In this document: positions 1 through 64,000 of the stretch, one piece after another
How the letters are laid out: each line of letters begins with the position of its first letter
Position numbering within the stretch: position 1 is the first letter of the stretch
Origin: Leifsonia sp. 71-9
GTDB lineage: Bacteria; Actinomycetota; Actinomycetes; Actinomycetales; Microbacteriaceae
Length of the DNA stretch: 64,000 bases
Assembly (NCBI RefSeq): GCF_001898805.1
Contig: NZ_MKVJ01000021.1
Span: forward strand, 444,529 to 508,528
Direction: 5' to 3'
Position numbers and translations under genes: made by a program
The notes under the pieces: generated by a model
The model's database searches: none
Seen by the model: the letters and a program-made list of their open reading frames with translations, nothing else
Told to the model about the DNA's origin: nothing

Positions 1-77
1 CCGGGCCCGCTCGTGACGGCGCGGGCCGTTCTGCTCGTTCTGCTCGGCCGGCTCGGTCGGCTCGTTCTGTTCGCTCA
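1..77 (-). CDS. N-terminal part of an unknown protein, cut by the window edge
   Basis: A GTG at 77 opens a minus-strand frame that runs off the left edge of the window. The visible 25 codons are dominated by Glu, Gln, Asn and Pro, followed by a basic stretch (RRHERAR). This looks like a disordered N-terminus before a domain lying outside the window. A weak purine-rich stretch precedes the GTG. No family can be assigned from so few residues, and a spurious reading cannot be excluded. Confidence 0.4.
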
Positions 78-317
78 CGGAGGGAACCCTTCGTTCGTTC
101 GCATCGACATACGAGTCTCAGCAGAGCGCGCTGGCAAACCCTGCAGACGTGCACCGCGGGCCAGCGGCGCGCGGGAGTGGACTACCCGCGGTCGGGGGAC
201 AGGCTCCGGAGGCGGGATCGAGCGGCGCTCGCCGGTGAGCGCGGGGAGGAGCGTCCGCACGGCGTCGAGGGGACGCCGCGCGATCATCGCCTGAGAGAAC
301 TCACAGAAACGGGCGGA

Positions 318-899
318 TCAATCCGCTCGATCGAGCCTCCAGCCGCGCCGGAGGTTCTCGAACACGATCCGCAAGGCGTCGGCGGGGGAGGGTTCGCGGG
401 CCGCGAGGTCGGGCGTCTCGAGGATGAATCGGGCGAGCGAGCGGAGGCCCGCACCGTCGCGCTCCCGCCACTCCTCGGCGAGCGCCGAGACCAGCGCATC
501 CTCGCAGTCGGTCCACTTCGTCCGCACGTACGCGCGGAGCTGCGGCGTGGAGAAGATCAGCTCGAGGATCTCGCGCGAGTCCTGGTCGCCGCCATCGAAC
601 GGGAGCCGGCTGTCCATGAAGGTCTCGATCGCGCTCAGCGGGTCGGTTCCGGCCGGCCGCTCGCGGATCGCCTGGACGAGTGCCGTCGCGCGGTCCTCCT
701 CCTGTTCGAAGACCAGACCGACCTTGCCCGCGGGGTAGTAGGTGAAGAGCGTCGTCAGCGCGACGTTCGCCTCGTCCGCGATCTCGGCGACGGTCACGTC
801 GTCGAACCCGCGTTCCAGGAACATCCGGACGGCGGCGTGATGGAGAGCGCGCCGGGTCTGCACCCTCTTGCGTTCGCGGAGTCCGGTCCCTGCTGCCAC
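318..899 (-). CDS. TetR/AcrR-family transcriptional regulator
   Basis: A 193-residue one-component repressor of usual TetR length. The N-terminal helix-turn-helix spans about residues 10-56, with the typical run RRALHHAAVRMFLERGFDDV followed by TVAEIADEANVALTTLFTYY. The remaining two thirds form the variable ligand and dimerisation domain. It is transcribed divergently from the amidohydrolase gene starting at 1004. The gap between them holds a perfect 9-bp inverted repeat at 953-971, the obvious operator. From family behaviour and layout I infer that it represses itself and the amidohydrolase. The inducer cannot be read from the sequence. Confidence 0.9.
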   Translation of the reverse strand: MAAGTGLRERKRVQTRRALHHAAVRMFLERGFDDVTVAEIADEANVALTTLFTYYPAGKVGLVFEQEEDRATALVQAIRERPAGTDPLSAIETFMDSRLPFDGGDQDSREILELIFSTPQLRAYVRTKWTDCEDALVSALAEEWRERDGAGLRSLARFILETPDLAAREPSPADALRIVFENLRRGWRLDRAD

Positions 900-952
900 G
901 CGACCATCCTAGATGATGGACGCAAGCGAATCCAATTATGGTATTACTAGTT

Positions 953-971
953 TTCTGTAGTCACTACAGAA
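953..971. promoter_or_regulatory. Candidate TetR operator, perfect palindrome
   Basis: The sequence ttctgtagtcactacagaa is a perfect 9-bp inverted repeat around a single central base. It lies between the divergent tetR (start 899) and amidohydrolase (start 1004) genes, in an AT-rich patch within GC-rich DNA. Size, symmetry and place are those of a TetR-family operator. That the neighbouring regulator binds it is inference. Confidence 0.7.
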
Positions 972-1003
972 TTACGATTCGACGCGGAAGCAAGGAGAAG
1001 CGG

Positions 1004-2254
1004 ATGGACAGGACGGCGATCGTCGATGCACGGATCTTCGACGGCGAGGAGGTCATTCCCGAGACGTCGGTGGTGATCGAGCGGGGCCGCATCGTGGCGA
1101 TCGGGGGCGCGGTCCCCGACGGAGCGGCCATCGTGGACGCTCGTGGCGGGACGCTGCTGCCCGGTCTGATCGACGCGCACGTCCACACCTCCCTCGACGG
1201 GCTCGAACAGGCCCTCACCTTCGGCGTGACGACCGAGCTGGAGATGCAGGGGATGTTCACGCGCGGCGCGCGCGCGCAGGTGGCCGAGAACGATCGCGTC
1301 GCCGACGTCCGCTCGGCGGGTTTCGGGATCACGCCGCCCGGCGGCCACCCGAGCGAGCTGATGGGCGACGGCGGGCACGACGACGGCGACGAGGCCCCCT
1401 GGGAGTCCGAGGGCGAGGTCGCCGACCAGTGGGCCGACATCGTGATGCCGTTCGCGACCACCCCCGAGGAGGCGGTCGCGTTCATCCCGCGGCTCGAGGC
1501 GGCCGGTTCGGACTACATCAAGTTCATGATCGACGACGGGACCGTCGAGGGCGCCCCCGGCCTCCCGGTGCTCGACGACGCCACCGTCGCGGCGGGCGTG
1601 GAGGAGGCGCACCGCCGCGGCCTCCTGACCGTCGCGCACACGCTGACCGTGGAGGCGACCTCCTCGGCGATCGCCGCCGGCATCGACGGGCTGGTCCACC
1701 TGTTCATGGACCGGCCCGGCACCCCGCAGCTCATCGACGCCATCGGGAGGTCGGGGGCGTTCGTCGTGCCCTGCATCGTGCTGAACGCCTCGATGATGGG
1801 GATCCCGGCCACGGCGTTCGCCGCGGACCCGCGGGTGCGTTCCAAGCTCGACGACGCCTGGATCGCGACCCTGGAGAGCAGCTACGACCGGTATCCGCAG
1901 GGCGATCTCGACGCGGTGCTCGCCTCCGTCGGCGCCCTCCACGCCGCGGGCGTCGACATCCTCGTCGGCACCGACGTGTCGTTCCCGCTCCCGACGCTGG
2001 GCGGCATGGCGCACGGTGCCAGCGTCCACCACGAGCTGCAGCTCCTCGTCCGCGCCGGCCTGACGCCCGTCGAGGCGCTGCGTGCCGCGACCGCGACTCC
2101 CGCACGCCGGTTCGGTCTCGACGACCGCGGGCGGATCCGCGAGTCGCTCCGGGCCGATCTCGTGCTCGTCGACGGGGACCCCACGACGCGGATCTCGGAC
2201 ACCCTCGACGTGCGCCAGGTCTGGCGTCGCGGCGCAGCGCTGTTCGCGAACTGA
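1004..2254 (+). CDS. Metal-dependent amidohydrolase family protein
   Basis: A 416-residue member of the imidazolonepropionase-like amidohydrolase group, which hydrolyses C-N bonds at a metal centre in a TIM barrel. Visible metal-ligand candidates are H59 and H61 in DAHVHTS, K173 in DYIKF (possible carboxylated Lys), the His in TVAHT, the His in LVHLF, and the Asp in VGTDVS. The C-terminal strand RADLVLVDGDP, completing the small beta-sandwich, is also typical. The start at 1004 is chosen over an in-frame ATG at 938 because AAGGAG lies at 992-997 and the earlier ATG would place the palindromic operator inside the gene. Substrate unknown. Probably controlled by the divergent TetR protein. Confidence 0.88.
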   Translation: MDRTAIVDARIFDGEEVIPETSVVIERGRIVAIGGAVPDGAAIVDARGGTLLPGLIDAHVHTSLDGLEQALTFGVTTELEMQGMFTRGARAQVAENDRVADVRSAGFGITPPGGHPSELMGDGGHDDGDEAPWESEGEVADQWADIVMPFATTPEEAVAFIPRLEAAGSDYIKFMIDDGTVEGAPGLPVLDDATVAAGVEEAHRRGLLTVAHTLTVEATSSAIAAGIDGLVHLFMDRPGTPQLIDAIGRSGAFVVPCIVLNASMMGIPATAFAADPRVRSKLDDAWIATLESSYDRYPQGDLDAVLASVGALHAAGVDILVGTDVSFPLPTLGGMAHGASVHHELQLLVRAGLTPVEALRAATATPARRFGLDDRGRIRESLRADLVLVDGDPTTRISDTLDVRQVWRRGAALFAN

Positions 2255-2291
2255 ACCACCCCGCCGCGCTCCCTCCTCCCCCTGGCCTGCC

Positions 2292-2357
2292 CCGCCGAGG
2301 TTCACGTCGTTGCGCTCATTCCCGCCCGAATGGCGACCACGTCGTGAACCTCGGCGG
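2292..2357. repeat. Long intergenic palindrome, family copy A
   Basis: An imperfect inverted repeat of about 66 bp. The outer 15 bp of each arm (ccgccgaggttcacg on the left) pair perfectly and the inner parts less well. Both arms carry CATTC/GAATG next to the centre. It sits between the convergent amidohydrolase and VOC genes, where a bidirectional terminator would be expected. The outer arm nearly matches copy B at 43373-43432, 41 kb away, so this is a dispersed element and not a chance hairpin. Confidence 0.75.
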
Positions 2358-2374
2358 TCCGCCTCCGCGGGGAT

Positions 2375-2719
2375 TCAGGTGTGCGTGCCGACGTTGATGA
2401 CGCGCCCCGCCGCGTCCCGGTAGAAGAACCGAGTCACTCCCCACGGCTCCTCCGTGAGGGGGTGGACGATCTCGGCGCCCGCCGCCACCGCCCGGCGGTG
2501 GGCCTCGTGCACGTCATCGACGAAGACGGAGACGTCGGGATTCGTCGGTGCGGAGGCGTCGTGCGTCAGGAGGCTCAACTGGTGGCCGTCGCTGTCGCCG
2601 AGCGTCACGATCCAGCCGTGATCCATCAGCACCGACCAGCCCAGGACCGCCCGGTGGAGTTCGACGGCGCTCGCGATGTCCGGCACCTGCAGGATGGGGA
2701 CGACCCGTTCGACTCGCAT
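2375..2719 (-). CDS. VOC (glyoxalase/bleomycin-resistance) superfamily protein
   Basis: A 114-residue single-domain VOC protein, the usual length. It begins with a short strand and the pattern VPILQVPDIASAVELHRAVLGW, ends the first half with a solvent-exposed strand (HQLSLLTHD), and finishes with GVTRFFYRDAAGRVINV, where a metal-ligand acidic residue usually lies. Members bind metals and act as isomerases, dioxygenases or resistance proteins; the sequence does not decide which. It is monocistronic, with its own ATG at 2719 next to the divergent region before the MerR gene. It faces the amidohydrolase across palindrome A. Confidence 0.85.
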   Translation of the reverse strand: MRVERVVPILQVPDIASAVELHRAVLGWSVLMDHGWIVTLGDSDGHQLSLLTHDASAPTNPDVSVFVDDVHEAHRRAVAAGAEIVHPLTEEPWGVTRFFYRDAAGRVINVGTHT

Positions 2720-2772
2720 GCCCCCATTAGACCGCGCCGCGCGTGCGGGAGGCTATCCCGGCGGGCGCCCGC

Positions 2773-3090
2773 TCAGCGCTCCGGGTCGCGATCCTCGGTG
2801 GCCGCCGCCGCTCTGGTCGCCGCCAGGTCGCGGCGCAGCGCTTCGTTCTGATCCTCCAGGTCGATCACCCGGCCGATGCCCGACAGGTTCACCCCGTCGG
2901 CCTGGAGGTCGGCGATCCTGCGCATCCGCTCGATGTCGTCGGCGCTGTAGCGGCGTGTGCCGCCCTCGGTGCGGGCCGGGGTGAGCAGCCCCTTCTGCTC
3001 GTACAGCCGCAGCGTCGCCGGCGCCAGGCCGAGGAGCTCGGCGGCGATGGCCATGCTGTAGACCGGGCGGCCGGCGTGCGGAGTGCTCAT
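2773..3090 (-). CDS. MerR-family regulator, HspR-like
   Basis: A 105-residue protein with an N-terminal winged helix (YSMAIAAELLGLAPATLRLYEQKGLL, then RTEGGTRRYSADDIERMRRI). The second half, DGVNLSGIGRVIDLEDQNEALRRDL, resembles actinobacterial HspR heat-shock repressors, which carry GINLAGI followed by a coiled-coil dimerisation helix. There are no Cys residues for metal sensing. It is divergent from a small gene and hsp20, which fits control of the small heat-shock protein. The exact HspR recognition element (CTTGAG-N7-ACTCAAG type) was not found in the gap, so its operator may differ. Confidence 0.85.
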   Translation of the reverse strand: MSTPHAGRPVYSMAIAAELLGLAPATLRLYEQKGLLTPARTEGGTRRYSADDIERMRRIADLQADGVNLSGIGRVIDLEDQNEALRRDLAATRAAAATEDRDPER

Positions 3091-3130
3091 TGCAGAGAGT
3101 CTGCAGAACCGGGTTGCATCCTGTCAATGT

Positions 3131-3153
3131 TTGATGTAGAAAATCTGTATCAA
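3131..3153. promoter_or_regulatory. Candidate operator in the MerR-hsp20 divergent region
   Basis: An AT-rich imperfect dyad, TTGAT and ATCAA separated by 13 bases, lies between the divergent MerR gene and the small gene preceding hsp20. A spaced dyad in a promoter gap suits MerR-family regulators. The assignment is an inference; no consensus match was made. Confidence 0.4.
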
Positions 3154-3190
3154 CTGATCCACATCCTTTCAGAGATGGAGGTGATGAGCC

Positions 3191-3454
3191 GTGACCGTGG
3201 CGGACAGTGTTGATCAGGCATTCGCCGACATCGTCTGCTCCGATCCGGAGTGGGTCGCTGCCGAGTTCGAGCAGATCGTCTCCGGACTGTGGGACGAACC
3301 GGTCGCCGTGCGCACTGCGGCATCCGGATCCCGCTCGGCGAGGGGACCGGTGAGCGGGGCGGCGCGTCGACGCCGCGGGGCATCGAGATCCCTGTGGCGG
3401 GTCGACGTGCTCGCGACCATCCGCTCCCCACCGCGGAAAGCAGTGCAGCAGTGA
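3191..3454 (+). CDS. Small hypothetical protein upstream of hsp20
   Basis: An 87-residue frame starting at GTG 3191, preceded by the strong ribosome-binding sequence GGAGGTGAT at 3177-3185. The N-terminal half is acidic and helical (VADSVDQAFADIVCSDPEWVAAEFEQIV). The C-terminal half is Arg/Ser/Gly-rich and looks unstructured. It lies 64 bases before hsp20 on the same strand, so co-transcription is likely. I do not recognise a family. The ribosome-binding site and the ordered N-terminus support a real gene, but the tail could contain an error. Confidence 0.6.
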   Translation: MTVADSVDQAFADIVCSDPEWVAAEFEQIVSGLWDEPVAVRTAASGSRSARGPVSGAARRRRGASRSLWRVDVLATIRSPPRKAVQQ

Positions 3455-3518
3455 AGGAGTGAAGCAGTACGCAATTCGGGCGGCGGGATGCCGCCCCTAT
3501 CGGAAGGAGAATCTCACC

Positions 3519-3947
3519 ATGTCGATGTCATTCGATCCTTTCAGCCAGCTGGACCGCATCGCGCAGAGCCTGTTCGACACCAGCCGGCAGCCGCGCCTGA
3601 TGCCGGTGGACCTGTTCCGCGAGGGCGATCGGTACGTTCTGAACGCCGACCTCCCCGGCGTCGACCCGGGCTCTGTCGATATCGATGTCGACGGCCACCT
3701 GCTGACCATCCGCGCCCAGCGCTCCGCGGGCAACCGGGAGAACTTCCGCTGGCTCGCCCAGGAGCGGCCGTTCGGCTCCTACATGCGGCAGTTCACCATC
3801 GGTGACGACGTCGACGCCGAGGCCATCAGCGCCAGCTACGACAACGGCGTGCTCAGCGTCGTCATCCCGATCGCCGAGCGGGCCAAGCCGCGCAAGATCC
3901 AGGTCGAGTCCGCGGCGGAGAACGGTCGCAAGGCCGTGGCCGCCTGA
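3519..3947 (+). CDS. Hsp20/alpha-crystallin small heat-shock protein
   Basis: A 142-residue small chaperone that binds unfolding proteins without ATP. The N-terminal arm SFDPFSQLDRIAQSLFD precedes the alpha-crystallin domain at about residues 35-125. That domain carries the DLPGVDPGSVDIDVDGHLLTIRA strands and the closing A-x-x-x-NGVLSVVIP motif that defines the family. The start at 3519 follows AAGGAGA at 3504-3510; an earlier in-frame ATG at 3459 lacks one. A strong hairpin follows at 3967. Homologues in mycobacteria (Acr/HspX) belong to the DosR dormancy regulon, which is relevant given the island 7 kb downstream, but no DosR-like box was found here. Confidence 0.95.
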   Translation: MSMSFDPFSQLDRIAQSLFDTSRQPRLMPVDLFREGDRYVLNADLPGVDPGSVDIDVDGHLLTIRAQRSAGNRENFRWLAQERPFGSYMRQFTIGDDVDAEAISASYDNGVLSVVIPIAERAKPRKIQVESAAENGRKAVAA

Positions 3948-3966
3948 CCATCGCGCAGAACACCGC

Positions 3967-4002
3967 GGGGCGGTCGCCGGGAGGATTCCCGGCGGCCGCC
4001 CC
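3967..4002 (+). terminator. Rho-independent-type terminator hairpin after hsp20
   Basis: A long GC-rich stem with a four-base loop begins GGGGCGG and ends CCGCCCC, 20 bases after the hsp20 stop. There is no strong T-tract, as is usual in high-GC actinobacteria. It separates hsp20 from the convergent old yellow enzyme gene. Confidence 0.7.
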
Positions 4003-4059
4003 GTCGGCGTCTCCGCGGTCCGGTCGGCGAACGACAGCCGCGCCGACGGAAGCGCGCCG

Positions 4060-5148
4060 CTACCGGGCCCCGGTCGCCTCGGCCAGCGTCGGGTAGTCGA
4101 TGTAGCCGCGCGGGCCGCCGGCGTAGAACGTCGACGCGTCGTGGTCGTTGAGCTCGTGGCTCGCGGCCCAGCGCTCGGCGAGGTCCGGGTTGGCGATGGC
4201 CGCCCGCCCGACCGCGACCGCGTCCGCGACACCGGACTCCACCAGCTCGACGGCCTCCTCGCGCGTCGTCACCGTGCCGAAGCCGGTGTTGGCGATCAGG
4301 GGTGCGCCGAGCGCACGGCGGATGCCCTGCACGAGCTCGCCGGCCGGGTCGGCGTGCAGGATGTCGACGAACGCGATGCCGAGCGGCGCGAGACCGCGGG
4401 CGACGGCGGCGTAGGTGGCGGCGGTCTCGGCGGCGTCCTCCTCGAGGGCGCCCTGGATGTTGTGCTCGGGGGAGAGGCGGATGCCGACCCGGTCGGCCCC
4501 GATCGCACCGGCCACCGCGGTCACGACCTCGACCGCGAACCGGGCGCGGTTCTCGGCGCTGCCGCCGTAGCCGTCGGTGCGCTGGTTGGTCGCCGGCGAC
4601 AGGAATTGGTGGACGAGGTAGCCGTTGGCCCCGTGCACCTCCACGCCGTCGAAGCCCGCGCGGATCGCGTTGCGGGCGGCCGCGGCGAACCCGGCGACGG
4701 CCTCCTGCACCTCCGCCTCCGTGAGCGCGTGCGCGACGGGCAGGTGGGTCTTCCCCTCGGGGGTGCGGATGGTGCCCGGGCCGGCGAGGGCGCTGGCCGA
4801 GACGACGCGGCCGGTCCCGGAGATCGTGGGGTGCGAGATGCGCCCGCCGTGCATGAGCTGGGTGACGATCGTCCCGCCCGCCGCGTGCACCGCGTCGGTC
4901 ACGCGCCGCCAGCCGGCGACGTGCTCCTCGGTCTCCAGCCCGGGCTGCCCGATCCAGGTGCGCCCCTCCCGCACCGGCCACGTGCCCTCGGTGAGGATCA
5001 TGCCGAAGGAGGCGCGCTGCTGGTAGTAGGTGACGAGCAGGTCGCCCGGGGTGCCGTCCTCGCCCGCCCGGATGCGCGTGAGCGGCGCCATGACGAGACG
5101 GTTGGGGAGGGAGAGGGAGCCGAAGGCGGCGGAGCTGAAGATGTTCAC
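4060..5148 (-). CDS. Old yellow enzyme family NADH:flavin oxidoreductase (alkene reductase)
   Basis: A 362-residue FMN-dependent TIM-barrel ene-reductase of usual length. Diagnostic features are the N-terminal LPNRLVMAPLTR, the central HGANGYLVHQFLSPATNQR followed by TDGYGGSAENRARF, and the phosphate-binding end NTGFG with AVGRAAIANPDL. Such enzymes reduce activated C=C bonds of unsaturated carbonyls or nitro compounds with NAD(P)H and act in detoxification. It is convergent with hsp20 and appears monocistronic. The physiological substrate cannot be inferred. Confidence 0.95.
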   Translation of the reverse strand: MNIFSSAAFGSLSLPNRLVMAPLTRIRAGEDGTPGDLLVTYYQQRASFGMILTEGTWPVREGRTWIGQPGLETEEHVAGWRRVTDAVHAAGGTIVTQLMHGGRISHPTISGTGRVVSASALAGPGTIRTPEGKTHLPVAHALTEAEVQEAVAGFAAAARNAIRAGFDGVEVHGANGYLVHQFLSPATNQRTDGYGGSAENRARFAVEVVTAVAGAIGADRVGIRLSPEHNIQGALEEDAAETAATYAAVARGLAPLGIAFVDILHADPAGELVQGIRRALGAPLIANTGFGTVTTREEAVELVESGVADAVAVGRAAIANPDLAERWAASHELNDHDASTFYAGGPRGYIDYPTLAEATGAR

Positions 5149-5230
5149 CCCGAAGGCAACCGGAGGACCGCCGATCGTATTTCCCGCCCGGGTCGACGTC
5201 GATCTGACGGAGTGTCCTCTCCTGAGCGGC

Positions 5231-5386
5231 TCACTCCAGGTCCGTCAGCGGGATGCCGACGAGCGACAACCCTCGGCCGCGGCGGCACGCATCCTCGTAC
5301 TCGACCCTCGGGAGGCCATCGACCGCATCCGAGAACAGCGGCCTCGTGCCCTCGCGGCTCGGCGGGTCTGCCCCCTGCACTTGCAT
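5231..5386 (-). CDS. Possible 51-residue small protein
   Basis: A short minus-strand frame with an ATG at 5386. About 90 percent of its codons end in G or C, as in real genes of this window. It encodes an acidic peptide containing VDGLPRVEYEDACRRGRG and ending LVGIPLTDLE. No good ribosome-binding site is visible and no family is recognised. It may be a small protein or the remaining C-terminus of a truncated gene at the edge of the accessory stretch. Confidence 0.4.
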   Translation of the reverse strand: MQVQGADPPSREGTRPLFSDAVDGLPRVEYEDACRRGRGLSLVGIPLTDLE

Positions 5387-5407
5387 CGTTAGAAGGGGTC
5401 TTGTGGC

Positions 5408-6010
5408 ATGGTAGGGATACCGTCTCCGGAGACAGCAACCGACGGGCCGTCGAGAACGGATCGGAGACCGCCTCGGATGCGCAGAAGACTGCGTCCCCAC
5501 ATCCTCCAGATCGTTGGGATGTTCATTCCGACAGGGGTCCTGATCTTTGCGTCGCTGTCGGTGTGGAACCCGGATAAGCCGGCCGTCAGTCTGATCTTGG
5601 TGCTTGTTTTCTGTCCGGTCAGCGAAGCGCCGGCTGTCGTCAAGCAGATCCAGTCCGCTGATGCGGCCGGGAAGGCTCAGAAGCTCGGCCAGGTTGTTGC
5701 ACCGCTGGCCGGTTGCGGCGAGAACGTACGGTCCCTCGCGGGGCCGTTCGGGTACGCCACGAGCGTCCAGGGTTGCGCGGTGATCGGCTATCCCGGCTAC
5801 CAGCGCGAGTACCACTGGTACAAGGAGTCCGACGTCAGCATCTGCACGCACGGCAAGGGATTCAACAGCAGCAACGCGGCAACCTGGTACAACACCGGAT
5901 GCCAGGACGGCAACTGGCTTGTGCCATGGGGAAACACCCTCGCGTACACGCAAATGCAGGGTCTCTCCCTGTCCGGCGCGACCGGCGCCGCCTACGTCTG
6001 GCGTGCCTGA
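5408..6010 (+). CDS. Hypothetical exported or membrane-anchored protein
   Basis: A 200-residue protein with a basic N-terminus (PPRMRRRLRP), then a hydrophobic segment near residues 35-53 (IVGMFIPTGVLIFASL) and a second at about 60-70. The C-terminal 110 residues look secreted: few charges, many Gly/Ser/Tyr/Trp and four Cys that could form two disulphides. No family is recognised. Its codon use is less GC-biased than the flanking housekeeping genes, which fits acquired DNA. The start at 5408 is uncertain because no strong ribosome-binding site precedes it. It is followed by a small membrane protein gene on the same strand. Confidence 0.6.
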   Translation: MVGIPSPETATDGPSRTDRRPPRMRRRLRPHILQIVGMFIPTGVLIFASLSVWNPDKPAVSLILVLVFCPVSEAPAVVKQIQSADAAGKAQKLGQVVAPLAGCGENVRSLAGPFGYATSVQGCAVIGYPGYQREYHWYKESDVSICTHGKGFNSSNAATWYNTGCQDGNWLVPWGNTLAYTQMQGLSLSGATGAAYVWRA

Positions 6011-6095
6011 CGCGGCGTAACGTGTAGTCCAACCGGGCCAGCTCGGCGTCCTGACGGGTGCCGGGCTGGCCCACAACGACAGACCAGAAGGAACA

Positions 6096-6413
6096 ATGCC
6101 GAACTCGCGCCTTCAGCCGAAAATCGTCCTCTGGTGGGGGATCGCCCTCACGGTCGTGGGCACACTCCTCATCATCTTCCTGCCAGACATCGCCTACTAC
6201 ATCGGCGGCAGCAGGGACTCCGCGGCAGGCGTCGATCAAGGCCTACTGCTCGGGTTCGATCTCGTCGTGCGCATCATCAGCGCCGTCGTCACACCCCTCG
6301 GCGTAGTGCTGATCGGCGTCAGCATCGTCATGGCGTACGTGCGACAGCTCCTTCGCCCCACTCTGGGTGCCATGGTCACAGCGCGAACCGAATCCACTCG
6401 ACGCGACTTCTGA
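6096..6413 (+). CDS. Small hypothetical membrane protein
   Basis: A 105-residue protein with two predicted membrane helices at about residues 10-30 (VLWWGIALTVVGTLLIIFL) and 52-80 (LVVRIISAVVTPLGVVLIGV), separated by a short loop. The C-terminal tail is basic and probably cytoplasmic. AGAAGGAA lies just before the ATG. It is downstream of the exported protein gene and could be co-expressed. No family is recognised and no function is assigned. Confidence 0.65.
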   Translation: MPNSRLQPKIVLWWGIALTVVGTLLIIFLPDIAYYIGGSRDSAAGVDQGLLLGFDLVVRIISAVVTPLGVVLIGVSIVMAYVRQLLRPTLGAMVTARTESTRRDF

Positions 6414-6455
6414 GCCGATGCGATCGGCCACGGTAGGGGAGGGTAGCGCCCGAGG

Positions 6456-6575
6456 CTATGCGAAACCACCCTCGACCTCGATCAGGTCGGACAAGATCCC
6501 GGGCAGCTGACCGGCGGCGATCGTCACCGTAATGGCCTCGGGATCGGCGGCCGCCACCGCGATCGCCCGACTCAT
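6456..6575 (-). CDS. Tiny 39-residue gene translationally coupled to the upstream frame
   Basis: The ATG at 6575 overlaps the stop of the preceding reading frame as ATGA, the classic coupling arrangement. The 39-residue product is acidic and hydrophobic, starting MSRAIAVAAADPEA and ending LIEVEGGFA. It is too short for ordinary gene finding, yet its codon use matches coding DNA. It is the last member of a four-gene minus-strand cluster. No family is recognised. Confidence 0.45.
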   Translation of the reverse strand: MSRAIAVAAADPEAITVTIAAGQLPGILSDLIEVEGGFA

Positions 6576-6852
6576 TGCAGGCTCTCCGCGAGATGATCGA
6601 ACACGCTTCGGCCCTGGCTGGAGATCATCGGCCCAAACTTGTCCTTGGCCATCTCGACCCGGAGTAGCTCTGCGGCTTCCTTGCGTCGCCCGTTGGCGAT
6701 GAGGGCGAGCGCGTGGCGCAGGCGCGCCTGCAGCCGCACTGCCTCATCCTCGGGATCTGTGCGTCCAGCTGGCCGAGGAAGTCGGCCGGGGTCGGCGCGA
6801 CGCGCAGGTACTCCGTTAGCAGTTCGTCGAACCGGTCGAACATGACGGCCAA
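6572..6852 (-). pseudogene. Small hypothetical gene broken by an apparent single-base frameshift
   Basis: The frame starting near 6852 (TTG) or 6843 (ATG) encodes FDRFDELLTEYLRVAPTPAD and FLGQLDA, then becomes low-complexity. A second frame takes over at about 6755-6765 with a clearly protein-like helical sequence (EDEAVRLQARLRHALALIAN and GRRKEAAELLRVEMAKDKFG), ending at 6572. Joined, they give a helical protein of about 92 residues, possibly a repeat-like or coiled-coil adaptor. A real mutation, a sequencing indel or programmed frameshifting would all explain it; only the first two are common. Confidence 0.55.
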
Positions 6853-6872
6853 CGTCGGCTCGGGTTCTACAC

Positions 6873-7205
6873 CTACGGGGCCGTCAGCTTGCCACGCTCA
6901 GGGTCGAGGGCGGGGGTGGTGAATGCTCCGTTGACGCGCAGGCTGCGCCGCTTCGCCGGGCTGAGCTGAAGGTCGGGCATGAACGCCGCCCAGAGGATGT
7001 CGTCGAGCTCGGCCGGTTTGATGGAGGCGGACCAGCTGACCGTGTAGGGGTCCGTGGCCTGCGCGATATACCCGCCGACGGAGGCGACGTAGCCGTCGAC
7101 GTAGACGTACGCGTAGCCGCCGACGGTGCGCAGCCCGCGTTCGCGTGCGACTTCGACGAACCGGCGATTCCAGACCCTCCGCGTCTGCGGCAGACCGGAT
7201 GGCAC
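6873..7205 (-). CDS. Hypothetical protein in the four-gene small cluster
   Basis: A 110-residue protein. I chose the GTG at 7205 because it overlaps the upstream gene's TAG as TAGTG; the longer open frame would overlap that gene by 120 bases. It contains a Tyr/Gly/Val-rich segment (TVGGYAYVYVDGYVASVGGY) that would form beta strands, then an acidic segment PAELDDILWAAF. No membrane segment or signal peptide is seen. Family not recognised. Confidence 0.6.
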   Translation of the reverse strand: MPSGLPQTRRVWNRRFVEVARERGLRTVGGYAYVYVDGYVASVGGYIAQATDPYTVSWSASIKPAELDDILWAAFMPDLQLSPAKRRSLRVNGAFTTPALDPERGKLTAP

Positions 7206-7510
7206 TACTGCGCCCTCCGGTCGCTGACTGCACTGGCGACGGGGATCCCGTACTGGTCCTCGGTTCGGTCCAGGGGATGCTGCCCCGGGTGCCAGCGGAA
7301 CGAATAGCCGGCGTCGCGCAGGCACTCCAACCCCTCGAGCGCGACCACCCCGATGTCGAGATCGAGGGTGCGGTCTTCCGCGTTGCCGCCGCGTGCAGCC
7401 GATACCTGGCAGCCGCCGGTTTCAAGGAGCGCCCGCAGCAACTCCGCCTGGTCTCGATCAGCAGCCCACACCCACGTGGCCCGAAGGCTCGTCGACAGTT
7501 CTAGCTCCAT
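7205..7510 (-). CDS. Hypothetical protein, first gene of the small cluster
   Basis: A 101-residue soluble protein starting at ATG 7510. It opens with alternating residues (MELELSTSLRATWVWAADRD) that suggest an edge strand followed by a helix (QAELLRALLETGG), then a D-L-D-I-G-V-V stretch. It is transcribed away from the gene at 7570 across a 59-base gap that must hold both promoters. Family not recognised; the four genes downstream share tight or overlapping junctions, suggesting one operon. Confidence 0.6.
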   Translation of the reverse strand: MELELSTSLRATWVWAADRDQAELLRALLETGGCQVSAARGGNAEDRTLDLDIGVVALEGLECLRDAGYSFRWHPGQHPLDRTEDQYGIPVASAVSDRRAQ

Positions 7511-7569
7511 GCGTTGAGGCTAGTGGGCCAGCGTCCCAATCGGCTCGTGTCGCCGGTAGCCTGGGCGGC

Positions 7570-7932
7570 ATGGCCAACCTCACGGAAGAGCAGCGCGCGG
7601 CCCAGCGCAAACTCGTCGGCACGCTCAACCGGCGGAACGCGATGTGGTTCGAGCCGAACGGCGCGTTCTGCATCTGGCGTGACGAGGTCGCAGAGGAGTG
7701 GGGTGGTGGCATCCCTCAGCTCAGTGAGGCCTACGATGCCTTGGCGATTCCGTACGTCGTCCGCGTCGAACAAATGATCGTGAGCAAGCGGAAGAAGGTC
7801 GGATTCACGATCGTCGTCAACTGGGAGGACCTGCCCTGCTTAGTGCGGTGGGCACCGTCGTTCGAGAAGACGATCGACGGTGTACGCGCGGAGGTCGAGA
7901 AGGCGCGGGCGGCTGCGGAGACCGCACAGTGA
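7570..7932 (+). CDS. Hypothetical protein
   Basis: A 120-residue soluble protein. The N-terminal helix (LTEEQRAAQRKLVGTLNRRN) leads into an aromatic-rich core (MWFEPNGAFCIWRDE) and two likely strands (YVVRVEQMIV, GFTIVVNWEDLP). It ends in a charged helix. The ATG at 7570 is preferred over upstream starts because the protein-like part begins there. It lies 13 bases before the next gene, so the two probably form an operon. Family not recognised. Confidence 0.65.
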   Translation: MANLTEEQRAAQRKLVGTLNRRNAMWFEPNGAFCIWRDEVAEEWGGGIPQLSEAYDALAIPYVVRVEQMIVSKRKKVGFTIVVNWEDLPCLVRWAPSFEKTIDGVRAEVEKARAAAETAQ

Positions 7933-7945
7933 GGAGACCTGTCCC

Positions 7946-8797
7946 ATGACGGACGCCTGGTCGGAATGGGAGCAGCGCCTCGCGCACATCGCAGCTGCGG
8001 TCGAGCTTTGGAGCGGTCGAACGAAGACCGCGCCGGTGGTCCCCGCCGGGAGCGCACTGAGCGGCGACGACCGCCCAGCGCTGTCAGTCTCAAGCATTGC
8101 CTGGTACCCGCTGATCATCGCCGTCGAGCACCTTGACTTCGCGCTCTCGACGATGCGGGCCACACAGACGATGTACCCGACCAGCTACATGACGACGCTG
8201 CGGACGGCGTTGCTGACGGCATCGCAAGCGGCCTGGGTGCTGGCCCCTGTCCAGCGCGCCGAACGACGAGGGCGCGCGATGCGCCTGCGGATGCAGGATC
8301 TCGATGACCAACTCAAATTGGTGAACAGCGCGTCCGAGCTGACGAAAGGCCAGGAGCGCGCACGGACACACGACGTCGAGGAGTTGAACAAGCAACTGGA
8401 AGAGTGCCGGCACACTGCCGCCACGCTCGGCCTACCGAAGAGCAGCACGGCGAAGCTTAACAACACGGACATCATCACCGAAGCAGCCAAGCAACTGCAC
8501 GATGACCCGGTCGCGGCGTCCGGTGTACAGCTCCTGTGGCGGACGGGCTCAGCAGCCGCACACGGTCAACGCGCATACGCGCTCATGCGGATGAACACCA
8601 ACGTGGTGGAGAACGACGGGGAGCGGCGGGTGATGCAGCTGCGCGGCGACCTCGTCCACGACGTCGGCCCGGCGGTGGCCGCTGCGACTCTCGCGGCAAA
8701 CGAGGCGTTCCGGCTGTTCGACCTCCGATGCGGTCACGCGCCGGAGTCGATAGGGCAGTTGCAACGCATCATCGACCTGCTGCCCGGGCGGAGCTAA
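7946..8797 (+). CDS. Hypothetical helical protein
   Basis: A 283-residue, mostly helical soluble protein. GAGGAGA precedes the ATG at 7946. A charged helical stretch in the middle (LRMQDLDDQLKLVNSASELT, then HDVEELNKQLEECR) looks like a coiled coil. Near the C-terminus, LLWRTGSAAAHGQRAYAL contains an S-x-x-AHG pattern seen in several HEPN-like or SAVED-neighbour hypotheticals. That resemblance is weak and I do not assign it. It shares an operon-like arrangement with the gene at 7570 and precedes the YaaC-like gene. Confidence 0.7.
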   Translation: MTDAWSEWEQRLAHIAAAVELWSGRTKTAPVVPAGSALSGDDRPALSVSSIAWYPLIIAVEHLDFALSTMRATQTMYPTSYMTTLRTALLTASQAAWVLAPVQRAERRGRAMRLRMQDLDDQLKLVNSASELTKGQERARTHDVEELNKQLEECRHTAATLGLPKSSTAKLNNTDIITEAAKQLHDDPVAASGVQLLWRTGSAAAHGQRAYALMRMNTNVVENDGERRVMQLRGDLVHDVGPAVAAATLAANEAFRLFDLRCGHAPESIGQLQRIIDLLPGRS

Positions 8798-8969
8798 GCA
8801 TACAAGCGCCTATCATCTCGAACAGCTTCGGCTTGGCGGCCACAACACGCCAGTCGTGTTCGGCGCTCCCTGCGCGATCGCGGTGAAGCCGACCGCGCCC
8901 CTCGTTGCCCTCGGTCCTCAGCTAATTTCGGGGGCTCTTAGAGGTGTGTTCGGTGACTTGGGGTCTGCC

Positions 8970-10160
8970 ATGATGCGATTGGATAGAAGAGAAGCGGGGG
9001 TGCGGGATGGCTCAGAAGCGAGCGCAACGATGACAGTTGGGATGGCTGGGCGTCCTTTGGCGGCGCGGATGGGGGAAGCCGCTGCCAGCAAGGGCCGGGC
9101 TGTGGTTCCGGGTGTCGGGTCATTTCTCCACCCGATCTCACCCCGGGCGTCTGTCGCCGACCTGTGGTCAACGATGGACATCGCCGCCGCCGCGGGCGAA
9201 ACCGCGCTTCAGCGCTCGGGCTCCCCAAAACTAGACCTCGCGGCGCGTGCACGTCTAAGGGCTTATGTAAATCAGGCGCGCCAGTACTACGAGGCAGTCA
9301 CCAATGCCGATCCCGTAGCGAAGCCCCTCCTCGGCTACTATTTCGTCCTGAATGCCGCGAAGGCGTACCTGACAGCCATCGATCCTGATTCGACGAAAAA
9401 GTCAGCGTCCCACGGTATCGGTCAGAACAACTCTCACATGCAAGATCCTTACGATTTCTACCAAGAGCATTTCGAGGTAAAGCCGCCCGGTGTGTTTCAG
9501 CTGCTTGCTCGGAAGAGTGGCCGCGGATATGTGTGGAGCGCCGGCTCGATGAAGCTCTCCCGGCTTATGCCGTATCTAGCGGAGAGCACCGACCTGTTCT
9601 CCAGTTCGTTCGGAATACGACCGGCCCTAATACCTATCGACTCAATCCGAGTCGAGTCGTCCGGCAAGCGGCCAGATCAAGACGCCTGGTTAAGCGTTGA
9701 GATATCTCGAAATGCTCTAAAGGAAGCGGAGCTCAGCCCTCGTCTGCTTCTCACGAGAGCGGCAGCCTTCGCAGAGTCGTTCGATCTCGTCGACGCCGGA
9801 AGTGACGCGACTGCCACGTACCAGCTCAAGCAACCCGTGCACTATTCGGCAATGCCCGCTCCTTTATCCGGTCTCCGGGAAGCATTTGACAGGTCTCTCA
9901 TCGTGAGAAATCGGTCTCTCGCGCAGCCGCGCGACAGCGTCATAATTTCGCCACATGTCGATCTCGTATCAAGCGAGGGCATCACCTTTGCGGTGATGAT
10001 CCATCTGAGCAACATGGTGAGATATCGGCCCCACCACGTTGAAGAGCTGAGAGGCTCGGGCCACTGGTGGCTATTCACAAGCTGGGTGGACCGTGCGTGC
10101 GAGAACTTTCTCTTGGCGGTTTCCTCACGTATTGCGCTCGAAGAACATCTTGTCAGCTGA
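8970..10160 (+). CDS. YaaC-like protein of unknown function
   Basis: About 396 residues from the ATG at 8970; the true start is uncertain because the open frame extends to 8856 and no clear ribosome-binding site exists. The segment ARQYYEAVTNADPVAKPLLG, then YYFVLNAAKAYLTAIDPDS and a following HG matches the YaaC family pattern (tyrosine pair, P-x-x-x-YY, L-N-x-x-KA, then HG). YaaC proteins have no established function. Base composition and codon use are less GC-biased than neighbours, supporting horizontal acquisition. It ends the accessory cluster. Confidence 0.65.
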   Translation: MMRLDRREAGVRDGSEASATMTVGMAGRPLAARMGEAAASKGRAVVPGVGSFLHPISPRASVADLWSTMDIAAAAGETALQRSGSPKLDLAARARLRAYVNQARQYYEAVTNADPVAKPLLGYYFVLNAAKAYLTAIDPDSTKKSASHGIGQNNSHMQDPYDFYQEHFEVKPPGVFQLLARKSGRGYVWSAGSMKLSRLMPYLAESTDLFSSSFGIRPALIPIDSIRVESSGKRPDQDAWLSVEISRNALKEAELSPRLLLTRAAAFAESFDLVDAGSDATATYQLKQPVHYSAMPAPLSGLREAFDRSLIVRNRSLAQPRDSVIISPHVDLVSSEGITFAVMIHLSNMVRYRPHHVEELRGSGHWWLFTSWVDRACENFLLAVSSRIALEEHLVS

Positions 10161-10221
10161 CACGTCAGCGGCCCCGCTGAGGCAAGAGACACCATACCGA
10201 TAGGTGGCGCCCCAACAGGAC

Positions 10222-10478
10222 GTGCGTAAGCCGCCGCAGTTCTCGTCCCAGGCGTGGGCCGCTGACGACCGCCACTCGGCGACGCCGGCCCGACCTGCCC
10301 GTCGAATCTTGGGGACTACGTGAGGCGGCATGAGGACGACGCCTACTTCACGGTCTTCGGCCAAGCCGGCGCTCACTACGATGTTGCCCTCATCGTGGAG
10401 AGCCAAGTTGACGATCGCGGCAAGGCAGAGGCGATTGCGCAATGGCATGCGGTCCAAAATGGCCTTCCATATCGCTAG
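10222..10478 (+). pseudogene. Broken small ORF in the 10.16-10.73 kb gap
   Basis: From GTG 10222 one frame encodes a 33-residue start (RKPPQFSSQAWAADDRHSAT). At about 10305-10315, near a GGGG run, the plus-1 frame becomes convincing (GDYVRRHEDDAYFTVFGQAG, HYDVALIVESQVDDRGKAEA) to the stop at 10476. Together they would give an 85-residue protein. This is probably a decayed or mis-sequenced small gene. The rest of the gap to 10728 shows nothing I can support. Confidence 0.4.
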
Positions 10479-10728
10479 TCGCGCACATGCTCGCCTATGC
10501 CTCCGCGATTCGAATTCGGAAGAGGCGCCAGCCCGCTGGAACGGCTGCACGGCATCGGTGCGGAACCAGTCCGTCGCGGGCGGCCCCAGGTCGGTGCTCC
10601 GGTTTCCATCGGATACTCACTTCTGCGGTCATGCGCAACCCGAGTTGAAGTCGCGTTCGAAAGGGCGCCCTCCTGCGTAATCTGGAGGGCTGAGCACCTC
10701 GCGGGGATTTCCGACGTAACGAACTCCG

Positions 10729-11031
10729 TCAGGTCTCCTGCGGGTGGCCGCCCTGTTCGGGCTCGCCCGTGAGCGTCAGGATCGCCCGCTCGGTCAGGTC
10801 GCCCCGTTTCGCCTGTCGATCGACGCCGAAGAGATAGACGGCGTCGAGCACGCCCAGGGTGTTGGTGACGAGCAATCCCACGAACCAGGGCTTGCTGCCA
10901 TTGCGCGCGGCGCGCCACATCGACGCGCCCTTCCACGCCAGGCTCCAGGCGACGACGGCGACGAAGGCCCCCCGGGCACCCGGGGGGATGTCGTGCATCG
11001 GCGTCCGCGATGCACCGTGATGGCTGTTCAT
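10729..11031 (-). CDS. DUF5652-like small membrane protein
   Basis: A 100-residue protein with two hydrophobic segments. FVAVVAWSLAWKGASMWRAA is followed by RNGSKPWFVGLLVTNTLGVL and a closing YLFGVD. The pattern W-K-G-x-x-x-W-R-A-A-R-N...W-F-x-x-L-L-x-x-N-T-L-G is characteristic of DUF5652. Function is unknown. The start at 11031 follows a purine-rich GAATGAGG. It is divergent from a universal stress protein gene, and the gap contains a DosR-like box whose centre lies 42.5 bases from this ATG. Confidence 0.75.
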   Translation of the reverse strand: MNSHHGASRTPMHDIPPGARGAFVAVVAWSLAWKGASMWRAARNGSKPWFVGLLVTNTLGVLDAVYLFGVDRQAKRGDLTERAILTLTGEPEQGGHPQET

Positions 11032-11066
11032 GACCTCATTCGACCGTGCGTGCCTCGCGACGGCAA

Positions 11067-11080
11067 GGGCCGAAGGTCCC
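11067..11080. promoter_or_regulatory. DosR/DevR-like box 1
   Basis: GGGCCGAAGGTCCC (reverse complement GGGACCTTCGGCCC) keeps the GGGAC...G-CCC core of the mycobacterial DosR box. It sits between the divergent DUF5652 and universal stress protein genes. An identical 14-mer occurs at 15029. Binding by the regulator encoded at 19595-20251 is inferred. Confidence 0.65.
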
Positions 11081-11144
11081 GGTGGTCGGGTGCGAGCCGG
11101 TGCCATGCTCGGGAGCAGCAGCACGAGCACGGGATGGAGCAGCG

Positions 11145-12008
11145 ATGAGCGACGGGCGCACGGTGGTCGGATTCGACGGGACGCCGGCCGCCTGGCGCGC
11201 GCTGGACTGGGCGACCGAGCGCGTCGCGGCGCGCGGCGGGCGCCTGGACATCGTCCAGGCGGTTGATCGCAGGCTCGGCGAAACGCTCACCGGCCGGGAC
11301 GCGTCGGGCACCACCGCCGCGGAGGAGGGCCTCCGGGCCGCCGCCGAGCATGCCCGGGCGCTCGCTCCGCAGGCGCTCGTCGAATCACGCTGGATGGACG
11401 GGCCGCCGACACGGGCTTTGATCGCGGCCGCGGTCGACGCGACCCTCCTCGTCGTGGGCACGGACCGGCGCCCGGGCGGCGGGGACGGCGCCGCGGTCGG
11501 TTCGGTGCCTCTGACCGTCGCGGCCAAGGTCGGCTGCGTGGTCGCCGTCATCCCGGACTCCCCGCGCGCGGCGAGGAAGGTCGTCGTCGCGGGCGTCGAT
11601 GCGTCACCCTACGCCCGCTCGGCGCTGGCTCTCGCCGTCACGGAGGCCAGCTGGCTCGGCGGTCAGGTCGAAGCCGTGCACGCCTGGGACGTCCCGGAGC
11701 CGTTCGAGCGTCCGCTCGACGACGATCGCACCGACCCGGTCGCCGCCGCTCGGGAGCAGCGGGTGATCCCCGACGCCATCGCCGACGTCCCCATCGCGCG
11801 GACAGCCGCGATCGTACCGGTCATGGTGCGCAGCAACCCGGCGGACGCGTTGGTGAGCCGGGGAACGGGCGCGGCCGCCATCGTGGTCGGCACCCGCGGT
11901 CGGGGGCGCGTCGCCTCGTCCCTGCTGGGGTCGGTCAGCCGCGACCTGCTCGAGAACATCCCGTGCCCCGTTCTGGTGACCCCGAAGGAGTGGAGAGACC
12001 ATGGATGA
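11145..12008 (+). CDS. Tandem universal stress protein (UspA) domain protein
   Basis: A 287-residue protein with two UspA domains, about residues 3-140 and 148-285. The second keeps the nucleotide-binding signature GTRGRGRVASSLLGSVS (G-2x-G-9x-G-S). The first is less canonical (VVGTDRRPGGG). The ATG at 11145 is chosen over 11046 because MSDGRTVVGFDGTP is the normal domain start. Tandem Usp proteins are abundant in actinobacterial dormancy regulons and are thought to bind ATP or cAMP. It overlaps the next usp gene by eight bases. A DosR-like box lies 71 bases upstream. Confidence 0.92.
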   Translation: MSDGRTVVGFDGTPAAWRALDWATERVAARGGRLDIVQAVDRRLGETLTGRDASGTTAAEEGLRAAAEHARALAPQALVESRWMDGPPTRALIAAAVDATLLVVGTDRRPGGGDGAAVGSVPLTVAAKVGCVVAVIPDSPRAARKVVVAGVDASPYARSALALAVTEASWLGGQVEAVHAWDVPEPFERPLDDDRTDPVAAAREQRVIPDAIADVPIARTAAIVPVMVRSNPADALVSRGTGAAAIVVGTRGRGRVASSLLGSVSRDLLENIPCPVLVTPKEWRDHG

Positions 12009-12855
12009 CAGGACGATCGTGGGCTGGGACGGCTCGCAGGAATCGGAGCGCGCCCTCGACTGGGCCATGGCGCGGGCGGAGGCCGAGCACGACGGGATCC
12101 TCCTCGTGGACGTGGAGGACACGGAGACCGGGGCGCCGGGGCTGGTCGTGACAGAGCAGATGGTGGCGGAACGCCACCTCGCCGCCGACGCCCGGGCCGA
12201 GCGCGCCGCTGCAGCACACCCCGGTTTGCGGATCAGCACCCACATCATGGCGGGCGACCGGCTGGAGGAGTTGCGGCGGTTCTCCCGCCCCGACACCCTC
12301 GTGGTCGTCGGCACGAGTCGGCGCACCTGGCCGCACGCGCGCTATCGCTGGTCGATCGGAGCGAAGCTCGCCGCCGTCGCCAGTGGCGCCGTCGCCATCA
12401 TCCCCGAGATCCCGGAAGGCCGCTCGACGGTCGTCGCCGGCATCGACGGTTCGGAGGTGTCGATGAAGGCGGCCCGCTTCGCCGCCCGTGAGGCCCGTCG
12501 GCTGGGCGCGTCGCTCCGGCTCGTCCACGCCTGGGCGGAGCCCGCGATCGCCGCACGCGGCATGGCGGCGGATGCGGTGTTCCTCGACCAGATCCGCGAT
12601 GAGCACCGCCGGATCCTGCAGTCGGCGGCCCGCGCCGTCCGCTCCGCGAACCCCGACCTCACGACGACGATGTCGCTGGTGCACGGCGAGCCGGCCCGAG
12701 CGCTGGCCGAGGAGCTGGACGACGCCTGTCTGCTCGTCGTCGGAACGGCGCAGTACACCGGCATCGACCGCCTCCTGCTCGGGTCCGTCAGCCATGCGAT
12801 GGTCATCGACATCAGCGTGCCGACGGTGATCGTCTCGACGGACGCCCTCGTCTGA
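12001..12855 (+). CDS. Tandem universal stress protein (UspA) domain protein
   Basis: A 284-residue protein with two UspA domains, starting MDDRTIVGWDGSQ. The second domain carries GTAQYTGIDRLLLGSVSHAM, a complete nucleotide-binding loop. The first domain ends with a GTSRRTW variant lacking the glycine-rich form. The gene overlaps the preceding usp by eight bases, so the pair is one operon, probably driven from the DosR-like box at 11067. It is convergent with the minus-strand usp at 12862, with only six bases between stops. Confidence 0.92.
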   Translation: MDDRTIVGWDGSQESERALDWAMARAEAEHDGILLVDVEDTETGAPGLVVTEQMVAERHLAADARAERAAAAHPGLRISTHIMAGDRLEELRRFSRPDTLVVVGTSRRTWPHARYRWSIGAKLAAVASGAVAIIPEIPEGRSTVVAGIDGSEVSMKAARFAAREARRLGASLRLVHAWAEPAIAARGMAADAVFLDQIRDEHRRILQSAARAVRSANPDLTTTMSLVHGEPARALAEELDDACLLVVGTAQYTGIDRLLLGSVSHAMVIDISVPTVIVSTDALV

Positions 12856-12861
12856 CCCGGC

Positions 12862-13764
12862 TCAACGGTCGAGAGAGGAGCTCTCCGCTCCGATGACGAC
12901 AGTCGGCGCGGCGAGGTCGAGCACGAGCCCGTGCGAGACCGAACCGAGCCAGGCGCGCTTCCAACCCGTGAGACGACGACTGCTGACCACCAGCATGAAC
13001 GCGTCCTGCGAGCGGGAGCGCAACCCGGAGATCGCGTTCTCGCGCAGCAGCACCGGTTCCACGTTGACGCTGGGATGCCGTTCCCGCACCGTGCGCACGT
13101 GATCCTCCAGGAGTTCGGCGTGCGCCGACTGCTGTGCGTCGATGAAACCGTCGAATTCGTCGTCCGGGACGACCAGGGGCTCCGCGGCGAGCGGCTCCTG
13201 CCAGCAGTGCACGATGGTGAGGGTGTGCTGCGCGGCTTCCGCCTGCTCGGCGGCGTACGCCAGTGCGCGGCGGGCCACGGCCGAACCGTCGACGCCGACC
13301 ACGATCCCGGTCCGATCCCGGTCGGCGACCCGCTCCTCCATCGGAACGATCGCCACCGGACCGTCCGCCGCCGTCGCGAGCCGGGCACCCAGCGACCAGC
13401 CGTACCGCAGCCGGGGTCCGACCCGTCGGCGCGTGCCCACCACGACCAGCGTTCCGGGACCGGTCTGCGTTCTGAGGATCTCCTCTGGATCGCCCACGAG
13501 CAGGGCGCTCGAGGAGACGGCGCCGCGATGCTCGAGTGCGAGGTCGTCCATCCGCCGCGCGAGCCGCCCCTCCTCCTCCACGGTGGCGCGGTCGAGCGCA
13601 CGCGGGTCGCCGCGGAACAGCCCGCGATCCACGACGTCGAAGACCTCGACGGTCCCGCCGACGTCGCCGGCGTGACGTATCGCCCACGCGACGGCAGCGT
13701 CTGCGGGCTCCGTCCCATCCCAGCACACGACGGTCCGTTCGGGCGCCGCCGCCCCGGGGGTCAC
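12862..13764 (-). CDS. Tandem universal stress protein (UspA) domain protein
   Basis: A 300-residue two-domain Usp. The GTG at 13764 overlaps the flavodoxin stop (GTGA) and begins just before PERTVVCWDGTEPAD, the normal domain start; a longer in-frame ATG at 13812 would run into the flavodoxin gene. The first domain has GTRRRVGPRLRYGWSLGAR. The second has SSRRLTGWKRAWLGSVSHGL, where the first Gly of the nucleotide loop is replaced by Ser. It is the last gene of a five-gene minus-strand operon starting at 16506. Confidence 0.9.
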   Translation of the reverse strand: MTPGAAAPERTVVCWDGTEPADAAVAWAIRHAGDVGGTVEVFDVVDRGLFRGDPRALDRATVEEEGRLARRMDDLALEHRGAVSSSALLVGDPEEILRTQTGPGTLVVVGTRRRVGPRLRYGWSLGARLATAADGPVAIVPMEERVADRDRTGIVVGVDGSAVARRALAYAAEQAEAAQHTLTIVHCWQEPLAAEPLVVPDDEFDGFIDAQQSAHAELLEDHVRTVRERHPSVNVEPVLLRENAISGLRSRSQDAFMLVVSSRRLTGWKRAWLGSVSHGLVLDLAAPTVVIGAESSSLDR

Positions 13765-14318
13765 CGCGCACCCGCTCGCGAGCCGACGGCCTGCGCCAGC
13801 GTTCCGCCCCACGCGCGGGCGCGCTCGAGTTCACCGGCTTCGAGCGCGCTGTCCTTGTCCACGAGGAAGCTCGCCCGATCGGCGAAGCGTCGCGACCCGG
13901 CCGCGCGGAGGCGCTTGTCGAGGGCTGCCGCTGCCGAACCGGAGAACAGCTCCGTCATGTCGGCGCGGGTGTCGAAGGCGGCGAACAGGCCGGGGAGGGT
14001 GCCGCAGCTGTCGAGCCACTCACCCATCCCGATGCCCTCGGCGTCCGGTTCCAGGGTCAGCGCTCGATCCGGGTCGTCGCCCCAGCGGCCGGCCTCGGCG
14101 CGCGTCGAGGGTCTGCTCAGCCCGTGCACGTGGGTCGGAGCGCCGACCACGATCGCATCGGCGTCGGGGAACGTCTCGGGTGCGTCCTTGACGGGCAGCA
14201 CCGTGACGTCCGGTCCGCCGCGCATGCCCTCGGCGATCGCCTCGGCGATACGGCGGGTGCTGCCGAACATCGACTCGTACACGATGACCACCCGGCCGTT
14301 CGCGGCTCCCGCGCTCAT
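13761..14318 (-). CDS. Flavodoxin-domain protein
   Basis: A 185-residue protein with the flavodoxin FMN phosphate-binding signature near the N-terminus (VVIVYESMFGSTRRIAEAIA) and the second strand-loop AIVVGAPTHVHGLS. It is longer than electron-carrier flavodoxins, with a helical insert containing LPGLFAAFDTRADMTE, as in flavodoxin-like proteins of actinobacterial stress loci. It presumably carries electrons or acts as a flavin-dependent quinone or redox protein. Its ATG overlaps the BON gene stop and its stop overlaps the usp start, so the three are translationally coupled. Confidence 0.88.
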   Translation of the reverse strand: MSAGAANGRVVIVYESMFGSTRRIAEAIAEGMRGGPDVTVLPVKDAPETFPDADAIVVGAPTHVHGLSRPSTRAEAGRWGDDPDRALTLEPDAEGIGMGEWLDSCGTLPGLFAAFDTRADMTELFSGSAAAALDKRLRAAGSRRFADRASFLVDKDSALEAGELERARAWGGTLAQAVGSRAGAR

Positions 14319-14992
14319 CGGATCGCCTCGGGCTCGACCCGGAGGAGATCGTGCACCATCCGGACGTGCGGCGATGCCCAGGCGATGCGGGTCGCGTGGC
14401 GGCGTTCCGTCCACGAGCTCACCGCGCCCGTGAGAGTCACCTCGTCGCCGTCGACCGTCACCTCGATGCGCCGCGCGTCGAGGATCGCATTGCGCGTGAT
14501 TCCGTTGGCGATCTGCTCGGCGATGTCGTCCGCTGCCGGGCGCCGGGTCAGTTCGATGCGGCTCTCGACCGAGCGCACGCCGCAGATCCGTTCGACGGCG
14601 CGTTTGGCGGCGGCACGCTGCGCATCCCATTCGACGGTGCCGCTCAGCACGACATGATGCCCGTCGACCTGGGCGTGGATGCCGTCGTGGGGGACGCCGC
14701 TGGTCCAGGCGAGGATCGCGTCGATCGCTGCGGCGAGTCGACGCCCTTCGGGCTCCCGCGCGGTCGACGGGAGGCTCAGCTCGTCCGCGACGGTGCGCAC
14801 ACCGGCCACGCGCTGGACGGCGTCGACGGCGGCGATGCGCTCGTGGAGCGTGGCGACCTCGCCCGTGAGGGTCACGACTCCGTTCTCGACGGAGACGCCG
14901 ATCGCGGGGGCGCTCACATCCGGGGTCCACGCGAGCTCGGCTTCGACCGCGCGGCGGACGGCGAGATCGCTGAAGATGATTGTGGCGTTCAT
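14315..14992 (-). CDS. Triple BON-domain protein
   Basis: A 225-residue protein made of three BON repeats at about residues 8-75, 82-150 and 155-222. Each has the A/S-V-x-N/D-G-x-V-x-L-x-G-x-V motif (VSVENGVVTLTGEV, AQVDGHHVVLSGTV, VTVDGDEVTLTGAV). BON proteins bind phospholipid or polymer surfaces and protect the envelope in stress (OsmY-like). There is no signal peptide. Start is 14992 or 15004; neither has a ribosome-binding site. With a start at 14992 the DosR-like box centre lies 43.5 bases upstream, as expected for a leaderless activated promoter. It is followed by coupled flavodoxin and usp genes. Confidence 0.88.
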   Translation of the reverse strand: MNATIIFSDLAVRRAVEAELAWTPDVSAPAIGVSVENGVVTLTGEVATLHERIAAVDAVQRVAGVRTVADELSLPSTAREPEGRRLAAAIDAILAWTSGVPHDGIHAQVDGHHVVLSGTVEWDAQRAAAKRAVERICGVRSVESRIELTRRPAADDIAEQIANGITRNAILDARRIEVTVDGDEVTLTGAVSSWTERRHATRIAWASPHVRMVHDLLRVEPEAIR

Positions 14993-15028
14993 GCGGCCAA
15001 GCATCCACGCCGCACGGTCGCCCGGGGT

Positions 15029-15042
15029 GGGCCGAAGGTCCC
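15029..15042. promoter_or_regulatory. DosR/DevR-like box 2
   Basis: GGGCCGAAGGTCCC, identical to box 1, lies in the 51-base gap between the minus-strand alcohol dehydrogenase and the BON gene. It would drive the BON-flavodoxin-usp part of the operon as an internal promoter. Confidence 0.65.
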
Positions 15043-15055
15043 GTGGCGCGGCCGG

Positions 15056-16063
15056 TCAGGCGGGGACGTCTCCTGGCGCGACCCGCACGACGAGCGAGCC
15101 GCCGGCCCGACCCGAGCGGACCCTGTCGATCGCCTCCGCGACGTCGTCGAACGGGACGACCGTGACGCGCGGACGCAGGTGCAGAGTGCGTGCCAGAGCG
15201 AGGAACCGTGTGCCGTCCTCCCGGGTGTTCGCGGTGACCGTGCGCAGATCGCGCTCCCGGAACAGCGAGTCCTCGTAGACGAGGGAGGGGATGTCGCTCA
15301 TCTCGATCCCGGCGAGCACGACGGTGCCGCCGCTGACAGTGGCCGCGAGGGCGACGGGGACGAGTCCGCCTGCCGGCGCGAACACGATCGCCGCGTCCAG
15401 CGGCTCCGGCGGCCGCTCGGCCTCGTCGCCGACGAACGTCGCCCCGAGCTCGCGGGCGAGCGCCCGGTTCTGCTCACCGCGCGTCATCGCGAACACCCGG
15501 GCGCCGCCCGCCATGGCGAGTTGCGCTGTGACGTGCGCGCTGGATCCGAAGCCGTAGATCCCGAGGTTCCCGCCGGGCGGGAGGTTCGCGCGGCGGAGTG
15601 CGCGGTAGCCGATGATCCCGGCACAGAGCAGAGGGGCGATGCGGACGGGATCGACGTCGCCGTCGACGGGATACACGTACGCGGCGGGTGCCGTGAGGTA
15701 CTCGGCGAAGCCGCCGTCCGCGTCCCACCCGGTGTACTCCGAGTGCGGGCAGAGGTTCTCCGCCCCGCGCCGGCAGAAGGCGCACTGGCCGCAGGTGCGG
15801 CGCAGCCACGCCACGCCCACCCGATCGCCGAGCGCGACACCGGTGACGGCCGTGCCGCGGCCGACCACGCGCCCCACCGCCTGGTGGCCCGGGATGACGT
15901 GCGGACGATGGACGGGGATCTCGTGATCGACGACGTGGAGGTCGGTGCGGCACACTCCGCACACCTCGACCTCGACCAGCACCTCGTCGACCGACGGCTC
16001 CGGGACGGGCACCCGCACCTGCTCCAGCCCCCCGCTCGTCCCCGTGGTCCGCCAAGCCCGCAT
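15056..16063 (-). CDS. Zinc-dependent alcohol dehydrogenase (MDR family)
   Basis: A 335-residue medium-chain dehydrogenase. Catalytic-zinc ligands appear in CGVCRTDLH and PGHQAVGRV. The structural zinc site is the four-Cys lobe CGQCAFCRRGAENLC. The coenzyme-binding loop is GIYGFGSSAH, a variant of GxGxxG with Ser-Ser. The ATG at 16063 lies six bases after the stop of the membrane protein gene, fitting an operon. It resembles actinobacterial AdhA-type enzymes that interconvert alcohols and aldehydes with NAD(P). In this island it probably disposes of reducing equivalents. Confidence 0.92.
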   Translation of the reverse strand: MRAWRTTGTSGGLEQVRVPVPEPSVDEVLVEVEVCGVCRTDLHVVDHEIPVHRPHVIPGHQAVGRVVGRGTAVTGVALGDRVGVAWLRRTCGQCAFCRRGAENLCPHSEYTGWDADGGFAEYLTAPAAYVYPVDGDVDPVRIAPLLCAGIIGYRALRRANLPPGGNLGIYGFGSSAHVTAQLAMAGGARVFAMTRGEQNRALARELGATFVGDEAERPPEPLDAAIVFAPAGGLVPVALAATVSGGTVVLAGIEMSDIPSLVYEDSLFRERDLRTVTANTREDGTRFLALARTLHLRPRVTVVPFDDVAEAIDRVRSGRAGGSLVVRVAPGDVPA

Positions 16064-16068
16064 CGACG

Positions 16069-16506
16069 TCACGAGGCGACCGTCCGGCCGGACGTCCGTT
16101 CGACCGGGAGCAGGCCGAGGGCGAGCAGCAGGAGCCCCAGCTCCGTCAGGCCCGCGGCGAAGTACGCCGCCTGCAGCGGACTGAACGGGATGAACGCCAT
16201 CTGCACGAAGATCCAGATCAGCAATCCGAAGCCGGCGACGGCGACCGCGAACGGCCCGCGGCGCGAGCCGCGCCCGATCAGCAGCGCGGCGACGACATGG
16301 GTTCCGCCGACGACCAGGGCCAGGATGAGCCCGGGCAGCAGATACGTGGCGAAGGGGCTGCCCGTGAGGTACGCCGGATTCGGCAACGCGCCCCCCTCGC
16401 CCGCGCCGGTCATCGAACCGACGGCCAGGGCGAGGCCGCCCGCGAGCGCGGTCACGGCGACGGTCGCCGTGAGCGCCGTCTCCACGATGCGGATCCATCG
16501 TCGCAT
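16069..16506 (-). CDS. Four-helix hypothetical membrane protein
   Basis: A 145-residue integral membrane protein. Hydrophobic segments are at about residues 8-32, 52-76, 85-108 and 112-136, with little outside the membrane. The ATG at 16506 follows AGGAGGAGGA, a strong ribosome-binding site; the longer open frame to 16689 would run into the divergent promoter. It is the first gene of the minus-strand operon (membrane protein, alcohol dehydrogenase, BON, flavodoxin, Usp). Family not recognised. Confidence 0.75.
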   Translation of the reverse strand: MRRWIRIVETALTATVAVTALAGGLALAVGSMTGAGEGGALPNPAYLTGSPFATYLLPGLILALVVGGTHVVAALLIGRGSRRGPFAVAVAGFGLLIWIFVQMAFIPFSPLQAAYFAAGLTELGLLLLALGLLPVERTSGRTVAS

Positions 16507-16564
16507 GGCGTCCTCCTCCTGCTGTGCCTGGATCGAGCATCCCAGCGCGCTCGGTCGATCGGGA

Positions 16565-16578
16565 GGGCCGAAAGTCCC
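16565..16578. promoter_or_regulatory. DosR/DevR-like box 3
   Basis: GGGCCGAAAGTCCC differs from boxes 1 and 2 at one position. It lies between the divergent starts at 16506 and 16631, about 65 and 60 bases from each, so it could activate both operons. Confidence 0.65.
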
Positions 16579-16630
16579 ATCCCGAGGCGCCTCCGTGCGG
16601 TCAGACTGGCGGCAACCGGAAGGAGCCGCC

Positions 16631-17701
16631 ATGCACGCAGCCGTCGTCAACCGATTCCACGAGCCCCTCACCATCGAGGACCGCCCCATCCCATCACCCG
16701 GACCCGGTCAGGTCCTGGTCCGGCTGGAGGCGTGCGGCCTCTGCCACACCGACATCCACGCCATCGACGGCGACTGGCCGGTGAAGCCGGGCCTGCCCTT
16801 CGTGCCGGGCCATGAAGGCGTCGGCATCGTCGAACGCGTCGGAGCGGGGGTGACGACCCGCACGATCGGCCAGCGGGTGGCGCTCCCGTGGCTCGGGCAT
16901 GCCTGCGGCGAGTGCCGCTACTGCGTCGACGGGCGCGAGAACCTCTGCGAGAGCCAGTACAACACGGGGTACGCGGTCGACGGGGGCTACGCGGAGTACG
17001 CCCTCGCGGACGCGCGCTTCGCATCGCCGGTCCCCGACGGCATCTCGCCGTTGGAGGCGGCTCCGCTCACCTGTGCAGGGGTGACGACGTACGCCGCCGT
17101 CAAAGCGGCACGCGTCGTGCCGGGCGAGCGCGTGGCCGTCTTCGGCGTCGGCGGCCTGGGCCATCTCGCCGTGCAGTACGCGCGTCTGGTGGGGGCGAAG
17201 GTCGTGGCGGTGGATGTGACGGACGAGAAGCTGGACCTCGCCGTCGAGCTCGGGGCGGACCACGTCATCAACGCGGCGGAGGTCGATCCAGCCGAGGCGC
17301 TCCGCCATCTCGGCGGCGCCGACGTCGCCATCGTCCTGGCGGTCGCTCCGAGCGTGTTCGATCAGGCGTTCCGCTCGTTGAACCGGGGCGGTCGGCTCGT
17401 ACTGGTGTCCCTCCCGGCCGAGGGGACTCTGACCGTGCCCGTCTTCGACACCGTCCTGAAGGGGATCTCCATCATCGGCTCCATCGTCGGCACCCGTCAG
17501 GACCTCGCGGAGGTGTTCGCCCTGCACGCCGCGGGCCGCACGCGCGTCGTCGCATCCCGCCGTGACATCCACGATGTGAACGCAGCCGTCGCGGAGGTGC
17601 TGGCGGGCTCGGTGCCCGCGCGTCTCGTCTTCGTCTACGACGCCCCGCTCCCGGTGGAGGAGCAGGTGGCGGACGGCGTCGTGACGTCCGTCACGGGATG
17701 A
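16631..17701 (+). CDS. Zinc-dependent alcohol dehydrogenase, AdhP-like
   Basis: A 356-residue enzyme of the propanol-preferring alcohol dehydrogenase type. It has CGLCHTDIH and PGHEGVG for the catalytic zinc, CGECRYCVDGRENLC for the structural zinc, and the classic Rossmann loop GVGGLGHLAVQYA. It interconverts primary alcohols and aldehydes with NAD. AAGGAGCC precedes the ATG. Its stop overlaps the P1B-ATPase start (ATGA). This is the second zinc alcohol dehydrogenase of the island, with opposite orientation and sharing the box-3 promoter gap with the first. Confidence 0.93.
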   Translation: MHAAVVNRFHEPLTIEDRPIPSPGPGQVLVRLEACGLCHTDIHAIDGDWPVKPGLPFVPGHEGVGIVERVGAGVTTRTIGQRVALPWLGHACGECRYCVDGRENLCESQYNTGYAVDGGYAEYALADARFASPVPDGISPLEAAPLTCAGVTTYAAVKAARVVPGERVAVFGVGGLGHLAVQYARLVGAKVVAVDVTDEKLDLAVELGADHVINAAEVDPAEALRHLGGADVAIVLAVAPSVFDQAFRSLNRGGRLVLVSLPAEGTLTVPVFDTVLKGISIIGSIVGTRQDLAEVFALHAAGRTRVVASRRDIHDVNAAVAEVLAGSVPARLVFVYDAPLPVEEQVADGVVTSVTG

Positions 17702-19572
17702 GCGTGTCCGCCGCGGCACGGTCCCGCCGCGGCGGGCCCCTGGCCGTCCTCCGGCGCCACTGGCTGGTGGCGGCCACGATCCTCGTGTCCGCCGGCGCCG
17801 GCACTGTCGCGCTCGCGGGAGCGGGGACGACGGGCGCCTGGCTGGGCGGGGGATATGCCCTCGCCGTGGCGGCCGGCTACGCGGTCCGGATGGTCCGCAC
17901 CGTCGCGCGCGGGAGCTTCGGCGTCGACCTGCTCGCCGTCGTCGCGATCGTTGCCACCGTACTCGTCGGCGAGGTGATCGCCGCACTCGTCGTCGTGCTC
18001 ATGCTGACCGGCGGCGAGGCGCTGGAGGACTCCGCGAACCGGCGGGCGCGGCACGAACTCGACGCGCTCCTCGATCGCGATCCGCGGCTGGCGCATCGGC
18101 TCGCAGGCGAGCAGGTCGAGGACGTGCCGATCGATGCCGTGGCCGTCGGCGACCTCCTCCTGGTGCGTCCGTCGGAGGTTGTGCCGGTGGACGGCGTCCT
18201 CGTGAGCGACGGCGCCGCTTTCGACCTCTCCTCCCTGACGGGCGAGAGCCTGCCGGTCGCGCTCACTGAGGGGGAGCCCGTCCTCAGCGGAGCGATCAAC
18301 GGCGCGGAGGCCGTGCGCATCCGGGCCGCCGCCGTCGCGGCGGACAGCCAGTACCAGCAGATCGTCGCGCTGGTCGCGCGCGCCGCGCACAGCAAGGCGG
18401 CCGTCGTCCGGCTCGCGGACCGCTTCGCGCTGCCCTTCACGGTCTTCTCGCTCCTGCTGGCCGGTGTCGCGTGGATCGTGAGCAGCGATGCCGTTCGCTT
18501 CGCCGAGGTCCTCGTACTCGCCACGCCGTGCCCGCTGCTCATCGCCGCGCCTGTCGCCTTCATCGGCGGGATGGGCAGCGCGGCGCGCGCCGGCATCATC
18601 GTGCGGGCCGGCACCGTGTTCGAGGCGCTGGCGAAAGCGCGGACCGTGGTCTTCGACAAGACGGGGACGCTCACGTCGGGGCGCCCCGCGCTCCGCAAGA
18701 TCCGCCCTGCGGAAGGATTCACCGCGGACGAGCTCCTCGCCCTGGCGGCCAGCGCCGAGCAGTACTCCTCCCACGTCCTGGCGGCGTCCGTCGTGCAGGA
18801 GGCGGCCTCCCGTCGCGTGGGACTCCTGCCGGTCGACGCCGCCCGTGAGCAGGCGTCAGACGGTGTGTTCGCGCGCGTCGGCCAGCGAGAGGTGGCGGTC
18901 GGCACACGCGCGTTCGTACGATCGCACGCGCCAGCGACACCGCGGGAGCCGATCGCCCCAGGGGAGCTGGCCGTCTACATCGGCGTCGACGGAAGCTACG
19001 GCGGCGCGCTGATCGAACGCGACGCCCCCCGGCAGAACGCCCGCGCGACCTTGGACCGCCTCCGCAGCCTCGGCGTCACCGATATCGAAATGCTCACCGG
19101 GGACGCCGCCGAGACCGCGGCCGGCATCGCCGCCGAGCTGGGCATCGCCCGCTACCGGGCGGAGTGCCTGCCCGCAGACAAGGTCGACCGCGTGGCCTCC
19201 ATCGCCCGGAGACCGGTCGTCATGGTGGGCGACGGCGTCAACGACGCACCGGTGCTCGCAAGCGCCGATGTGGGGATCGCGATGGGCGCGAACGGCGCGA
19301 CCGCGGCGAGCGAGTCGGCCGACGTGGTGCTCCTCGTCGACGACATCGGCCGTGTCGCCGACGCCGTAGTGATCGCCCGGCGCACGGTGAGCGTCGCCCT
19401 GCAGAGCATCTGGCTCGGGATCGCCGCCTCAGTCGTCCTGATGATCATCGCCTCCTTCGGCCTCATCCCCGCCGTCGCCGGCGCCCTGCTCCAGGAGGCC
19501 GTCGATCTGGCGACGATCCTGGCCGCTCTGCGGACGGCCCGGATCCATGTCAAAACGAGTCGCGCTTGCTGA
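17698..19572 (+). CDS. P1B-type heavy-metal ATPase with a TPC membrane motif
   Basis: A 624-residue ion pump. It has the phosphatase motif TGES near 181, the phosphorylated aspartate D320 in DKTGT, and the hinge GDGVNDAP. The transmembrane metal site reads ATPCPL (T276-P-C278) in place of the common CPC of Cu/Zn pumps or SPC of Co pumps, so the ion is not predictable. No N-terminal CxxC metal-binding domain is present. It is coupled by ATGA to the alcohol dehydrogenase. Metal P-type ATPases recur in mycobacterial dormancy regulons. Confidence 0.92.
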   Translation: MSVSAAARSRRGGPLAVLRRHWLVAATILVSAGAGTVALAGAGTTGAWLGGGYALAVAAGYAVRMVRTVARGSFGVDLLAVVAIVATVLVGEVIAALVVVLMLTGGEALEDSANRRARHELDALLDRDPRLAHRLAGEQVEDVPIDAVAVGDLLLVRPSEVVPVDGVLVSDGAAFDLSSLTGESLPVALTEGEPVLSGAINGAEAVRIRAAAVAADSQYQQIVALVARAAHSKAAVVRLADRFALPFTVFSLLLAGVAWIVSSDAVRFAEVLVLATPCPLLIAAPVAFIGGMGSAARAGIIVRAGTVFEALAKARTVVFDKTGTLTSGRPALRKIRPAEGFTADELLALAASAEQYSSHVLAASVVQEAASRRVGLLPVDAAREQASDGVFARVGQREVAVGTRAFVRSHAPATPREPIAPGELAVYIGVDGSYGGALIERDAPRQNARATLDRLRSLGVTDIEMLTGDAAETAAGIAAELGIARYRAECLPADKVDRVASIARRPVVMVGDGVNDAPVLASADVGIAMGANGATAASESADVVLLVDDIGRVADAVVIARRTVSVALQSIWLGIAASVVLMIIASFGLIPAVAGALLQEAVDLATILAALRTARIHVKTSRAC

Positions 19573-19594
19573 CCCAGCAGCTCTTCAATGCCCG

Positions 19595-20251
19595 CTACTG
19601 CCTGTGAGGCGAGCGTGAGCCGTGGCGTTCTGTCTGCAGCACGGCGGCCTGCGTGCGGCGTTCCAGGCCAAGTTTGGCGAGCAACGAGCTCACATAGTTC
19701 TTGACGGTCTTCTCGGCCAGGTCGAGGCGTTCCCCGATCTGGCGGTTCGTGAGGCCGTCGGCGATCAGAGCCAGCACCTGCCGCTCACGGAGGCCGAGGG
19801 CTGCGAACCGGGGGTCGTCGGCCGGATCGCGCAACCGGGTGGCGACGCGGGTGACGACCCGGGGGTCGATGAGGCGCCGACCGGCCGCGCACGCGCGGAT
19901 GTCGTCGAGGAGCGTGCTCCCGCGGATGTCCTTGATGACGTACCCGTCCGCTCCGGCGATCACCGCGGCGTTGAGGGCCTCCTCGTCGTCGTACGCGGTC
20001 AGGATCAGGCACCGGATCGCGGGATCGTCCTGCTTGAGGCGGCGGCACACGTCGATCCCGCTGCCGTCGGGCATCCGCACGTCGAGCACCGCGACGTCGG
20101 GTCGCACGGCCGGGATGCGCGCCCGAGCCTGGGCCGCCGTGGCGGCCTCGCCAACGACCTCGAGGTCCGCCTGGCTGTCGATGAGAGCGGCGAGCCCGCG
20201 ACGGACGATCTCGTGATCGTCGGCGAGGAACACGCGGATCGGCGGAGTCAT
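19595..20251 (-). CDS. devR: DevR/DosR-like NarL-family response regulator
   Basis: A 218-residue response regulator. The receiver domain has the acidic pair D11-D12, phosphoacceptor D57 in VLDVRMPDGS, and the conserved Thr and Lys. The LuxR-type DNA-binding domain at about 150-210 contains LGLRERQVLALIADGLTNRQ and EKTVKNYVSSLLAKLGLERR, strongly resembling mycobacterial DevR/DosR. Its start overlaps the kinase stop (ATGA). It probably binds the four GGGCCG-N3-GTCCC boxes of this island. The symbol reflects homology and context, not experiment. Confidence 0.88.
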   Translation of the reverse strand: MTPPIRVFLADDHEIVRRGLAALIDSQADLEVVGEAATAAQARARIPAVRPDVAVLDVRMPDGSGIDVCRRLKQDDPAIRCLILTAYDDEEALNAAVIAGADGYVIKDIRGSTLLDDIRACAAGRRLIDPRVVTRVATRLRDPADDPRFAALGLRERQVLALIADGLTNRQIGERLDLAEKTVKNYVSSLLAKLGLERRTQAAVLQTERHGSRSPHRQ

Positions 20252-21879
20252 GAGCCGTCCCCGCCCGAGAGCGGAAGGCAGAAGGTGAGCCTTGTGCCGG
20301 CCGAGTCGGAGTCCACCACGAGCGAGCCGTCGCGCCCCCGCGCCCTCTCGGCCAGATTCGCCAGCCCGCTCCGCCGTGGCGTCGTGCCGATCCCGTGCCC
20401 GTCGTCGGACACCACGGCCACGACCTCATCCGCCGAGGCTGTAACGAAGACGGCGGCGGTGGATCCACCCGAGTGCCGCACCGTGTTCGCCAGCGCCTCG
20501 CGGACGAACGCGACGATGTCGTCCGCGAGCCGGGGCTCGACGACCGTCTCGACAGGCCCCGAGAACGAGACCGTCGCCGGAACGGGCAGGGTCCCGCCGA
20601 TCTCGTGCACGATGTCGATCAGGCGGTGGCGGAGGCTGGAGTCGTCGCCGTGCGGCTGGGCGAGCGCGAAGATGATGGTCCGGATCTGGGCGATGGTGTC
20701 GTCCAGCGTCCGCACGGTGGAGTCGATCCGCTGGGCGAGCGGGCCGCCAATCGCCGCCTGGATGCTCTGCAGCTCCAGCCCGGCGCCGAAGAGCTGCTGG
20801 ATCGCATGGTCGTGGAGGTCGCGGGCGATGCGTGCGCGGTCCTCGAGGAGGAGCATCCGCTGCCGGTCCGCGCGGGCAGCGGCCAGCTCGACGGCGAGCT
20901 GCGTCTGGCGGGCGAGCGCGACCGTGCGTTCCAGCTCGAACGCGGTGAAGACCCGGGCTCCCGGCTCGCGCGCCACGACCAGCAGGGACCGGCCGGCCTC
21001 GTCGCGGTCGAACGGGACGAGCAGGGCCGGGCCCAATCGGTCACCCCCATCCGGCGGCAGCGCTCCGAGATCGTCGGTGCGGGCGGGCTGCCGCCCTTCG
21101 ACCGCCGAGCGGAGGACGGCGTCGTCCGGCCAGGCGTCCGCCTCCACATCGACGATGCGCACCGCGCGTGCACCGGTGAGAGCGACCAGGCGCGAGATCA
21201 AGTCCGCGACGCCCTCGTCGACGCTCCCCCCGAGCACGGCCGCCGTGATGTCGGCGGTGGCCGCGCTCCACGCCTGCCGCGCGGCCGTCTCGGCGAAGAG
21301 ACGCGCGTTGTCGATCGCGAAGCCCGCGGTGGCGGCCAGCGCCCGGACGAGCTGCTCGTCGTCCTCGGTGAACCCTCCGCGCTCGGGGTCGGTGAGGTAG
21401 AGGTTGCCGTAGACCGTGTCGCGCACGGTGATGGGCACGCCGAGGAAGGCCGACATCGGAGGATGCCCGGGCGGGAAGCCGGACGAGCGCGGGTCAGCGG
21501 CGATCGCGTCGATGCGGATCGGCCGCGGGTCGTCGATCAGCGCGCCGAGCAGACCGTGGCCCTCGGGGAGGTGACCGATCTCCTCCACCGCCCCCTCATC
21601 CATCCCGACATGGATGAACTGCTCCAGGCCGCCCCCGTCGGAGATCACGCCGAGCGCGCCGTACCGGGCGCCCACCAGCTCCACCGCGGACGCGATGATC
21701 GTGCGCAGCACCGTCTCCAGTTCGAGGTGCGACACGACGGCACGGTTGGCCCGGACGAGCGCCCGGAGGCGGCCCTGCGTCTCCAGCACCTTGCCGGCCT
21801 GCTCCACGAGCGTGGTGAGCGCCTGGTCCAGCTCGGCGCGAGGGACGTCGGGGAACGTGAGCGGGTCGTCGCCGGCCAT
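20248..21879 (-). CDS. devS: DevS/DosT-like GAF-GAF sensor histidine kinase
   Basis: A 543-residue kinase with two GAF domains (about 52-200 and 215-335) and a HisKA_3/HATPase pair. The phosphorylated histidine is H356 in RIARDLHDHAIQQLFG. The ATP-binding lid carries DDGHGIG. In GAF-A, GFPPGHPPMSAFLGVP places H139 where DevS/DosT of Mycobacterium tuberculosis has its haem-binding histidine. Oxygen, NO or redox sensing is therefore likely. The ATG at 21879 is supported by a GAGGGGG site. It forms a coupled operon with the response regulator and is divergent from the usp operon at 22045. Confidence 0.88.
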   Translation of the reverse strand: MAGDDPLTFPDVPRAELDQALTTLVEQAGKVLETQGRLRALVRANRAVVSHLELETVLRTIIASAVELVGARYGALGVISDGGGLEQFIHVGMDEGAVEEIGHLPEGHGLLGALIDDPRPIRIDAIAADPRSSGFPPGHPPMSAFLGVPITVRDTVYGNLYLTDPERGGFTEDDEQLVRALAATAGFAIDNARLFAETAARQAWSAATADITAAVLGGSVDEGVADLISRLVALTGARAVRIVDVEADAWPDDAVLRSAVEGRQPARTDDLGALPPDGGDRLGPALLVPFDRDEAGRSLLVVAREPGARVFTAFELERTVALARQTQLAVELAAARADRQRMLLLEDRARIARDLHDHAIQQLFGAGLELQSIQAAIGGPLAQRIDSTVRTLDDTIAQIRTIIFALAQPHGDDSSLRHRLIDIVHEIGGTLPVPATVSFSGPVETVVEPRLADDIVAFVREALANTVRHSGGSTAAVFVTASADEVVAVVSDDGHGIGTTPRRSGLANLAERARGRDGSLVVDSDSAGTRLTFCLPLSGGDGS

Positions 21880-21983
21880 GTCGCCCCCTCGGCTCTGTCG
21901 CGGGCCGGGCGGATCGGCCCCTGCTGCGACCGAGTGTAGCTTCCCGACCGGCGGACGCAGCAGTCCCGCCCGCGCAACTCCAC

Positions 21984-21997
21984 GGGACCAACGGCCC
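21984..21997. promoter_or_regulatory. DosR/DevR-like box 4
   Basis: GGGACCAACGGCCC matches the GGGAC-N4-GGCCC pattern of the other three boxes read in reverse. It lies 54.5 bases (centre) before the usp start at 22045 and about 111 bases before the kinase start, so it may drive the usp operon and autoregulate the sensor genes. Confidence 0.6.
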
Positions 21998-22044
21998 GCG
22001 CGCAGTGCCTGCACGATCCGACACTGGTCGTAGGAGGTGCAGGC

Positions 22045-22956
22045 ATGGTGATCCGCAGGCTCGTGGTCGGGGTGGACGCATCGGCGCCGTCGCGCGCCGC
22101 GATCCGATGGGCGACCGCTCACGCCGCCGGCTTCGGCGCCGAGGTGCTGCTGGTGCACGTCGCCGACGATGAATGGGGCACGGTCGGCTCTGTGCTCATC
22201 GACGAGGTCGACGACCAGGCGGGGCGGACGCTGAGCGCTGCGGAGGCCTTCGCGCGGTCGCTCCATCCGGACGTCCCCGTCCGCACCGAGCTGCGCAGGG
22301 GCAGCCCGATGGTCGAGCTCGCGGCCTTCAGCGAACCGGGGACGGCGCTCGTCGTCGGGACGCACAAGACCGGCTTCCATTACGGCCGCGCCTTCGGATC
22401 CCGCAGCCTCCAGCTGGCGAACCTGGCGACCGGGCCGGTCGCGGTCATCCCCGGCGTCAGCTCCCGGTTGCGGAGCGGCGTCGTGGTCGGAGTCGATGAC
22501 ACGCCCGCGGGCGAGGCGGCGGTCGACCTCGCCGCCGACCTGGCGGCCTCCCACGCCTGCGAGCTCCTGGCCGTGCGCTCGTCCGGGGCGAGCACGGCCG
22601 TCGACATCGAGCGGGACGACCAGCGCGAGGACTGGCAGCGGCGCCGCGACGACGACGCCAGGGCGCTCATGTCGGCCGTGCTCGACCGGGCCCGACGCCG
22701 GCAGCCCGCCATCGTCATCCGTGCGCGGGTGGTCCGCCGGCCGGCGGGGATGGCGTTGAACGAGCTCGCCCGCTCGGCCGAGCTGCTGGTCATCGGCGAC
22801 TCGCGTCGCGCGGAGGCGCGGCTCGGCACCCTCGGAGCGGTCGCGTACGACGTGCTGCTCAACGTGTCGTCGCCGACCCTCGTCGTCCACGCCCCGCTCG
22901 ACGTCGAGCGGGTTGATGCACGCAACACGGAAGGAGAACACGATGCCATCGGATGA
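22045..22956 (+). CDS. Tandem universal stress protein (UspA) domain protein
   Basis: A 303-residue two-domain Usp starting MVIRRLVVGVDASAPS after a strong AGGAGG. The first domain has GTHKTGFHYGRAFGSRSL. The second has GDSRRAEARLGTLGAVAYDV, where the final G-S of the nucleotide loop is altered, so that half may not bind ATP. It is the first gene of a five-gene operon with the flavin-nucleotide-binding protein, two more usp genes and mgtA. Its 3' end overlaps the next gene by 14 bases. Confidence 0.9.
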   Translation: MVIRRLVVGVDASAPSRAAIRWATAHAAGFGAEVLLVHVADDEWGTVGSVLIDEVDDQAGRTLSAAEAFARSLHPDVPVRTELRRGSPMVELAAFSEPGTALVVGTHKTGFHYGRAFGSRSLQLANLATGPVAVIPGVSSRLRSGVVVGVDDTPAGEAAVDLAADLAASHACELLAVRSSGASTAVDIERDDQREDWQRRRDDDARALMSAVLDRARRRQPAIVIRARVVRRPAGMALNELARSAELLVIGDSRRAEARLGTLGAVAYDVLLNVSSPTLVVHAPLDVERVDARNTEGEHDAIG

Positions 22957-23389
22957 CGTTGTCCGAGACCTCGACCGCAGCGAATCCAGAGAGCTGCTCC
23001 GCCTGGGGGTCCTCGGCCGCCTCGCGACCGCCGCCGGCGGGGAGCCCGACATCTTCCCCGTCAACTACTACTCCGACGGGGAGACCGTGCTGGTCCGCAC
23101 CGCTCCGGGGACGAAGCTGCTCGAGCTGACCGTGCACGACACGGTCGCGTTCGAGATCGACGGCTTCGACAACCTGCAGGCGTGGAGCGTCGTCGTGCAC
23201 GGTCGCGCCCATGAGTTGCAGAGCGGCGCCGAGCTCGACGAGGCCGAGCGCTTCCCGTTGCAGCCGTGGATCCCGACCCTCAAGTACCGATTCGTCCGGA
23301 TCTCCGTCGACCGCATCTCGGGCAAGCGGTTCCTCCGCGTGCCAGAACCGGACCGCTGGCCGGTCCCGCAGGAAGGAAGCACATCATGA
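22943..23389 (+). CDS. Pyridoxamine 5'-phosphate oxidase-like flavin-nucleotide-binding protein
   Basis: A 148-residue split-barrel protein. Typical elements are LLRLGVLGRLATAAGGEPDI, FPVNYYSDGETVLVRTAPGT and the strand AWSVVVHGRAHEL. Such proteins bind FMN, F420 or haem and include stress-linked nitroreductases or sensors. AAGGAGA precedes the ATG. It overlaps the upstream usp by 14 bases and its stop overlaps the next usp start. Members of this family are also found in mycobacterial DosR regulons. Confidence 0.87.
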   Translation: MPSDDVVRDLDRSESRELLRLGVLGRLATAAGGEPDIFPVNYYSDGETVLVRTAPGTKLLELTVHDTVAFEIDGFDNLQAWSVVVHGRAHELQSGAELDEAERFPLQPWIPTLKYRFVRISVDRISGKRFLRVPEPDRWPVPQEGSTS

Positions 23390-23862
23390 ACCAGGACGCG
23401 CACCCGGAGAAGTCCGACGATCGCATCCACCCGGGCGGGCGGATCGTGGTGGGTGTGGACGGCTCCGCCTCCTCCATCGCGGCATTGCGACGGGGTGTGA
23501 CCATCGCCGAGAGCCTGGGCTGCTCGCTCGTCGGGGTCACCGTGTGGGAGTTTCCCCCGTCCTGGCCCGGGTATGTCATGGGAGGCTGGTCGCCCGAGGC
23601 GGACGCCCACGCGATCGCCGCGGAGGCTGCCGCCGAGGTCTTCGGCGAGACCTCGCCGTCGTGGTACTCCTCGGTCGTCCGCAGTGGTCCGCCCGCGCCC
23701 GAGCTGGTCGCGGAGTCGACAGGCGCGGAGATGCTGATCGTGGGCAGCCGGGGACGCGGGGGTTTCACGGGGCTGCTCCTCGGATCCGTCTCCCGTGCCT
23801 GCGCCGAGCGCGCTGCGTGTCCCGTGCTGGTCATCCACGACGCGGAGGAGCACGGCCGATGA
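23386..23862 (+). CDS. Single-domain universal stress protein
   Basis: A 158-residue one-domain UspA with a complete nucleotide-binding loop, GSRGRGGFTGLLLGSVS, and a basic extension before the domain (MNQDAHPEKSDDRIHPGG). It is the only single-domain Usp in the island; such forms normally dimerise. The ATG overlaps the preceding TGA, and its own stop overlaps the next usp start, so translation is coupled along the operon. Confidence 0.92.
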   Translation: MNQDAHPEKSDDRIHPGGRIVVGVDGSASSIAALRRGVTIAESLGCSLVGVTVWEFPPSWPGYVMGGWSPEADAHAIAAEAAAEVFGETSPSWYSSVVRSGPPAPELVAESTGAEMLIVGSRGRGGFTGLLLGSVSRACAERAACPVLVIHDAEEHGR

Positions 23863-24677
23863 CCACGACCATCGCGGTCGGGGTCGACGGCCGACCCGAG
23901 CATCGCGCCGCGCGGGACTGGGCGATCACCCGGGCGATCCGGGACGGTTCGCGGCTCGAACTCGTCTACGTGATCCAGCGCGGGTGGGGGGATGTCCTCG
24001 ACGAACCCGACGACGCCTTGGCTCTCGCCGCGCGACGGCTGGTGGAGTCGGACGCCGCCGCGGCCGACCGGGTCGAGGACGTGTCGGCCACAGTCCGCTA
24101 CGGGCACGTCGGTACCGAACTGGTCGCCGCCGCGCGCGACGCCGACCTTCTCGTCGTCGGCGCGCATCCGGCGACCGAACGGTCGCAGTTCACGGGGTCG
24201 CTGGCCGTGCGGGTCTCCGCGGGCGCCGCCGGCCCGGTAGCCGTCGTACCGCACGGCTGGGCGGGGCGTGACGGAGGCGTGACGGTCGGCGTCGACGGCG
24301 GCCTCCCCTCCGAACTCGCGGTCGCCTTCGCGGCCGACGAGGCCGCCGCACTCGACGCCCCGCTGGTCGTCGTCTGCGCGGGCTTCACCGCGAATCCCCT
24401 CCTCGCCGGTCTGGTGCCGGAGATCGGGCTGGGCGATCGTCGGGAGCGGATCGTGCAGAAGGCGGCGGAGCAGGCGAGGGAGCGGCATCCGTCGCTCGAC
24501 GTGCGCACGCGGGTGATCGAGGCGGCGCCATCGCGCGGCCTGGTCGAAGCGGCGGCCGGGAGCGCGCTGCTGGTGGTCGGGACGCACAACCGGCACGCCG
24601 GCGGCCGGTTCCTGTTGGGTTCCGTCAGCCACGACGTGCTGCTCAACCTCCGGTTGCCGGTCGTGGTCGTGCGGTGA
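23859..24677 (+). CDS. Tandem universal stress protein (UspA) domain protein
   Basis: A 272-residue two-domain Usp. The second domain retains GTHNRHAGGRFLLGSVSHDV, the ATP loop. The first has VVGAHPATERSQFTGSLAVRVS, a degenerate loop. It is shorter than the other tandem Usps. The ATG overlaps the stop of the upstream usp, and its stop overlaps the GTG start of the ATPase gene. Confidence 0.92.
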   Translation: MTTTIAVGVDGRPEHRAARDWAITRAIRDGSRLELVYVIQRGWGDVLDEPDDALALAARRLVESDAAAADRVEDVSATVRYGHVGTELVAAARDADLLVVGAHPATERSQFTGSLAVRVSAGAAGPVAVVPHGWAGRDGGVTVGVDGGLPSELAVAFAADEAAALDAPLVVVCAGFTANPLLAGLVPEIGLGDRRERIVQKAAEQARERHPSLDVRTRVIEAAPSRGLVEAAAGSALLVVGTHNRHAGGRFLLGSVSHDVLLNLRLPVVVVR

Positions 24678-27271
24678 GCCTCACCGTGGCGAGTGCCGTA
24701 CGGGCGGCCGCCTCCGACGATGCCGCCGCTGTACTCCGGTCGACGAGCTCGACGACGGCCGGTCTGAGCTCTGCCGAGGCGGCGGCGCGCCTCGTGCGGG
24801 TCGGACCGAACGCCGTGGCGACCCAGAAGGCGCGGCCCTGGCGGGTGCTCTCACGCCAGCTGCGCAGCCCGATCCTCATCCTGCTGTTCGCGACCGCGGT
24901 CGTCTCCGCGTTCCTCGGCCAGGGCGTCGAGGCGCTGATCATCGCCGTCATCCTGGTCGTGAGCGTCGGCCTCGGCTTCGTCGGGGAGTTCCGCGCGGCC
25001 CGGGCGGCCGACGCGCTGCACGACCGGCTCCGGCACACCGCGACCGTCCTCCGCGACGGGTCGAGGGCGACGGTCGACGTGACCGACCTGGTGCCCGGGG
25101 ACGTCGTCGTGCTCGCCATCGGCACCATCGTGCCCGCCGATCTGCGGCTGCTCGAGTGCAACGGACTGGAGTGCGACGAGAGCATCGTGACGGGGGAGGC
25201 CTCCGCGACGGCGAAGAGCCCGGCCGTCGTCGCTGCCGGGAGCGGCATCGGCGATCTGTCCGGGAGCGCCCTGATGGGCACGGTCGTCCACGCCGGGAGC
25301 GGCGTCGGCGTGGTCGTGGCGACCGGCCGGGAGACGGAGTTCGGCCGGATCGCGGTCGGCCTCGGTGCCGAGGAGCCGCAGACCGAGTTCCAGCGCGGGC
25401 TCGGCCGGTTCTCGTCGTTCCTCCTCATCGTCGCCCTGCTGCTGACCTCGACCATCTTCGTGATCGCCGTGCTCCTGGGGCGGCCGATCATCGAGTCCCT
25501 GCTGTTCTCGCTGGCGATCGCGGTCGGCATCACCCCGCAGCTGCTCCCCGCAGTGGTGAGCACCAGCATGGCCGCCGGCTCCCGCGTGCTGGCGCGCAAG
25601 CGGGTGCTGGTCAAGCGACTCGTCTGCATCGAGGACCTCGGCGACCTCGACCTGCTCGTCACCGACAAGACCGGAACGCTCACCACCGGGCAGATCGTCT
25701 TCGACCGGGCCGTCCCGGTCGACGGCTCGACGACGGACGACGCCCTCCTGCTGCTGGGACTGCTCGCGACCGAGGCGGATCCGCGGGATCCGTCGGTCGT
25801 CGGCCTCAATGCGCTGGATGCCGCCCTCTGGGCCGGTGCCGGCGCCGTGGTCGCCCCCACGGCCGCGTACCGCCGGCTGGATGCGGTGCCGTTCGATCAC
25901 GAGCGCCGCATGTCGAGCGCGCTGGTGCAGGCGGCCGGCGCCGACCCGACGATCGTCGCGAAGGGCGCACCCGAGTCGGTGTTCGACCGCTGTCGCGCCG
26001 TGCCCGACGCGGCACGTGCACAGCTGGACGCTCTCTACGAGTCCGGCTCCCGGGTGGTCGCCGTCGCCACGCGGGTCGCGCCCGGCGCCGATCGGCTCGT
26101 GGTCGCCGACGAACGCGATCTGCAGCTCGTCGGCCTCCTGTCGTTCGCCGACGGGGTGAAGGCGGATGCCCGCGCCTCCCTCGGCCGCCTGAGCGGACTG
26201 GGGGTGGAGGTGAAGATCGCGACGGGCGACGGTTCGGTCGTGGCCGAGCGGGTGTGCGCCGAGCTCGGCATGACCTCGAAGGGCACGCTCACGGGCGACC
26301 GCATCGACTCCCTCAGCGACGCGCAGCTGGCGGAGGCGGCGAGGAACGCCTCGATCTTCGCCCGCGTCTCGCCCGAGCAGAAGGCGCGGCTGATCCAGGT
26401 GCTGCGACAGAAGGGGCGTGCCGTCGGCTTCCTCGGCGACGGAGTGAACGACGCGCTCGCGCTCCACCACGCCGACATCGGGATCTCGGTCGACTCCGGC
26501 GTCGACGTCGCCAAGGATGCGGCCGACGTGCTCTTGCTCGAGAAGGACCTCGGCGTGCTGGCCGACGGCGTCACCGAGGGCAGGCGCATCTTCGCCAACA
26601 CCATCAAGTACGTGCTGATGGGCACGTCCAGCAACTTCGGCAACATGTTCAGCGCGTCGATCGCCTCGGTCATCCTGCCCTTCCTCCCGATGCTGCCCGG
26701 CCAGATCCTGCTGAACAACCTGCTGTACGACGCCTCGCAGCTCGCCATCCCCACCGACACGGTCGACGAGGAGCAGCTGCGCGCCCCGTCGCACTGGGAC
26801 ATCGGGGCGATCCGGCGCTTCATGCTGCTGTTCGGGCCGATCAGCTCGGTCTTCGACTTCGCCACGTTCGGCCTCATGCTCTGGGTCTTCCACGCGGCGG
26901 CGCCGGAGTTCCGGTCGGGGTGGTTCATCGAGTCGATCGCCACCCAGTCGCTCATCGTCTTCGCCATCCGCACCCACCGTGTGCCGTTCCTGCGCAGCCG
27001 GCCCTCGCGCTCGCTCGCCCTCTCGGTGCTCGCGGTCGTCGCCGTCGGCGTGTGGCTGCCGTATTCGCCGCTCGCGGGCGTGCTCGGCTTCTCGCCGCTT
27101 CCGGTCCCCTTCTTCTTGGCCCTGGTGGCGATGGTGGTCGCCTACCTGGTGCTCGTGGAGGCGGCCAAGGTCTGGTACTACGCACGCCTCAGCCGGACGC
27201 CGCCGGCCGCGAGGGTGCGCGGGTACCGCCATCGCGTCGCGCGTCGCGCTGCCCGGTTCACTGCGCGCTGA
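24674..27271 (+). CDS. mgtA: Magnesium-translocating P-type ATPase (MgtA-like)
   Basis: An 865-residue P3B-type pump. The phosphorylated residue is D331 in TDKTGT, TGEAS is the actuator motif, and GDGVNDALALHHADIGIS is the hinge. NLLYDASQLAIPTD in the C-terminal membrane part is characteristic of MgtA Mg2+ importers. The GTG at 24674 overlaps the preceding stop (GTGA), making this the last gene of the usp operon. In mycobacteria the dormancy regulon carries CtpF, another P2/P3-like ATPase, so a cation pump under DosR-type control has precedent. It is convergent with the ferredoxin gene. Confidence 0.92.
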   Translation: MSLTVASAVRAAASDDAAAVLRSTSSTTAGLSSAEAAARLVRVGPNAVATQKARPWRVLSRQLRSPILILLFATAVVSAFLGQGVEALIIAVILVVSVGLGFVGEFRAARAADALHDRLRHTATVLRDGSRATVDVTDLVPGDVVVLAIGTIVPADLRLLECNGLECDESIVTGEASATAKSPAVVAAGSGIGDLSGSALMGTVVHAGSGVGVVVATGRETEFGRIAVGLGAEEPQTEFQRGLGRFSSFLLIVALLLTSTIFVIAVLLGRPIIESLLFSLAIAVGITPQLLPAVVSTSMAAGSRVLARKRVLVKRLVCIEDLGDLDLLVTDKTGTLTTGQIVFDRAVPVDGSTTDDALLLLGLLATEADPRDPSVVGLNALDAALWAGAGAVVAPTAAYRRLDAVPFDHERRMSSALVQAAGADPTIVAKGAPESVFDRCRAVPDAARAQLDALYESGSRVVAVATRVAPGADRLVVADERDLQLVGLLSFADGVKADARASLGRLSGLGVEVKIATGDGSVVAERVCAELGMTSKGTLTGDRIDSLSDAQLAEAARNASIFARVSPEQKARLIQVLRQKGRAVGFLGDGVNDALALHHADIGISVDSGVDVAKDAADVLLLEKDLGVLADGVTEGRRIFANTIKYVLMGTSSNFGNMFSASIASVILPFLPMLPGQILLNNLLYDASQLAIPTDTVDEEQLRAPSHWDIGAIRRFMLLFGPISSVFDFATFGLMLWVFHAAAPEFRSGWFIESIATQSLIVFAIRTHRVPFLRSRPSRSLALSVLAVVAVGVWLPYSPLAGVLGFSPLPVPFFLALVAMVVAYLVLVEAAKVWYYARLSRTPPAARVRGYRHRVARRAARFTAR

Positions 27272-27290
27272 CGGCTGCGCCCGCTCGGCG

Positions 27291-27533
27291 TCAACCGGCG
27301 TCCGCGCGCAGCAGCGTGAGCGCGAGCACCGGGCACAGGCGTACCGCGTCCTCCGCATCCTCGAGCTCGGCGTCGCGGATCGGCACGTTCGTGCGTCGAG
27401 CGGGGTCGCCGCGTCGGGAGACGGGGTACCCCCAGTCGTCGCGGCCGATCGCGTCCTCGAGGAGCTCGGCGCAGAGTCCGCGCCCGTCGCAGCGGGTCCA
27501 GTCGATGTGGAGCTGGTGGTGCGGTGCGGCCAT
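27291..27533 (-). CDS. Three-cysteine ferredoxin
   Basis: An 80-residue ferredoxin with C15 and C21 in RCDGRGLC and C67 in LCP. Three cysteines and no fourth ligand suggest a [3Fe-4S] cluster, as in ferredoxins that serve P450s or redox complexes in actinobacteria. It is the last gene of a minus-strand module; its start lies three bases after the NuoF-like stop, so it is probably the electron partner of that protein. Confidence 0.85.
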   Translation of the reverse strand: MAAPHHQLHIDWTRCDGRGLCAELLEDAIGRDDWGYPVSRRGDPARRTNVPIRDAELEDAEDAVRLCPVLALTLLRADAG

Positions 27534-27536
27534 GGT

Positions 27537-28781
27537 TCAGCCCTCCTGTCGGGTGCAGTGCCCGTGGCCGTGCGCCCGCACATCGGCGGCGAAGACCATG
27601 AGTGCGCTGCGGACGAGACGTGCGGTGCCGTCGGGGTGGTGGCAGGCCCCGCGGCCGACGACGAGGTCGGAGAGGCGGACCAGTTCGGCCGCGTTCGCCG
27701 CCGCCGACACACCGGCGGCGAGTTCGCTCAGGCGCGACGCCATGGTCGGCAGGCCGAACATGCACGGGCCGCACTGGCGGGCCGACTGACCGGCGAGGTA
27801 GTCGGTGATCTCGGCCGTGGCGTCGAGGCCGCAGCGGGTGCGCCCGAGCACGTGCACGATCCCGGCGCCCGGCTGGGCTCCCACGGCGGCGAGGCCGGCC
27901 GGCGAGAAGGCGGCGCCGAAGGACGCCGACGGCACCCAGGCGCCGTGGTACCCGCCGATCAGTGCCGCGGTCGCGGTTCGCGGATCGGTGCCGGACTTCC
28001 GCAGGACCTGATCGACGGTGCTGTCCGTCGTCACCTCGAACACGCCCTGCTGGGCGACGTCTCCCGACACGGTGACGAGGCGCGTCCCGGGGTCGTCGGG
28101 AGCACCGACGCTCCGGAACCAACGGCCGCCGTACCGGGCGATCAGTGCGACGTGGGCGAGCGTCTCGACGTTCTGCAGCAGGGTCGGGCGACCCTTCAGG
28201 CCGGAGTCGGTCATCCGGACGATGCGATCCGCCGGGCGGGGGTCGTCGTGCTCGATGGCGTTGACGACCGCGCTGGCCTCTCCCGAGACGAAGGAGTCCG
28301 CGGCCTCGAGCAGCTCGATCCGGCGGGCGTCGTCCCGCTCGGCGATGGCCCGGGTGAGGGCGTCGAGGGAATCCGTGCCCGTGTAGAGGATGATCTTGCG
28401 TGCACCGACCGTATGGGCCGCGACGAGCAGACCGTCGATCACCAGGTGCGGGGCGTTCTGCAGCAGGACGGCGTCCTTCCAGCTCAGCGGCTCGCCCTCC
28501 GCCCCGTTGCCGATCACGATCGGCGCGCGGCTGCGGCGCGGCGACCGGTCGCGACCGGCCGCCGCGACCTTGCGCCAGGTCGCGAAGCCGGCGCCGCCGC
28601 GGCCGGTCAGACCGGAGGACTCGAGCTCGGCGAGCATCCTCCCGCTCTCGGGCAGTGCGACGGAGCCGAAGGTGCGCAGGTGCGTGCCCAGGTCGGCGTC
28701 CCGTCCCGCGGCGAGGAGACGTCGCGAACCCGCCGGGGCAGTGTTCCGCTCGCGTGTGGTGGGGCCGGATGTCATGGTCAT
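27537..28781 (-). CDS. NuoF-like NADH dehydrogenase subunit (SLBB/FMN-binding)
   Basis: A 414-residue protein resembling complex I 51-kDa subunits. It has the FMN/NAD site GLTGRGGAGFATWRKV, GNGAEGEPLSWKD, the YGGRWF region and an SLBB domain. In the C-terminal Fe-S region it shows QCGPC and GACHHPDG but lacks the first cysteine of the usual CxxCxxC...C set, so the cluster may be altered. The ATG at 28781 overlaps the upstream stop. It probably passes electrons between NAD(P)H, the ferredoxin and the membrane haem protein next to it. Confidence 0.85.
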   Translation of the reverse strand: MTMTSGPTTRERNTAPAGSRRLLAAGRDADLGTHLRTFGSVALPESGRMLAELESSGLTGRGGAGFATWRKVAAAGRDRSPRRSRAPIVIGNGAEGEPLSWKDAVLLQNAPHLVIDGLLVAAHTVGARKIILYTGTDSLDALTRAIAERDDARRIELLEAADSFVSGEASAVVNAIEHDDPRPADRIVRMTDSGLKGRPTLLQNVETLAHVALIARYGGRWFRSVGAPDDPGTRLVTVSGDVAQQGVFEVTTDSTVDQVLRKSGTDPRTATAALIGGYHGAWVPSASFGAAFSPAGLAAVGAQPGAGIVHVLGRTRCGLDATAEITDYLAGQSARQCGPCMFGLPTMASRLSELAAGVSAAANAAELVRLSDLVVGRGACHHPDGTARLVRSALMVFAADVRAHGHGHCTRQEG

Positions 28782-29350
28782 CGCAGTGCCTCTCGTTCTG
28801 CGGCCGATCGCCGCGCGCCGGACTTCTCGAGGTATCCCGCCGACAGCCGCCAGATGATCGCGGCCCCGACGGCCGCGGTGGAGGCGACGGCGAGCAGCAG
28901 GAACCAGCCGCTCGTGCCGTTCGTGCCGTTGCCGATCCCGTGCAGCACGGCGATCGGCCACATCGCGTAGGCGAACCAGTGGACGAATCGGAAGACGCGC
29001 TGCCCGATCCGGCGGCGCAGCAGCCCCGTCACCACGATCGCGATCACCAGGTCGAAGGCGACGGTCCCGAGCCCTTGCCAGAACGGCTTGAAGGATCCGA
29101 GGAACGGGACGACGACGTCCACGGGGTTCAGCTTGGCGTAGGAGTCGAAGAGCAGCGTGCCCACGTGCAGGACGAGGAAGACCACGGCGAGCAGCGAAAC
29201 GTTGCGGTGCACCAGCGCGACGGAGAAGCGCGGGAGGCCGGGGAGGGGGCGCCCCGAGCGAGTCACGATGCCGATCAGGACCGTCACCGTGAAGAGGACG
29301 AGCGAGATGATCCCGCTGGCGCGACCGAAGGCCCACAGCATCTCGTTCAT
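28778..29350 (-). CDS. Ferric-reductase-like transmembrane haem protein
   Basis: A 190-residue, roughly six-helix membrane protein. Paired histidines occur in the helices VALVHRNVSLLAVVFLVLHV and RFVHWFAYAMWPIAVLHGIG, the arrangement that binds two b-type haems in ferric reductase and MsrQ-like proteins. No flavin or NAD domain is attached. Its start overlaps the ApbE stop. It probably moves electrons across the membrane for the redox module. Confidence 0.85.
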   Translation of the reverse strand: MNEMLWAFGRASGIISLVLFTVTVLIGIVTRSGRPLPGLPRFSVALVHRNVSLLAVVFLVLHVGTLLFDSYAKLNPVDVVVPFLGSFKPFWQGLGTVAFDLVIAIVVTGLLRRRIGQRVFRFVHWFAYAMWPIAVLHGIGNGTNGTSGWFLLLAVASTAAVGAAIIWRLSAGYLEKSGARRSAAEREALR

Positions 29351-30339
29351 TGGTCCGTCCCCGTCGCGCCGGTGGGTTCGAGGGCGGGGTCGGCCGGCCG
29401 TGGCCAGGCGCCCACCGTCACCACGCGTCCCGCGAGATCGACGAGCCGGGCGTCGGCGCTCTGCGCTGCGAGCCAGCCGACGGCCGCGCGCCCGCGGACG
29501 ATCGCGGCCGTGCTGAGGGCGTTCGCCCGCAGGCAGGTCTGGGCCGCCACGGTGGCGGAGCGCCAGACGGGGACGACCGGCGTGCCGAACGACGGGTCGA
29601 GGATGTGCTGCACCGTCCGGCCGTCGTGCAGCCAGCGGCGCTTCTGCGTGCTCGACGTGGCGAGGCCCGCACCCGAAGGCAGTCGCACCTGCTGCGACGG
29701 GTCGTCGTCGAGGTCCTGTACGGTGACCTCCCACCCCGGCGCGTCCGCAGGGCCTGCGGTCGCGATGTCGCCGCCCAGCGAGACGAGCACGCGCGTGCCG
29801 AACGCGTCGGCGATGCGCTGCGCGATGCGGTCCGCCGCGAACGCCTTGGCGGTCGCCCCCAGGTCGAGGACGATCCCCGCGGGGATGACGAGCCGGCGCC
29901 CGTCGAGGCGCACCCGGCGCCACGCGGGATCGCGGGGCTGGACGGACAGGGTGAGGCCCGCGGCGGCCGCTCCGGCGTCGGGCGTCGGGAGTGCTGCGAG
30001 ATCGCGGTCGTAGCCCCAGGCCGCGAGGTCCGCGCCGAGCGTCGGGTCCACGCTGCCGCCGGTATCCGCGGCGACCTCGAGGGCTGCACCGACCAGTTCG
30101 GCGAGGAGGGCGGAGACCACGACGCCGTCAACGGTCACCGCCTCCCGAGAGAGCCGGGAGAGCTCCGACGCCTCGTCGAACCGGCTGCACGCCGCGCCGA
30201 CCTCGGCGAGCACCTGCTCAGCGAGAGCGGTGGCGCCCGCCAGGGCTTCCGGCCGTCCGACGACCACCGACGCCTGCACACCCCAGATCCGCCAGTCGGA
30301 TCGGGTGGTCAGAGGCTTAGGATCCCGACGAGCGGCCAC
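29347..30339 (-). CDS. apbE: FAD:protein FMN transferase (ApbE family)
   Basis: A 330-residue ApbE-type flavinyl transferase that attaches FMN from FAD to Ser/Thr of redox proteins. Seen are CSRFDEASELSRLS, the GGSVDPTLG segment, DLGATAKAFAADRI and VSLGGDIATAGP, then QHILDP and ALSTAA. All are family landmarks. The GTG at 30339 is chosen because the protein-like part begins just after it; the open frame extends upstream through the Ser-rich gene. No conventional FMN-accepting domain gene is adjacent, so its substrate is unclear. Confidence 0.88.
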   Translation of the reverse strand: MAARRDPKPLTTRSDWRIWGVQASVVVGRPEALAGATALAEQVLAEVGAACSRFDEASELSRLSREAVTVDGVVVSALLAELVGAALEVAADTGGSVDPTLGADLAAWGYDRDLAALPTPDAGAAAAGLTLSVQPRDPAWRRVRLDGRRLVIPAGIVLDLGATAKAFAADRIAQRIADAFGTRVLVSLGGDIATAGPADAPGWEVTVQDLDDDPSQQVRLPSGAGLATSSTQKRRWLHDGRTVQHILDPSFGTPVVPVWRSATVAAQTCLRANALSTAAIVRGRAAVGWLAAQSADARLVDLAGRVVTVGAWPRPADPALEPTGATGTDQ

Positions 30340-30643
30340 TGCTCTGTCCTCCCTGGCTCGGCTGCACAGTGGTGCCCTGGGAGGAGTCGCTCGACGTGCC
30401 GGACGAAGTCCCGGTCGAGCCGGAGGAGGAGTCGCTGGAGTCCGATGACGATCCGGTGGAGGTGTCCGTGCCGGAGTTCGACGAGCTCGAGGACCCGGAG
30501 GTGCCGCTGGTCGTCGATGCCGGGGACGAGTCGCCGCCCGTCGCCAGGACACCGGACAGGATGCCGGTCACCGCGAGGCTCCCGATGCCGATGATCCCGG
30601 TCAGCCAGCCGACGACCGCCTTGCCCCGTGCGCGTGTGCTCAT
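30317..30643 (-). CDS. Ser/Thr/Gly-rich membrane-anchored small protein
   Basis: A 108-residue protein with a basic N-terminus, one hydrophobic helix (VVGWLTGIIGIGSLAVTGIL), and then about 70 residues almost wholly Ser, Gly, Thr and Asp. The tail is likely extracellular and disordered. GGGAGG precedes the ATG. It is the first gene of the redox module and overlaps apbE. It might be a spacer or flavin-accepting partner, but the usual ApbE target motif (S/T-G-A-S/T) is not evident. Confidence 0.75.
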   Translation of the reverse strand: MSTRARGKAVVGWLTGIIGIGSLAVTGILSGVLATGGDSSPASTTSGTSGSSSSSNSGTDTSTGSSSDSSDSSSGSTGTSSGTSSDSSQGTTVQPSQGGQSSGRSSGS

Positions 30644-31008
30644 CTGAGAACCTCCCGTTCGTGGTCGATGCCTCCACGATCCGACGAGGATCTTGGCGGA
30701 TTCTTACTCCACCTGCGAGCGGCCTGACGATGCCCTATCGATTCCCAGAGGAAGTGCTCCTGACCACACGGCGGTCATGCTGACTGGCCCAGCACAAACT
30801 CGCGTTCATATCTCGTCGACCCACTCAAACCTCTTCGCCAGCTCGCACGGACCAGCGTGGTTTATCTCGCATTTCGGAGCTTCCAAACGGCCCTACTTCT
30901 CCGCCTGGATCATCTAGCCGCTATGTCTACGATCGTTGGGCCGCGTAGGCCGGCACCGCTGGCGGGTGCGAGCCGTGCGATCAGATCGGGCCGGTAGCCG
31001 TCCCAACT
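30644..31008. other. Gene-poor gap at the start of a scarred region
   Basis: About 365 bases of lower-GC sequence between the redox module promoter and the CDF fragment. The first 40 bases presumably hold the module promoter on the minus strand. A 74-codon open frame on the plus strand (30693-30917) shows no domain, and I do not accept it as a gene. Nothing else is supported. Confidence 0.5.
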
Positions 31009-31223
31009 GCTCCTTCGGCAAAGCCCGCACCGGCCATCGGCTCGGCATCCCGGTGCTGACCACGGAGGGCCGCGTGACGCTGGTGGATGGCATCCTCGCT
31101 ACCGCGGTCCTGCTCGGCATCGCCCTCGACGCACTCCTCGGCTGGTGGTGGGCGGATCCCGTGGCCGGACTCGTGATCGTCGCCTACGCCGTGCGCGAGG
31201 CCGTCCACATCTTCCGGGAGTGA
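31009..31223 (+). pseudogene. C-terminal fragment of a cation diffusion facilitator (CDF) transporter
   Basis: The segment from about KARTGHRLG through TTEGRVTLVDGILATAVLLG and ALLGWWWADPVAGLVIVAYA is the last part of a CDF-type metal exporter membrane domain. It contains the final helices and the conserved W-A-D-P. The four or so earlier helices and the normal N-terminus are missing, and the upstream sequence is unrelated. A deletion or rearrangement removed the 5' part near 31010. The remnant is followed by an intact DUF1232 gene. Confidence 0.75.
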
Positions 31224-31225
31224 CC

Positions 31226-31657
31226 GTGCCCGAGTGGATGTGGACCGTCGTCGGAGTGCTCATCGGCCTGGCCGTCATCTGGATCGCCCTCGTGGTCGTC
31301 CTGCTCATCCAGCAACGCCGCGTCGGGCGAGACTTCGACTGGCGTGCCATCCTGCGGCTGGTGCCCGACGTGATCCGATTTATCCGGCGCCTCGCGACTG
31401 ACCCGGCCGTGCCGCGAGGCACCCGCTGGTGGCTGTACGGGCTGCTCGCCTACCTGATCCTCCACATCGACCTCATCCCCGACTTCCTCCCCGGCATCGG
31501 CTACGCCGACGACGCGATCATCACCGTCCTCGCCCTGCGCTTCGCCGCCAAACACGCCGGCTACGACGCCCTCGAACGCAACTGGCCCGGCACGCCCGAC
31601 GGACTCACCGGCCTGGTAGCACTCGCCCCCATCCCACGAACCCCGGAAGGTTGCTAG
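31226..31657 (+). CDS. DUF1232 (YkvA-like) membrane protein
   Basis: A 143-residue protein with an N-terminal helix (VVGVLIGLAVIWIALVVVLL) and the DUF1232 core GTRWWLYGLLAYLILHIDLI followed by PDFLPGIGYADDAI. The L-x-P-x-D-x-I-PDFLP-x-x-G-Y-x-DD pattern is diagnostic. Function unknown. The GTG at 31226 follows the CDF fragment's stop by two bases, as in intact actinobacterial operons where a CDF exporter precedes YkvA, so the pair was once an operon. Confidence 0.85.
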   Translation: MPEWMWTVVGVLIGLAVIWIALVVVLLIQQRRVGRDFDWRAILRLVPDVIRFIRRLATDPAVPRGTRWWLYGLLAYLILHIDLIPDFLPGIGYADDAIITVLALRFAAKHAGYDALERNWPGTPDGLTGLVALAPIPRTPEGC

Positions 31658-31801
31658 CACGCGACCGGCAACCCGCTCGAACATTTTCGCCTTGCCGCCG
31701 GCTGCACATACAGCCGACCGTTCAAGCCTCCGCGACGACTTACTCCCGTCTCATCAACTCCCGCTACTGCCAGTTGAAACCCGAGTCTTTTATGCCCTAT
31801 A

Positions 31802-31833
31802 CGAAAGAAACGAAAAGTTATTCGTTTGTTTCG
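31802..31833. promoter_or_regulatory. Inverted repeat before the antitoxin-like gene
   Basis: A 13-bp inverted repeat with one mismatch (cgaaagaaacgaa / ttcgtttgtttcg) around a six-base spacer, directly before the ribosome-binding site of the gene at 31846. Position and symmetry fit an autoregulatory operator, as typical for antitoxins. Its AT-rich sequence contrasts with the surroundings. Confidence 0.6.
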
Positions 31834-31845
31834 AAGGAGGCGATG

Positions 31846-32328
31846 ATGAGCGCTACCACGTTGGCCCGCACCTATCTGCCGGGAGATGAGAACGATCTGC
31901 AGCGTCTGCATGATCTGTTCGATCGGCCGCTCAGGGATCATCCACGGTACTACCTGGTGGGTGCTGATCAGGACGATCGCACGGAGGTGCCTGCACCGGT
32001 GTACCAGCTGCTGCAGCAGGTTGTTGGGGCCATGCGTCTGGGACAAGCGGTGACCATTCAGCCCCAGTCTCGGGTGCTCACCACGCAGCAGGCCGCCGAT
32101 CTGTTGGGCATCAGCAGGCCAACCCTGGTCAAGCTTTTGGATGCGGGCGAGATTCCCTTTGAGCGCGTCGGAACTGCACACCGTCGGGTCGCACTCGGCG
32201 ATGTGCTCGCGTACGCCGAGCGCCGCCGCCAGGAGCAGTACGAGGCGATCGCGGCGACAGGTGTCGAAGACGATGAGGATCTCGACGAGGTGCTCGCTGG
32301 TTTGCGCGCGGCGCGGGTCGGGAACTGA
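31846..32328 (+). CDS. Helix-turn-helix (excisionase-type) antitoxin-like protein
   Basis: A 160-residue protein. Its centre has an excisionase-type helix-turn-helix (SRVLTTQQAADLLGISRPTL, then VKLLDAGEIPFERVGTAHRR). The C-terminal tail is acidic and helical (GVEDDEDLDEVLAGLRAARV). This architecture is that of antitoxins paired with PIN-domain toxins encoded immediately downstream. Here no toxin gene follows; the next bases are non-coding and repeat-bearing. AAGGAGG at 31834-31840 selects the start at 31846 (ATG 31843 is too close). It probably binds the inverted repeat at 31802. Confidence 0.8.
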   Translation: MSATTLARTYLPGDENDLQRLHDLFDRPLRDHPRYYLVGADQDDRTEVPAPVYQLLQQVVGAMRLGQAVTIQPQSRVLTTQQAADLLGISRPTLVKLLDAGEIPFERVGTAHRRVALGDVLAYAERRRQEQYEAIAATGVEDDEDLDEVLAGLRAARVGN

Positions 32329-32431
32329 CGCGTCCTCTCGCCGGTCTTGGATGCGTGCGTACTCTAGCCGAGTCTGCGTTCCGGACCCCGAGCACCACGA
32401 TCCTCGCCCCGATGAGGAGAAGGCCGAGCCG

Positions 32432-32512
32432 CTGCCAACTTTGTTGTGAACTGCCAAGTAGGTTGCGCGTCACTGCCAACGGCGTTGTGCAACTGCCAGG
32501 TTGAGTTGTGTC
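32432..32512. repeat. Four direct CTGCCA repeats at about 20-bp spacing
   Basis: CTGCCA occurs at 32432, 32451, 32473 and 32493, each followed 5-12 bases later by a GTTG. The spacing (19, 22, 20 bp) is close to two helical turns. This resembles iterated binding sites such as the multiple terminal repeats of IS21-type transposons or iterons. No transposase is nearby, so a relict transposon end is a reasonable guess. Confidence 0.55.
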
Positions 32513-32560
32513 TCACACACACCCCGAAGGCAACCGGACGATGGCAGAGTCTATTTCCCG

Positions 32561-32585
32561 GCTATATAGTTAATGCATATAAAGC
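32561..32585 (+). promoter_or_regulatory. AT-rich box before the MFS gene
   Basis: gctatatagttaatgcatat and its continuation form an approximate dyad (GCTATAT...ATATAAAGC) about 45 bases before the exporter start. It is the only AT-rich patch nearby and could hold the -10 element or the site of the MarR regulator encoded downstream. Confidence 0.4.
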
Positions 32586-32627
32586 AACGACTCCACGTAC
32601 CCGCACGTCCCAAGTCAGGAAACTCCC

Positions 32628-34369
32628 GTGGCCCGCACCGGCATCTTCACCAAAGACCACCCGCACTACCGCTGGGTGGCGCTCTCGAACACCACGCTCG
32701 GCATGCTCATGGCGACGATCAACTCGTCGATCGTCATCATCTCGCTGCCCGCCATCTTCACCGGCATCAAGCTGAACCCGCTGGAGCCGGGCAACGTCTC
32801 GTACCTGCTCTGGATGCTGATGGGCTACATGCTCGTCACCGCGGTGCTCGTCGTGATGTTCGGCCGCATGGGCGACCAGTACGGGCGCGTGCGCATCTAC
32901 AACCTGGGCTTCGTGATCTTCACCATCGCGGCCATCCTGCTCTGCCTCGACCCGTTCACCGGGGGACCGGCGGCGACGTGGCTGATCGGCTGGCGGTTCG
33001 TGCAGGGCATCGGCGGTGCGATGCTGTTCGCCAACTCGACGGCGATCCTGACGGACGCCTTCCCGGCCAACAAGCGCGGCTTCGCGCTGGGACTCAACCA
33101 GGTGGCGGCGATCGCGGGATCGTTCATCGGCCTCATCCTGGGCGGCGTGCTCGCCGAGATCGACTGGCGCATGGTGTTCTTCGTGTCGGTTCCGTTCGGC
33201 GTGATCGGCACGATCTGGTCGATCAAGTCGCTGCACGAGGTCGGCCAGAAGAACCCGGGCCGCATCGACTGGCTCGGCAACCTGACGTTCGGGATCGGGC
33301 TGGTCGCCCTGCTGACCGGCATCACCTACGGCATCCAGCCCTACGGCGACAGCAGCCAGGGCTGGGGCAACCCGTGGGTGCTCGGCTCGATCATCGGCGG
33401 CATCCTGCTGCTCGTGGCGTTCGTGTTCGTCGAGCTGAAGGTGCCGTCGCCGATGTTCGACATGCGGCTGTTCCGGATCAGACCGTTCTCGGCCGGATCT
33501 TCGCGGGCTTCCTCGCGGCGATCGGGCGCGGCGGCCTCCAGTTCATGCTGATCATCTGGCTGCAGGGCATCTGGCTGCCGCTCCACGGCTACAGCTACGA
33601 GTCGACGCCGCTCTGGGCCGGCATCTACATGCTCCCGATCACGATCGGCTTCCTCATCGCCGGCCCGATCTCGGGCGCGCTCTCCGATCGCTTCGGCTCG
33701 CGCGGCTTCGCCACGGTCGGCCTGGTGCTGGTCGCGGCGACCTTCATCGGCCTCCTGCTCATCCCGGTCAACTTCGAGTACTGGCAGTTCGCGCTGCTCA
33801 CCGGCCTCAACGGCATCGGCTCCGGCCTGTTCTCGTCGCCCAACCGCACGGCGATCATGAACAGCGTGCCGCCGAACGAGCGCGGCGCGGCGTCGGGCAT
33901 GGCGGGCGTCGCCCTCAACGCGGGCAGTTCGCTCTCCATCGGCATCTTCTTCTCGCTGATGATCGCGGGCCTCTCGGTCGCACTGCCGACCGCGCTCACG
34001 CAGGGGCTGACGTCGCACGGCGTGCCGCAGACGGTGGCCTCGCAGATCGGCAACACGCCACCGGTCGGCAGCCTGTTCGCCGCCTTCCTCGGCTACAACC
34101 CCATCCAGAGCCTGCTCGCGCCGACCGGCCTGCTCTCCAGCGCCAAGGTGGATGCGGCCACGCTGACGGGCAAGGAGTTCTTCCCCCAGCTCATCTCCGG
34201 CCCGTTCCACGACGGGCTCGTGATCGTGTTCCTCGCCGCGGCGATCATGAGCATCATCGGCGCCATCGCCTCGTTCGCAGGCGGAGCCAAGTATGTTCAT
34301 GGAGAGGGGACCGCGGCCGAGCGGTCCACCAGCGACGAAGGCGAGGACGTGGGTGCAGCCCGAGCATGA
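32628..34369 (+). pseudogene. MFS drug exporter (DHA2/EmrB type) with an apparent frameshift
   Basis: A 14-helix proton-driven efflux transporter. The first frame (32628 to about 33496) has [13 protein letters not shown]-like entry and [11 protein letters not shown], then the motif [10 protein letters not shown]. At 33496, after PFSAG, the reading shifts by one base; the second frame continues ([20 protein letters not shown]) with GALSDRFGSRG and GIGSGLFSSPN to 34369. Coordinates cover both parts. Each side is well preserved, so the break is recent or an assembly indel. A MarR regulator follows with overlap. Confidence 0.85.
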
Positions 34370-34823
34370 CGAGATGACCGGCCCGGACCGCGACGACGTG
34401 GCCGGACGGCTCGCGCTCGCCGTCGGACGCCTGAACCGCCGCATCCGCTCGGGCACCGGCGGGCTGAGCCACGGCCAGCTCTCCGCGCTGTCGACGATCG
34501 TCCGCACGGGGCCGCTGCGCCCCAGCGAGGTCGCCGCCGTCGAGCAGGTCGCCGCCCCCACGGTCACCCGGCTCGTCTCCGAGCTGGAGGCGCGCGGACT
34601 GGTCGAGCGCACACCCGACCCCGACGACGGCCGCTCCTTCTTCGTCTCGGGCACCGACGCGGGCATCGAGCTGCTGCGGGAGGCGCGCTCCGACCGAGCG
34701 CGCGCCGTCACGCGCATCCTCGACGGGCTCGACCCCGCGCAGGTGGCGGCCCTGCACGCCGCGCTCCCGGCCCTCGAGGAGGCCGCAAGCATCGCGCGCC
34801 CGGACGCCTCGTCGGCGCGCTGA
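34353..34823 (+). CDS. MarR-family transcriptional regulator
   Basis: A 156-residue winged-helix repressor. The DNA-binding part reads LRPSEVAAVEQVAAPTVTRL, then VSELEARGLVERTPDPDDGR with the wing RSFFVSGT. Two starts are possible: GTG 34353, with GCGAGG upstream and a 17-base overlap with the exporter, or ATG 34374. It belongs to the exporter's operon and presumably represses it, responding to an exported compound. Confidence 0.9.
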   Translation: MQPEHDEMTGPDRDDVAGRLALAVGRLNRRIRSGTGGLSHGQLSALSTIVRTGPLRPSEVAAVEQVAAPTVTRLVSELEARGLVERTPDPDDGRSFFVSGTDAGIELLREARSDRARAVTRILDGLDPAQVAALHAALPALEEAASIARPDASSAR

Positions 34824-34936
34824 CCCGACCGATCCGGCGCTTTTCCCGTCACGCTGCGGCGGTTCCCGCGTCTCTTGGGTGAGGCGCCGCATCCCCGTCC
34901 CGCGCGCGCGTCTCACCGCCGACCCCAGGAGACGCC

Positions 34937-35371
34937 ATGGGTACCGACCTCCCTGCCGACGCACGCCTCCGCGCGCAGCTCGACCGGCTCCGCGCCGCGC
35001 TGCACCCGCCGGCCGAGCCGACCGCGGACGCGTCCCCGACCGCAGTGGAGCTGCTCGCCGTCGGGCCGGAGCCGGGCGGATTCGTCGCCGTCCGCGTCAC
35101 GCACACGCCCCTTGCCCGCCCGGGATGGGGCGACGGCACGGACTGGCGGCTCACCGTCGTCGCGCTGACCGGCCTCGATGCCGAGCGCATGCGGTTCGTC
35201 CCCGTTCCCGGCGGGGTCGAGCACGACCTCCTGGAGCTGCTCGGGGTGGGCCCCTCGCGTGCCGAGCGCGGTGCGCAGCTCGGCTGCACGACGGCGCACG
35301 CGCTCATCCGCGACGACCGAGGCGTCCGGCGCCCGCGATCCCGACCGGGAGGCGCGGCGGCGGCCCGCTGA
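34937..35371 (+). CDS. Hypothetical protein
   Basis: A 144-residue soluble protein with no membrane segment. It starts MGTDLPADARLRAQLDRLRA after a CAGGAGA site. The middle alternates strands (TAVELLAVGPEPGGFVAVRV and WRLTVVALTGLDAERMRFVP) and a short helix HDLLELLGVG. The C-terminus is basic and Gly/Ala-rich. Family not recognised. Confidence 0.65.
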   Translation: MGTDLPADARLRAQLDRLRAALHPPAEPTADASPTAVELLAVGPEPGGFVAVRVTHTPLARPGWGDGTDWRLTVVALTGLDAERMRFVPVPGGVEHDLLELLGVGPSRAERGAQLGCTTAHALIRDDRGVRRPRSRPGGAAAAR

Positions 35372-35448
35372 GACCCCCGTCTGCAGGCCGCCGCCGTAAC
35401 CGGGGATGCAGTACTGCCGCCCGGCTCATCCGGTCCGGCCTGCCATCC

Positions 35449-35464
35449 GGTTAGTGCGCTAACC
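35449..35464. promoter_or_regulatory. Palindrome upstream of the HAD gene
   Basis: ggttagtgcgctaacc has 6-bp arms around TGCG. The form TTAG-N-CTAA is common among LacI-family operators of sugar genes, which would suit a phosphosugar phosphatase. No LacI gene is in the window, so this is tentative. Confidence 0.4.
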
Positions 35465-35509
35465 AACGTACGGGAGTGGACGAATCTGTCAAGGGGTGTA
35501 AGCAGGGGT

Positions 35510-36169
35510 ATGACCGTTTCCGCAGTCCTCTTCGATGTCGACGGCACGCTCGTCGACTCCAACTACCTGCACGTGGACGCGTGGCAGCGCGCGTTCGACG
35601 AATGCGGCGTGCACGTGGACGCCTGGCGCATCCACCGTGCGATCGGCCAGGACTCCGACCGTCTGCTCCGTTCGCTGGTGGGCGAGCGCGACGACGACTG
35701 GGTCGCGCGCGCGACGGACCTGCACTCCCGCAACTACCGCGGCATGGCGTCCCGCCTCGCCGCCTTCGAGGGAGCCGCCGACCTGCTGCGCGCGCTGCGC
35801 GACGCCGGCGTGCAGACGGTGCTCGCCACCTCCGCCCCCGACGACGAGCTCGACCTGCTGCTGGAGGCGCTGGACGCCGGCGACGCGGTGACCGCCACGA
35901 CCTCGGCCGACGACGTCGACGACGCCAAGCCCGACCCCGGCATCCTGCAGGTCGCGCTCGACCGGGTCGGCGCGACCGCGGACCAGGCGATCATGATCGG
36001 CGACGCGGTGTGGGATGCGCGCGCCGCCCAGCGAGCCGGGGTGCGCTCGATCGGGGTGCGCTCCGGCGGAAGCGGAGCCGACGAGCTGACAGAGGCGGGT
36101 GCCGCCCTGGTCTACGACGACCCGGCCGACCTCCTGCGCCACCGGGACGAGTGGCTCAGATCGTCGTGA
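35510..36169 (+). CDS. HAD-superfamily phosphatase
   Basis: A 219-residue subfamily IA HAD hydrolase. Motif I is DVDGT near residue 9, motif II is the Ser/Thr at TSAP, motif III is the Lys in DDAKPDP, and motif IV is GDAVWDARAAQRAG. The cap is the all-helical type found in phosphoglycolate phosphatases and beta-phosphoglucomutases. Motif I has DVDGT rather than D-x-D-S/T-D-S, so the phosphate ester remains unspecified. Convergent with the GGDEF gene, with a 14-base overlap at the 3' ends. Confidence 0.9.
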   Translation: MTVSAVLFDVDGTLVDSNYLHVDAWQRAFDECGVHVDAWRIHRAIGQDSDRLLRSLVGERDDDWVARATDLHSRNYRGMASRLAAFEGAADLLRALRDAGVQTVLATSAPDDELDLLLEALDAGDAVTATTSADDVDDAKPDPGILQVALDRVGATADQAIMIGDAVWDARAAQRAGVRSIGVRSGGSGADELTEAGAALVYDDPADLLRHRDEWLRSS

Positions 36170-37529
36170 CGCTGACGCGGTCCTTGCCGGCGTCCTTCGA
36201 CGCGTACATCGCCTTGTCGGCGAAGCGGAAGATGTCGGCCGTCGAGAGCGGGTCGCGCCCGGCCGGACGGTAGACCGCGACGCCGATGCTCGCGCTGATC
36301 GCGCGCTCGTCCGCGATTCCGAGCAGAGGAGCGCGGATCGCGGCGCGGATGCGTTCGGCGATCGCCTCGGCCGCCACCTCGTCCGCGCCCTCGCACACGA
36401 TCAGGAACTCGTCGCCGCCGAACCGGCCGACCACGTCGCCCTGCCGGATGTTCGCATTCAGCCGGCTCGCCACCTCCCGGAGCACCTCGTCCCCGACCCC
36501 GTGGTCGAAGACGTCGTTGATCTCTTTGAAGCCGTCGAGGTCGACGAAGATCAGCGCGATGGGGGTGCGGGCCTCGGTCGCCGTCGCCAGCGCGTCGCTG
36601 AGGCTGCTGCGCAGGGCCGTGCGGTTCGCCAGGCCGGTCAGCGGGTCGTGCAGGGCGTACGCCTCCAGCAGCGCCTGCAGCCGGATGCGGCGGAGCACCT
36701 GCGCGGCCTGGCGGGCGAGCGCGTAGTGCAGATCGGTCTGGAGGTCGTCGAGCCCGCGCGCCCGGCCGAAGAAGCAGGTGATCGCCCCGATCACCTGATC
36801 CCCGTCGAGCAGGGGCGTCACGGTGATCTCGGCCACCCGCGCCTCCTCGAGGGTCGCGACGAGCTGCTCGTCCTCCTCCTCGTCGGTCCGCAGCACGAGG
36901 ATGTGCTCGTCGAGCTCGCGGTCGCCGAGCAGGGCGTGCAGGTCGACGGGCTCCGTCCCTCCCGCGAGCACGAAGCCGCCCGCCGTCGCGAAATGGACCG
37001 CGGAGTCCGCGGCGGAGAAGGCGTGCCGGGCGCCCGCCGCGAGCATCACGGCGAGCTCGTCCTCGGTGTCGCAGCCCGCGAAGGCCGCCGAGGCCTCCTG
37101 CAGCGCGCGCGTGCGGGCCTCCGACTCCTCGGCGGCGCGGCGGGCGGCGAGCAGCTGCCGCTCCCAGTCCTCGCGCCGGCTGGCGTCGAACACGGCCACG
37201 TCGATCCGCTCGAGGGCGCCGTCCGCATCCGTCACCGTCGTGGAGTTCATCAGGGCGGGCAGCCGAGTGCCGTCGGCGGCGATCACGTTCACCGCGACCT
37301 CGTGCACCTCGCCGTCGAGCAGCAGGACGGGCAGCTGGCGGGTCTCGTAGAAGATCCGGCTCCCGGGGTCGAGGAGCTCGGCGAACGTCCGGCCCGCGAG
37401 CTGGTCGCGGGAGTAGCCGGTCCAGGCCGCGAGGGCGGCGTTCGCCCGGGTGATGCGCCCCTCCGGGTCGGTGGTGAGCAGGCCGCAGGGCGCCGCGTCG
37501 TAGAGCGCGGCCAGATCGTCCGTCGTCAT
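36156..37529 (-). CDS. PAS-GAF-GGDEF diguanylate cyclase
   Basis: A 457-residue protein: PAS at about 5-115, a coiled linker, GAF-like at about 145-275, GGDEF at 285-457. The active-site loop is GRFGGDEF (G371-F375) and the RxxD inhibitory site is R362-D365, so it should make c-di-GMP and be product-inhibited. Its start overlaps the RsbQ-like hydrolase stop (ATGA), coupling their translation. In Bacillus subtilis, RsbQ works with a PAS-domain protein (RsbP); here the PAS partner is a diguanylate cyclase. The hydrolase product is likely the PAS ligand, by inference. Confidence 0.9.
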   Translation of the reverse strand: MTTDDLAALYDAAPCGLLTTDPEGRITRANAALAAWTGYSRDQLAGRTFAELLDPGSRIFYETRQLPVLLLDGEVHEVAVNVIAADGTRLPALMNSTTVTDADGALERIDVAVFDASRREDWERQLLAARRAAEESEARTRALQEASAAFAGCDTEDELAVMLAAGARHAFSAADSAVHFATAGGFVLAGGTEPVDLHALLGDRELDEHILVLRTDEEEDEQLVATLEEARVAEITVTPLLDGDQVIGAITCFFGRARGLDDLQTDLHYALARQAAQVLRRIRLQALLEAYALHDPLTGLANRTALRSSLSDALATATEARTPIALIFVDLDGFKEINDVFDHGVGDEVLREVASRLNANIRQGDVVGRFGGDEFLIVCEGADEVAAEAIAERIRAAIRAPLLGIADERAISASIGVAVYRPAGRDPLSTADIFRFADKAMYASKDAGKDRVSVTTI

Positions 37530-38368
37530 CGCGTCGCGGTGACCTCGACGAATGCGCGGAGCGCGGACTCGACCTCCTGCGGCGACGACAGGTGGGGGCA
37601 GTGCCCGGTCGCGTCGAGCTGCACGAAGGTGCTGCCCGCGATGTTCTCGTGCACGTGCCGGCCCACCTCGACGGGCGCGATGATGTCGTCCGAGCTCTGG
37701 AGGATCAGCGTCGGCACGGTGACCTTGGCGAGGTCGCGGCGGTTGTCCGACAGGAACGTCACCTGGGCGAACTGCCGGGCGATCTCGGGGTCGGTGCGGC
37801 AGAAGCTCTCGGTGAGCTCGTCGCCGAGCTCCGGGAAGCCGGGGTTGCCCATGATCTGCGGCGCGAGCGTCGCCGACCAGTTGAGGTAGTTGCGGTCCAG
37901 GGCGTCGAGCAGGCCGTCGATGTCCTCCTGGCTGAAGCCGCCGCGGTAGCCGTCGTCGTCGACATAGCGCGGCGACGGGGAGACCAGCGCGAGCGCGCCG
38001 AAGAGATCGGGCCGGCGGATCGCCGCGAGCACGCCGATCATCGAGCTGACCGAGTGGCCGACGAAGACCGCGTCGGTCAGACCGAGCTCCTCCGCGATCT
38101 CGATCACGTCGTCGGCGTAGCCGTGCAGGGAGTCGTACTTGCCGGCGTCGTACGCGGCGAGATCCGACCCTCCCGAGCCGACCAGATCGAACAGCACCAC
38201 CGGGTGCTCCGCCTCGAACGAGGGCGCGACCAGGCGCCACATCTCCTGGCTGCAGCCGAAGCCGTGCGCGAACATCATCGGCCGGCCGGTGGCGGCACCG
38301 CTCACGCGGACGTTGTTGCGACGCTGCACGGGTGTGGCGTCGATCTCGTCGGAGGCGACGAAGGTCAT
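37526..38368 (-). CDS. rsbQ-like: RsbQ-like alpha/beta hydrolase
   Basis: A 280-residue hydrolase close to Bacillus RsbQ. The nucleophile is S106 in GHSVSSM. The acid is D227 or D228 in QSSDDIIAP, and the base is H256 in TGHCPHLS. Shared segments include IRRPDLFGALALVSPSPRY and DPEIARQFAQVTFLSD. RsbQ forms a signalling pair with a PAS-domain protein and resembles the strigolactone receptors D14/KAI2. GAGGAG precedes the ATG at 38368 (chosen over 38395). It is divergent from the EAL gene. Confidence 0.92.
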   Translation of the reverse strand: MTFVASDEIDATPVQRRNNVRVSGAATGRPMMFAHGFGCSQEMWRLVAPSFEAEHPVVLFDLVGSGGSDLAAYDAGKYDSLHGYADDVIEIAEELGLTDAVFVGHSVSSMIGVLAAIRRPDLFGALALVSPSPRYVDDDGYRGGFSQEDIDGLLDALDRNYLNWSATLAPQIMGNPGFPELGDELTESFCRTDPEIARQFAQVTFLSDNRRDLAKVTVPTLILQSSDDIIAPVEVGRHVHENIAGSTFVQLDATGHCPHLSSPQEVESALRAFVEVTATR

Positions 38369-38479
38369 GCGGCTCCTCGGTGGGCGGCCCGGCACTACTA
38401 CGGGGCGATTCGGGTCGGACGCTTTCTATTATCCGGTGCGGAATCCGCGGGCGGGAGGGATAGAGACGGGAGTCGGATC

Positions 38480-38491
38480 GGTGTATACACC
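38480..38491. promoter_or_regulatory. GTGTATACAC palindrome in the c-di-GMP divergent promoter
   Basis: A perfect 12-bp palindrome (ggtgtatacacc) between the divergent RsbQ-like/GGDEF operon and the EAL gene. TGTATACA cores are typical of GntR-family operators. No GntR gene is nearby; the assignment is tentative. Confidence 0.45.
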
Positions 38492-38551
38492 CCTTTAAGA
38501 CGATTGCAACCCCCGTTGACTCTCGGATGCGGATCGGGAACGATCGCATAT

Positions 38552-39337
38552 ATGTCGTTGATCCGTGAGTCGAGCAGCATCGAGCGCCTCGTCGCCGAGC
38601 TGCCCGTCGCGGTGGAGGACGAGCAGATCGTCCCCTTCTTCCAGCCCCAGATCTCGGTGCCGACCGGACGCGTCGTGGCGGCCGAGCTGCTCGGCCGCTG
38701 GCGGCATCCCGAACTGGGCTTCGTGCCGCCCGCGGTCTTCATCCCGATCGCGGAGCGCACCCGCGCCATCCACCAGCTCGGTCGGCAGATGCTCCGCGCT
38801 GGCTGCCGGGCCGCCGTGTCGTGGCAGCGCAAGGGACGGCCGCTGGACGTCGCCGTGAACGTGGCGCCCTCGCAGCTGGCGACCGAGGAGTTCTACCTGA
38901 GCGTCCGCGAGGAGATCGACACCTCGGGGATCGACCCGACCCGCCTCACCCTGGAGGTCACGGAGGAGACGGTGATCGCCGATCCCGCACTCGTCGCCGA
39001 ACGGCTCGACGGGTTGCGCGACCTGGGCGTCGTCGTCTCCATCGACGACTTCGGAGCCGGTCACTCGTCGCAGCGCCGGGTGCTCGACCTGCGCGCGTCC
39101 GAGCTGAAGCTCGACCGCCGCCTGGTGGCGCCGGACGACGCAGAGCGCTCCATCGCCACCGTCATCGACTTCGCGCACGAGCGCGGCATCCGCACCGTGG
39201 GTGAAGGCGTGGAGACGCGAGCCCAGCTCGACCGGCTGCGCGCCCTCGGCTGCGACCGAGCACAGGGCTACCTCATCGCCCAGCCCGCCGACGAACAGCA
39301 GTTCGGCGCGTGGCTGCGCGAGTACGCCCGGGCCTAG
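38552..39337 (+). CDS. EAL-domain c-di-GMP phosphodiesterase
   Basis: A 261-residue stand-alone EAL protein. The motif is AAELLGRW (ELL for EAL), with the metal and catalytic residues in NVAPSQL, LEVTEET, DDFGAGHSSQ, the Lys of LKLDR and the Glu of VGEGVET. All appear, so it may hydrolyse c-di-GMP. It is divergent from the diguanylate cyclase operon; the shared 183-base promoter suggests opposing or linked control. The start at 38552 lacks a strong ribosome-binding site. Confidence 0.9.
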   Translation: MSLIRESSSIERLVAELPVAVEDEQIVPFFQPQISVPTGRVVAAELLGRWRHPELGFVPPAVFIPIAERTRAIHQLGRQMLRAGCRAAVSWQRKGRPLDVAVNVAPSQLATEEFYLSVREEIDTSGIDPTRLTLEVTEETVIADPALVAERLDGLRDLGVVVSIDDFGAGHSSQRRVLDLRASELKLDRRLVAPDDAERSIATVIDFAHERGIRTVGEGVETRAQLDRLRALGCDRAQGYLIAQPADEQQFGAWLREYARA

Positions 39338-39368
39338 CGGTCCCGGGCGCGCGGACGGACCGGACGGC

Positions 39369-39626
39369 TCAGAGGCTGTCGAGGTCCGCGTCGGGCTCGA
39401 CGATCCCGGAGTCGGCGGAGCCGTCTCCGCCGACGTCGATCTGCGTCCACACCACCGGCATGCCCGGGGAGAACAGGATGTCGACGCCGGGCCCTCCGCG
39501 CAGCGGCGGGATGTTGACGTAGCCGCCGCCGGCCTTGACCGCCTCGAGGATCTTCGTGCGCAGCTCCGTCACCGGCTCCGGCAGGAAGTAGTCTTTTCCA
39601 TCCACGGTGAGCCGGTTGACGATCAT
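39369..39626 (-). CDS. Small hypothetical protein
   Basis: An 85-residue soluble protein starting MIVNRLTVDGKDYFLPEPVT. A helix (ELRTKILEAVKAGG) and strand (VDILFSPGMPVVWTQIDV) follow, with an acidic C-terminal tail. The longer open frame to 39770 is rejected because it would cover the divergent gene's promoter. No family name is recognised, but the sequence looks well ordered. Divergent from the DUF7882-like gene. Confidence 0.7.
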   Translation of the reverse strand: MIVNRLTVDGKDYFLPEPVTELRTKILEAVKAGGGYVNIPPLRGGPGVDILFSPGMPVVWTQIDVGGDGSADSGIVEPDADLDSL

Positions 39627-39760
39627 GTGCGGGAGTACCTCCGGAAGCTGGGTGCGGGTCGTTGCATCGACTGTACCGCGCCTCGTGCCGAGCGTCGCCC
39701 GGGGCGGGTATCCTGCCAGGAGGCGCCACACCCGTCCCGGCGCCGGTGAAAGGCTTGGCT

Positions 39761-40078
39761 GTGGGAACACTCGCGTACAACGGTGAGAGCTTCGAGATCG
39801 ACGACCGGGTGCTGACGCACCTGCAGATCGTCATCAGCACGAAGCTCCGGCGCGGGGAGAACTTCTTCCTCTCCTGGCCGCTCCCGGTCGAGCGCGGCAG
39901 CGGACGCCACGCCATCTGGGTGGACAACGGCGTGCCGATCCACATCTACTACAGCGGCTCCCGCGCCATCAGCATCAACCGCGACTGGATCGAGTCGATG
40001 ATCGTCGCCGCCGGCCGCGCCTCCGGGCTCGTCATCACGGACGAGTCGGCCGGCAACGAGGGGCCCTCCGGCTCCTGA
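39761..40078 (+). CDS. DUF7882-like small protein
   Basis: A 105-residue protein of a Microbacteriaceae-type family. It begins at GTG 39761 with GTLAYNGESFEIDDRVLTHL and continues QIVISTKLRRGENFFLSWPL, HAIWVDNGVPIHIYYSG and ISINRDWIESMI. Similar proteins are often mislabelled as ATP-dependent DNA ligase but have no ligase motifs. Function unknown. A ribosome-binding site is not obvious. Confidence 0.7.
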   Translation: MGTLAYNGESFEIDDRVLTHLQIVISTKLRRGENFFLSWPLPVERGSGRHAIWVDNGVPIHIYYSGSRAISINRDWIESMIVAAGRASGLVITDESAGNEGPSGS

Positions 40079-40099
40079 CCGGCGTCGGTCGCCCGCGGG

Positions 40100-40903
40100 T
40101 CAGCGGGCGACCAGCACGAACACCGCGGCGGTCACCGCCCAGCCCGCGAGGGTGAAGACGGTGTCGCGCACGCGCCAGCGCGACGGCGTCCGCTCGGTGC
40201 GGGTGGGATGCGCGCCGAACGCGCGCGATTCCATCGCCAGCGCCATCCGGTCGGCGTGCCGGATGCTCGACGCCAGCAGCGGCACGACCGCCGCGAACGC
40301 CCGGCGGAACGCGGCGACCGGCCCGCGCCCCGGGGCCACGCCGCGCACGCGCTGCGCCTGCCGGATCAGCGTCAGCTCGGCGCCGAACCGCGGAACGAAC
40401 CGGTACGCGGCGACGGCCGTGTAGCCGATGCGGTACGGGATGCGCAGCTGCGCCACGAGCGCCCGCGCGAGGTCCGGCCCCGTCGTCGTGAGGCCGCCGA
40501 CGAGCGCGAGGACGACGAGGGCCGTCAGGCGCAGGGCGGTCGCGAACCCGACGGCGAGCGCACCCGCCGTGTAGTCGAACGCGCCGATTGAGAAGAGCAC
40601 CGTGCGATCGGCGACGCGCGACGGGTCGGTCCAGAACCCGAAGCTGATCGCCATCACCAGCACGACCACGGGCACCCCCACGAGCAGGGCGGCCAGCCCT
40701 CCGGGCCGCAGCCGTGCCCCGACGAGCAGGAGCAGCATCCCGAGCAGCAGGAGCACGAGCGGGGTGACCACGTCCCGGGTGAAGAGCAGGGCGACCCACG
40801 CCGGAACGACCGCGGCCACCTTCGCGAGCGGGTTGAGGTGGTGCAGGAACCGGCCGGCGGGCGGCGCCCCGGTGCCGTAGGGGTCGGCGGCGAGGAAGGT
40901 CAC
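40100..40903 (-). CDS. ECF transporter T component (EcfT / YkoC-like)
   Basis: A 267-residue membrane protein with about six helices that links the S component to the ATPases. The coupling helices include IRQAQRVRG and the diagnostic ALAMESRAFGA near the C-terminus. The start overlaps the stop of the ATPase gene (ATGA). It is the last gene of the YkoE-YkoD-YkoC-like operon. Confidence 0.92.
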   Translation of the reverse strand: MTFLAADPYGTGAPPAGRFLHHLNPLAKVAAVVPAWVALLFTRDVVTPLVLLLLGMLLLLVGARLRPGGLAALLVGVPVVVLVMAISFGFWTDPSRVADRTVLFSIGAFDYTAGALAVGFATALRLTALVVLALVGGLTTTGPDLARALVAQLRIPYRIGYTAVAAYRFVPRFGAELTLIRQAQRVRGVAPGRGPVAAFRRAFAAVVPLLASSIRHADRMALAMESRAFGAHPTRTERTPSRWRVRDTVFTLAGWAVTAAVFVLVAR

Positions 40904-42708
40904 GGCGCTCCTCCCGGCAGGTCGCGCAGCCGGGTGGCACCGCGCACCGCCGCGGGCACGCGCGGATCGGCGAGCGCGCGGACGAGTGGAGGCTGGCGCA
41001 GCCCCGAGCGCTCCAGCAGGGCGGCGTCGCGCAGGATGGCCGCCGCCGCGCCGAACGCGGCGACGCGACCGTCGTCGATCACGGCGACGTGCGAGGCGTA
41101 CTCGGCGGCCAGCCCCAGGTCGTGCGTCACGACGACGACCGTCGTGCCGGCGGCGTTGAGCGCGGCCAACAGCTCCAGCAGCTCGGCCGCGCGGGCCCGG
41201 TCCTGGCCGAACGTCGGCTCGTCGAGCACCAGCAGCGGGGCGCCCGCGATCAGCGCCGTCCCGACCGAGAGCCGTCGCTTCTGGCCGCCCGAGAGGAGGA
41301 AGGGGTGCGCGTCGCGCTGGGCGCCGAGACCGAGCGTCGCGAGCATCCGCTCGACCCGCTCGTCGATCTCCGCGGCGGGGCGGTGCTGCTGGCGGAGGCC
41401 GTAGGCGAGCTCGTCGGCGACGGTGTGGACGACGAACTGGTGCTCGGGGTTCTGGAAGACGAAGCCGACCGTCGCGGCGAGCGCGCCCGCCGACGCACGG
41501 GCCGGGTCGACGCCCTCGGTGCCGGCGCGGCCGAGGGCCACCGTGCCGCGGGGCGGTCGCAGCACGCCCGCGATCGCCTGGACGAGGGTGCTCTTGCCGG
41601 CGCCGTTCGGGCCGACGATCGCGACGAAGTCGCCCGGCGCGATGCGGAGGGAGACGTCGTGCAGCACCTCCCGGCGTCCGCGGCGGAGGGTGAGGCGGGA
41701 GACGGCGACGGCGGGGGCGTCAACCGGGGCGGGCGCGTCCGCCGGGGCGGGAGTCGCGGGGGAGGCGGTGGCGGCGGGCGTGGCGGTGGCCGCGGGGGTG
41801 GTGGTGGCCGTCGCGGACGGTTCGGTTCCCGTCGCGCGGAGGGGGCCGTCCGCGGACGCCAGCCCCGCGGTGAGGTCCTCGGGCGTGAGGGGCAACGGGT
41901 CGAGCGTCAGGCCGGCGCCGCGCAGGCGCAGAGCGGCGATCGTCGCGGTCGGCAGCCAGACGCCCAGGGCGGCCAGCTCCTCCGCCCGCTCGCGCAGCAC
42001 CGTCGCGGCCGGGCCGTGGGCGACGGGCCGGCCGTCGGCATCCAGCACCAGCACCGTGTCGACGATGCCCATCGCGGCGTCGAGGTTGTGCTCGACCAGC
42101 ACGACGGACCGCCCGGAGTCGTCGGCCACCAGCTCTCCCAGCAGCCGGTACACCTCCTCGGCGCCCGCGGGATCGAGGTTCGCGGTGGGCTCGTCCAGCA
42201 CCAGGAGGGGAGCGTCCAGCGCCAGCGCGCACGCGATCGCCAGGCGCTGCTTGCCGCCGCCGGAGAGGGTGTCGGGATCGTCGGCCCGGCGCTCCCAGAG
42301 CCCCACCGCCCGCAGTGCCCGCTCCGCGCGTGCGAGCACCTCGGCGGCGGGCACGAGGCGGTTCTCGGGGCCGAAGCACACCTCGTCCAGCACCGTCGCG
42401 GTCACCAGCTGCGCGTCGGGATCCTGGAACACCATCCCCACGTGCTCGCTGAGATCGGCCACGCGCGCGCCCGCCGTGTCCACGCCGGCGACGGCGACCG
42501 TGCCCTCGAGCGTCGCCGGGACCGCGTGCGGCACCAGGCCGTTCAGCGCGAGCGCCAGCGTCGACTTGCCGCAACCGCTCGGCCCGAGCACGAGCAGCAC
42601 CTCGCCCGGCGCGACGGCGACATCCACCCCGTCCGGCGTCCACGTCTCGGCGCCCTCGTGCCGGATGCGCACCCCCTGCACCCGCAGGGGCGCGGGCCCC
42701 GCCGTCAC
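40900..42708 (-). CDS. Fused ECF transporter ATPase (two ABC domains, YkoD-like)
   Basis: A 602-residue protein with two ATPase domains joined by a Pro/Ala/Thr-rich linker at about residues 300-345. Domain 1 has Walker A GPSGCGKST, signature LSGGGKQ, Walker B LLVLDEPTANLD. Domain 2 has GPNGAGKST, LSGGQKRR and LLVLDEPTFGQD. The second Walker B is followed by Q-D in place of L-D, as in some YkoD proteins. The GTG start at 42708 lies five bases after the YkoE stop. It powers the ECF module. Confidence 0.93.
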   Translation of the reverse strand: MTAGPAPLRVQGVRIRHEGAETWTPDGVDVAVAPGEVLLVLGPSGCGKSTLALALNGLVPHAVPATLEGTVAVAGVDTAGARVADLSEHVGMVFQDPDAQLVTATVLDEVCFGPENRLVPAAEVLARAERALRAVGLWERRADDPDTLSGGGKQRLAIACALALDAPLLVLDEPTANLDPAGAEEVYRLLGELVADDSGRSVVLVEHNLDAAMGIVDTVLVLDADGRPVAHGPAATVLRERAEELAALGVWLPTATIAALRLRGAGLTLDPLPLTPEDLTAGLASADGPLRATGTEPSATATTTPAATATPAATASPATPAPADAPAPVDAPAVAVSRLTLRRGRREVLHDVSLRIAPGDFVAIVGPNGAGKSTLVQAIAGVLRPPRGTVALGRAGTEGVDPARASAGALAATVGFVFQNPEHQFVVHTVADELAYGLRQQHRPAAEIDERVERMLATLGLGAQRDAHPFLLSGGQKRRLSVGTALIAGAPLLVLDEPTFGQDRARAAELLELLAALNAAGTTVVVVTHDLGLAAEYASHVAVIDDGRVAAFGAAAAILRDAALLERSGLRQPPLVRALADPRVPAAVRGATRLRDLPGGAP

Positions 42709-42713
42709 GGCGG

Positions 42714-43307
42714 TCAGGCGGCCATCATCGGCAGCGGGCCGGCGTCGCGGCGGCGCGGGCGCACGATCGGCAGCTGCAGTCCGCGGCCAGCTCCGGTGCG
42801 GTCGAGCCCGGCGGCGACGACGCGACCGAGCCAGGTGAAGAGGATGGGGCTGACGACGAACAGTCCGATGTGCACGACCTGCACCCACGGCTCCGCCAGA
42901 TCGGCGCCCTGCGCGATGAAGACGCCGAATCCGAAGATCAGCCCGGCGATGGTGACCGCCACGTAGAACAGCCACGCCCTCCAGTACCGGTACAGCGTGA
43001 TCGCGAACGGCACCTCCTGCAGCAGCCCGATCGAGCCGGCCGCCATGACGGCCGCGAACCCGATCGGCTGGAACGGCACCGACACCAGCCCGGCGATCAC
43101 CGACGTGATCAGGGCGACCCCGCCGCGGCGCAGCAGCGCCTGGGCGATCACGCCCGGTAGGAAGTACACGCCGATCACCGCGCCGTAGAACATCGGGGCC
43201 GCCGCGGCGACCGTGCCCGAGATGTAGGCGGAGATCGAGAAGACGATGCCGCCGGCCACGCCGATGGCGGCGCAGGTGAGGAGGAGTCGCGTGCTGATGT
43301 TCTTCAT
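42714..43307 (-). CDS. ECF transporter substrate-binding (S) component, YkoE-like
   Basis: A 197-residue membrane protein with five to six helices, first gene of the operon. AGGIVFSISAYISGTVAAAA and GPFxAVMA-like segments (IGFAAVMAAGSIGLLQEVPF) match the YkoE family, usually annotated as thiamine or HMP permease. No thiamine riboswitch fits in the 126-base gap upstream; instead a DtxR/IdeR-like site lies 17 bases before the ATG. The substrate could therefore be iron-linked. This is inference. Confidence 0.88.
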   Translation of the reverse strand: MKNISTRLLLTCAAIGVAGGIVFSISAYISGTVAAAAPMFYGAVIGVYFLPGVIAQALLRRGGVALITSVIAGLVSVPFQPIGFAAVMAAGSIGLLQEVPFAITLYRYWRAWLFYVAVTIAGLIFGFGVFIAQGADLAEPWVQVVHIGLFVVSPILFTWLGRVVAAGLDRTGAGRGLQLPIVRPRRRDAGPLPMMAA

Positions 43308-43323
43308 GTCGCCTTCAGCCTAG

Positions 43324-43342
43324 AGAGGCAAGGCTAGCCTTA
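43324..43342. promoter_or_regulatory. DtxR/IdeR-like iron box before the ECF operon
   Basis: agaggcaaggctagcctta matches 13 of 19 positions of the IdeR/DtxR consensus TTAGGTTAGSCTAACCTAA. The core aaggctagcctt is a perfect 12-bp palindrome. It sits 17 bases before the YkoE start, where a bound repressor would block transcription. Function is inferred. Confidence 0.6.
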
Positions 43343-43372
43343 CAAGCCGACCGGGAGAGCCCCGGCCTTTCG

Positions 43373-43432
43373 CCGAGGTTCACGACGTGGCGCCCATTCC
43401 GGCCGGAATGAGCGCCACGACGTGAACTTCGG
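43373..43432. repeat. Long intergenic palindrome, family copy B
   Basis: A 60-bp near-perfect inverted repeat. The left arm starts ccgaggttcacgacgtggcg, the centre is CATTCCGGCCGGAATG, and the right arm mirrors it. The arm core CACGACGTG is self-complementary. It ends one base before the stop of the amino acid permease and lies upstream of the ECF operon, so it may terminate the permease transcript. Related in sequence to copy A at 2292. Confidence 0.8.
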
Positions 43433-43433
43433 C

Positions 43434-44996
43434 TCAGGGGCGGCGCGGTGGACGCGGTGGGCGGGGCGGACGGCGCGAGGCGACGACGGGGTGGGCTCCC
43501 GTGTATCCCTCGCGCTTCTGGGCGATCTCGAGGATGCGGCCGCGCTGCGCGTACCAGCCGATGATCAGCAGCGGGATGATGACCACGAGCGAGGCGACCG
43601 TCCACGTCCCCGTCGGGTAGTCGAACGCCATCAGCACCAGCACGAGCACGAGGAACGCGAGCGTCAGGTAGGCCGTGAACGGCGCGCCGAAGAGGCGGAA
43701 CGACGGGCGCGTCATCCGCCCCTGCAACGACCACCGCCGCAGCTGCATCTGGCAGAGGATGATCATCGCCCAGCTCGTGATGATGCCCAGGGCGGCGACG
43801 TTCAGCACGATGTCGAACGCCTGCTTGGGCACCACGAGGTTGAGGAAGACGCCCAGCACGCCGATCGCCGCGGTGAGCAGGATGCCGCCGTACGGCACGC
43901 CGCGCGGGTTCATCCGGCCGGTGAAGGCGGGGGCGGCGCCGGTCTGCGCCATCGAGTGCAGGATGCGGCCGGTCGAGTACATCCCCGCGTTCAAGCTGGA
44001 GAGCGCCGCGGTCAGCACGACGAAGTTCATGACCGAGCCGATGACCGCGCTCAGCTGCGGGCCGCCGAGGTGGCTGAAGAAGGTGACGAACGGGCTCTCG
44101 CTCGCGCTGTACGCGCTCGACGGCAGCAGCAGCGCCAGCAGCAGCACCGAGCCGCAGTAGAACACCGCGATGCGGAACACGACGCTGTTGATCGCGCGCG
44201 GCATGATCTTCTCCGGGTTCGCGGTCTCGCCCGCCGCGATGCCGACCAGCTCCACCCCGGCGTAGGCGAACACGACGCCCTGCACGAGCACGATCGCCAT
44301 CGCGATGGTGGCGACGCCGTGCGGGAGGAACCCGCCGTTCTCGGCCAGCATCGCGATGCCCGTCGGGCCCAGGTCGGTCGGCCATCCCGCCGCCAGCACC
44401 ACGATGCCCACGACCAGGAACGCCACGAGCGCCCCCACCTTGATCAGCGCGAACCAGAACTCCATCTCGCCGAACACCTTCACCGAGATCAGGTTGAGGC
44501 TCACGACGACCACGAGCGCGATCAGGGCGAGCAGCCACTGCGGCACGGAGGTGAAGAGCGTCCAGTACTTCACGTAGAGCGCGATCGCCGTGGAGTCGAC
44601 GATCGCGGTCATGGCCCAGTTGAGGAAGTACATCCACCCGGCGACGTACGCCATCTTCTCGCCGTAGAACTCGCGCGCGTACGACACGAACGAGCCGGAC
44701 GACGGCCGGTGCAGCACCAGCTCGCCGAGCGCCCGCAGCACCAGGAACGCGAAGAAGCCGCAGATCGCGTACACGAAGACCAGGAGCGGTCCGCCCTGCT
44801 CGAGGCGGCCTCCCGCACCGAGGAACAGGCCCGTGCCGATCGCGCCGCCGATGGCGATCATCTGCAGCTGACGCGCGGACAGCCCCTTGTGGTAGCCCTC
44901 CTGCTCGCTGGCGAAGTCCTGGACCGCCTGGCTGACGTCGCCCAGGTGCTCGCGGCCGTTCTCCAGATCGTCGGCCGGATCGTGCGGTGTGCTCAT
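43434..44996 (-). CDS. Amino acid permease (APC superfamily, GABA/aromatic type)
   Basis: A 520-residue, 12-helix proton-coupled transporter. It starts with an amphipathic tail and the consensus helix [20 protein letters not shown] with FLGAGG, plus the [17 protein letters not shown] loop typical of AnsP/GabP/CycA-like permeases. The ATG at 44996 is chosen over 45023. The C-terminus is Pro/Arg-rich and probably cytoplasmic. Divergent from the MocA-type gene across 52 bases. The specific amino acid is not determined. Confidence 0.92.
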
Positions 44997-45048
44997 CGGC
45001 GCCCTCCCTGCTCGGCGACCCACGATACCCTCGGGCGAGGAGGCTCCT

Positions 45049-46032
45049 ATGACGAAACCGCTGACGATCGCCGCAATCGGCTTCTGGCACGTGCACGCGA
45101 GCGACTACGCCACGGCCGCGCAGGAGCATCCCGGCACCGAGCTGGTGGCGATCTGGGACGACGACGAGCAGCGCGGGCGCGAGGCCGCGGCCTCCTACGG
45201 CGTCGAGTTCGTCGCCGACCTGGACGAGCTGCTCGCCCGGCCCGGCCTCGACGGCGTCACGGTCACCACCGCGACGAACCAGCACCGCGACGTGATCCTG
45301 CGCGCGATCGCCGCCGGCAAGCACGTCTTCACGGAGAAGGTCCTCGCCGCGACGGTCGCCGACGCGGAGGAGCTCATCGCCGCGGCCTCCGCCGCCCGTG
45401 TCGCGCTCGTCGTCTCGCTGCCGCGCCTCTACGACGGCTACACGCAGGCGATCTCGCGCCTCCTGGACGAGGGCGCTCTCGGCACCCTCACCTACTCGCG
45501 CGTCCGCCTCACCCACGACGGCTGGGTCGCCGGCTGGCTGCCCGACCGCTTCGGCGACCCCTCGGCCGCGCTCGGCGGTGCGTTCATCGACCTCGGCTGC
45601 CACCCCGTCTACCTCACCCGCCTCTTCCAGCGGGCGGAGCCGCTCACCGTGAGCGCCGCCTTCGGGAGCATCACCGGCCGGGCGGTCGAGGACAACGCCG
45701 TGGTCACCGAGACCTTCCCCGGCGGCGCGATCGGCGTGCTCGAGACGAGCGTCGTCGCCGCGCCGCACGCGTTCGGGATCGAGCTGCGGGGGACCGGCGG
45801 CGCCGCGATCTACGACGGCGAGCGCCTGCTCGTCTCGGGCGGGAGGTACGGCGAGGGCTGGAGCGAGCTGCCCGTCCCCGACGGCGTGCCCGGCGCGTTC
45901 GACCAGTGGGTCGACCACATCCACGCGGGCACCGTCGCCGAGGACAACCTCCGTCACGCGCTCGAGCTCACCCGCGTGGTCGAGGCGGCGAGCCGCTCCG
46001 CCGCGACCTCCCGCGTGGTCGCGCTGGGCTGA
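45049..46032 (+). CDS. Gfo/Idh/MocA-family oxidoreductase
   Basis: A 327-residue NAD(P)-dependent dehydrogenase. The Rossmann start is [15 protein letters not shown], a variant without the usual GxGxx[16 protein letters not shown] carries the conserved Glu-Lys. [16 protein letters not shown] gives the D-x-x-x-H catalytic pair. GAGGAGG precedes the ATG. Such enzymes act on sugars or inositols; the substrate is unknown. Convergent with the gene at 46116 across palindrome C. Confidence 0.9.
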
Positions 46033-46048
46033 CGCGCCGCCTCCCTCC

Positions 46049-46111
46049 CGCACATTCGTCACGAATCGCGGGAATGGCGCCGCCATAACGCACATTCGTG
46101 CCGAATGCGCG
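46049..46111. repeat. Long intergenic palindrome, family copy C
   Basis: About 63 bp. The arms cgcacattcgtcacgaat and (reverse complement) cgcgcattcggcacgaat pair with few mismatches, and ATGGCG flanks the centre. Each arm contains an internal palindrome (ATTCGTGACGAAT, ATTCGGCACGAAT). It lies between convergent genes. Confidence 0.7.
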
Positions 46112-46115
46112 CGGG

Positions 46116-46694
46116 TCAGGAGGGAGTGCCGCGGTTCCAGCCCGGCTGCTGCAGCAGGAGGTCGTCGTGCTCCCGCAGGCGGCACTCCTCCACGAACGCG
46201 AGCGCGGCGTCGGGGTCGGCGAGGAAGCGGGCGTGCTGCTCCGGCGTCAGGCGGTAGAACTCCTCGTAGTCGGCCACGCCCGTCGTCACCGGCACGGACG
46301 CGTAGGGCTCGCCCGTCGCCTCCACCGTGCCGAGGGAGTACCGGTGCTCGCGGGAGGTGTACTCGTCGCGGGGACGGAACGGCGCGGAGGGCGCGGGTGC
46401 GGGCGCTGCGGCGGGCGCGCTGGCGGGTGCGCTCAGCGCGGCCTCCAACTCGTCGATCTCGGCGGTGAGGAGGTCGGTCGGGCGCACGCGGAACCGCCGC
46501 AACTGCAGGGAGAGGACAGCGAAGGCCGTGCCGGCGTCGCAGCCCAGCAGCTCACCGATCGCCGCCGCCGCGCCGTCGTCGCTGTCGGAGTCGCGGATGA
46601 TCGCGAGCACCTCGTCCACGCGGTCGCGGCCGGCGCGCATGACCCGCAGCAGCTCGAGTCTCTGCGTCGCGCGTGCGCGGGCGTCGGCGTCCAT
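46116..46694 (-). CDS. Hypothetical protein with a helical N-terminal domain
   Basis: A 192-residue protein. The first 70 residues form helices (LELLRVMRAGRDRVDEVLAI, then AIGELLGCDAGTAFAVLSLQ followed by LRRF) that faintly resemble the C-terminal helices of gyrase A/ParC, where L-x-M-Q-L-RR-L is conserved. An Ala/Pro-rich linker follows at about 85-105, then a C-terminal part containing EEFYRLTPEQHARFLADPDA. Function unknown; the gyrase resemblance may be chance. Confidence 0.7.
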   Translation of the reverse strand: MDADARARATQRLELLRVMRAGRDRVDEVLAIIRDSDSDDGAAAAIGELLGCDAGTAFAVLSLQLRRFRVRPTDLLTAEIDELEAALSAPASAPAAAPAPAPSAPFRPRDEYTSREHRYSLGTVEATGEPYASVPVTTGVADYEEFYRLTPEQHARFLADPDAALAFVEECRLREHDDLLLQQPGWNRGTPS

Positions 46695-46716
46695 CCCTCC
46701 ACCGTATCCCGGCCCG

Positions 46717-46789
46717 CCCCTCCGAGATTTGGCACAAATGTAGGGAATGGGGGCGCCGAAGTCGACATTTGTGCCAAATCTCGGAGGGG
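46717..46789. repeat. Long intergenic palindrome, family copy D
   Basis: A perfect 25-bp inverted repeat (46717-46741 and 46765-46789) with a 23-base loop containing GGGAATGGGGGCGCC. Each arm contains the near-palindrome ATTTGGCACAAAT. It lies between a minus-strand gene start (46694) and the stop of the minus-strand transporter (46792), that is at a 3' end. Lacks a T-tract. Confidence 0.8.
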
Positions 46790-46791
46790 GG

Positions 46792-47652
46792 TCAGGCGGC
46801 GGCGAGCATGCCGGCGGCGCCGACGGCGAGGGCGAGCCCGATCCACTGGACGGGAGCGATGCGCTCCCGCAGCACGATGGCGGCCAGGATGATCGTCCCG
46901 GCCGGGTACAGCGCGACCAGCACCGACATCGTCGCCAGGTCGCCCGCCCGCAGGCCGATCAGGATGAGCACGTTGGCCGAGGCGTCGAGCACACCGCTGG
47001 CCGCGGCGAGGCCGGTGCCGCGCGCCGTGAACCGGTCGGCGCCGGGGGGCCGCGTCCGCGCGCGCAGCACGGCGAGCCCGACGACGCTCCACATGATGGC
47101 CCCGTTGACGGCGCGGTTGGCGATCAGCGGCACGACGCCGGAGTCGGCCGGGGTCTGGTCGAGCAGGATGAGGAACGCCCCGATGAAGACGCCGGCTCCC
47201 ACCGCCATGAGCAGGGCACGGCCGCTGGGCCGGACGGCGCCGCGCTCCGGCACGAAGCCGACCAGCACGACCGCGACCAGAGCCACCCCGAGAGCGACGT
47301 AGCCGATCGGGGCGAAGCGGTCGCCGCCGATCAGTCCCCAGGTCAGCGGGACGATCGCCGAGACGACGGCGGTGAGGGGCGACAGGATGCTCATCGGCCC
47401 GATCGCGAGGCACGCATAGAGGAGGAAGACGGCGATCGAGCCGACCACCCCGGAGAGCGCTCCCCAGCCGAGCGCGGCGGGCGTCCACGCGCCGCCGACG
47501 AGGGGGAGGGAGAGGAGGAGCAGCGCCAGCCCGCTGACCGCCCCGACGGCGGTCACCCGGAGGGCCCCGATGCGCCGCGCCGCCACGCCACCGACGAAGT
47601 CGGCGGACCCGTAGACGATGGCGCTGAGGAGGCCGAGCGCGACGGCCGGCAT
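46792..47652 (-). CDS. DMT-superfamily (EamA) transporter
   Basis: A 286-residue membrane protein with ten helices arranged as two EamA repeats. The first helix is LGLLSAIVYGSADFVGGVAA, and SILSPLTAVVSAIVPLTWGL closes repeat one; repeat two ends LRERIAPVQWIGLALAVGA. Start at 47652 overlaps the upstream DHFR-like stop (TGATG). Substrate unknown. Its 3' end lies next to palindrome D. Confidence 0.88.
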   Translation of the reverse strand: MPAVALGLLSAIVYGSADFVGGVAARRIGALRVTAVGAVSGLALLLLSLPLVGGAWTPAALGWGALSGVVGSIAVFLLYACLAIGPMSILSPLTAVVSAIVPLTWGLIGGDRFAPIGYVALGVALVAVVLVGFVPERGAVRPSGRALLMAVGAGVFIGAFLILLDQTPADSGVVPLIANRAVNGAIMWSVVGLAVLRARTRPPGADRFTARGTGLAAASGVLDASANVLILIGLRAGDLATMSVLVALYPAGTIILAAIVLRERIAPVQWIGLALAVGAAGMLAAA

Positions 47653-48227
47653 CAGCTCCCGGCCAAGCGGTAGACGTGGAGGACGGCGCCGCTGTCGTAG
47701 CGGTCGAGCTCGGCGAGCTCGAACGTCCACTTCTCCCGGTCGTCCGGGAAGATGCGCCGGCCGCCGCCGAGCAGCACGGGGTAGATGAGGAGACGGAGCT
47801 CGTCGACGAGGCCCCAGACGACGAGCGAGCGGACGAGGGTCGCGCTGCCGGCGACCAGGATGGGGCCGCCGTCGCCCTCCTTGAGCGCGGCCACGGCGGA
47901 GCGCACCGTGCCGGAGGCCGCCGTGTCAAGCCGCGAGGCGTTCCAGTCGAGCGGCTCGCGCCCGGAGGCGACCACGGTCTTCGGGAGGCTGTTCATCCGG
48001 TCGGCGAACGCGCCCTCGCGCGGCGGCCACGCCTCGGCGAACTGCTCGTACGTGTGCCGCCCGAGGAGCAGGGAGTCCGCCTCGCGGATCTCCTGGAGTT
48101 TCGCGGCCTCCAGGGCGTCGGTCGCATAGGGGAAGGTCCAGCCGCCGTGGCGGTGGCTGCGCTCGCCGCCCGGCGCCTCGACGACGCCGTCGAGCGACAT
48201 GAACTCGGTGACGATGAGCCGACGCAT
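47652..48227 (-). CDS. Dihydrofolate reductase/RibD C-terminal-family protein
   Basis: A 191-residue reductase-fold protein. It starts [20 protein letters not shown], then [36 protein letters not shown] and [11 protein letters not shown], all landmarks of the RibD_C group. Members bind NADPH and act as deaminase-reductases or uncharacterised reductases; no folate role is implied. Overlaps the DMT transporter. Divergent from recQ across 95 bases. Confidence 0.9.
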
Positions 48228-48322
48228 GCGGTGATCGTATCGGAGGCCTGTGGAGTGCGGCGAGCATCCACAGATTCACGGCCCCGGGGGCGACGGTCAG
48301 GCGTCGTCGTTACGATCGGGGC

Positions 48323-50335
48323 ATGAGTTGGAACGCCTGGGTGCCGGACGATCGCGACGCGCCGCCGCTGGAGGACGAGCCGCCGCTGCCCGACTTCGGC
48401 GACGACCCGTACGCGGGGGTGCCGTACGACGACGCTCCGCCCGTCGGCGCACCGCTCGCCGGCGGATCCGCGCCCACCGCGACTCGCGCCCCGGTGACCC
48501 GTGCCCCCGCGGTCACTGCACCGCGCTTCTCGACTCCCGCCGAAGCGCTCAAGACGGTGTTCGGCTACGACAGCTTCCGCGGCGATCAGGCGCGGATCAT
48601 CGACCAGGTGGTCTCCGGCGGCGACGCCGTCGTGCTGATGCCGACCGGTGGCGGCAAGAGCCTCTGCTACCAGATCCCGTCCCTGGTCCGCGAGGGGACC
48701 GGCGTCGTCGTGTCGCCGCTCATCGCCCTCATGCAGGACCAGGTCGACGCCCTCACCGCCGTCGGCGTGCGGGCGGCGTTCCTCAACTCCACGCAGGATC
48801 CGCAGCAGCGGGCCGCCGTGGAGAGCGCGTACCTCGCCGGCGAGCTCGACATCCTCTACGTCGCGCCCGAGCGCCTGTCGTCCGAGGCGACCAAGCGCTT
48901 CCTCGAGCGGGGCCGCATCGCCCTCTTCGCGATCGACGAGGCCCACTGCGTCTCCCAGTGGGGTCACGACTTCCGGCCGGACTACCTGGCCCTCTCCGAG
49001 CTGGCCGATCGCTGGCCCGAGGTCCCCCGCATCGCGCTGACCGCCACCGCGACCGACGCGACGCATCGCGAGATCACGACGCGCCTCCGGCTGGAGGGCG
49101 CCGAGCACTTCGTCGCCGACTTCGACCGGCCCAACATCCAGTACCGCATCGTGCCGAAGGTGGAGGTGCGCAAGCAGCTGCTCGACTTCATCACCGTCGA
49201 GCACCCCGGCGAGGCGGGAATCGTCTACGCCCTGTCGCGCAACTCGGTCGAGCGCACGGCGGAGTTCCTCTCCGCCCGCGGCCTCACGGCCCTGCCGTAC
49301 CACGCCGGGCTCGACGCCGGCCTGCGCGCCAGGACCCAGGCGCGGTTCCTCCGCGAGGAGGGCGTGATCGTCGTCGCGACCATCGCGTTCGGCATGGGCA
49401 TCGACAAGCCGAACGTCCGCTTCGTCGCCCACATCGACCTCCCGAAGTCCGTCGAGGGCTACTACCAGGAGACGGGTCGCGCCGGCCGCGACGGCCTCCC
49501 GTCGACCGCGTGGCTCGCCTACGGGCTGCAGGATGTGGTGCAGCAGCGCCGCATGATCGACGACTCCCCGGGCGACCTCGCGCACCGCCGTCGGCTGACC
49601 CAGCACCTGGACGCCATGCTCGCCCTCTGCGAGACGGTGCAGTGCCGCCGGGTCAACCTGCTCGGCTACTTCGGCCAGCGCTCGGAGCCGTGCGGAAACT
49701 GCGACACCTGCCTCACGCCGCCCGAGAGCTGGGACGGCACCGTACCGGCCCAGAAGCTCCTCTCGACCGTCGTGCGGCTGGCCCGTGAGCGCAACCAGCG
49801 CTTCGGCGCCGGGCACCTCGTCGACATCGTGCGCGGCAAGCGCACGCCGCGCGTCGACCAGCACGGCCACGACGCCCTCTCCACCTGGGGCATCGGCGCC
49901 GACCTCTCCGAGAGCCAGTGGCGCGGCGTCGTCCGTCAGCTCATCGCGCAGGAGCTACTCAAGCCGGAGGGCGAGTACGGCGTGCTCGTGCTCACGCCCG
50001 GCAGCGCCGAGGTGCTGGCAGGCAAGCGGCCCGTCATCCTGCGCCGCGAGCCCGAGCGGCCCGAGCGCGCCAGCCGGTCCTCCCGCAGCGCGGCCCCGGC
50101 CGACGTCGCCCCGACCGACCTCCCGCTCTTCGAGGCGCTGCGCTCCTGGCGAGCGGGCGAGGCGAAGTCGCAGGGGGTCCCCGCCTACATCGTCTTCGGC
50201 GACGCCACCCTGCGCGCCGTCGCCTCCGCCCGTCCGGCGAGCCTGGGCGACCTCGACGGCATCAGCGGGATCGGCGCCAAGAAGCGCGAGGCCTACGGAC
50301 AGGCGCTCATCGACGTGGTGGCCGCGCAGGGCTAG
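48323..50335 (+). CDS. recQ: ATP-dependent DNA helicase RecQ
   Basis: A 670-residue 3'-5' helicase. An acidic/Pro-rich N-terminal extension of about 65 residues precedes the helicase core: Walker [35 protein letters not shown], and motif [12 protein letters not shown]. The zinc region has CRR...CGNCDTC, followed by the RQC winged helix and a C-terminal HRDC domain (about 590-670). The linker before HRDC is basic. It repairs stalled forks and recombination intermediates. Monocistronic. Confidence 0.95.
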
Positions 50336-50516
50336 CCTCCGGGGCCGCCGCTCGGCCATCTGCCACCGTCTCCCCAGCCGTCTCCCATCTGTACCCCTGG
50401 TCTCCCGACGCTCCTCGGCGTACGGTGGCCGTTCTCTGGGGCGATCAGGGAATCTTCTCGCGTCCCCCGGTGTTGTACAGATGTTCGGATACGCGACGAT
50501 CTCGAAGGAGGAGACG

Positions 50517-50960
50517 ATGGCACGGATGATCGAGGAGCTCGAAGACGAGACCGGCGCAGTGATCAGGTATCGGCGGCACGCCAACGGCCGGGGGCTGGTG
50601 GCTCCGACCGCACGGGTGGCCGAGTCGGCGTACATCGAGCCGACCGCCTACGTGGAGGCCGACGCGCGCGTGGGTCTCGACGCCTATGTCGGCGCCGGCA
50701 GCTGGATCGACCGCGGCACGACGATCGGCGACCGCACCTTCGTGGGTGCGAACGTCCACATCGGCGCGGGCAGCGTCGTGGGCAGCAACGTCAAGATCGG
50801 CAGCAACGCGAAGATCGGGTCCGACGCGATGATCGGCAACGGTGCGCGCATCGAGCGCGACGCCCAGCTGAACCCCGGCAGCGTCATCACCGGCCGGGAT
50901 GCGGCCCCCGCCCGCGACGCCCTGCGCGCCGCCCCGCGGCAGGCCCGCCGCGCGGCCTGA
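50517..50960 (+). CDS. Hexapeptide-repeat (left-handed beta-helix) protein
   Basis: A 147-residue protein after AAGGAGGAG. The middle is a regular series of hexads (ARVAES AYIEPT AYVEAD ARVGLD AYVGAG, and IGSNVK IGSNAK IGSDAM IGNGAR), giving about eight rungs of a left-handed beta-helix. Such repeats occur in acyltransferases and carbonic-anhydrase-like proteins, but no catalytic histidine or loop is evident. The N-terminus has an EELEDETG charged segment. Possibly structural; function unassigned. Confidence 0.82.
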   Translation: MARMIEELEDETGAVIRYRRHANGRGLVAPTARVAESAYIEPTAYVEADARVGLDAYVGAGSWIDRGTTIGDRTFVGANVHIGAGSVVGSNVKIGSNAKIGSDAMIGNGARIERDAQLNPGSVITGRDAAPARDALRAAPRQARRAA

Positions 50961-50966
50961 GGTTGC

Positions 50967-51004
50967 GGATCCTCCAAGCCGGAGCACTCTGTTTTGGAGG
51001 ATCC
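50967..51004 (+). terminator. Hairpin after the hexapeptide gene
   Basis: An 11-bp perfect inverted repeat (ggatcctccaa / ttggaggatcc) with a 16-base loop, seven bases after the stop. Likely a transcription terminator, without a T-tract. Confidence 0.55.
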
Positions 51005-51121
51005 CACCAATCCCGTTGCGGACGTCGCCGTCGCGTTTTGTAGGCGGCGCACCGCGCGTTTCCGCTCTGTGTGAAGCGGTCGTACCGTGGCAGAGACCCC
51101 GAGAGAATCGAAGAGGAACTC

Positions 51122-53206
51122 ATGGTTGACACCGCCGAGCGCGTCCCCGCCACCCCTGCCGCCGCATCCCGCCCCAATCCGGCCTCCGCCGCGGGCGCCT
51201 CGCCGCGGGTCGATGTCGAGGCGCTGGGCCGTCAGCTGCTCGGCGACTGGGCCGAGGCGCGTCTGGCGTCTCGGGAGCTCTCCAGCCGCCCGGAGATGCA
51301 GAAGATCGAGGGTCTCTCGGTCGCCGACCACCGCAAGCGCGTCTTCGGTCAGCTCGGTCTGCTCGTCGAGAACGGGCAGGTGCACCGCGCCTTCCCGAAG
51401 TCCGTCGGCGGCGAGGACGACCACGGCGGCAACATCGCCGCGTTCGAGGAGCTGGTGACGGCCGACCCGTCGCTGCAGATCAAGTCGGGCGTGCAGTGGG
51501 GCCTGTTCGGTGCGGCGGTGCTGCACCTCGGCACCGCTCCGCACCACGAGAAGTACCTGCCCGGGATCATGTCGCTCGACGTGCCCGGCGCGTTCGCGAT
51601 GACGGAGACCGGGCACGGCTCGGATGTCGCGAGCATCGCCACGACCGCGACCTACGACCCCGAGTCGCAGGAGTTCGTGCTCGACACCCCGTTCCGCGGC
51701 GCCTGGAAGGACTACCTCGGCAACGCGGCGGTCGACGCGACCGCGGCCGTCGTGTTCGCCCAGCTCGTCACCAAGAACGTCAACCACGGCGTCCACGCCT
51801 TCTACGTGCCGATCCGGGATGCGGACGGCGCGTTCCTGCCCGGCGTCGGCGGCGAGGACGACGGTCAGAAGGGCGGCCTGAACGGCATCGACAACGGCCG
51901 CCTCCACTTCACCGGCGTGCGCATCCCGCGCACCGATCTGCTCAACCGCTACGGCGACGTGGCCGAGGACGGCACGTACACCTCGCCCATCCAGAGCCCC
52001 GGCCGCCGCTTCTTCACCATGCTCGGGACGCTCGTGCAGGGCCGGGTCTCGCTCGACGGGTCCGCGACGATCGCGTCGAAGATCGGCCTGAAGATCGCGC
52101 TCACCTATGCCGCCGAGCGTCGCCAGTTCACGGCCGGGAGCGACACCGACGAGGAGGTGCTGCTCGACTACCAGCGTCACCAGCGCCGCCTGCTCCCGCT
52201 GCTCGCGACCACGTATGCGGCGAGCTTCGCGCACGAGGTGTTCCTGCACAAGTTCGACGACGTCTTCAGCGGCACGGCCGCGACGGACGACGACCGGCAG
52301 GACCTCGAGACCATCGCCGCCGCGCTCAAGCCGCTGAGCACGTGGCACGCGCTCGACACGCTGCAGGAGGCGCGCGAGGCGTGCGGCGGCTCCGGCTTCC
52401 TGACCGAGAACCGCATCACCTCGCTCCGCCAGGACCTCGACATCTGGGTCACCTTCGAGGGCGATAACAACGTGCTGCTGCAGCTGGTCGCGAAGCGTCT
52501 GCTGACGGACTTCAGCCGCAAGTTCGCCAAGGCGGACGCCGGCGCGCTCGCGCGCTACGTCGTCACCCACGCCGCCGGCCGCGCCTACCACGGCAGCGGG
52601 CTGCGGTCCGTCGCCCAGACGGTGCGCGACTTCGGCTCGACCGCGCGCTCGGTCAACTGGCTGCAGGAGTCGGCGACCCAGCGGGAACTGCTCACCGACC
52701 GCGTGGAGACGATGGTCGGCGAGATCGCCGGCCGGCTGCGCCCCGCCTCCAAGCTGAACAAGAAGGCCGCCGCCGAGCTGTTCAACGCACAGCAGAACGA
52801 GCTCATCGAGGCCGCCCGCGCCCACGGCGAGCTGCTGCAGTGGGAGGCATTCACGGAGGCGCTGGAGCAGGCTCCCGACGCCGGCACCAAGCAGGTGCTC
52901 ACCTGGCTGCGCGACCTGTTCGGCTTCCAGCTGATCGAGAAGCACCTCGCCTGGTACCTCATCCACGGCCGCCTCTCGCCGCAGCGTGCACAGGCCGTCA
53001 CCGCCTACATCGACCGCCTGCTCACGCGCATCCGCCCGCACGCCGTCGACCTGGTCGACGCGTTCGGCTACGGCCCCGAGCTGGTCCGCGCCAAGATCGC
53101 CACCGGCGCCGAGGGCGAGCGCCAGGCCGAGGCCCGCGCCTACTTCGCCGAGCACCGCGCCGCGGGCACCCTCCCGGCGCAGGAGAAGAGCCAGAAGAAG
53201 CGCTGA
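51122..53206 (+). CDS. Acyl-CoA dehydrogenase/oxidase-like flavoprotein
   Basis: A 694-residue protein, longer than bacterial acyl-CoA dehydrogenases (about 380) and close to peroxisomal acyl-CoA oxidases. FAMTETGHGSDVASIATTAT is the FAD-contacting loop. The catalytic-Glu region is WVTFEGDNNVLLQLVAKRLL. The C-terminal third is the extra helical domain of acyl-CoA oxidase. The ATG at 51122 follows GAAGAGGAA. It would catalyse the first step of fatty-acid beta-oxidation; whether it transfers electrons to oxygen or ETF is not evident. Confidence 0.9.
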   Translation: MVDTAERVPATPAAASRPNPASAAGASPRVDVEALGRQLLGDWAEARLASRELSSRPEMQKIEGLSVADHRKRVFGQLGLLVENGQVHRAFPKSVGGEDDHGGNIAAFEELVTADPSLQIKSGVQWGLFGAAVLHLGTAPHHEKYLPGIMSLDVPGAFAMTETGHGSDVASIATTATYDPESQEFVLDTPFRGAWKDYLGNAAVDATAAVVFAQLVTKNVNHGVHAFYVPIRDADGAFLPGVGGEDDGQKGGLNGIDNGRLHFTGVRIPRTDLLNRYGDVAEDGTYTSPIQSPGRRFFTMLGTLVQGRVSLDGSATIASKIGLKIALTYAAERRQFTAGSDTDEEVLLDYQRHQRRLLPLLATTYAASFAHEVFLHKFDDVFSGTAATDDDRQDLETIAAALKPLSTWHALDTLQEAREACGGSGFLTENRITSLRQDLDIWVTFEGDNNVLLQLVAKRLLTDFSRKFAKADAGALARYVVTHAAGRAYHGSGLRSVAQTVRDFGSTARSVNWLQESATQRELLTDRVETMVGEIAGRLRPASKLNKKAAAELFNAQQNELIEAARAHGELLQWEAFTEALEQAPDAGTKQVLTWLRDLFGFQLIEKHLAWYLIHGRLSPQRAQAVTAYIDRLLTRIRPHAVDLVDAFGYGPELVRAKIATGAEGERQAEARAYFAEHRAAGTLPAQEKSQKKR

Positions 53207-53232
53207 CTCGCCGCCGGGCCAACGAGTCGTCA

Positions 53233-53270
53233 CAACACGCCGTCTCTCCACTCGGGGAGGCGGCGTGTTG
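53233..53270 (+). terminator. Terminator hairpin after the acyl-CoA oxidase-like gene
   Basis: A 10-bp perfect stem (caacacgccg / cggcgtgttg) around an 18-base loop that itself contains a short stem. It is 27 bases after the stop. Confidence 0.65.
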
Positions 53271-53345
53271 CGTCAAGTGGATGGATGGGGCCTGTCCCCG
53301 GCCCGGGGGAAGCGGCTCCCGAACGGCGCCCCCTAGGATGGCCGC

Positions 53346-53836
53346 GTGGAGCGGGTGGGGTTGCAGAGCGACATCGTGGTCGACGAGCGGATGGTGCGCC
53401 GACTCGCCTGGGACGCATTCCGTCGTCTGGCGCGCGGGCCGCTCTGGCTGCTCATGCTGTTCTGCGTCCTGTTCGCGGTCGCAGCCGCGATCGTGCTGCG
53501 GGATGCGGCGGGCCCGTTCGTGGTGACGGCCGCGCTCGCCGTGGTCGTTCTCCCGCCCGCCGCCTATCTCACGGTGCGAAGTCACTTCCCCGATCCGTCG
53601 GCGGTCGCACGATCGCCATCGGCTTCGGCGAGTCGGCATTCACGCTCTCGGCAGCAGGGATCCGTTCGACGATCGCGTACGCGCACGTCGTCGACGCCAG
53701 GCGTCGCGGGAAGCTGGTCGTCGTGCGCTACCGGGATGGTCAGAGCAGCATCCTGCCGATCGAGCTCATCACCGATGACAGGCTCCGTCTCCTCCGATCC
53801 GGGGGAGAGCCCACGAAGACCACGGGCGCTGTCTGA
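53346..53836 (+). pseudogene. YcxB-like membrane protein with an apparent frameshift
   Basis: The first frame from GTG 53346 gives a soluble N-terminus (LQSDIVVDERMVRRLAWDAF), then two membrane helices (GPLWLLMLFCVLFAVAAAIV, VVTAALAVVVLPPAAYLTV). At about 53600 the reading must shift one base to continue into RTIAIGFGESAFTLSAAGIR and VDARRRGKLVVVRYRDGQSS, ending at 53836. The joined ~160-residue protein resembles small YcxB-type proteins (two helices plus a beta domain). Frameshift could be genuine or a sequencing indel. Confidence 0.7.
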
Positions 53837-53840
53837 CTCC

Positions 53841-54833
<993 letters not shown>

Positions 54834-54894
54834 CTAGCCCGCGGGGTGCGCGGCGGGGATGCTGGATCCGAGGGACCCTGACGGGAGGGCATCG

Positions 54895-55200
54895 TCAGCG
54901 TTCCGAGGGTCGACGTCGGAGGACGATCCCCGTCCCGATCACGTTCGGCCCCTCGCGGACGCTGAAGGTCGCGCCCGGCACGAGGGCGCCGTAGTCGATG
55001 TCGTACGGGAGCTCGACCAGAACCTCGACCTCGTCGCCGCCGGGTTCCAGGCGAGCTCTGCCGACGCCGCGGATCACCACACCGAGAGGGTCGCCGTCCG
55101 TGACCACCAGATGCGGGCGGTACCCGCGATCGAGGCTGACGGGCGAGCGGCGGCCTCCGGGAAGGAGCCGGACGGTGGCGCGGATCGACTGCACGCGCAC
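54895..55200 (-). CDS. EF-Tu domain 3-like mini-protein
   Basis: A 101-residue protein from GTG 55200, consisting of one beta-barrel domain like EF-Tu domain 3 (RATVRLLPGGRRSPVSLDRG, then YRPHLVV and ending ATFSVREGPNVIGTGIVLRR). The final F-x-x-REG-x-x-x-G-x-G-x-V is typical of EF-Tu C-termini. No GTPase domain is present. Such free-standing domains occur in actinobacteria; function unknown. Divergent from the metallopeptidase gene. Confidence 0.75.
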   Translation of the reverse strand: MRVQSIRATVRLLPGGRRSPVSLDRGYRPHLVVTDGDPLGVVIRGVGRARLEPGGDEVEVLVELPYDIDYGALVPGATFSVREGPNVIGTGIVLRRRPSER

Positions 55201-55290
55201 AGTCTTCCACCGGAGCGGAGGAGCAGGCGGTCGGCGCGACGACGGATCGACCGATACCCGCCCGCCCCCCTCCGCGGTACCGTGTGCGGC

Positions 55291-56175
55291 ATGACGTTCA
55301 ATCCGGATGCGGACATCAGTGGGGGCAAGGTCAAGCGCCGGGGGCGGACCGCCGGGATCGCTGCGGGCGGTGTGGGGATCGGGGCGGTCGCGATCTTCCT
55401 GATCGCGCAGCTGCTGGGGGTGGATGTCAGCGGCCTCCTGGGCGGCGGGACCACGGGGACCGAGCAGATCGGCACCGGCACCGAGTTGCAGGAGTGCAAC
55501 ACGGGCGCCGACGCCAACGCGAGCGTCGACTGCCGGATGAAGGGTGCGGCGGCCTCGCTGGAGGCGTACTGGGCCGCGGAGCTGCCGGCGCTCGGCGGAC
55601 GGTACACGTCGCCCGAGTTCATCCTCTTCACCGGAGGGACGAGCACGGGATGCGGTTCGGCGTCGAGCGCGACGGGACCGTTCTACTGTCCTTCCGATCG
55701 GACGATCTACGTCGACACGGGCTTTTACGACGAGCTGCGCTCGCGGTTCGGGTCGAGCGGCGGGCCGCTGGCCGAGATGTACGTGGTGGCGCACGAGTGG
55801 GGGCACCACATCCAGAACATCGGCGGGATCATGGCGGAGCACACCAGCCGGCAGACGGGTGCGGCGTCCGACAGCGTCCGGCTCGAGCTGCAGGCCGACT
55901 GCTTCGCGGGATCCTGGGCCGCCGCCGCGTCGAAGACCACCGACGGGAAGGGCGTCGCGTTCCTGCAGCCGATCACGACGGCGCAGATCCAGGATGCGCT
56001 GAGTGCGGCGGCCGCGGTCGGCGACGACCGCATCCAGGAGGCCTCCACCGGACGGGTCGACCCGGAGGGCTGGACGCACGGCTCGGCTGCGCAGCGGCAG
56101 AGCTGGTTCACCACCGGCTACCAGCAGGGTGCGCAGGCGTGCGACACGTTCTCCGTGTCCGCGTCGCGCCTCTGA
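55291..56175 (+). CDS. Neutral zinc metallopeptidase (YpfJ-like)
   Basis: A 294-residue membrane-anchored protease-like protein. A charged N-terminus is followed by one helix (GIAAGGVGIGAVAIFLIAQL), and the catalytic motif is VVAHEWGHHIQN (HExxH) near residue 170. LELQADCFAG, about 35 residues later, supplies the third ligand, as in the YpfJ/Zn-peptidase_2 family. Four cysteines suggest an extracellular domain. The longer open frame from 54859 is rejected. It precedes pip by 21 bases. Confidence 0.92.
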   Translation: MTFNPDADISGGKVKRRGRTAGIAAGGVGIGAVAIFLIAQLLGVDVSGLLGGGTTGTEQIGTGTELQECNTGADANASVDCRMKGAAASLEAYWAAELPALGGRYTSPEFILFTGGTSTGCGSASSATGPFYCPSDRTIYVDTGFYDELRSRFGSSGGPLAEMYVVAHEWGHHIQNIGGIMAEHTSRQTGAASDSVRLELQADCFAGSWAAAASKTTDGKGVAFLQPITTAQIQDALSAAAAVGDDRIQEASTGRVDPEGWTHGSAAQRQSWFTTGYQQGAQACDTFSVSASRL

Positions 56176-56196
56176 CCGACCGGTAGCCTCGACAGC

Positions 56197-57156
56197 ATGC
56201 GCAGCCTGTACCCCGAGATCGAGCCGTACGAGACCGGCATGCTGGACGTCGGCGACGGCCAGCAGCTGTACTGGGAGACGAGCGGCAACCCTGACGGCAA
56301 GCCGGTCGTGTTCCTGCACGGCGGCCCGGGAGGCGGCACGACGCCGACGCACCGGCGCCTCTTCGATCCGGCGAAGTACCGCATCGTGCTGGTCGACCAG
56401 CGTGGCTGCGGCAAGAGCCTCCCGCACGCGAGCGAGCCGGAGGCCGACCTGTCGCTCAACACCACCTGGCATCTGGTGGCCGACCTGGAGCGGCTGCGCG
56501 AGCACCTCGGCATCGAGAAGTGGCAGGTCTTCGGCGGGTCGTGGGGGAGCACCCTCGCCCTCGCGTACGCCCAGACGCATCCCGACCGGGTGACCGAGCT
56601 GGTGCTGCGCGGCATCTTCACGCTGCGCGCCGCCGAACTGGACTGGTTCTACGAGGGCGGCGCGGCCGCGCTGTTCCCCGACCTGTGGGAGGGGTTCCTG
56701 GAGCCGGTGCCGGTGGAGGAGCGCGGGCACCTCATCCGCGCGTACAGCCGGCTGCTCGCCGACCCCGATCCGGCCGTGCACGGGCCGGCCGCGGTCGCCT
56801 GGTCGCGCTGGGAGTCGTCCACCATCACGCTGCTGCCGCGGCCCGAGCTGGTCGCGACCTTCACCGAGCCGGAGTACGCGGTCGCCTTCGCGCGCATCGA
56901 GAACCACTACTTCACGCACGGCGGCTGGTTCGAGGAGGGGCAGCTGATCCGGGATGCACCCACCCTCGCCGGCATCCCGGGCGTGATCGTGCAGGGCCGC
57001 TACGACACCTGCACCCCGCCGATGACCGCGTGGGACCTGCACCGGGCGTGGCCGGAGGCCGAGCTGCGGATGATCCCGGACGCCGGGCACGCGTTCGACG
57101 AGCCGGGCATCCTCGACGCCCTGATCGAGGCGACCGATCGGTTCGCGGACCGATGA
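56197..57156 (+). CDS. pip: Prolyl aminopeptidase
   Basis: A 319-residue alpha/beta hydrolase that removes N-terminal proline. The S33 signature is complete: oxyanion HGGPGGG, VDQRGCGKSLPHA, nucleophile GGSWGSTLAL (Ser near 112), then the acid in GRYDTCTPP and the base in DAGHAF. Its stop overlaps the next start (ATGA), giving an operon with the amidohydrolase. Confidence 0.95.
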   Translation: MRSLYPEIEPYETGMLDVGDGQQLYWETSGNPDGKPVVFLHGGPGGGTTPTHRRLFDPAKYRIVLVDQRGCGKSLPHASEPEADLSLNTTWHLVADLERLREHLGIEKWQVFGGSWGSTLALAYAQTHPDRVTELVLRGIFTLRAAELDWFYEGGAAALFPDLWEGFLEPVPVEERGHLIRAYSRLLADPDPAVHGPAAVAWSRWESSTITLLPRPELVATFTEPEYAVAFARIENHYFTHGGWFEEGQLIRDAPTLAGIPGVIVQGRYDTCTPPMTAWDLHRAWPEAELRMIPDAGHAFDEPGILDALIEATDRFADR

Positions 57157-58355
57157 GCGGGGCGCAGGAGGCCACCGTGCTGCTGACGAACGTCCGGCCG
57201 TGGGGCGGTGCGGCCTCCGACATCCTGATCGAGGGCGGTGTGATCGCGGCGGTCGAGCCGCACGATCCGGCGCGACCGGCGCCGGCCCCGGCCCCGGCGG
57301 ACGGCGAGACGATCGAAGGGCGCGGGCTGCTCGCCCTCCCCGGGCTCGTGAACGCGCACGCCCACCTCGACAAGAGCTGGTGGGGCCGCGAGTGGGTGCC
57401 CTACGGTGGCGAGGCGACGACGCAGGGGCGCATCGCGCACGAGCGCGCGCACCGCGACGAGCTGGGCATCCCGAGCCCGGACAGCACGCTGCAGCTGCTG
57501 CGGGCGCTGGTCGCGCAGGGCACCACCGCGTTCCGGTCGCACGTCGACGTGGACCTGGGCGTCGGGCTCCGCGGCATCGCGGTGGTGCGGGAGGCTGTGG
57601 CGGCCCTCGGCGTGCCGGTCGCCCTGGAGATCGTCGCCTTCCCGCAGGACGGCGTGCTGCGCCGGCCCGGCGTGCTGGAACTGCTCGACCGCGCCGCGGC
57701 GGAGGGCGCCGACCACATCGGCGGCCTCGACCCCGCGCTGATCGACCGCGACCCGGTGGGCCAGCTGGACGCGCTGTTCGAGATCGCCGACCGGCGCGGC
57801 GTCGGCCTCGACATCCACCTGCACGAGGGCGGCGAGCTGGGCGCCTTCGAGTACGACCTCATCCTGGAGCGCACCCGCGCCCTGGGGCTGGCCGGCCGGG
57901 TCAACGTGGCCCACGGCTTCGCCATCGGCGACCTGCCGCCGGCCCGGCAGCGTGCGCTCGTCGAGGAGCTGCGGGAGGCCGGCGTCTCGATCACGACCGT
58001 CGCGCCGATCAACGCGTCCCGCCTCCCGCTCGCCGACCTGCGCGCCGCGGGCGTGCCGGTCGGGCTCGGCACGGACGGCATCCGCGACCTCTGGGGCCCG
58101 TACGGCGACGGCGACCTGCTGCGCCTCGCGACGCGCCTGGCCCAGCTCTCGGGCGCCCGGCGCGACGAGGAGCTGACCGATGTGGTCCGCCTCGCGACGA
58201 GCGACGCCGCCGGATTCGTCGGCCGTACGGTGCACGATCTGGTCGCCGGAGCCCCGGCGGACGTCGTGCTGGTGGACGCGCAGAACGTGCCGGAGGCGCT
58301 GGTGCTCGCACCGGAGCGCGAGCTCGTGCTGGCGGGCGGGGTGCGGCTGGTCTGA
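57153..58355 (+). CDS. Cytosine deaminase-type amidohydrolase
   Basis: A 400-residue metal-dependent hydrolase of the CodA-like group. Seen: metal ligands in NAHAHLDKSWWG, the IHLHEGGE motif (H-x-x-E), NVAHGFAIG and GTDGIRDLW (final Asp). Cytosine deaminases share H-x-H-x-D-K and GTD-x-x-x-D. It probably removes an amino or amide group from a ring substrate, but the substrate is not certain. Coupled to pip by ATGA overlap. Confidence 0.88.
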   Translation: MSGAQEATVLLTNVRPWGGAASDILIEGGVIAAVEPHDPARPAPAPAPADGETIEGRGLLALPGLVNAHAHLDKSWWGREWVPYGGEATTQGRIAHERAHRDELGIPSPDSTLQLLRALVAQGTTAFRSHVDVDLGVGLRGIAVVREAVAALGVPVALEIVAFPQDGVLRRPGVLELLDRAAAEGADHIGGLDPALIDRDPVGQLDALFEIADRRGVGLDIHLHEGGELGAFEYDLILERTRALGLAGRVNVAHGFAIGDLPPARQRALVEELREAGVSITTVAPINASRLPLADLRAAGVPVGLGTDGIRDLWGPYGDGDLLRLATRLAQLSGARRDEELTDVVRLATSDAAGFVGRTVHDLVAGAPADVVLVDAQNVPEALVLAPERELVLAGGVRLV

Positions 58356-58373
58356 GCGTCGGGCCCGCGCGGC

Positions 58374-58796
58374 TCAGCCCGCGAGGGCCGCGAGCGCGGC
58401 GCGCAGTTGCGTGGAGGACGTCGAGACCGTGTACGGGAAGTACACGACCTCCACCCCCACGGCGGCGAACTCGCGCTCGAGGCGGAGGCCCTTGGGGGTG
58501 CCGCGCCAGTCGTCGCCCTTGAAGAACACGTCGAAGCGCAGCTCCCGCCAGGTGTCGAGCTTGTCCGGCACGGTCTCGGCGACGGCCTCGTCGACGTGGG
58601 CGATGCTGCGGACGATCTCGAGACGCTCGGCGAGCGGGACGACCGGGTCGATGCCCTTGGTCAGCCGCAGCATCTCATCCGACACCACGCCCGCGATCAG
58701 GTAGTCGCACTGGCTCTTGGCGTGCTTGAGGATGTTGAGGTGCCCGATGTGGAACAGGTCGAAGGCGCCCGCTGCGTAGCCGATACGACCGGTCAC
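58374..58796 (-). CDS. Glycerol-3-phosphate cytidylyltransferase-like (TagD family)
   Basis: A 140-residue nucleotidyltransferase. It has the HxGH motif in AGAFDLFHIGHLNILKHAK and the second nucleotide motif near the end (TVSTSSTQLR, a variant of the RTxGISTT signature). TagD-like enzymes activate glycerol phosphate or related alcohols with CTP for teichoic-acid-type polymers. Fits the surface-polymer locus next door. Monocistronic; upstream gap holds an inverted repeat. Confidence 0.88.
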   Translation of the reverse strand: MTGRIGYAAGAFDLFHIGHLNILKHAKSQCDYLIAGVVSDEMLRLTKGIDPVVPLAERLEIVRSIAHVDEAVAETVPDKLDTWRELRFDVFFKGDDWRGTPKGLRLEREFAAVGVEVVYFPYTVSTSSTQLRAALAALAG

Positions 58797-58819
58797 GGCC
58801 CACCCCCTCCGATTGAGAC

Positions 58820-58851
58820 TTCCTCATCTATATTGGCATATAAGTGAGGAA
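58820..58851. promoter_or_regulatory. Inverted repeat in the tagD-like promoter
   Basis: ttcctca and tgaggaa lie 18 bases apart around an AT-rich centre (tctatattggcatataag), 24 bases upstream of the TagD-like start. Might be an operator or include the -10 element. Confidence 0.4.
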
Positions 58852-58916
58852 TTGTCACCGGAGCGGGTGATCGGCCTGCGGGGCCCGACGGCGGGTCGCG
58901 CGGGGTCAGGCGGGGC

Positions 58917-59486
58917 TCAGCCGGCGGTCGCGCGGAGAGCCGCCGCGACGCGCTCGACGAGCGGGTCGATCTGCGCGAGCGCTCCGGCGTACGCGGCGTC
59001 GCCGCGGCCGTAGGGGTCGAGGATGTCGCCCTCGTCGTAGCCGCGCCGCATCGGCGACCCGAGCGAGCGCACCCGGAGCGCCGGTCGGTGGGCGGCGGCC
59101 CACGCGACGAGCTCGGCCGCAGTGAGGCCGGCCGGCGCGCCCTCGATGGCGTCCGCGAACTCCGTCAGCGTGAAGGCGCGGCGGACGGAGCGCGGCTCCT
59201 CGTCGGTCACCCAGGCCCGGTGCTGCTGCGTCGCGGTGACGATCAGCTCCGAGGACGACAGGATGTCGCGGGTCGCCTGCCGGGCGGCGAAGTTGCGGAC
59301 GTCGATGCCGCGGTCGGCGAGCATCCGGTCCATCGGCGGATTCACGGGCCAGCCGACCTCGGCGTGCGTGCCGGCGGACGAGACGGCGAACCTCCTGTCG
59401 TCGCGCAACTCGTGCGCGAGCAGGAGGTCCATGGCGGGCGAACGGCAGATGTTGCCCGTGCAGACGGTGAGGATGCGGAAGGGCAT
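58917..59486 (-). CDS. Low-molecular-weight protein-tyrosine phosphatase
   Basis: A 189-residue phosphatase. The P-loop CTGNICRSP (Cys near 9) is complete, and the general-acid Asp is in DILDPYG. It has about 40 extra residues before that acid loop compared with standard LMW-PTPs (about 150). These enzymes reverse tyrosine phosphorylation that controls exopolysaccharide synthesis. Divergent from the beta-helix gene; part of the surface-polymer locus. Confidence 0.9.
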   Translation of the reverse strand: MPFRILTVCTGNICRSPAMDLLLAHELRDDRRFAVSSAGTHAEVGWPVNPPMDRMLADRGIDVRNFAARQATRDILSSSELIVTATQQHRAWVTDEEPRSVRRAFTLTEFADAIEGAPAGLTAAELVAWAAAHRPALRVRSLGSPMRRGYDEGDILDPYGRGDAAYAGALAQIDPLVERVAAALRATAG

Positions 59487-59689
59487 GACTCCATTCTGCT
59501 CGATGGCGAAGCGCGCCCCGAACGGGGGGTATAGTTCCCTGGTGAGTTTCCGCGACCGGCGATATGGTCGAAGGTTAACTTCTTCTCCCCCCTCGACGTC
59601 TGCTAGGTTGCAGGCAAGCTCCGCGCAGAAGGCCTGGTCTCACCTTCGTGTTTTCTGTTCGTGAACTAATCAGCATTGGAAGACAGTCC

Positions 59690-62392
59690 ATGGTCGGCAA
59701 GGCCAGACACCGCCTCACCCAAACCCCCACATCCCCCACACCCGCCACTTCAGCCACCCGCACCCGGGCGAAGGCTCTCCGCGCCGCGCTCGCCGGCGTC
59801 GGAGTCGCCGTCGTCGCCGCGATGGCCGTGCTCACGATGCCCGCAGGCGCGACCGCCGCGACGTCGTACGACACCGGTGCGACCGTCGTCTCCGACACGT
59901 TCAACCGCTCGGTCGGCACCGGCTGGGGCTCCGCCCCCGTCGGCGGCGCCTACACCGTGAACCGGACGAGCGGTCAATCGGTGTCCCCCGCCACGGGCGG
60001 CACCCTCACCGCGCCCGCTCCCGGCCAGTCCACCGACGCCCTCCTGAAGTCCGTCTCGCAGCGCGACATCCAGGCGTCCGACCAGTTCACGGTCGCGGCC
60101 GTGCCGCGTTCGGGCAACGGCGTCTATGCGGGCGTCCGGCTCCGTGTGGCGGGCTCGCACGCCTACGTCGCGCAACTGCGGATCAGCCCGAAGGGCGTCG
60201 CCACGCTCTCGCTCCTGCGCGTCGGCGACAGCGGAGGCCAGCAGGCCACACTCGCCGGGGAGCGCGTCGTGCTCCCGACGGTCGCGGCCGGCCAACGGCT
60301 CACCCTGGAGGCCCAGGCGACCGGTGCGACCCCGGTGACCGTCTCGGCACGCGCCTACGTCACCGGCGCCACCGCTCCGGCCTGGCAGGCCGTCGGCACG
60401 GATTCGTCCGCTCAGCGCCTCTCCGGCGCCGGCGCCCTGGGACTCTGGACGTACTCGTCGAGCGCGTCGAGCCCCGTCGCGCTCCGGCACACCGGCCTCC
60501 TCGCGCACCAGCTCCTGCCGCACACGGCCTCGACCCCGGCCCCGAGCGTCACGCCCACGCCGAGCGCGACGCCCACGGCGCCGGTGCAGACCCCCACTCC
60601 CACCCCGACGCCGTCGTCGACCCCGACGACGACCCCGACCGCTCCGACGACCCCGACGCCCCCGGCCACGGGCGGCTCGGGAGGCACGGGAGGCTCCGTC
60701 ACGGCCGGTCTCGACCTGACCGGCGTCCGCACGACGACCGGTTCGGCCGACCCGGGCCAGACCGCCTACGCGGTGCCCGCCGGTGCGATCGTGGTGTCGC
60801 CGCAGGGCTCCGACTCGGCCGCCGGCTCGCTGTCGGCCCCGTTCCGCACGGTCGCGAAGGCGGTCGCCAGCGCGAGCTCCGGGCAGACGATCGTCCTGCG
60901 CGCCGGCACCTACAACGAGAGCGTGACCCTGCCGGCGGGCAAGCAGCTCACCGTGCAGTCGTACCCGCACGAGGCCGTCTGGTTCGACGGCAGCATCCCC
61001 GTGACCTCGTGGACGAAGACCGGCTCGGTCTGGCAGTCCTCGGGCTGGGACCACGTCTTCGACCACAGCCCGACCTACACCCGCGGCGCCGCCGACGGCA
61101 CGGCCGCCGGCTGGCAGTGGCTGAACCCGGCGTACCCGATGGCGGCCCACCCCGACCAGCTGTTCGTGAAGGGCACCGCCCAGCAGCAGGTCGCGACGTC
61201 GGCCCAGGTCGTCCCCGGAGCGTTCTACTACGACGAGAAGTCGAAGACGCTCATCACCGGGACGGACCCGACCGGCGGCGACACGCGCGCCAGCTCCCTG
61301 CAGAAGGCGTTCACGATCGCGAATAGCGGAGACGTGCTCCGCGGCTTCGGCATCCGCCGTTACGCCGACTCCGTTCCCGACATGGGCGTGCTCACCGCGA
61401 CCAAGGGCGGCACGACCCTCGAGAACGTGGCCGTCACCGACAGCGCGACGCAGGGCATCTCGCTGGGCGGCGCGAACAACGTGGTGCGCAACGTCACCAC
61501 GGCGCGCAACGGCCTCACGGGCCTGCACGCCGACTACGCCGACGACATCACCATCACCAACCTCCTGTCCGCCTACAACACCGACGAGCACTTCAACACC
61601 TCCCCGGTGTCCGGCGGCATGAAGATCACCCGCTCGCGCGGCGTGAGCGTGACGGGCAGCGCGTTCGTCGGCAATTACGGGCAGGGTCTCTGGACCGACA
61701 TGTCGGTGTACGACATGACCTTCGCCGGGGACGACTTCGTCCGCAACCTCGCCAACGGCCTGGACATCGAGATCTCGGGCAAGGCCCTCGTCTCGGACGT
61801 GCGCGCCATCGGCAACACGCAGGACGGCGTGAAGGTCGACAGCTCCGCCGACGTGCAGATCTGGAACTCGACGCTCGCGGACAACGACCGCAACGTCGAC
61901 ATCACCCAGTCGACCCGTCGCGGCACGAACGCGTCCGACTACGGCCACGACCCGCGGCGTCCGTTCCCGGACCCGACCATGACCTGGATCAGCTCCGGCG
62001 CCCAGGTGCGCAACTCGGTGCTCTCCGGCGCGACCGGCAACTGCCTGCTGTGCGTGGAGGACTACTCGCACCAGTACTCGGCGGCCGCCCTCGGCACGAA
62101 GGTGTCGAACACGGTGTTCCAGCGCACGTCGGCGTCGAAGCCCGGATGGCTCATCGTCTGGTCCCGCGGCGCGGGCGACCCGGCGGTCTACACCTCGCTG
62201 AGCGCGTTCCAGAGCGCGACGGGCCAGGGCGGCGCGAGCAGCGAGCTGGTCGGCCCGAGCCTGGTGACCGCGACGGGAGCGTTGACCGCCGCCACCCAGG
62301 CGCTCACCGGGCCGATCGCCACGGCGCCGCCGGCGCAGGTGACGTCACTCGCCGGGCAGCCCGGCGGGGTCGCCCACCTCGGGGCGTGGTGA
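59690..62392 (+). CDS. Secreted right-handed parallel beta-helix protein
   Basis: A 900-residue exported protein. A basic Thr/Arg-rich leader is followed by AALAGVGVAVVAAMAVLTMP with AGATAA, a signal-peptide end. About residues 60-275 form a beta-sandwich (laminin-G-like). A Thr/Pro-rich linker spans about 290-340. The C-terminal half is a beta-helix of the pectate-lyase/right-handed type, with DVLRGFGIRR, NNVVRNVTTARNGLTGLHAD and ISGKALVSDVRAIGNT repeats. It probably binds or cleaves extracellular polysaccharide. Its 3' end overlaps the flippase gene by 48 bases on the opposite strand. Confidence 0.85.
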   Translation: MVGKARHRLTQTPTSPTPATSATRTRAKALRAALAGVGVAVVAAMAVLTMPAGATAATSYDTGATVVSDTFNRSVGTGWGSAPVGGAYTVNRTSGQSVSPATGGTLTAPAPGQSTDALLKSVSQRDIQASDQFTVAAVPRSGNGVYAGVRLRVAGSHAYVAQLRISPKGVATLSLLRVGDSGGQQATLAGERVVLPTVAAGQRLTLEAQATGATPVTVSARAYVTGATAPAWQAVGTDSSAQRLSGAGALGLWTYSSSASSPVALRHTGLLAHQLLPHTASTPAPSVTPTPSATPTAPVQTPTPTPTPSSTPTTTPTAPTTPTPPATGGSGGTGGSVTAGLDLTGVRTTTGSADPGQTAYAVPAGAIVVSPQGSDSAAGSLSAPFRTVAKAVASASSGQTIVLRAGTYNESVTLPAGKQLTVQSYPHEAVWFDGSIPVTSWTKTGSVWQSSGWDHVFDHSPTYTRGAADGTAAGWQWLNPAYPMAAHPDQLFVKGTAQQQVATSAQVVPGAFYYDEKSKTLITGTDPTGGDTRASSLQKAFTIANSGDVLRGFGIRRYADSVPDMGVLTATKGGTTLENVAVTDSATQGISLGGANNVVRNVTTARNGLTGLHADYADDITITNLLSAYNTDEHFNTSPVSGGMKITRSRGVSVTGSAFVGNYGQGLWTDMSVYDMTFAGDDFVRNLANGLDIEISGKALVSDVRAIGNTQDGVKVDSSADVQIWNSTLADNDRNVDITQSTRRGTNASDYGHDPRRPFPDPTMTWISSGAQVRNSVLSGATGNCLLCVEDYSHQYSAAALGTKVSNTVFQRTSASKPGWLIVWSRGAGDPAVYTSLSAFQSATGQGGASSELVGPSLVTATGALTAATQALTGPIATAPPAQVTSLAGQPGGVAHLGAW

Positions 62393-63718
62393 CGCCGCGG
62401 CACGCCGCGCGAGATCGCGCCTGACCCACCAGAAGTTCGGGATCACCTGGCAGAGCAGGACGGCCACCGCCGTTCCGACGACCGGCCCTCCTGCTCCCAG
62501 GATCCCGACGAGCCACCACGACAGGCCGAGGTTGAGGGGCACGCTGATCAGGATCGGCCACACCTGGAAGGCGAGCCCCCGCGCGTCCGTCATGTACATC
62601 CCGATCGGGTACTTCGCGGCCTGCAGCGTGATGAAGACCACGTAGCCGCCGATCAGCCACGCGTCGAGCGTGATCCGTCCGCCGGAGACGAACGACACCA
62701 GCAGCGGCGACACGACGGCGAGGAGCAGCGCGGCGGCCAGGCCGAGCACGGTGAACCAGAGGGTCGGCCGCAGCGGTGACGTCACCGTGCGGTCGGCCCT
62801 CGCCCGCGCGAAGATCGGCCACAGCGCGATGCCGGAGGCGGCGATCGTGGCGAGCAGGATGTTGAACAGCTGCGAGGCGAGGTTGTACTGCGCCAGCTCG
62901 TCGCCGTGCGTCAGGTGGCTGAGCAGCAGCCGGTCGGTCTGCATCGCGATCGGCAGCGCGATCATCTGCACGAGCATCGGCCAGGCGATGCTGCGCGTGC
63001 GGACGCCGGGGTAGCGCTTGGGGTGCAGGGCCTCCGTCAGCGCGCGCCCCAGCTGCGGCCGCAGTGCGCGCGAGGCGAGCACCAGGCAGAGGATGGAGCA
63101 CGCCGCGCTGGCGATGAAGGAGTAGACCGCGATCGCGGACTCGGCGGGCAGCGCGAGCAGGGCGGAGCCCCCGACGAGCACGAGGATGATCGGCGCGACC
63201 ACCGCCTGCGTCGCCACCTGGAGCGCGTTGCGTCCCAGGCCGATGAGCAGCCGCGGCCCGATCGCCAGCGGCAGGGCGACGCCGAAGATCACACCGCAGA
63301 CGAGTGCGGCGACGCTGCCGCCGCCCGGGAGGAGCCCGGCGCCGAGCAGTGTCGGCCACAGCCCGAGCACGCTGATCAGGATGCTGACGGCGACCACGAC
63401 GAGACCGGACACGGTCAGGATGCGGATGGTGGTGGCGATCGTGCGGCGCAGCGTCTCGTCGCGCCGCGGGTCGTCCGACGCCGCGACGGCGTTGATCAGC
63501 ACGGCGCCCATCCCGAGGTCGGCGAACGGGAGCAGTGCGGGCAGCGCGGTGAGCAGGCCGTATTGCGCGTACGCGGCGACCCCGAAGTTCTCGATGATGA
63601 TGCGGCTGGTCACGATCCCGAGCAGTCCCGAGATCCCCATGACGACGACCTTGGCCGCGGCGGTGGAGCCCACCGCGGTGACCATCCGGCTCCGGGGCCG
63701 CGTCGCGACGTGCGTCAT
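62345..63718 (-). CDS. Polysaccharide flippase (MOP/MurJ-Wzx type)
   Basis: A 457-residue membrane protein with about 12-14 helices. The first is TAAAKVVVMGISGLLGIVTS, typical of Wzx-like flippases, with SRIIIENFGVAAYAQYGLL next. It moves lipid-linked sugar units across the membrane. Its C-terminus is basic and its stop lies inside the beta-helix gene on the other strand. The start at 63718 overlaps the glycosyltransferase stop (ATGA). Confidence 0.9.
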   Translation of the reverse strand: MTHVATRPRSRMVTAVGSTAAAKVVVMGISGLLGIVTSRIIIENFGVAAYAQYGLLTALPALLPFADLGMGAVLINAVAASDDPRRDETLRRTIATTIRILTVSGLVVVAVSILISVLGLWPTLLGAGLLPGGGSVAALVCGVIFGVALPLAIGPRLLIGLGRNALQVATQAVVAPIILVLVGGSALLALPAESAIAVYSFIASAACSILCLVLASRALRPQLGRALTEALHPKRYPGVRTRSIAWPMLVQMIALPIAMQTDRLLLSHLTHGDELAQYNLASQLFNILLATIAASGIALWPIFARARADRTVTSPLRPTLWFTVLGLAAALLLAVVSPLLVSFVSGGRITLDAWLIGGYVVFITLQAAKYPIGMYMTDARGLAFQVWPILISVPLNLGLSWWLVGILGAGGPVVGTAVAVLLCQVIPNFWWVRRDLARRAAASPRPEVGDPAGLPGE

Positions 63719-64000
63719 GCGGGGACGACCGTCCGGCCGAACAGCGCGCGGTCGGCGGCGAGCCGGCCGTCCTCGCCCGGCAGCGTCGCGAGGATGCGCG
63801 TCGCGTCGGCGGAAGCGTCGGCCTCCGTTCCGAGCCTCCCGGCGATGGCCGAGGCCCACGCGGCGGGGGAGGCGTCCGGTGCGAGCACGGCGTGGCCGTT
63901 GTCGCTCAACCACTCCGCCAGCCCGGTCTCGGTGCTCGTGACAACCCGGGCGCCGTGCGCGAGCGCCTCGACGATCGGCAGCCCGAGCTGCTCGCGCCAG
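63715..64000 (-). CDS. C-terminal part of a family 1-type glycosyltransferase, cut by the window edge
   Basis: The visible 94 residues, running in from the window edge, contain REQLGLPIVEALAHGARVVT and STETGLAEWL, the E-x-x-G-L-P-x-x-E-A motif of GT-B glycosyltransferases that contacts the sugar nucleotide. The tail is acidic. It lies upstream of and coupled to the flippase gene, completing a polysaccharide synthesis and export unit that continues past the window. Confidence 0.85.
   Translation of the reverse strand, partial: WREQLGLPIVEALAHGARVVTSTETGLAEWLSDNGHAVLAPDASPAAWASAIAGRLGTEADASADATRILATLPGEDGRLAADRALFGRTVVPA

Follow-up and report, generated by a model that had tools for sequence, protein, structure and literature searches.

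A DevSR-type low-oxygen regulon with four DosR-like boxes is the likely basis of a stress island in Leifsonia

A stress island in the Leifsonia DNA analysed here (the window, 64 kb in all) is in all likelihood explained by a low-oxygen regulon of the DevSR (DosT/DosR, OsdKR) type, with four operons activated via DosR-like boxes. Its assignment to the DevSR gas-sensing regulons is well supported; binding, activation rather than repression, the gas signal, induction and the role of each target are inferred. According to the proposed mechanism, the first GAF domain of DevS would hold haem, and O2 leaving the haem, or NO or CO binding to it, would cause DevS to phosphorylate DevR at Asp57. DevR~P would then bind at the four palindromes, whose centres would lie near −42, and turn on the Usp, BON/flavodoxin/Usp, ADH1 and ADH2/P1B-ATPase operons. 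The output would be a small low-oxygen response made up of ethanol/aldehyde-type redox balancing, functions of the universal stress proteins (Usp), and the pumping of cations and metals.

The boxes and the island genes

The box 14-mer GGGCCGAAGGTCCC occurs as exact copies at 11067..11080 (box 1) and 15029..15042 (box 2), as GGGCCGAAAGTCCC, one change away, at 16565..16578 (box 3), and as GGGACCAACGGCCC at 21984..21997 (box 4), just as the initial annotation had reported. Its placement of the boxes in promoter gaps was also borne out: all four lie outside called ORFs, within the 668 non-coding bases (4.0%) of the 16.5-kb interval 10729-27271. The gene content that it had listed was recovered as well, namely six Usp genes, a triple-BON protein, a flavodoxin, two zinc-type alcohol dehydrogenases (ADHs), a P1B-ATPase, a Mg-type P-ATPase, a GAF kinase and a NarL-type regulator.

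Box 1 lies 64 bp before a forward-strand operon of two two-domain Usp genes (11145..12008 and 12001..12855, the second overlapping and following the first) and 68 bp before the reverse-strand gene of a DUF5652 protein (10729..10998). Box 2 lies 36 bp before a reverse-strand operon running leftwards from 14992, which encodes the triple-BON protein (14315..14992; three BON stretches), a flavodoxin-domain protein (13761..14318; domain match) and, as gene 3, a two-domain Usp (12862..13764). Box 3 is divergent. On one side, at 79 bp, is the reverse-strand membrane protein/ADH1 operon, in which a hydrophobic 138-aa protein (16069..16485; no Pfam or NCBIfam match, homologues at several Leifsonia loci and at L103 and L104) precedes ADH1, a zinc-binding alcohol dehydrogenase family protein (15056..16063; TIGR02822); on the other, at 52 bp, is the forward-strand operon of ADH2, an AdhP-like alcohol dehydrogenase (16631..17701; 337.5 bits, just below the AdhP cut-off of 344), and a heavy-metal P1B-type ATPase (17698..19572; TIGR01525 and the Cd subfamily model TIGR01512 over cut-off). 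From box 4 it is 104 bp to devS and 47 bp to a forward-strand operon that begins with a two-domain Usp gene (22045..22956) and continues, by domain matches, with a pyridoxamine-5′-phosphate-oxidase-fold protein (Pyridox_ox_2, FMN-binding fold; 22943..23389), a one-domain Usp (23386..23862) and a two-domain Usp (23859..24677). A Mg-translocating-type P-type ATPase gene (24794..27271, forward strand; TIGR01524 over cut-off) follows this operon after 116 bp and has no box of its own. The region initially annotated ends to the left of these genes (22045-27271), which comprise three of the Usp genes, the Mg-type ATPase gene and that of the Pyridox_ox_2 protein, which had not been listed earlier. 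In total, five of the six island Usp genes are double-domain and one is single-domain, and the island accounts for 11 of the genome's 18 Usp domain matches.

The operator frame GGGNCNWWNGNCCC has four matches in the window, exactly boxes 1-4. Genome-wide it was found 20 times in 4.475 Mb, four of these within ~10.9-11 kb, where 0.049 would be expected per 10.9 kb (Poisson P(≥4) ~2e-7, the choice of region not being allowed for). The frame is not over-represented across its own genome (20 matches vs 24 for a backwards-read control pattern), nor is the bare 14-mer, at up to three mismatches, enriched in the window (22 found vs 20.9 expected). By count, then, both are at chance level, and the argument depends on clustering, on placement and on the relatives. 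A genome-wide scan with the fixed frame, addressing the scatter without promoter preference that the initial annotation had named as contrary evidence, placed 13 of the remaining 16 matches inside called ORFs and 3 outside, compared with none of the four island boxes inside (Fisher p = 0.007), and did not refute the initial reading. Gene calls came from a home-made codon model, which was re-used in the genome scan, the pattern controls and the relatives' sites, so called gene starts may be off. Four other Usp loci of the genome (L017-L020; a fifth, on C14, was left out) gave two strict-frame matches, both ORF-internal and lacking the A/T centre, and the window scan found no A/T-centred box upstream of the Hsp20 gene at 3525 or the redox cluster 27291-30279.

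The sensor, the regulator and the signal

The reverse-strand devS gene (20248..21879) encodes a DevS/DosT-type GAF sensor histidine kinase of 543 aa that matches DosT GAF-A (2vzw) with an E-value of 4.5e-46. GAF-A carries the haem His139 (proximal His149 in DosS/DosT) and the distal Tyr161 (Tyr171), and is accompanied by a HisKA_3 H-box (His356) and a HATPase domain. No other match in the genome exceeds 220 residues, leaving one full-length sensor. A structure model (mean pLDDT 82.5) gave the DosS/DosT GAF-A domains as its best structural matches, with full-length DosS not among the matches of the alignment. The haem His and distal Tyr are kept in all 29 aligned sensors (window plus 28 relatives). 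The DosS-discriminating Glu87 and Thr169 are absent from all 29, which have Gly (Gly77 in DevS) and Asn as in DosT; position 97 is Gln throughout, neither DosS nor DosT type. Gly77 would be expected to give DevS the stable O2 binding of DosT. Since all are DosT-like at the two discriminating positions, Glu87 of the DosS type may be peculiar to mycobacteria. A relative that has a single such sensor would offer a simple system in which to study oxygen sensing and feedback wiring.

These residues bear on the strongest alternative, in which the boxes are DevR sites of a general stationary-phase stress regulon and DevS senses redox, quinone state or another ligand instead of oxygen. In its favour, the Usp, BON and metal-pump genes are of the general stress kind, PPDK and pyruvate formate-lyase query pieces matched nowhere in the genome (a search run without a positive control), and redox sensing is itself debated even for DosS (PMC4082495, in part). 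However, the invariant haem His and distal Tyr, the DosT-like Gly and Asn, and the fermentative-looking genes that boxes face in relatives all argue against it, and we regard the non-oxygen reading as unlikely.

The devR gene (19595..20251, reverse strand) encodes a DevR/DosR-type response regulator of 218 aa whose best solved match is M. tuberculosis DevR (3c3w, E 1e-67). The receiver phosphoacceptor (Asp54 in DosR) is Asp57 here and is Asp in all 30 aligned rows, window included. DosR K179, K182 and N183, which we take to be DNA-contact residues, correspond to K181, K184 and N185 and are kept in all 29 rows covering the region. Could the boxes be real operators of another NarL/FixJ-type regulator? 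The genome holds 38 matches to the DevR sequence, 22 of which (DevR included) run from receiver to DNA-binding domain, but the recognition-helix signature K-x-[VIM]-K-N-Y is found in DevR and nowhere else in the genome, and the closest paralogue is 45% identical. Moreover, box density across 100 sampled Microbacteriaceae genomes, 35 of which encode the sensor, follows DevS presence (counts uncorrected for phylogeny). Another reader is thus very unlikely, and the island's own DevR is the regulator most likely to recognise the boxes.

Promoter geometry, relatives and feedback

A −10-like hexamer starting 24 nt past the box is far commoner than one at other offsets, being found in four of the seven window box directions (with offset 23 in one more) and in 36 of 94 directions in relatives. 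It occurs on the Usp side of box 1 (CATGCT), at box 2 (GATGCT) and on both sides of box 3 (GATGCT and CAGACT), and the Usp side of box 4 has GACACT at offset 23. The DUF5652 gene faces box 1 across a gap with no −10-like hexamer at offsets 23-25, and on the devS side of box 4 the sole TAnnnT is TACACT at offset 46. Offset 24 is the geometry of an activator overlapping −35; judged from the hexamer positions, the proximal box would therefore overlap the −35 element.

An unbiased scan of 10,000 dyads at 34 DevS-bearing loci ranked the operator frame first, and the A/T-centred frame GGGNC-N4-GNCCC, a trait of the DosR/DevR-OsdR family, is present before target operons; the outer TTS/SAA of the DosR operator is not kept in relatives. 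The compared loci belong to one family and are non-independent. It is barely credible that the palindromes arose by chance as GC-rich repeats or act as RNA hairpins/terminators: GGGCC...GGTCCC is able to fold and the bare 14-mer is unenriched, but the A/T-centred frame is 44 times denser between genes than within, against at most 2.7 times for ten control patterns with other gaps or base orders, the −10 spacing is fixed, and 51 of the relatives' 55 sites outside ORFs face the adjoining gene start. The terminator/hairpin reading was rejected on the spacing and the control patterns.

Some counts from relatives speak against the regulon reading. At four of the 34 DevS loci (L033, L045, L047 and L054) no box was found outside ORFs. 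In a set that mixes in loci picked for boxes, 155 leading genes have a homologue in the island, and for 99 of them no box lies within 260 bp; in 13 of the 18 families concerned, a third of the leaders or fewer have one. Within L021-L054 alone, a box precedes 44 of 127 island-family leaders vs 15 of 221 other leaders. Of 34 sites in a same-genus genome (G049), 30 were looked at, with 22 outside called ORFs and 8 inside; at two of the 22 (L089 and L092) an overlong gap probably reflects a failure of gene calling. In G087, 11 of 28 sites (the C2 cluster) were looked at, 10 outside ORFs and 1 inside.

The weak part of the initial annotation was its description of the regulon as self-regulated. The activating spacing of box 4 points to the Usp operon at 22045, not to devS, and the window locus lacks the devS-side box of the tandem pair, a second box that is present at five Leifsonia loci and in one genome of the same genus. 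Box 4 probably does not switch on devSR itself. A doubtful weak site at 21907..21920 (GGGCGGATCGGCCC), one fixed position off and the sole intergenic one among six one-off frame sites in the window, lies downstream of the devS TACACT. Four Cryobacterium loci have TAGAAT/TAGACT at offset 8 from the box on the devS side, and Pseudolysinimonas has TACACT at offset 11; the core promoter of devS would there lie under the box, and DevR~P might act as a repressor of its own operon. We tentatively suggest, with more doubt than confidence, that family DevSR systems often lack the mycobacterial positive feedback, the divergent box driving the Usp side only and devSR running on its own promoter with a good −10, with tandem-box gain or loss by lineage as a wiring change. 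If true, the response would be a graded, reversible one to low oxygen in place of a self-latching dormancy switch.

Relation to known DevSR systems

Among the literature matches listed, no title or abstract opening described a DevR/DosR regulon in Microbacteriaceae; subscription journals lay mostly outside this scope, and PMC6113628 and PMC11684682, both with 'devr' and Leifsonia, were left out. The PolS-PolR system of Microlunatus phosphovorus is likewise a DevSR-like pair in a non-mycobacterial actinobacterium, PolR being described as 76% identical to DevR, but it differs in its reported motif, a direct repeat (GTTCACnnnnnGTTCaC), and in its polyphosphate/phosphate targets (PMC6754071, in part). 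As PolR is reported on a different motif, a conserved recognition helix alone would not prove the site.

The likeness to DosS/DosT-DosR of M. tuberculosis extends to conserved phosphorylation, DNA-contact and haem residues and to Usp targets. The DosR operator TTSGGGACTWWAGTCCCSAA has the same frame as the window boxes (PMC2275270, in part), and a proximal site overlapping −35 is described there (PMC3029386, in part), as the −10 spacing suggests for Leifsonia. By contrast, Leifsonia has one full-length sensor, DosT-like at 87 and 169, and two ADHs, a BON protein and a heavy-metal ATPase among its targets.

The closest parallel is OsdKR (OsdK-OsdR, SCO0203/SCO0204) of Streptomyces coelicolor, a published dormancy regulon of DevSR-like type that shares the operator frame, to which the comparisons in this paragraph refer (PMC5069765, in part). 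That 43 sites are predicted there contrasts with four in one island, and at most a few elsewhere, in Leifsonia, where no box was found before nitrate reductase or PPDK genes; osdR has its own predicted box, whereas Leifsonia devS has none in an activating position. In both, genes for Usp, alcohol dehydrogenase and PNPOx-type proteins surround the regulator pair, and many boxes are predicted. The OsdR consensus AGGGCCGATCGGCCCT fits the window frame; the OsdR sites of SCO5978/5979, SCO0167 and narG2 contain the core of boxes 1 and 2, and the SCO2347 site contains that of box 3. The 14-bp core of one listed OsdR site, in a region that OsdR bound in vitro, is identical to boxes 1 and 2. The initial annotation's DosR-type boxes in a stress or low-oxygen island outside Mycobacterium stand, without the implied novelty: the Leifsonia island, whose arrangement is found again in relatives, extends a known system and is not a new one. 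With the sensor encoded in 35 of the 100 sampled family genomes, and with an operator and promoter geometry in common from which regulons can be predicted, the dormancy switch of tuberculosis may be a single branch of a gas-sensing regulon of older actinobacterial origin.

Boxes and transcription units of the island

Four 14-bp operators of predicted DosR type (boxes 1-4) were verified in the window sequence at the positions reported by the initial annotation: 11067..11080, 15029..15042, 16565..16578 and 21984..21997. Read on the opposite strand, boxes 1 and 2 are GGGACCTTCGGCCC, box 3 is GGGACTTTCGGCCC and box 4 is GGGCCGTTGGTCCC, and the frame common to them, GGG-n-C-n-WW-n-G-n-CCC, matches the 64-kb window exactly at these four sites and nowhere else. 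Coding sequence makes up 96% of the surrounding island (10729-27271), and the boxes all fall within the remaining 668 non-coding bases. Pfam and NCBIfam matches agree with the gene list of the same annotation (six Usp, a triple BON, a flavodoxin, two zinc alcohol dehydrogenases [ADH1 and ADH2], a heavy-metal P1B-ATPase, a Mg-type P-ATPase, a GAF-HisKA_3 kinase and a NarL-type regulator) and add a Pyridox_ox_2 protein; of 18 Usp domain matches genome-wide, 11 fall in the island.

Box 1 lies between DUF5652 (-) and a Usp-Usp operon (+), box 2 upstream of BON-flavodoxin-Usp (-), box 3 between membrane protein-ADH1 (-) and ADH2-P1B-ATPase (+), and box 4 between devS-devR (20248..21879 and 19595..20251, both -) and Usp-PNPOx-Usp-Usp (+), so that the upstream gap of each of seven units contains a box. 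The Mg-ATPase gene, which starts 116 bp past the last Usp gene, has no box of its own. On the right, the island adjoins a redox cluster (27291-30279, -) encoding a 4Fe-4S ferredoxin, a NuoF-like FMN/Fe-S protein, a ferric-reductase-like membrane protein and an ApbE flavin transferase; the NuoF/ferric-reductase pair also adjoins the island in one relative (L021) and, together with the ferredoxin, in another (L038). On the left, the coding signal is weak across 5200-10700 (GC 0.66 in 8001-12000), where one of seven scanned ORFs has a Pfam match (YaaC-like, 8856-10160). The frame scan of the window found no A/T-centred box upstream of the redox cluster, nor one at the Hsp20 gene (3525-3947, +) 7 kb left of the island; in a genome of the same genus (G049), a gene identified by eye, which we take to be Hsp20-like, lies within the island and faces a box.

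Across the whole genome the frame matches 20 times, against 24 for the backwards pattern. Thirteen of the remaining 16 matches lie within called ORFs and three outside, the latter preceding, by gene names read off the sequence with no family search behind them, an FHA-domain-like operon (L004), P1B-ATPase-like ORFs (L006) and a conjugation-like gene (L007). The L006 box (GGGACCTTGGACCC, at 3041 of G000:C7) stands 169 bp upstream of reading frames that appear split, with transposase- and resolvase-like genes adjoining, and may belong to the regulon as a mobile member. Matches to the frame GGGNCNNNNGNCCC number 153 in this genome, half as many as for its reversed control (332), perhaps through avoidance of stray operators or plain codon bias.

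Recurrence of the box in relatives

A DevS scan yielded 34 loci in relatives (L021-L054), including Leifsonia, Frigoribacterium, Cryobacterium, Microbacterium, Agromyces, Plantibacter and Terrabacter, together with MAGs labelled Pseudonocardiales or Acidobacteria (the Acidobacteria label may reflect a binning error); among named relatives, the six nearest to DevS all come from Leifsonia (60-65% identity). Within 634 kb of these relatives, 82% of it coding, the A/T-centred frame gave 51 intergenic and 5 coding matches, a density 44 times higher between genes than in coding sequence, while the intergenic excess for ten control patterns with altered gap lengths or base orders was at most 2.7-fold. 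When 10,000 gapped dyads were scanned without the motif of the initial annotation as input, GGGNC with a gap of 4 ranked first (79.6; runner-up, 21.1), and this dyad was found in 30 of the 34 loci. No box outside ORFs was present in L033, L045, L047 or L054, the last of which has a weak DevS match. Most sites outside ORFs (51/55) face an adjoining gene start, 45 of them within 300 bp. In L021-L054, boxes within 260 bp precede 44 of 127 unit-leading genes with an island homologue versus 15 of 221 other leaders (p = 7e-11, a value that overstates the evidence because the loci share ancestry); most island homologues in relatives are without a box.

Among 100 sampled genomes of the Microbacteriaceae, 35 encode DevS at E <= 1e-60. 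Counted with the slightly tightened frame GGGHCNWWNGDCCC, boxes occur at 3.09 per Mb with DevS versus 1.65 without (Mann-Whitney p = 2e-6), and the backwards control shows no such difference (3.14 with DevS, 3.38 without; p = 0.9). The Leifsonia sp. 71-9 genome itself has 12 matches to GGGHCNWWNGDCCC versus 16 for the control.

On sequence evidence, the box follows the gene. In G049, boxes accompany the homologues of BON (70%; 59 bp), ADH1 (76%; 63 bp) and ADH2 (87%; 101 bp). The contig, 3.64 Mb long, carries ADH1 at 2.61 Mb, ADH2 at 0.13 Mb and devS at 3.47 Mb; if it is circular, ADH2 and devS would be about 0.3 Mb apart. Other box-fronted genes in G049 and a further family genome (G087) are, judged by eye, presumably acetyl-CoA synthetase-, pyruvate phosphate dikinase (PPDK)-, pyruvate formate-lyase-, PfkB-type kinase- and Hsp20-like. 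Pieces of the PPDK and formate-lyase genes found no match in the Leifsonia sp. 71-9 genome, in a search run without a positive control. G087 holds a much larger cluster (C2:72205-136844, about 65 kb; L104-L107) with 10 boxes outside ORFs and what we take to be many Usp, BON and P-type ATPase genes, as well as PPDK- and formate-lyase-like ones.

Promoter geometry and self-regulation

A -10-like nAnnnT begins 24 nt after the box in 36 of 94 non-redundant promoter directions of the relatives; other offsets average 2.6 and reach 13 at most. In the window, four of seven directions have offset 24 and one has 23. With the -10 element at -12 to -7, this offset would centre the box near -42, covering the -35 region, the placement reported for M. 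tuberculosis DevR promoters in PMC3029386.

The regulon had also been described as self-regulated, and this was the weak part of the claim: a box does occupy the devS gap, but the activating -10 spacing is absent towards devS. A -10-like hexamer at 23-25 was found for one of ten devS-facing boxes versus 68 of 100 other directions (ADH1 excluded); ADH1-facing boxes have it in 1 of 11. The devS-side TAnnnT lies at offset 46 in the window and at 35, 35, 41, 8, 8, 8, 8 and 11 in relatives; L032 lacks it, and is the locus whose devS-facing box has the single hexamer, at 24. Tandem boxes 16 bp apart occupy the Usp/devS gap in five Leifsonia loci (L021-L024, L053) and G049 (L103); the single box of the window in this gap matches the outer box of G049 exactly. 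The second box in the five Leifsonia loci is followed at offset 23 by TTGACT, perhaps a variant -10, and feedback on devS-devR may therefore exist there through the order ADH1-Usp-devS-devR.

Comparison with DosR and OsdR

One published result is at odds with our reading of the window: PolR of Microlunatus is reported in PMC6754071 to be 76% identical to DevR yet to bind a different motif. The frame of the window boxes is that of the operators given for DosR (TTSGGGACTWWAGTCCCSAA; PMC2275270) and OsdR (AGGGCCGATCGGCCCT; PMC5069765). Among the OsdR sites listed in PMC5069765, the core of boxes 1 and 2 recurs at SCO5978/5979, SCO0167 and narG2 and that of box 3 at SCO2347, and the SCO5978/5979 region is described there as bound by OsdR in EMSA. 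Since it shares this frame and these cores, the predicted regulon of the window belongs to an already known kind and is an extension of the DosR/OsdR systems.
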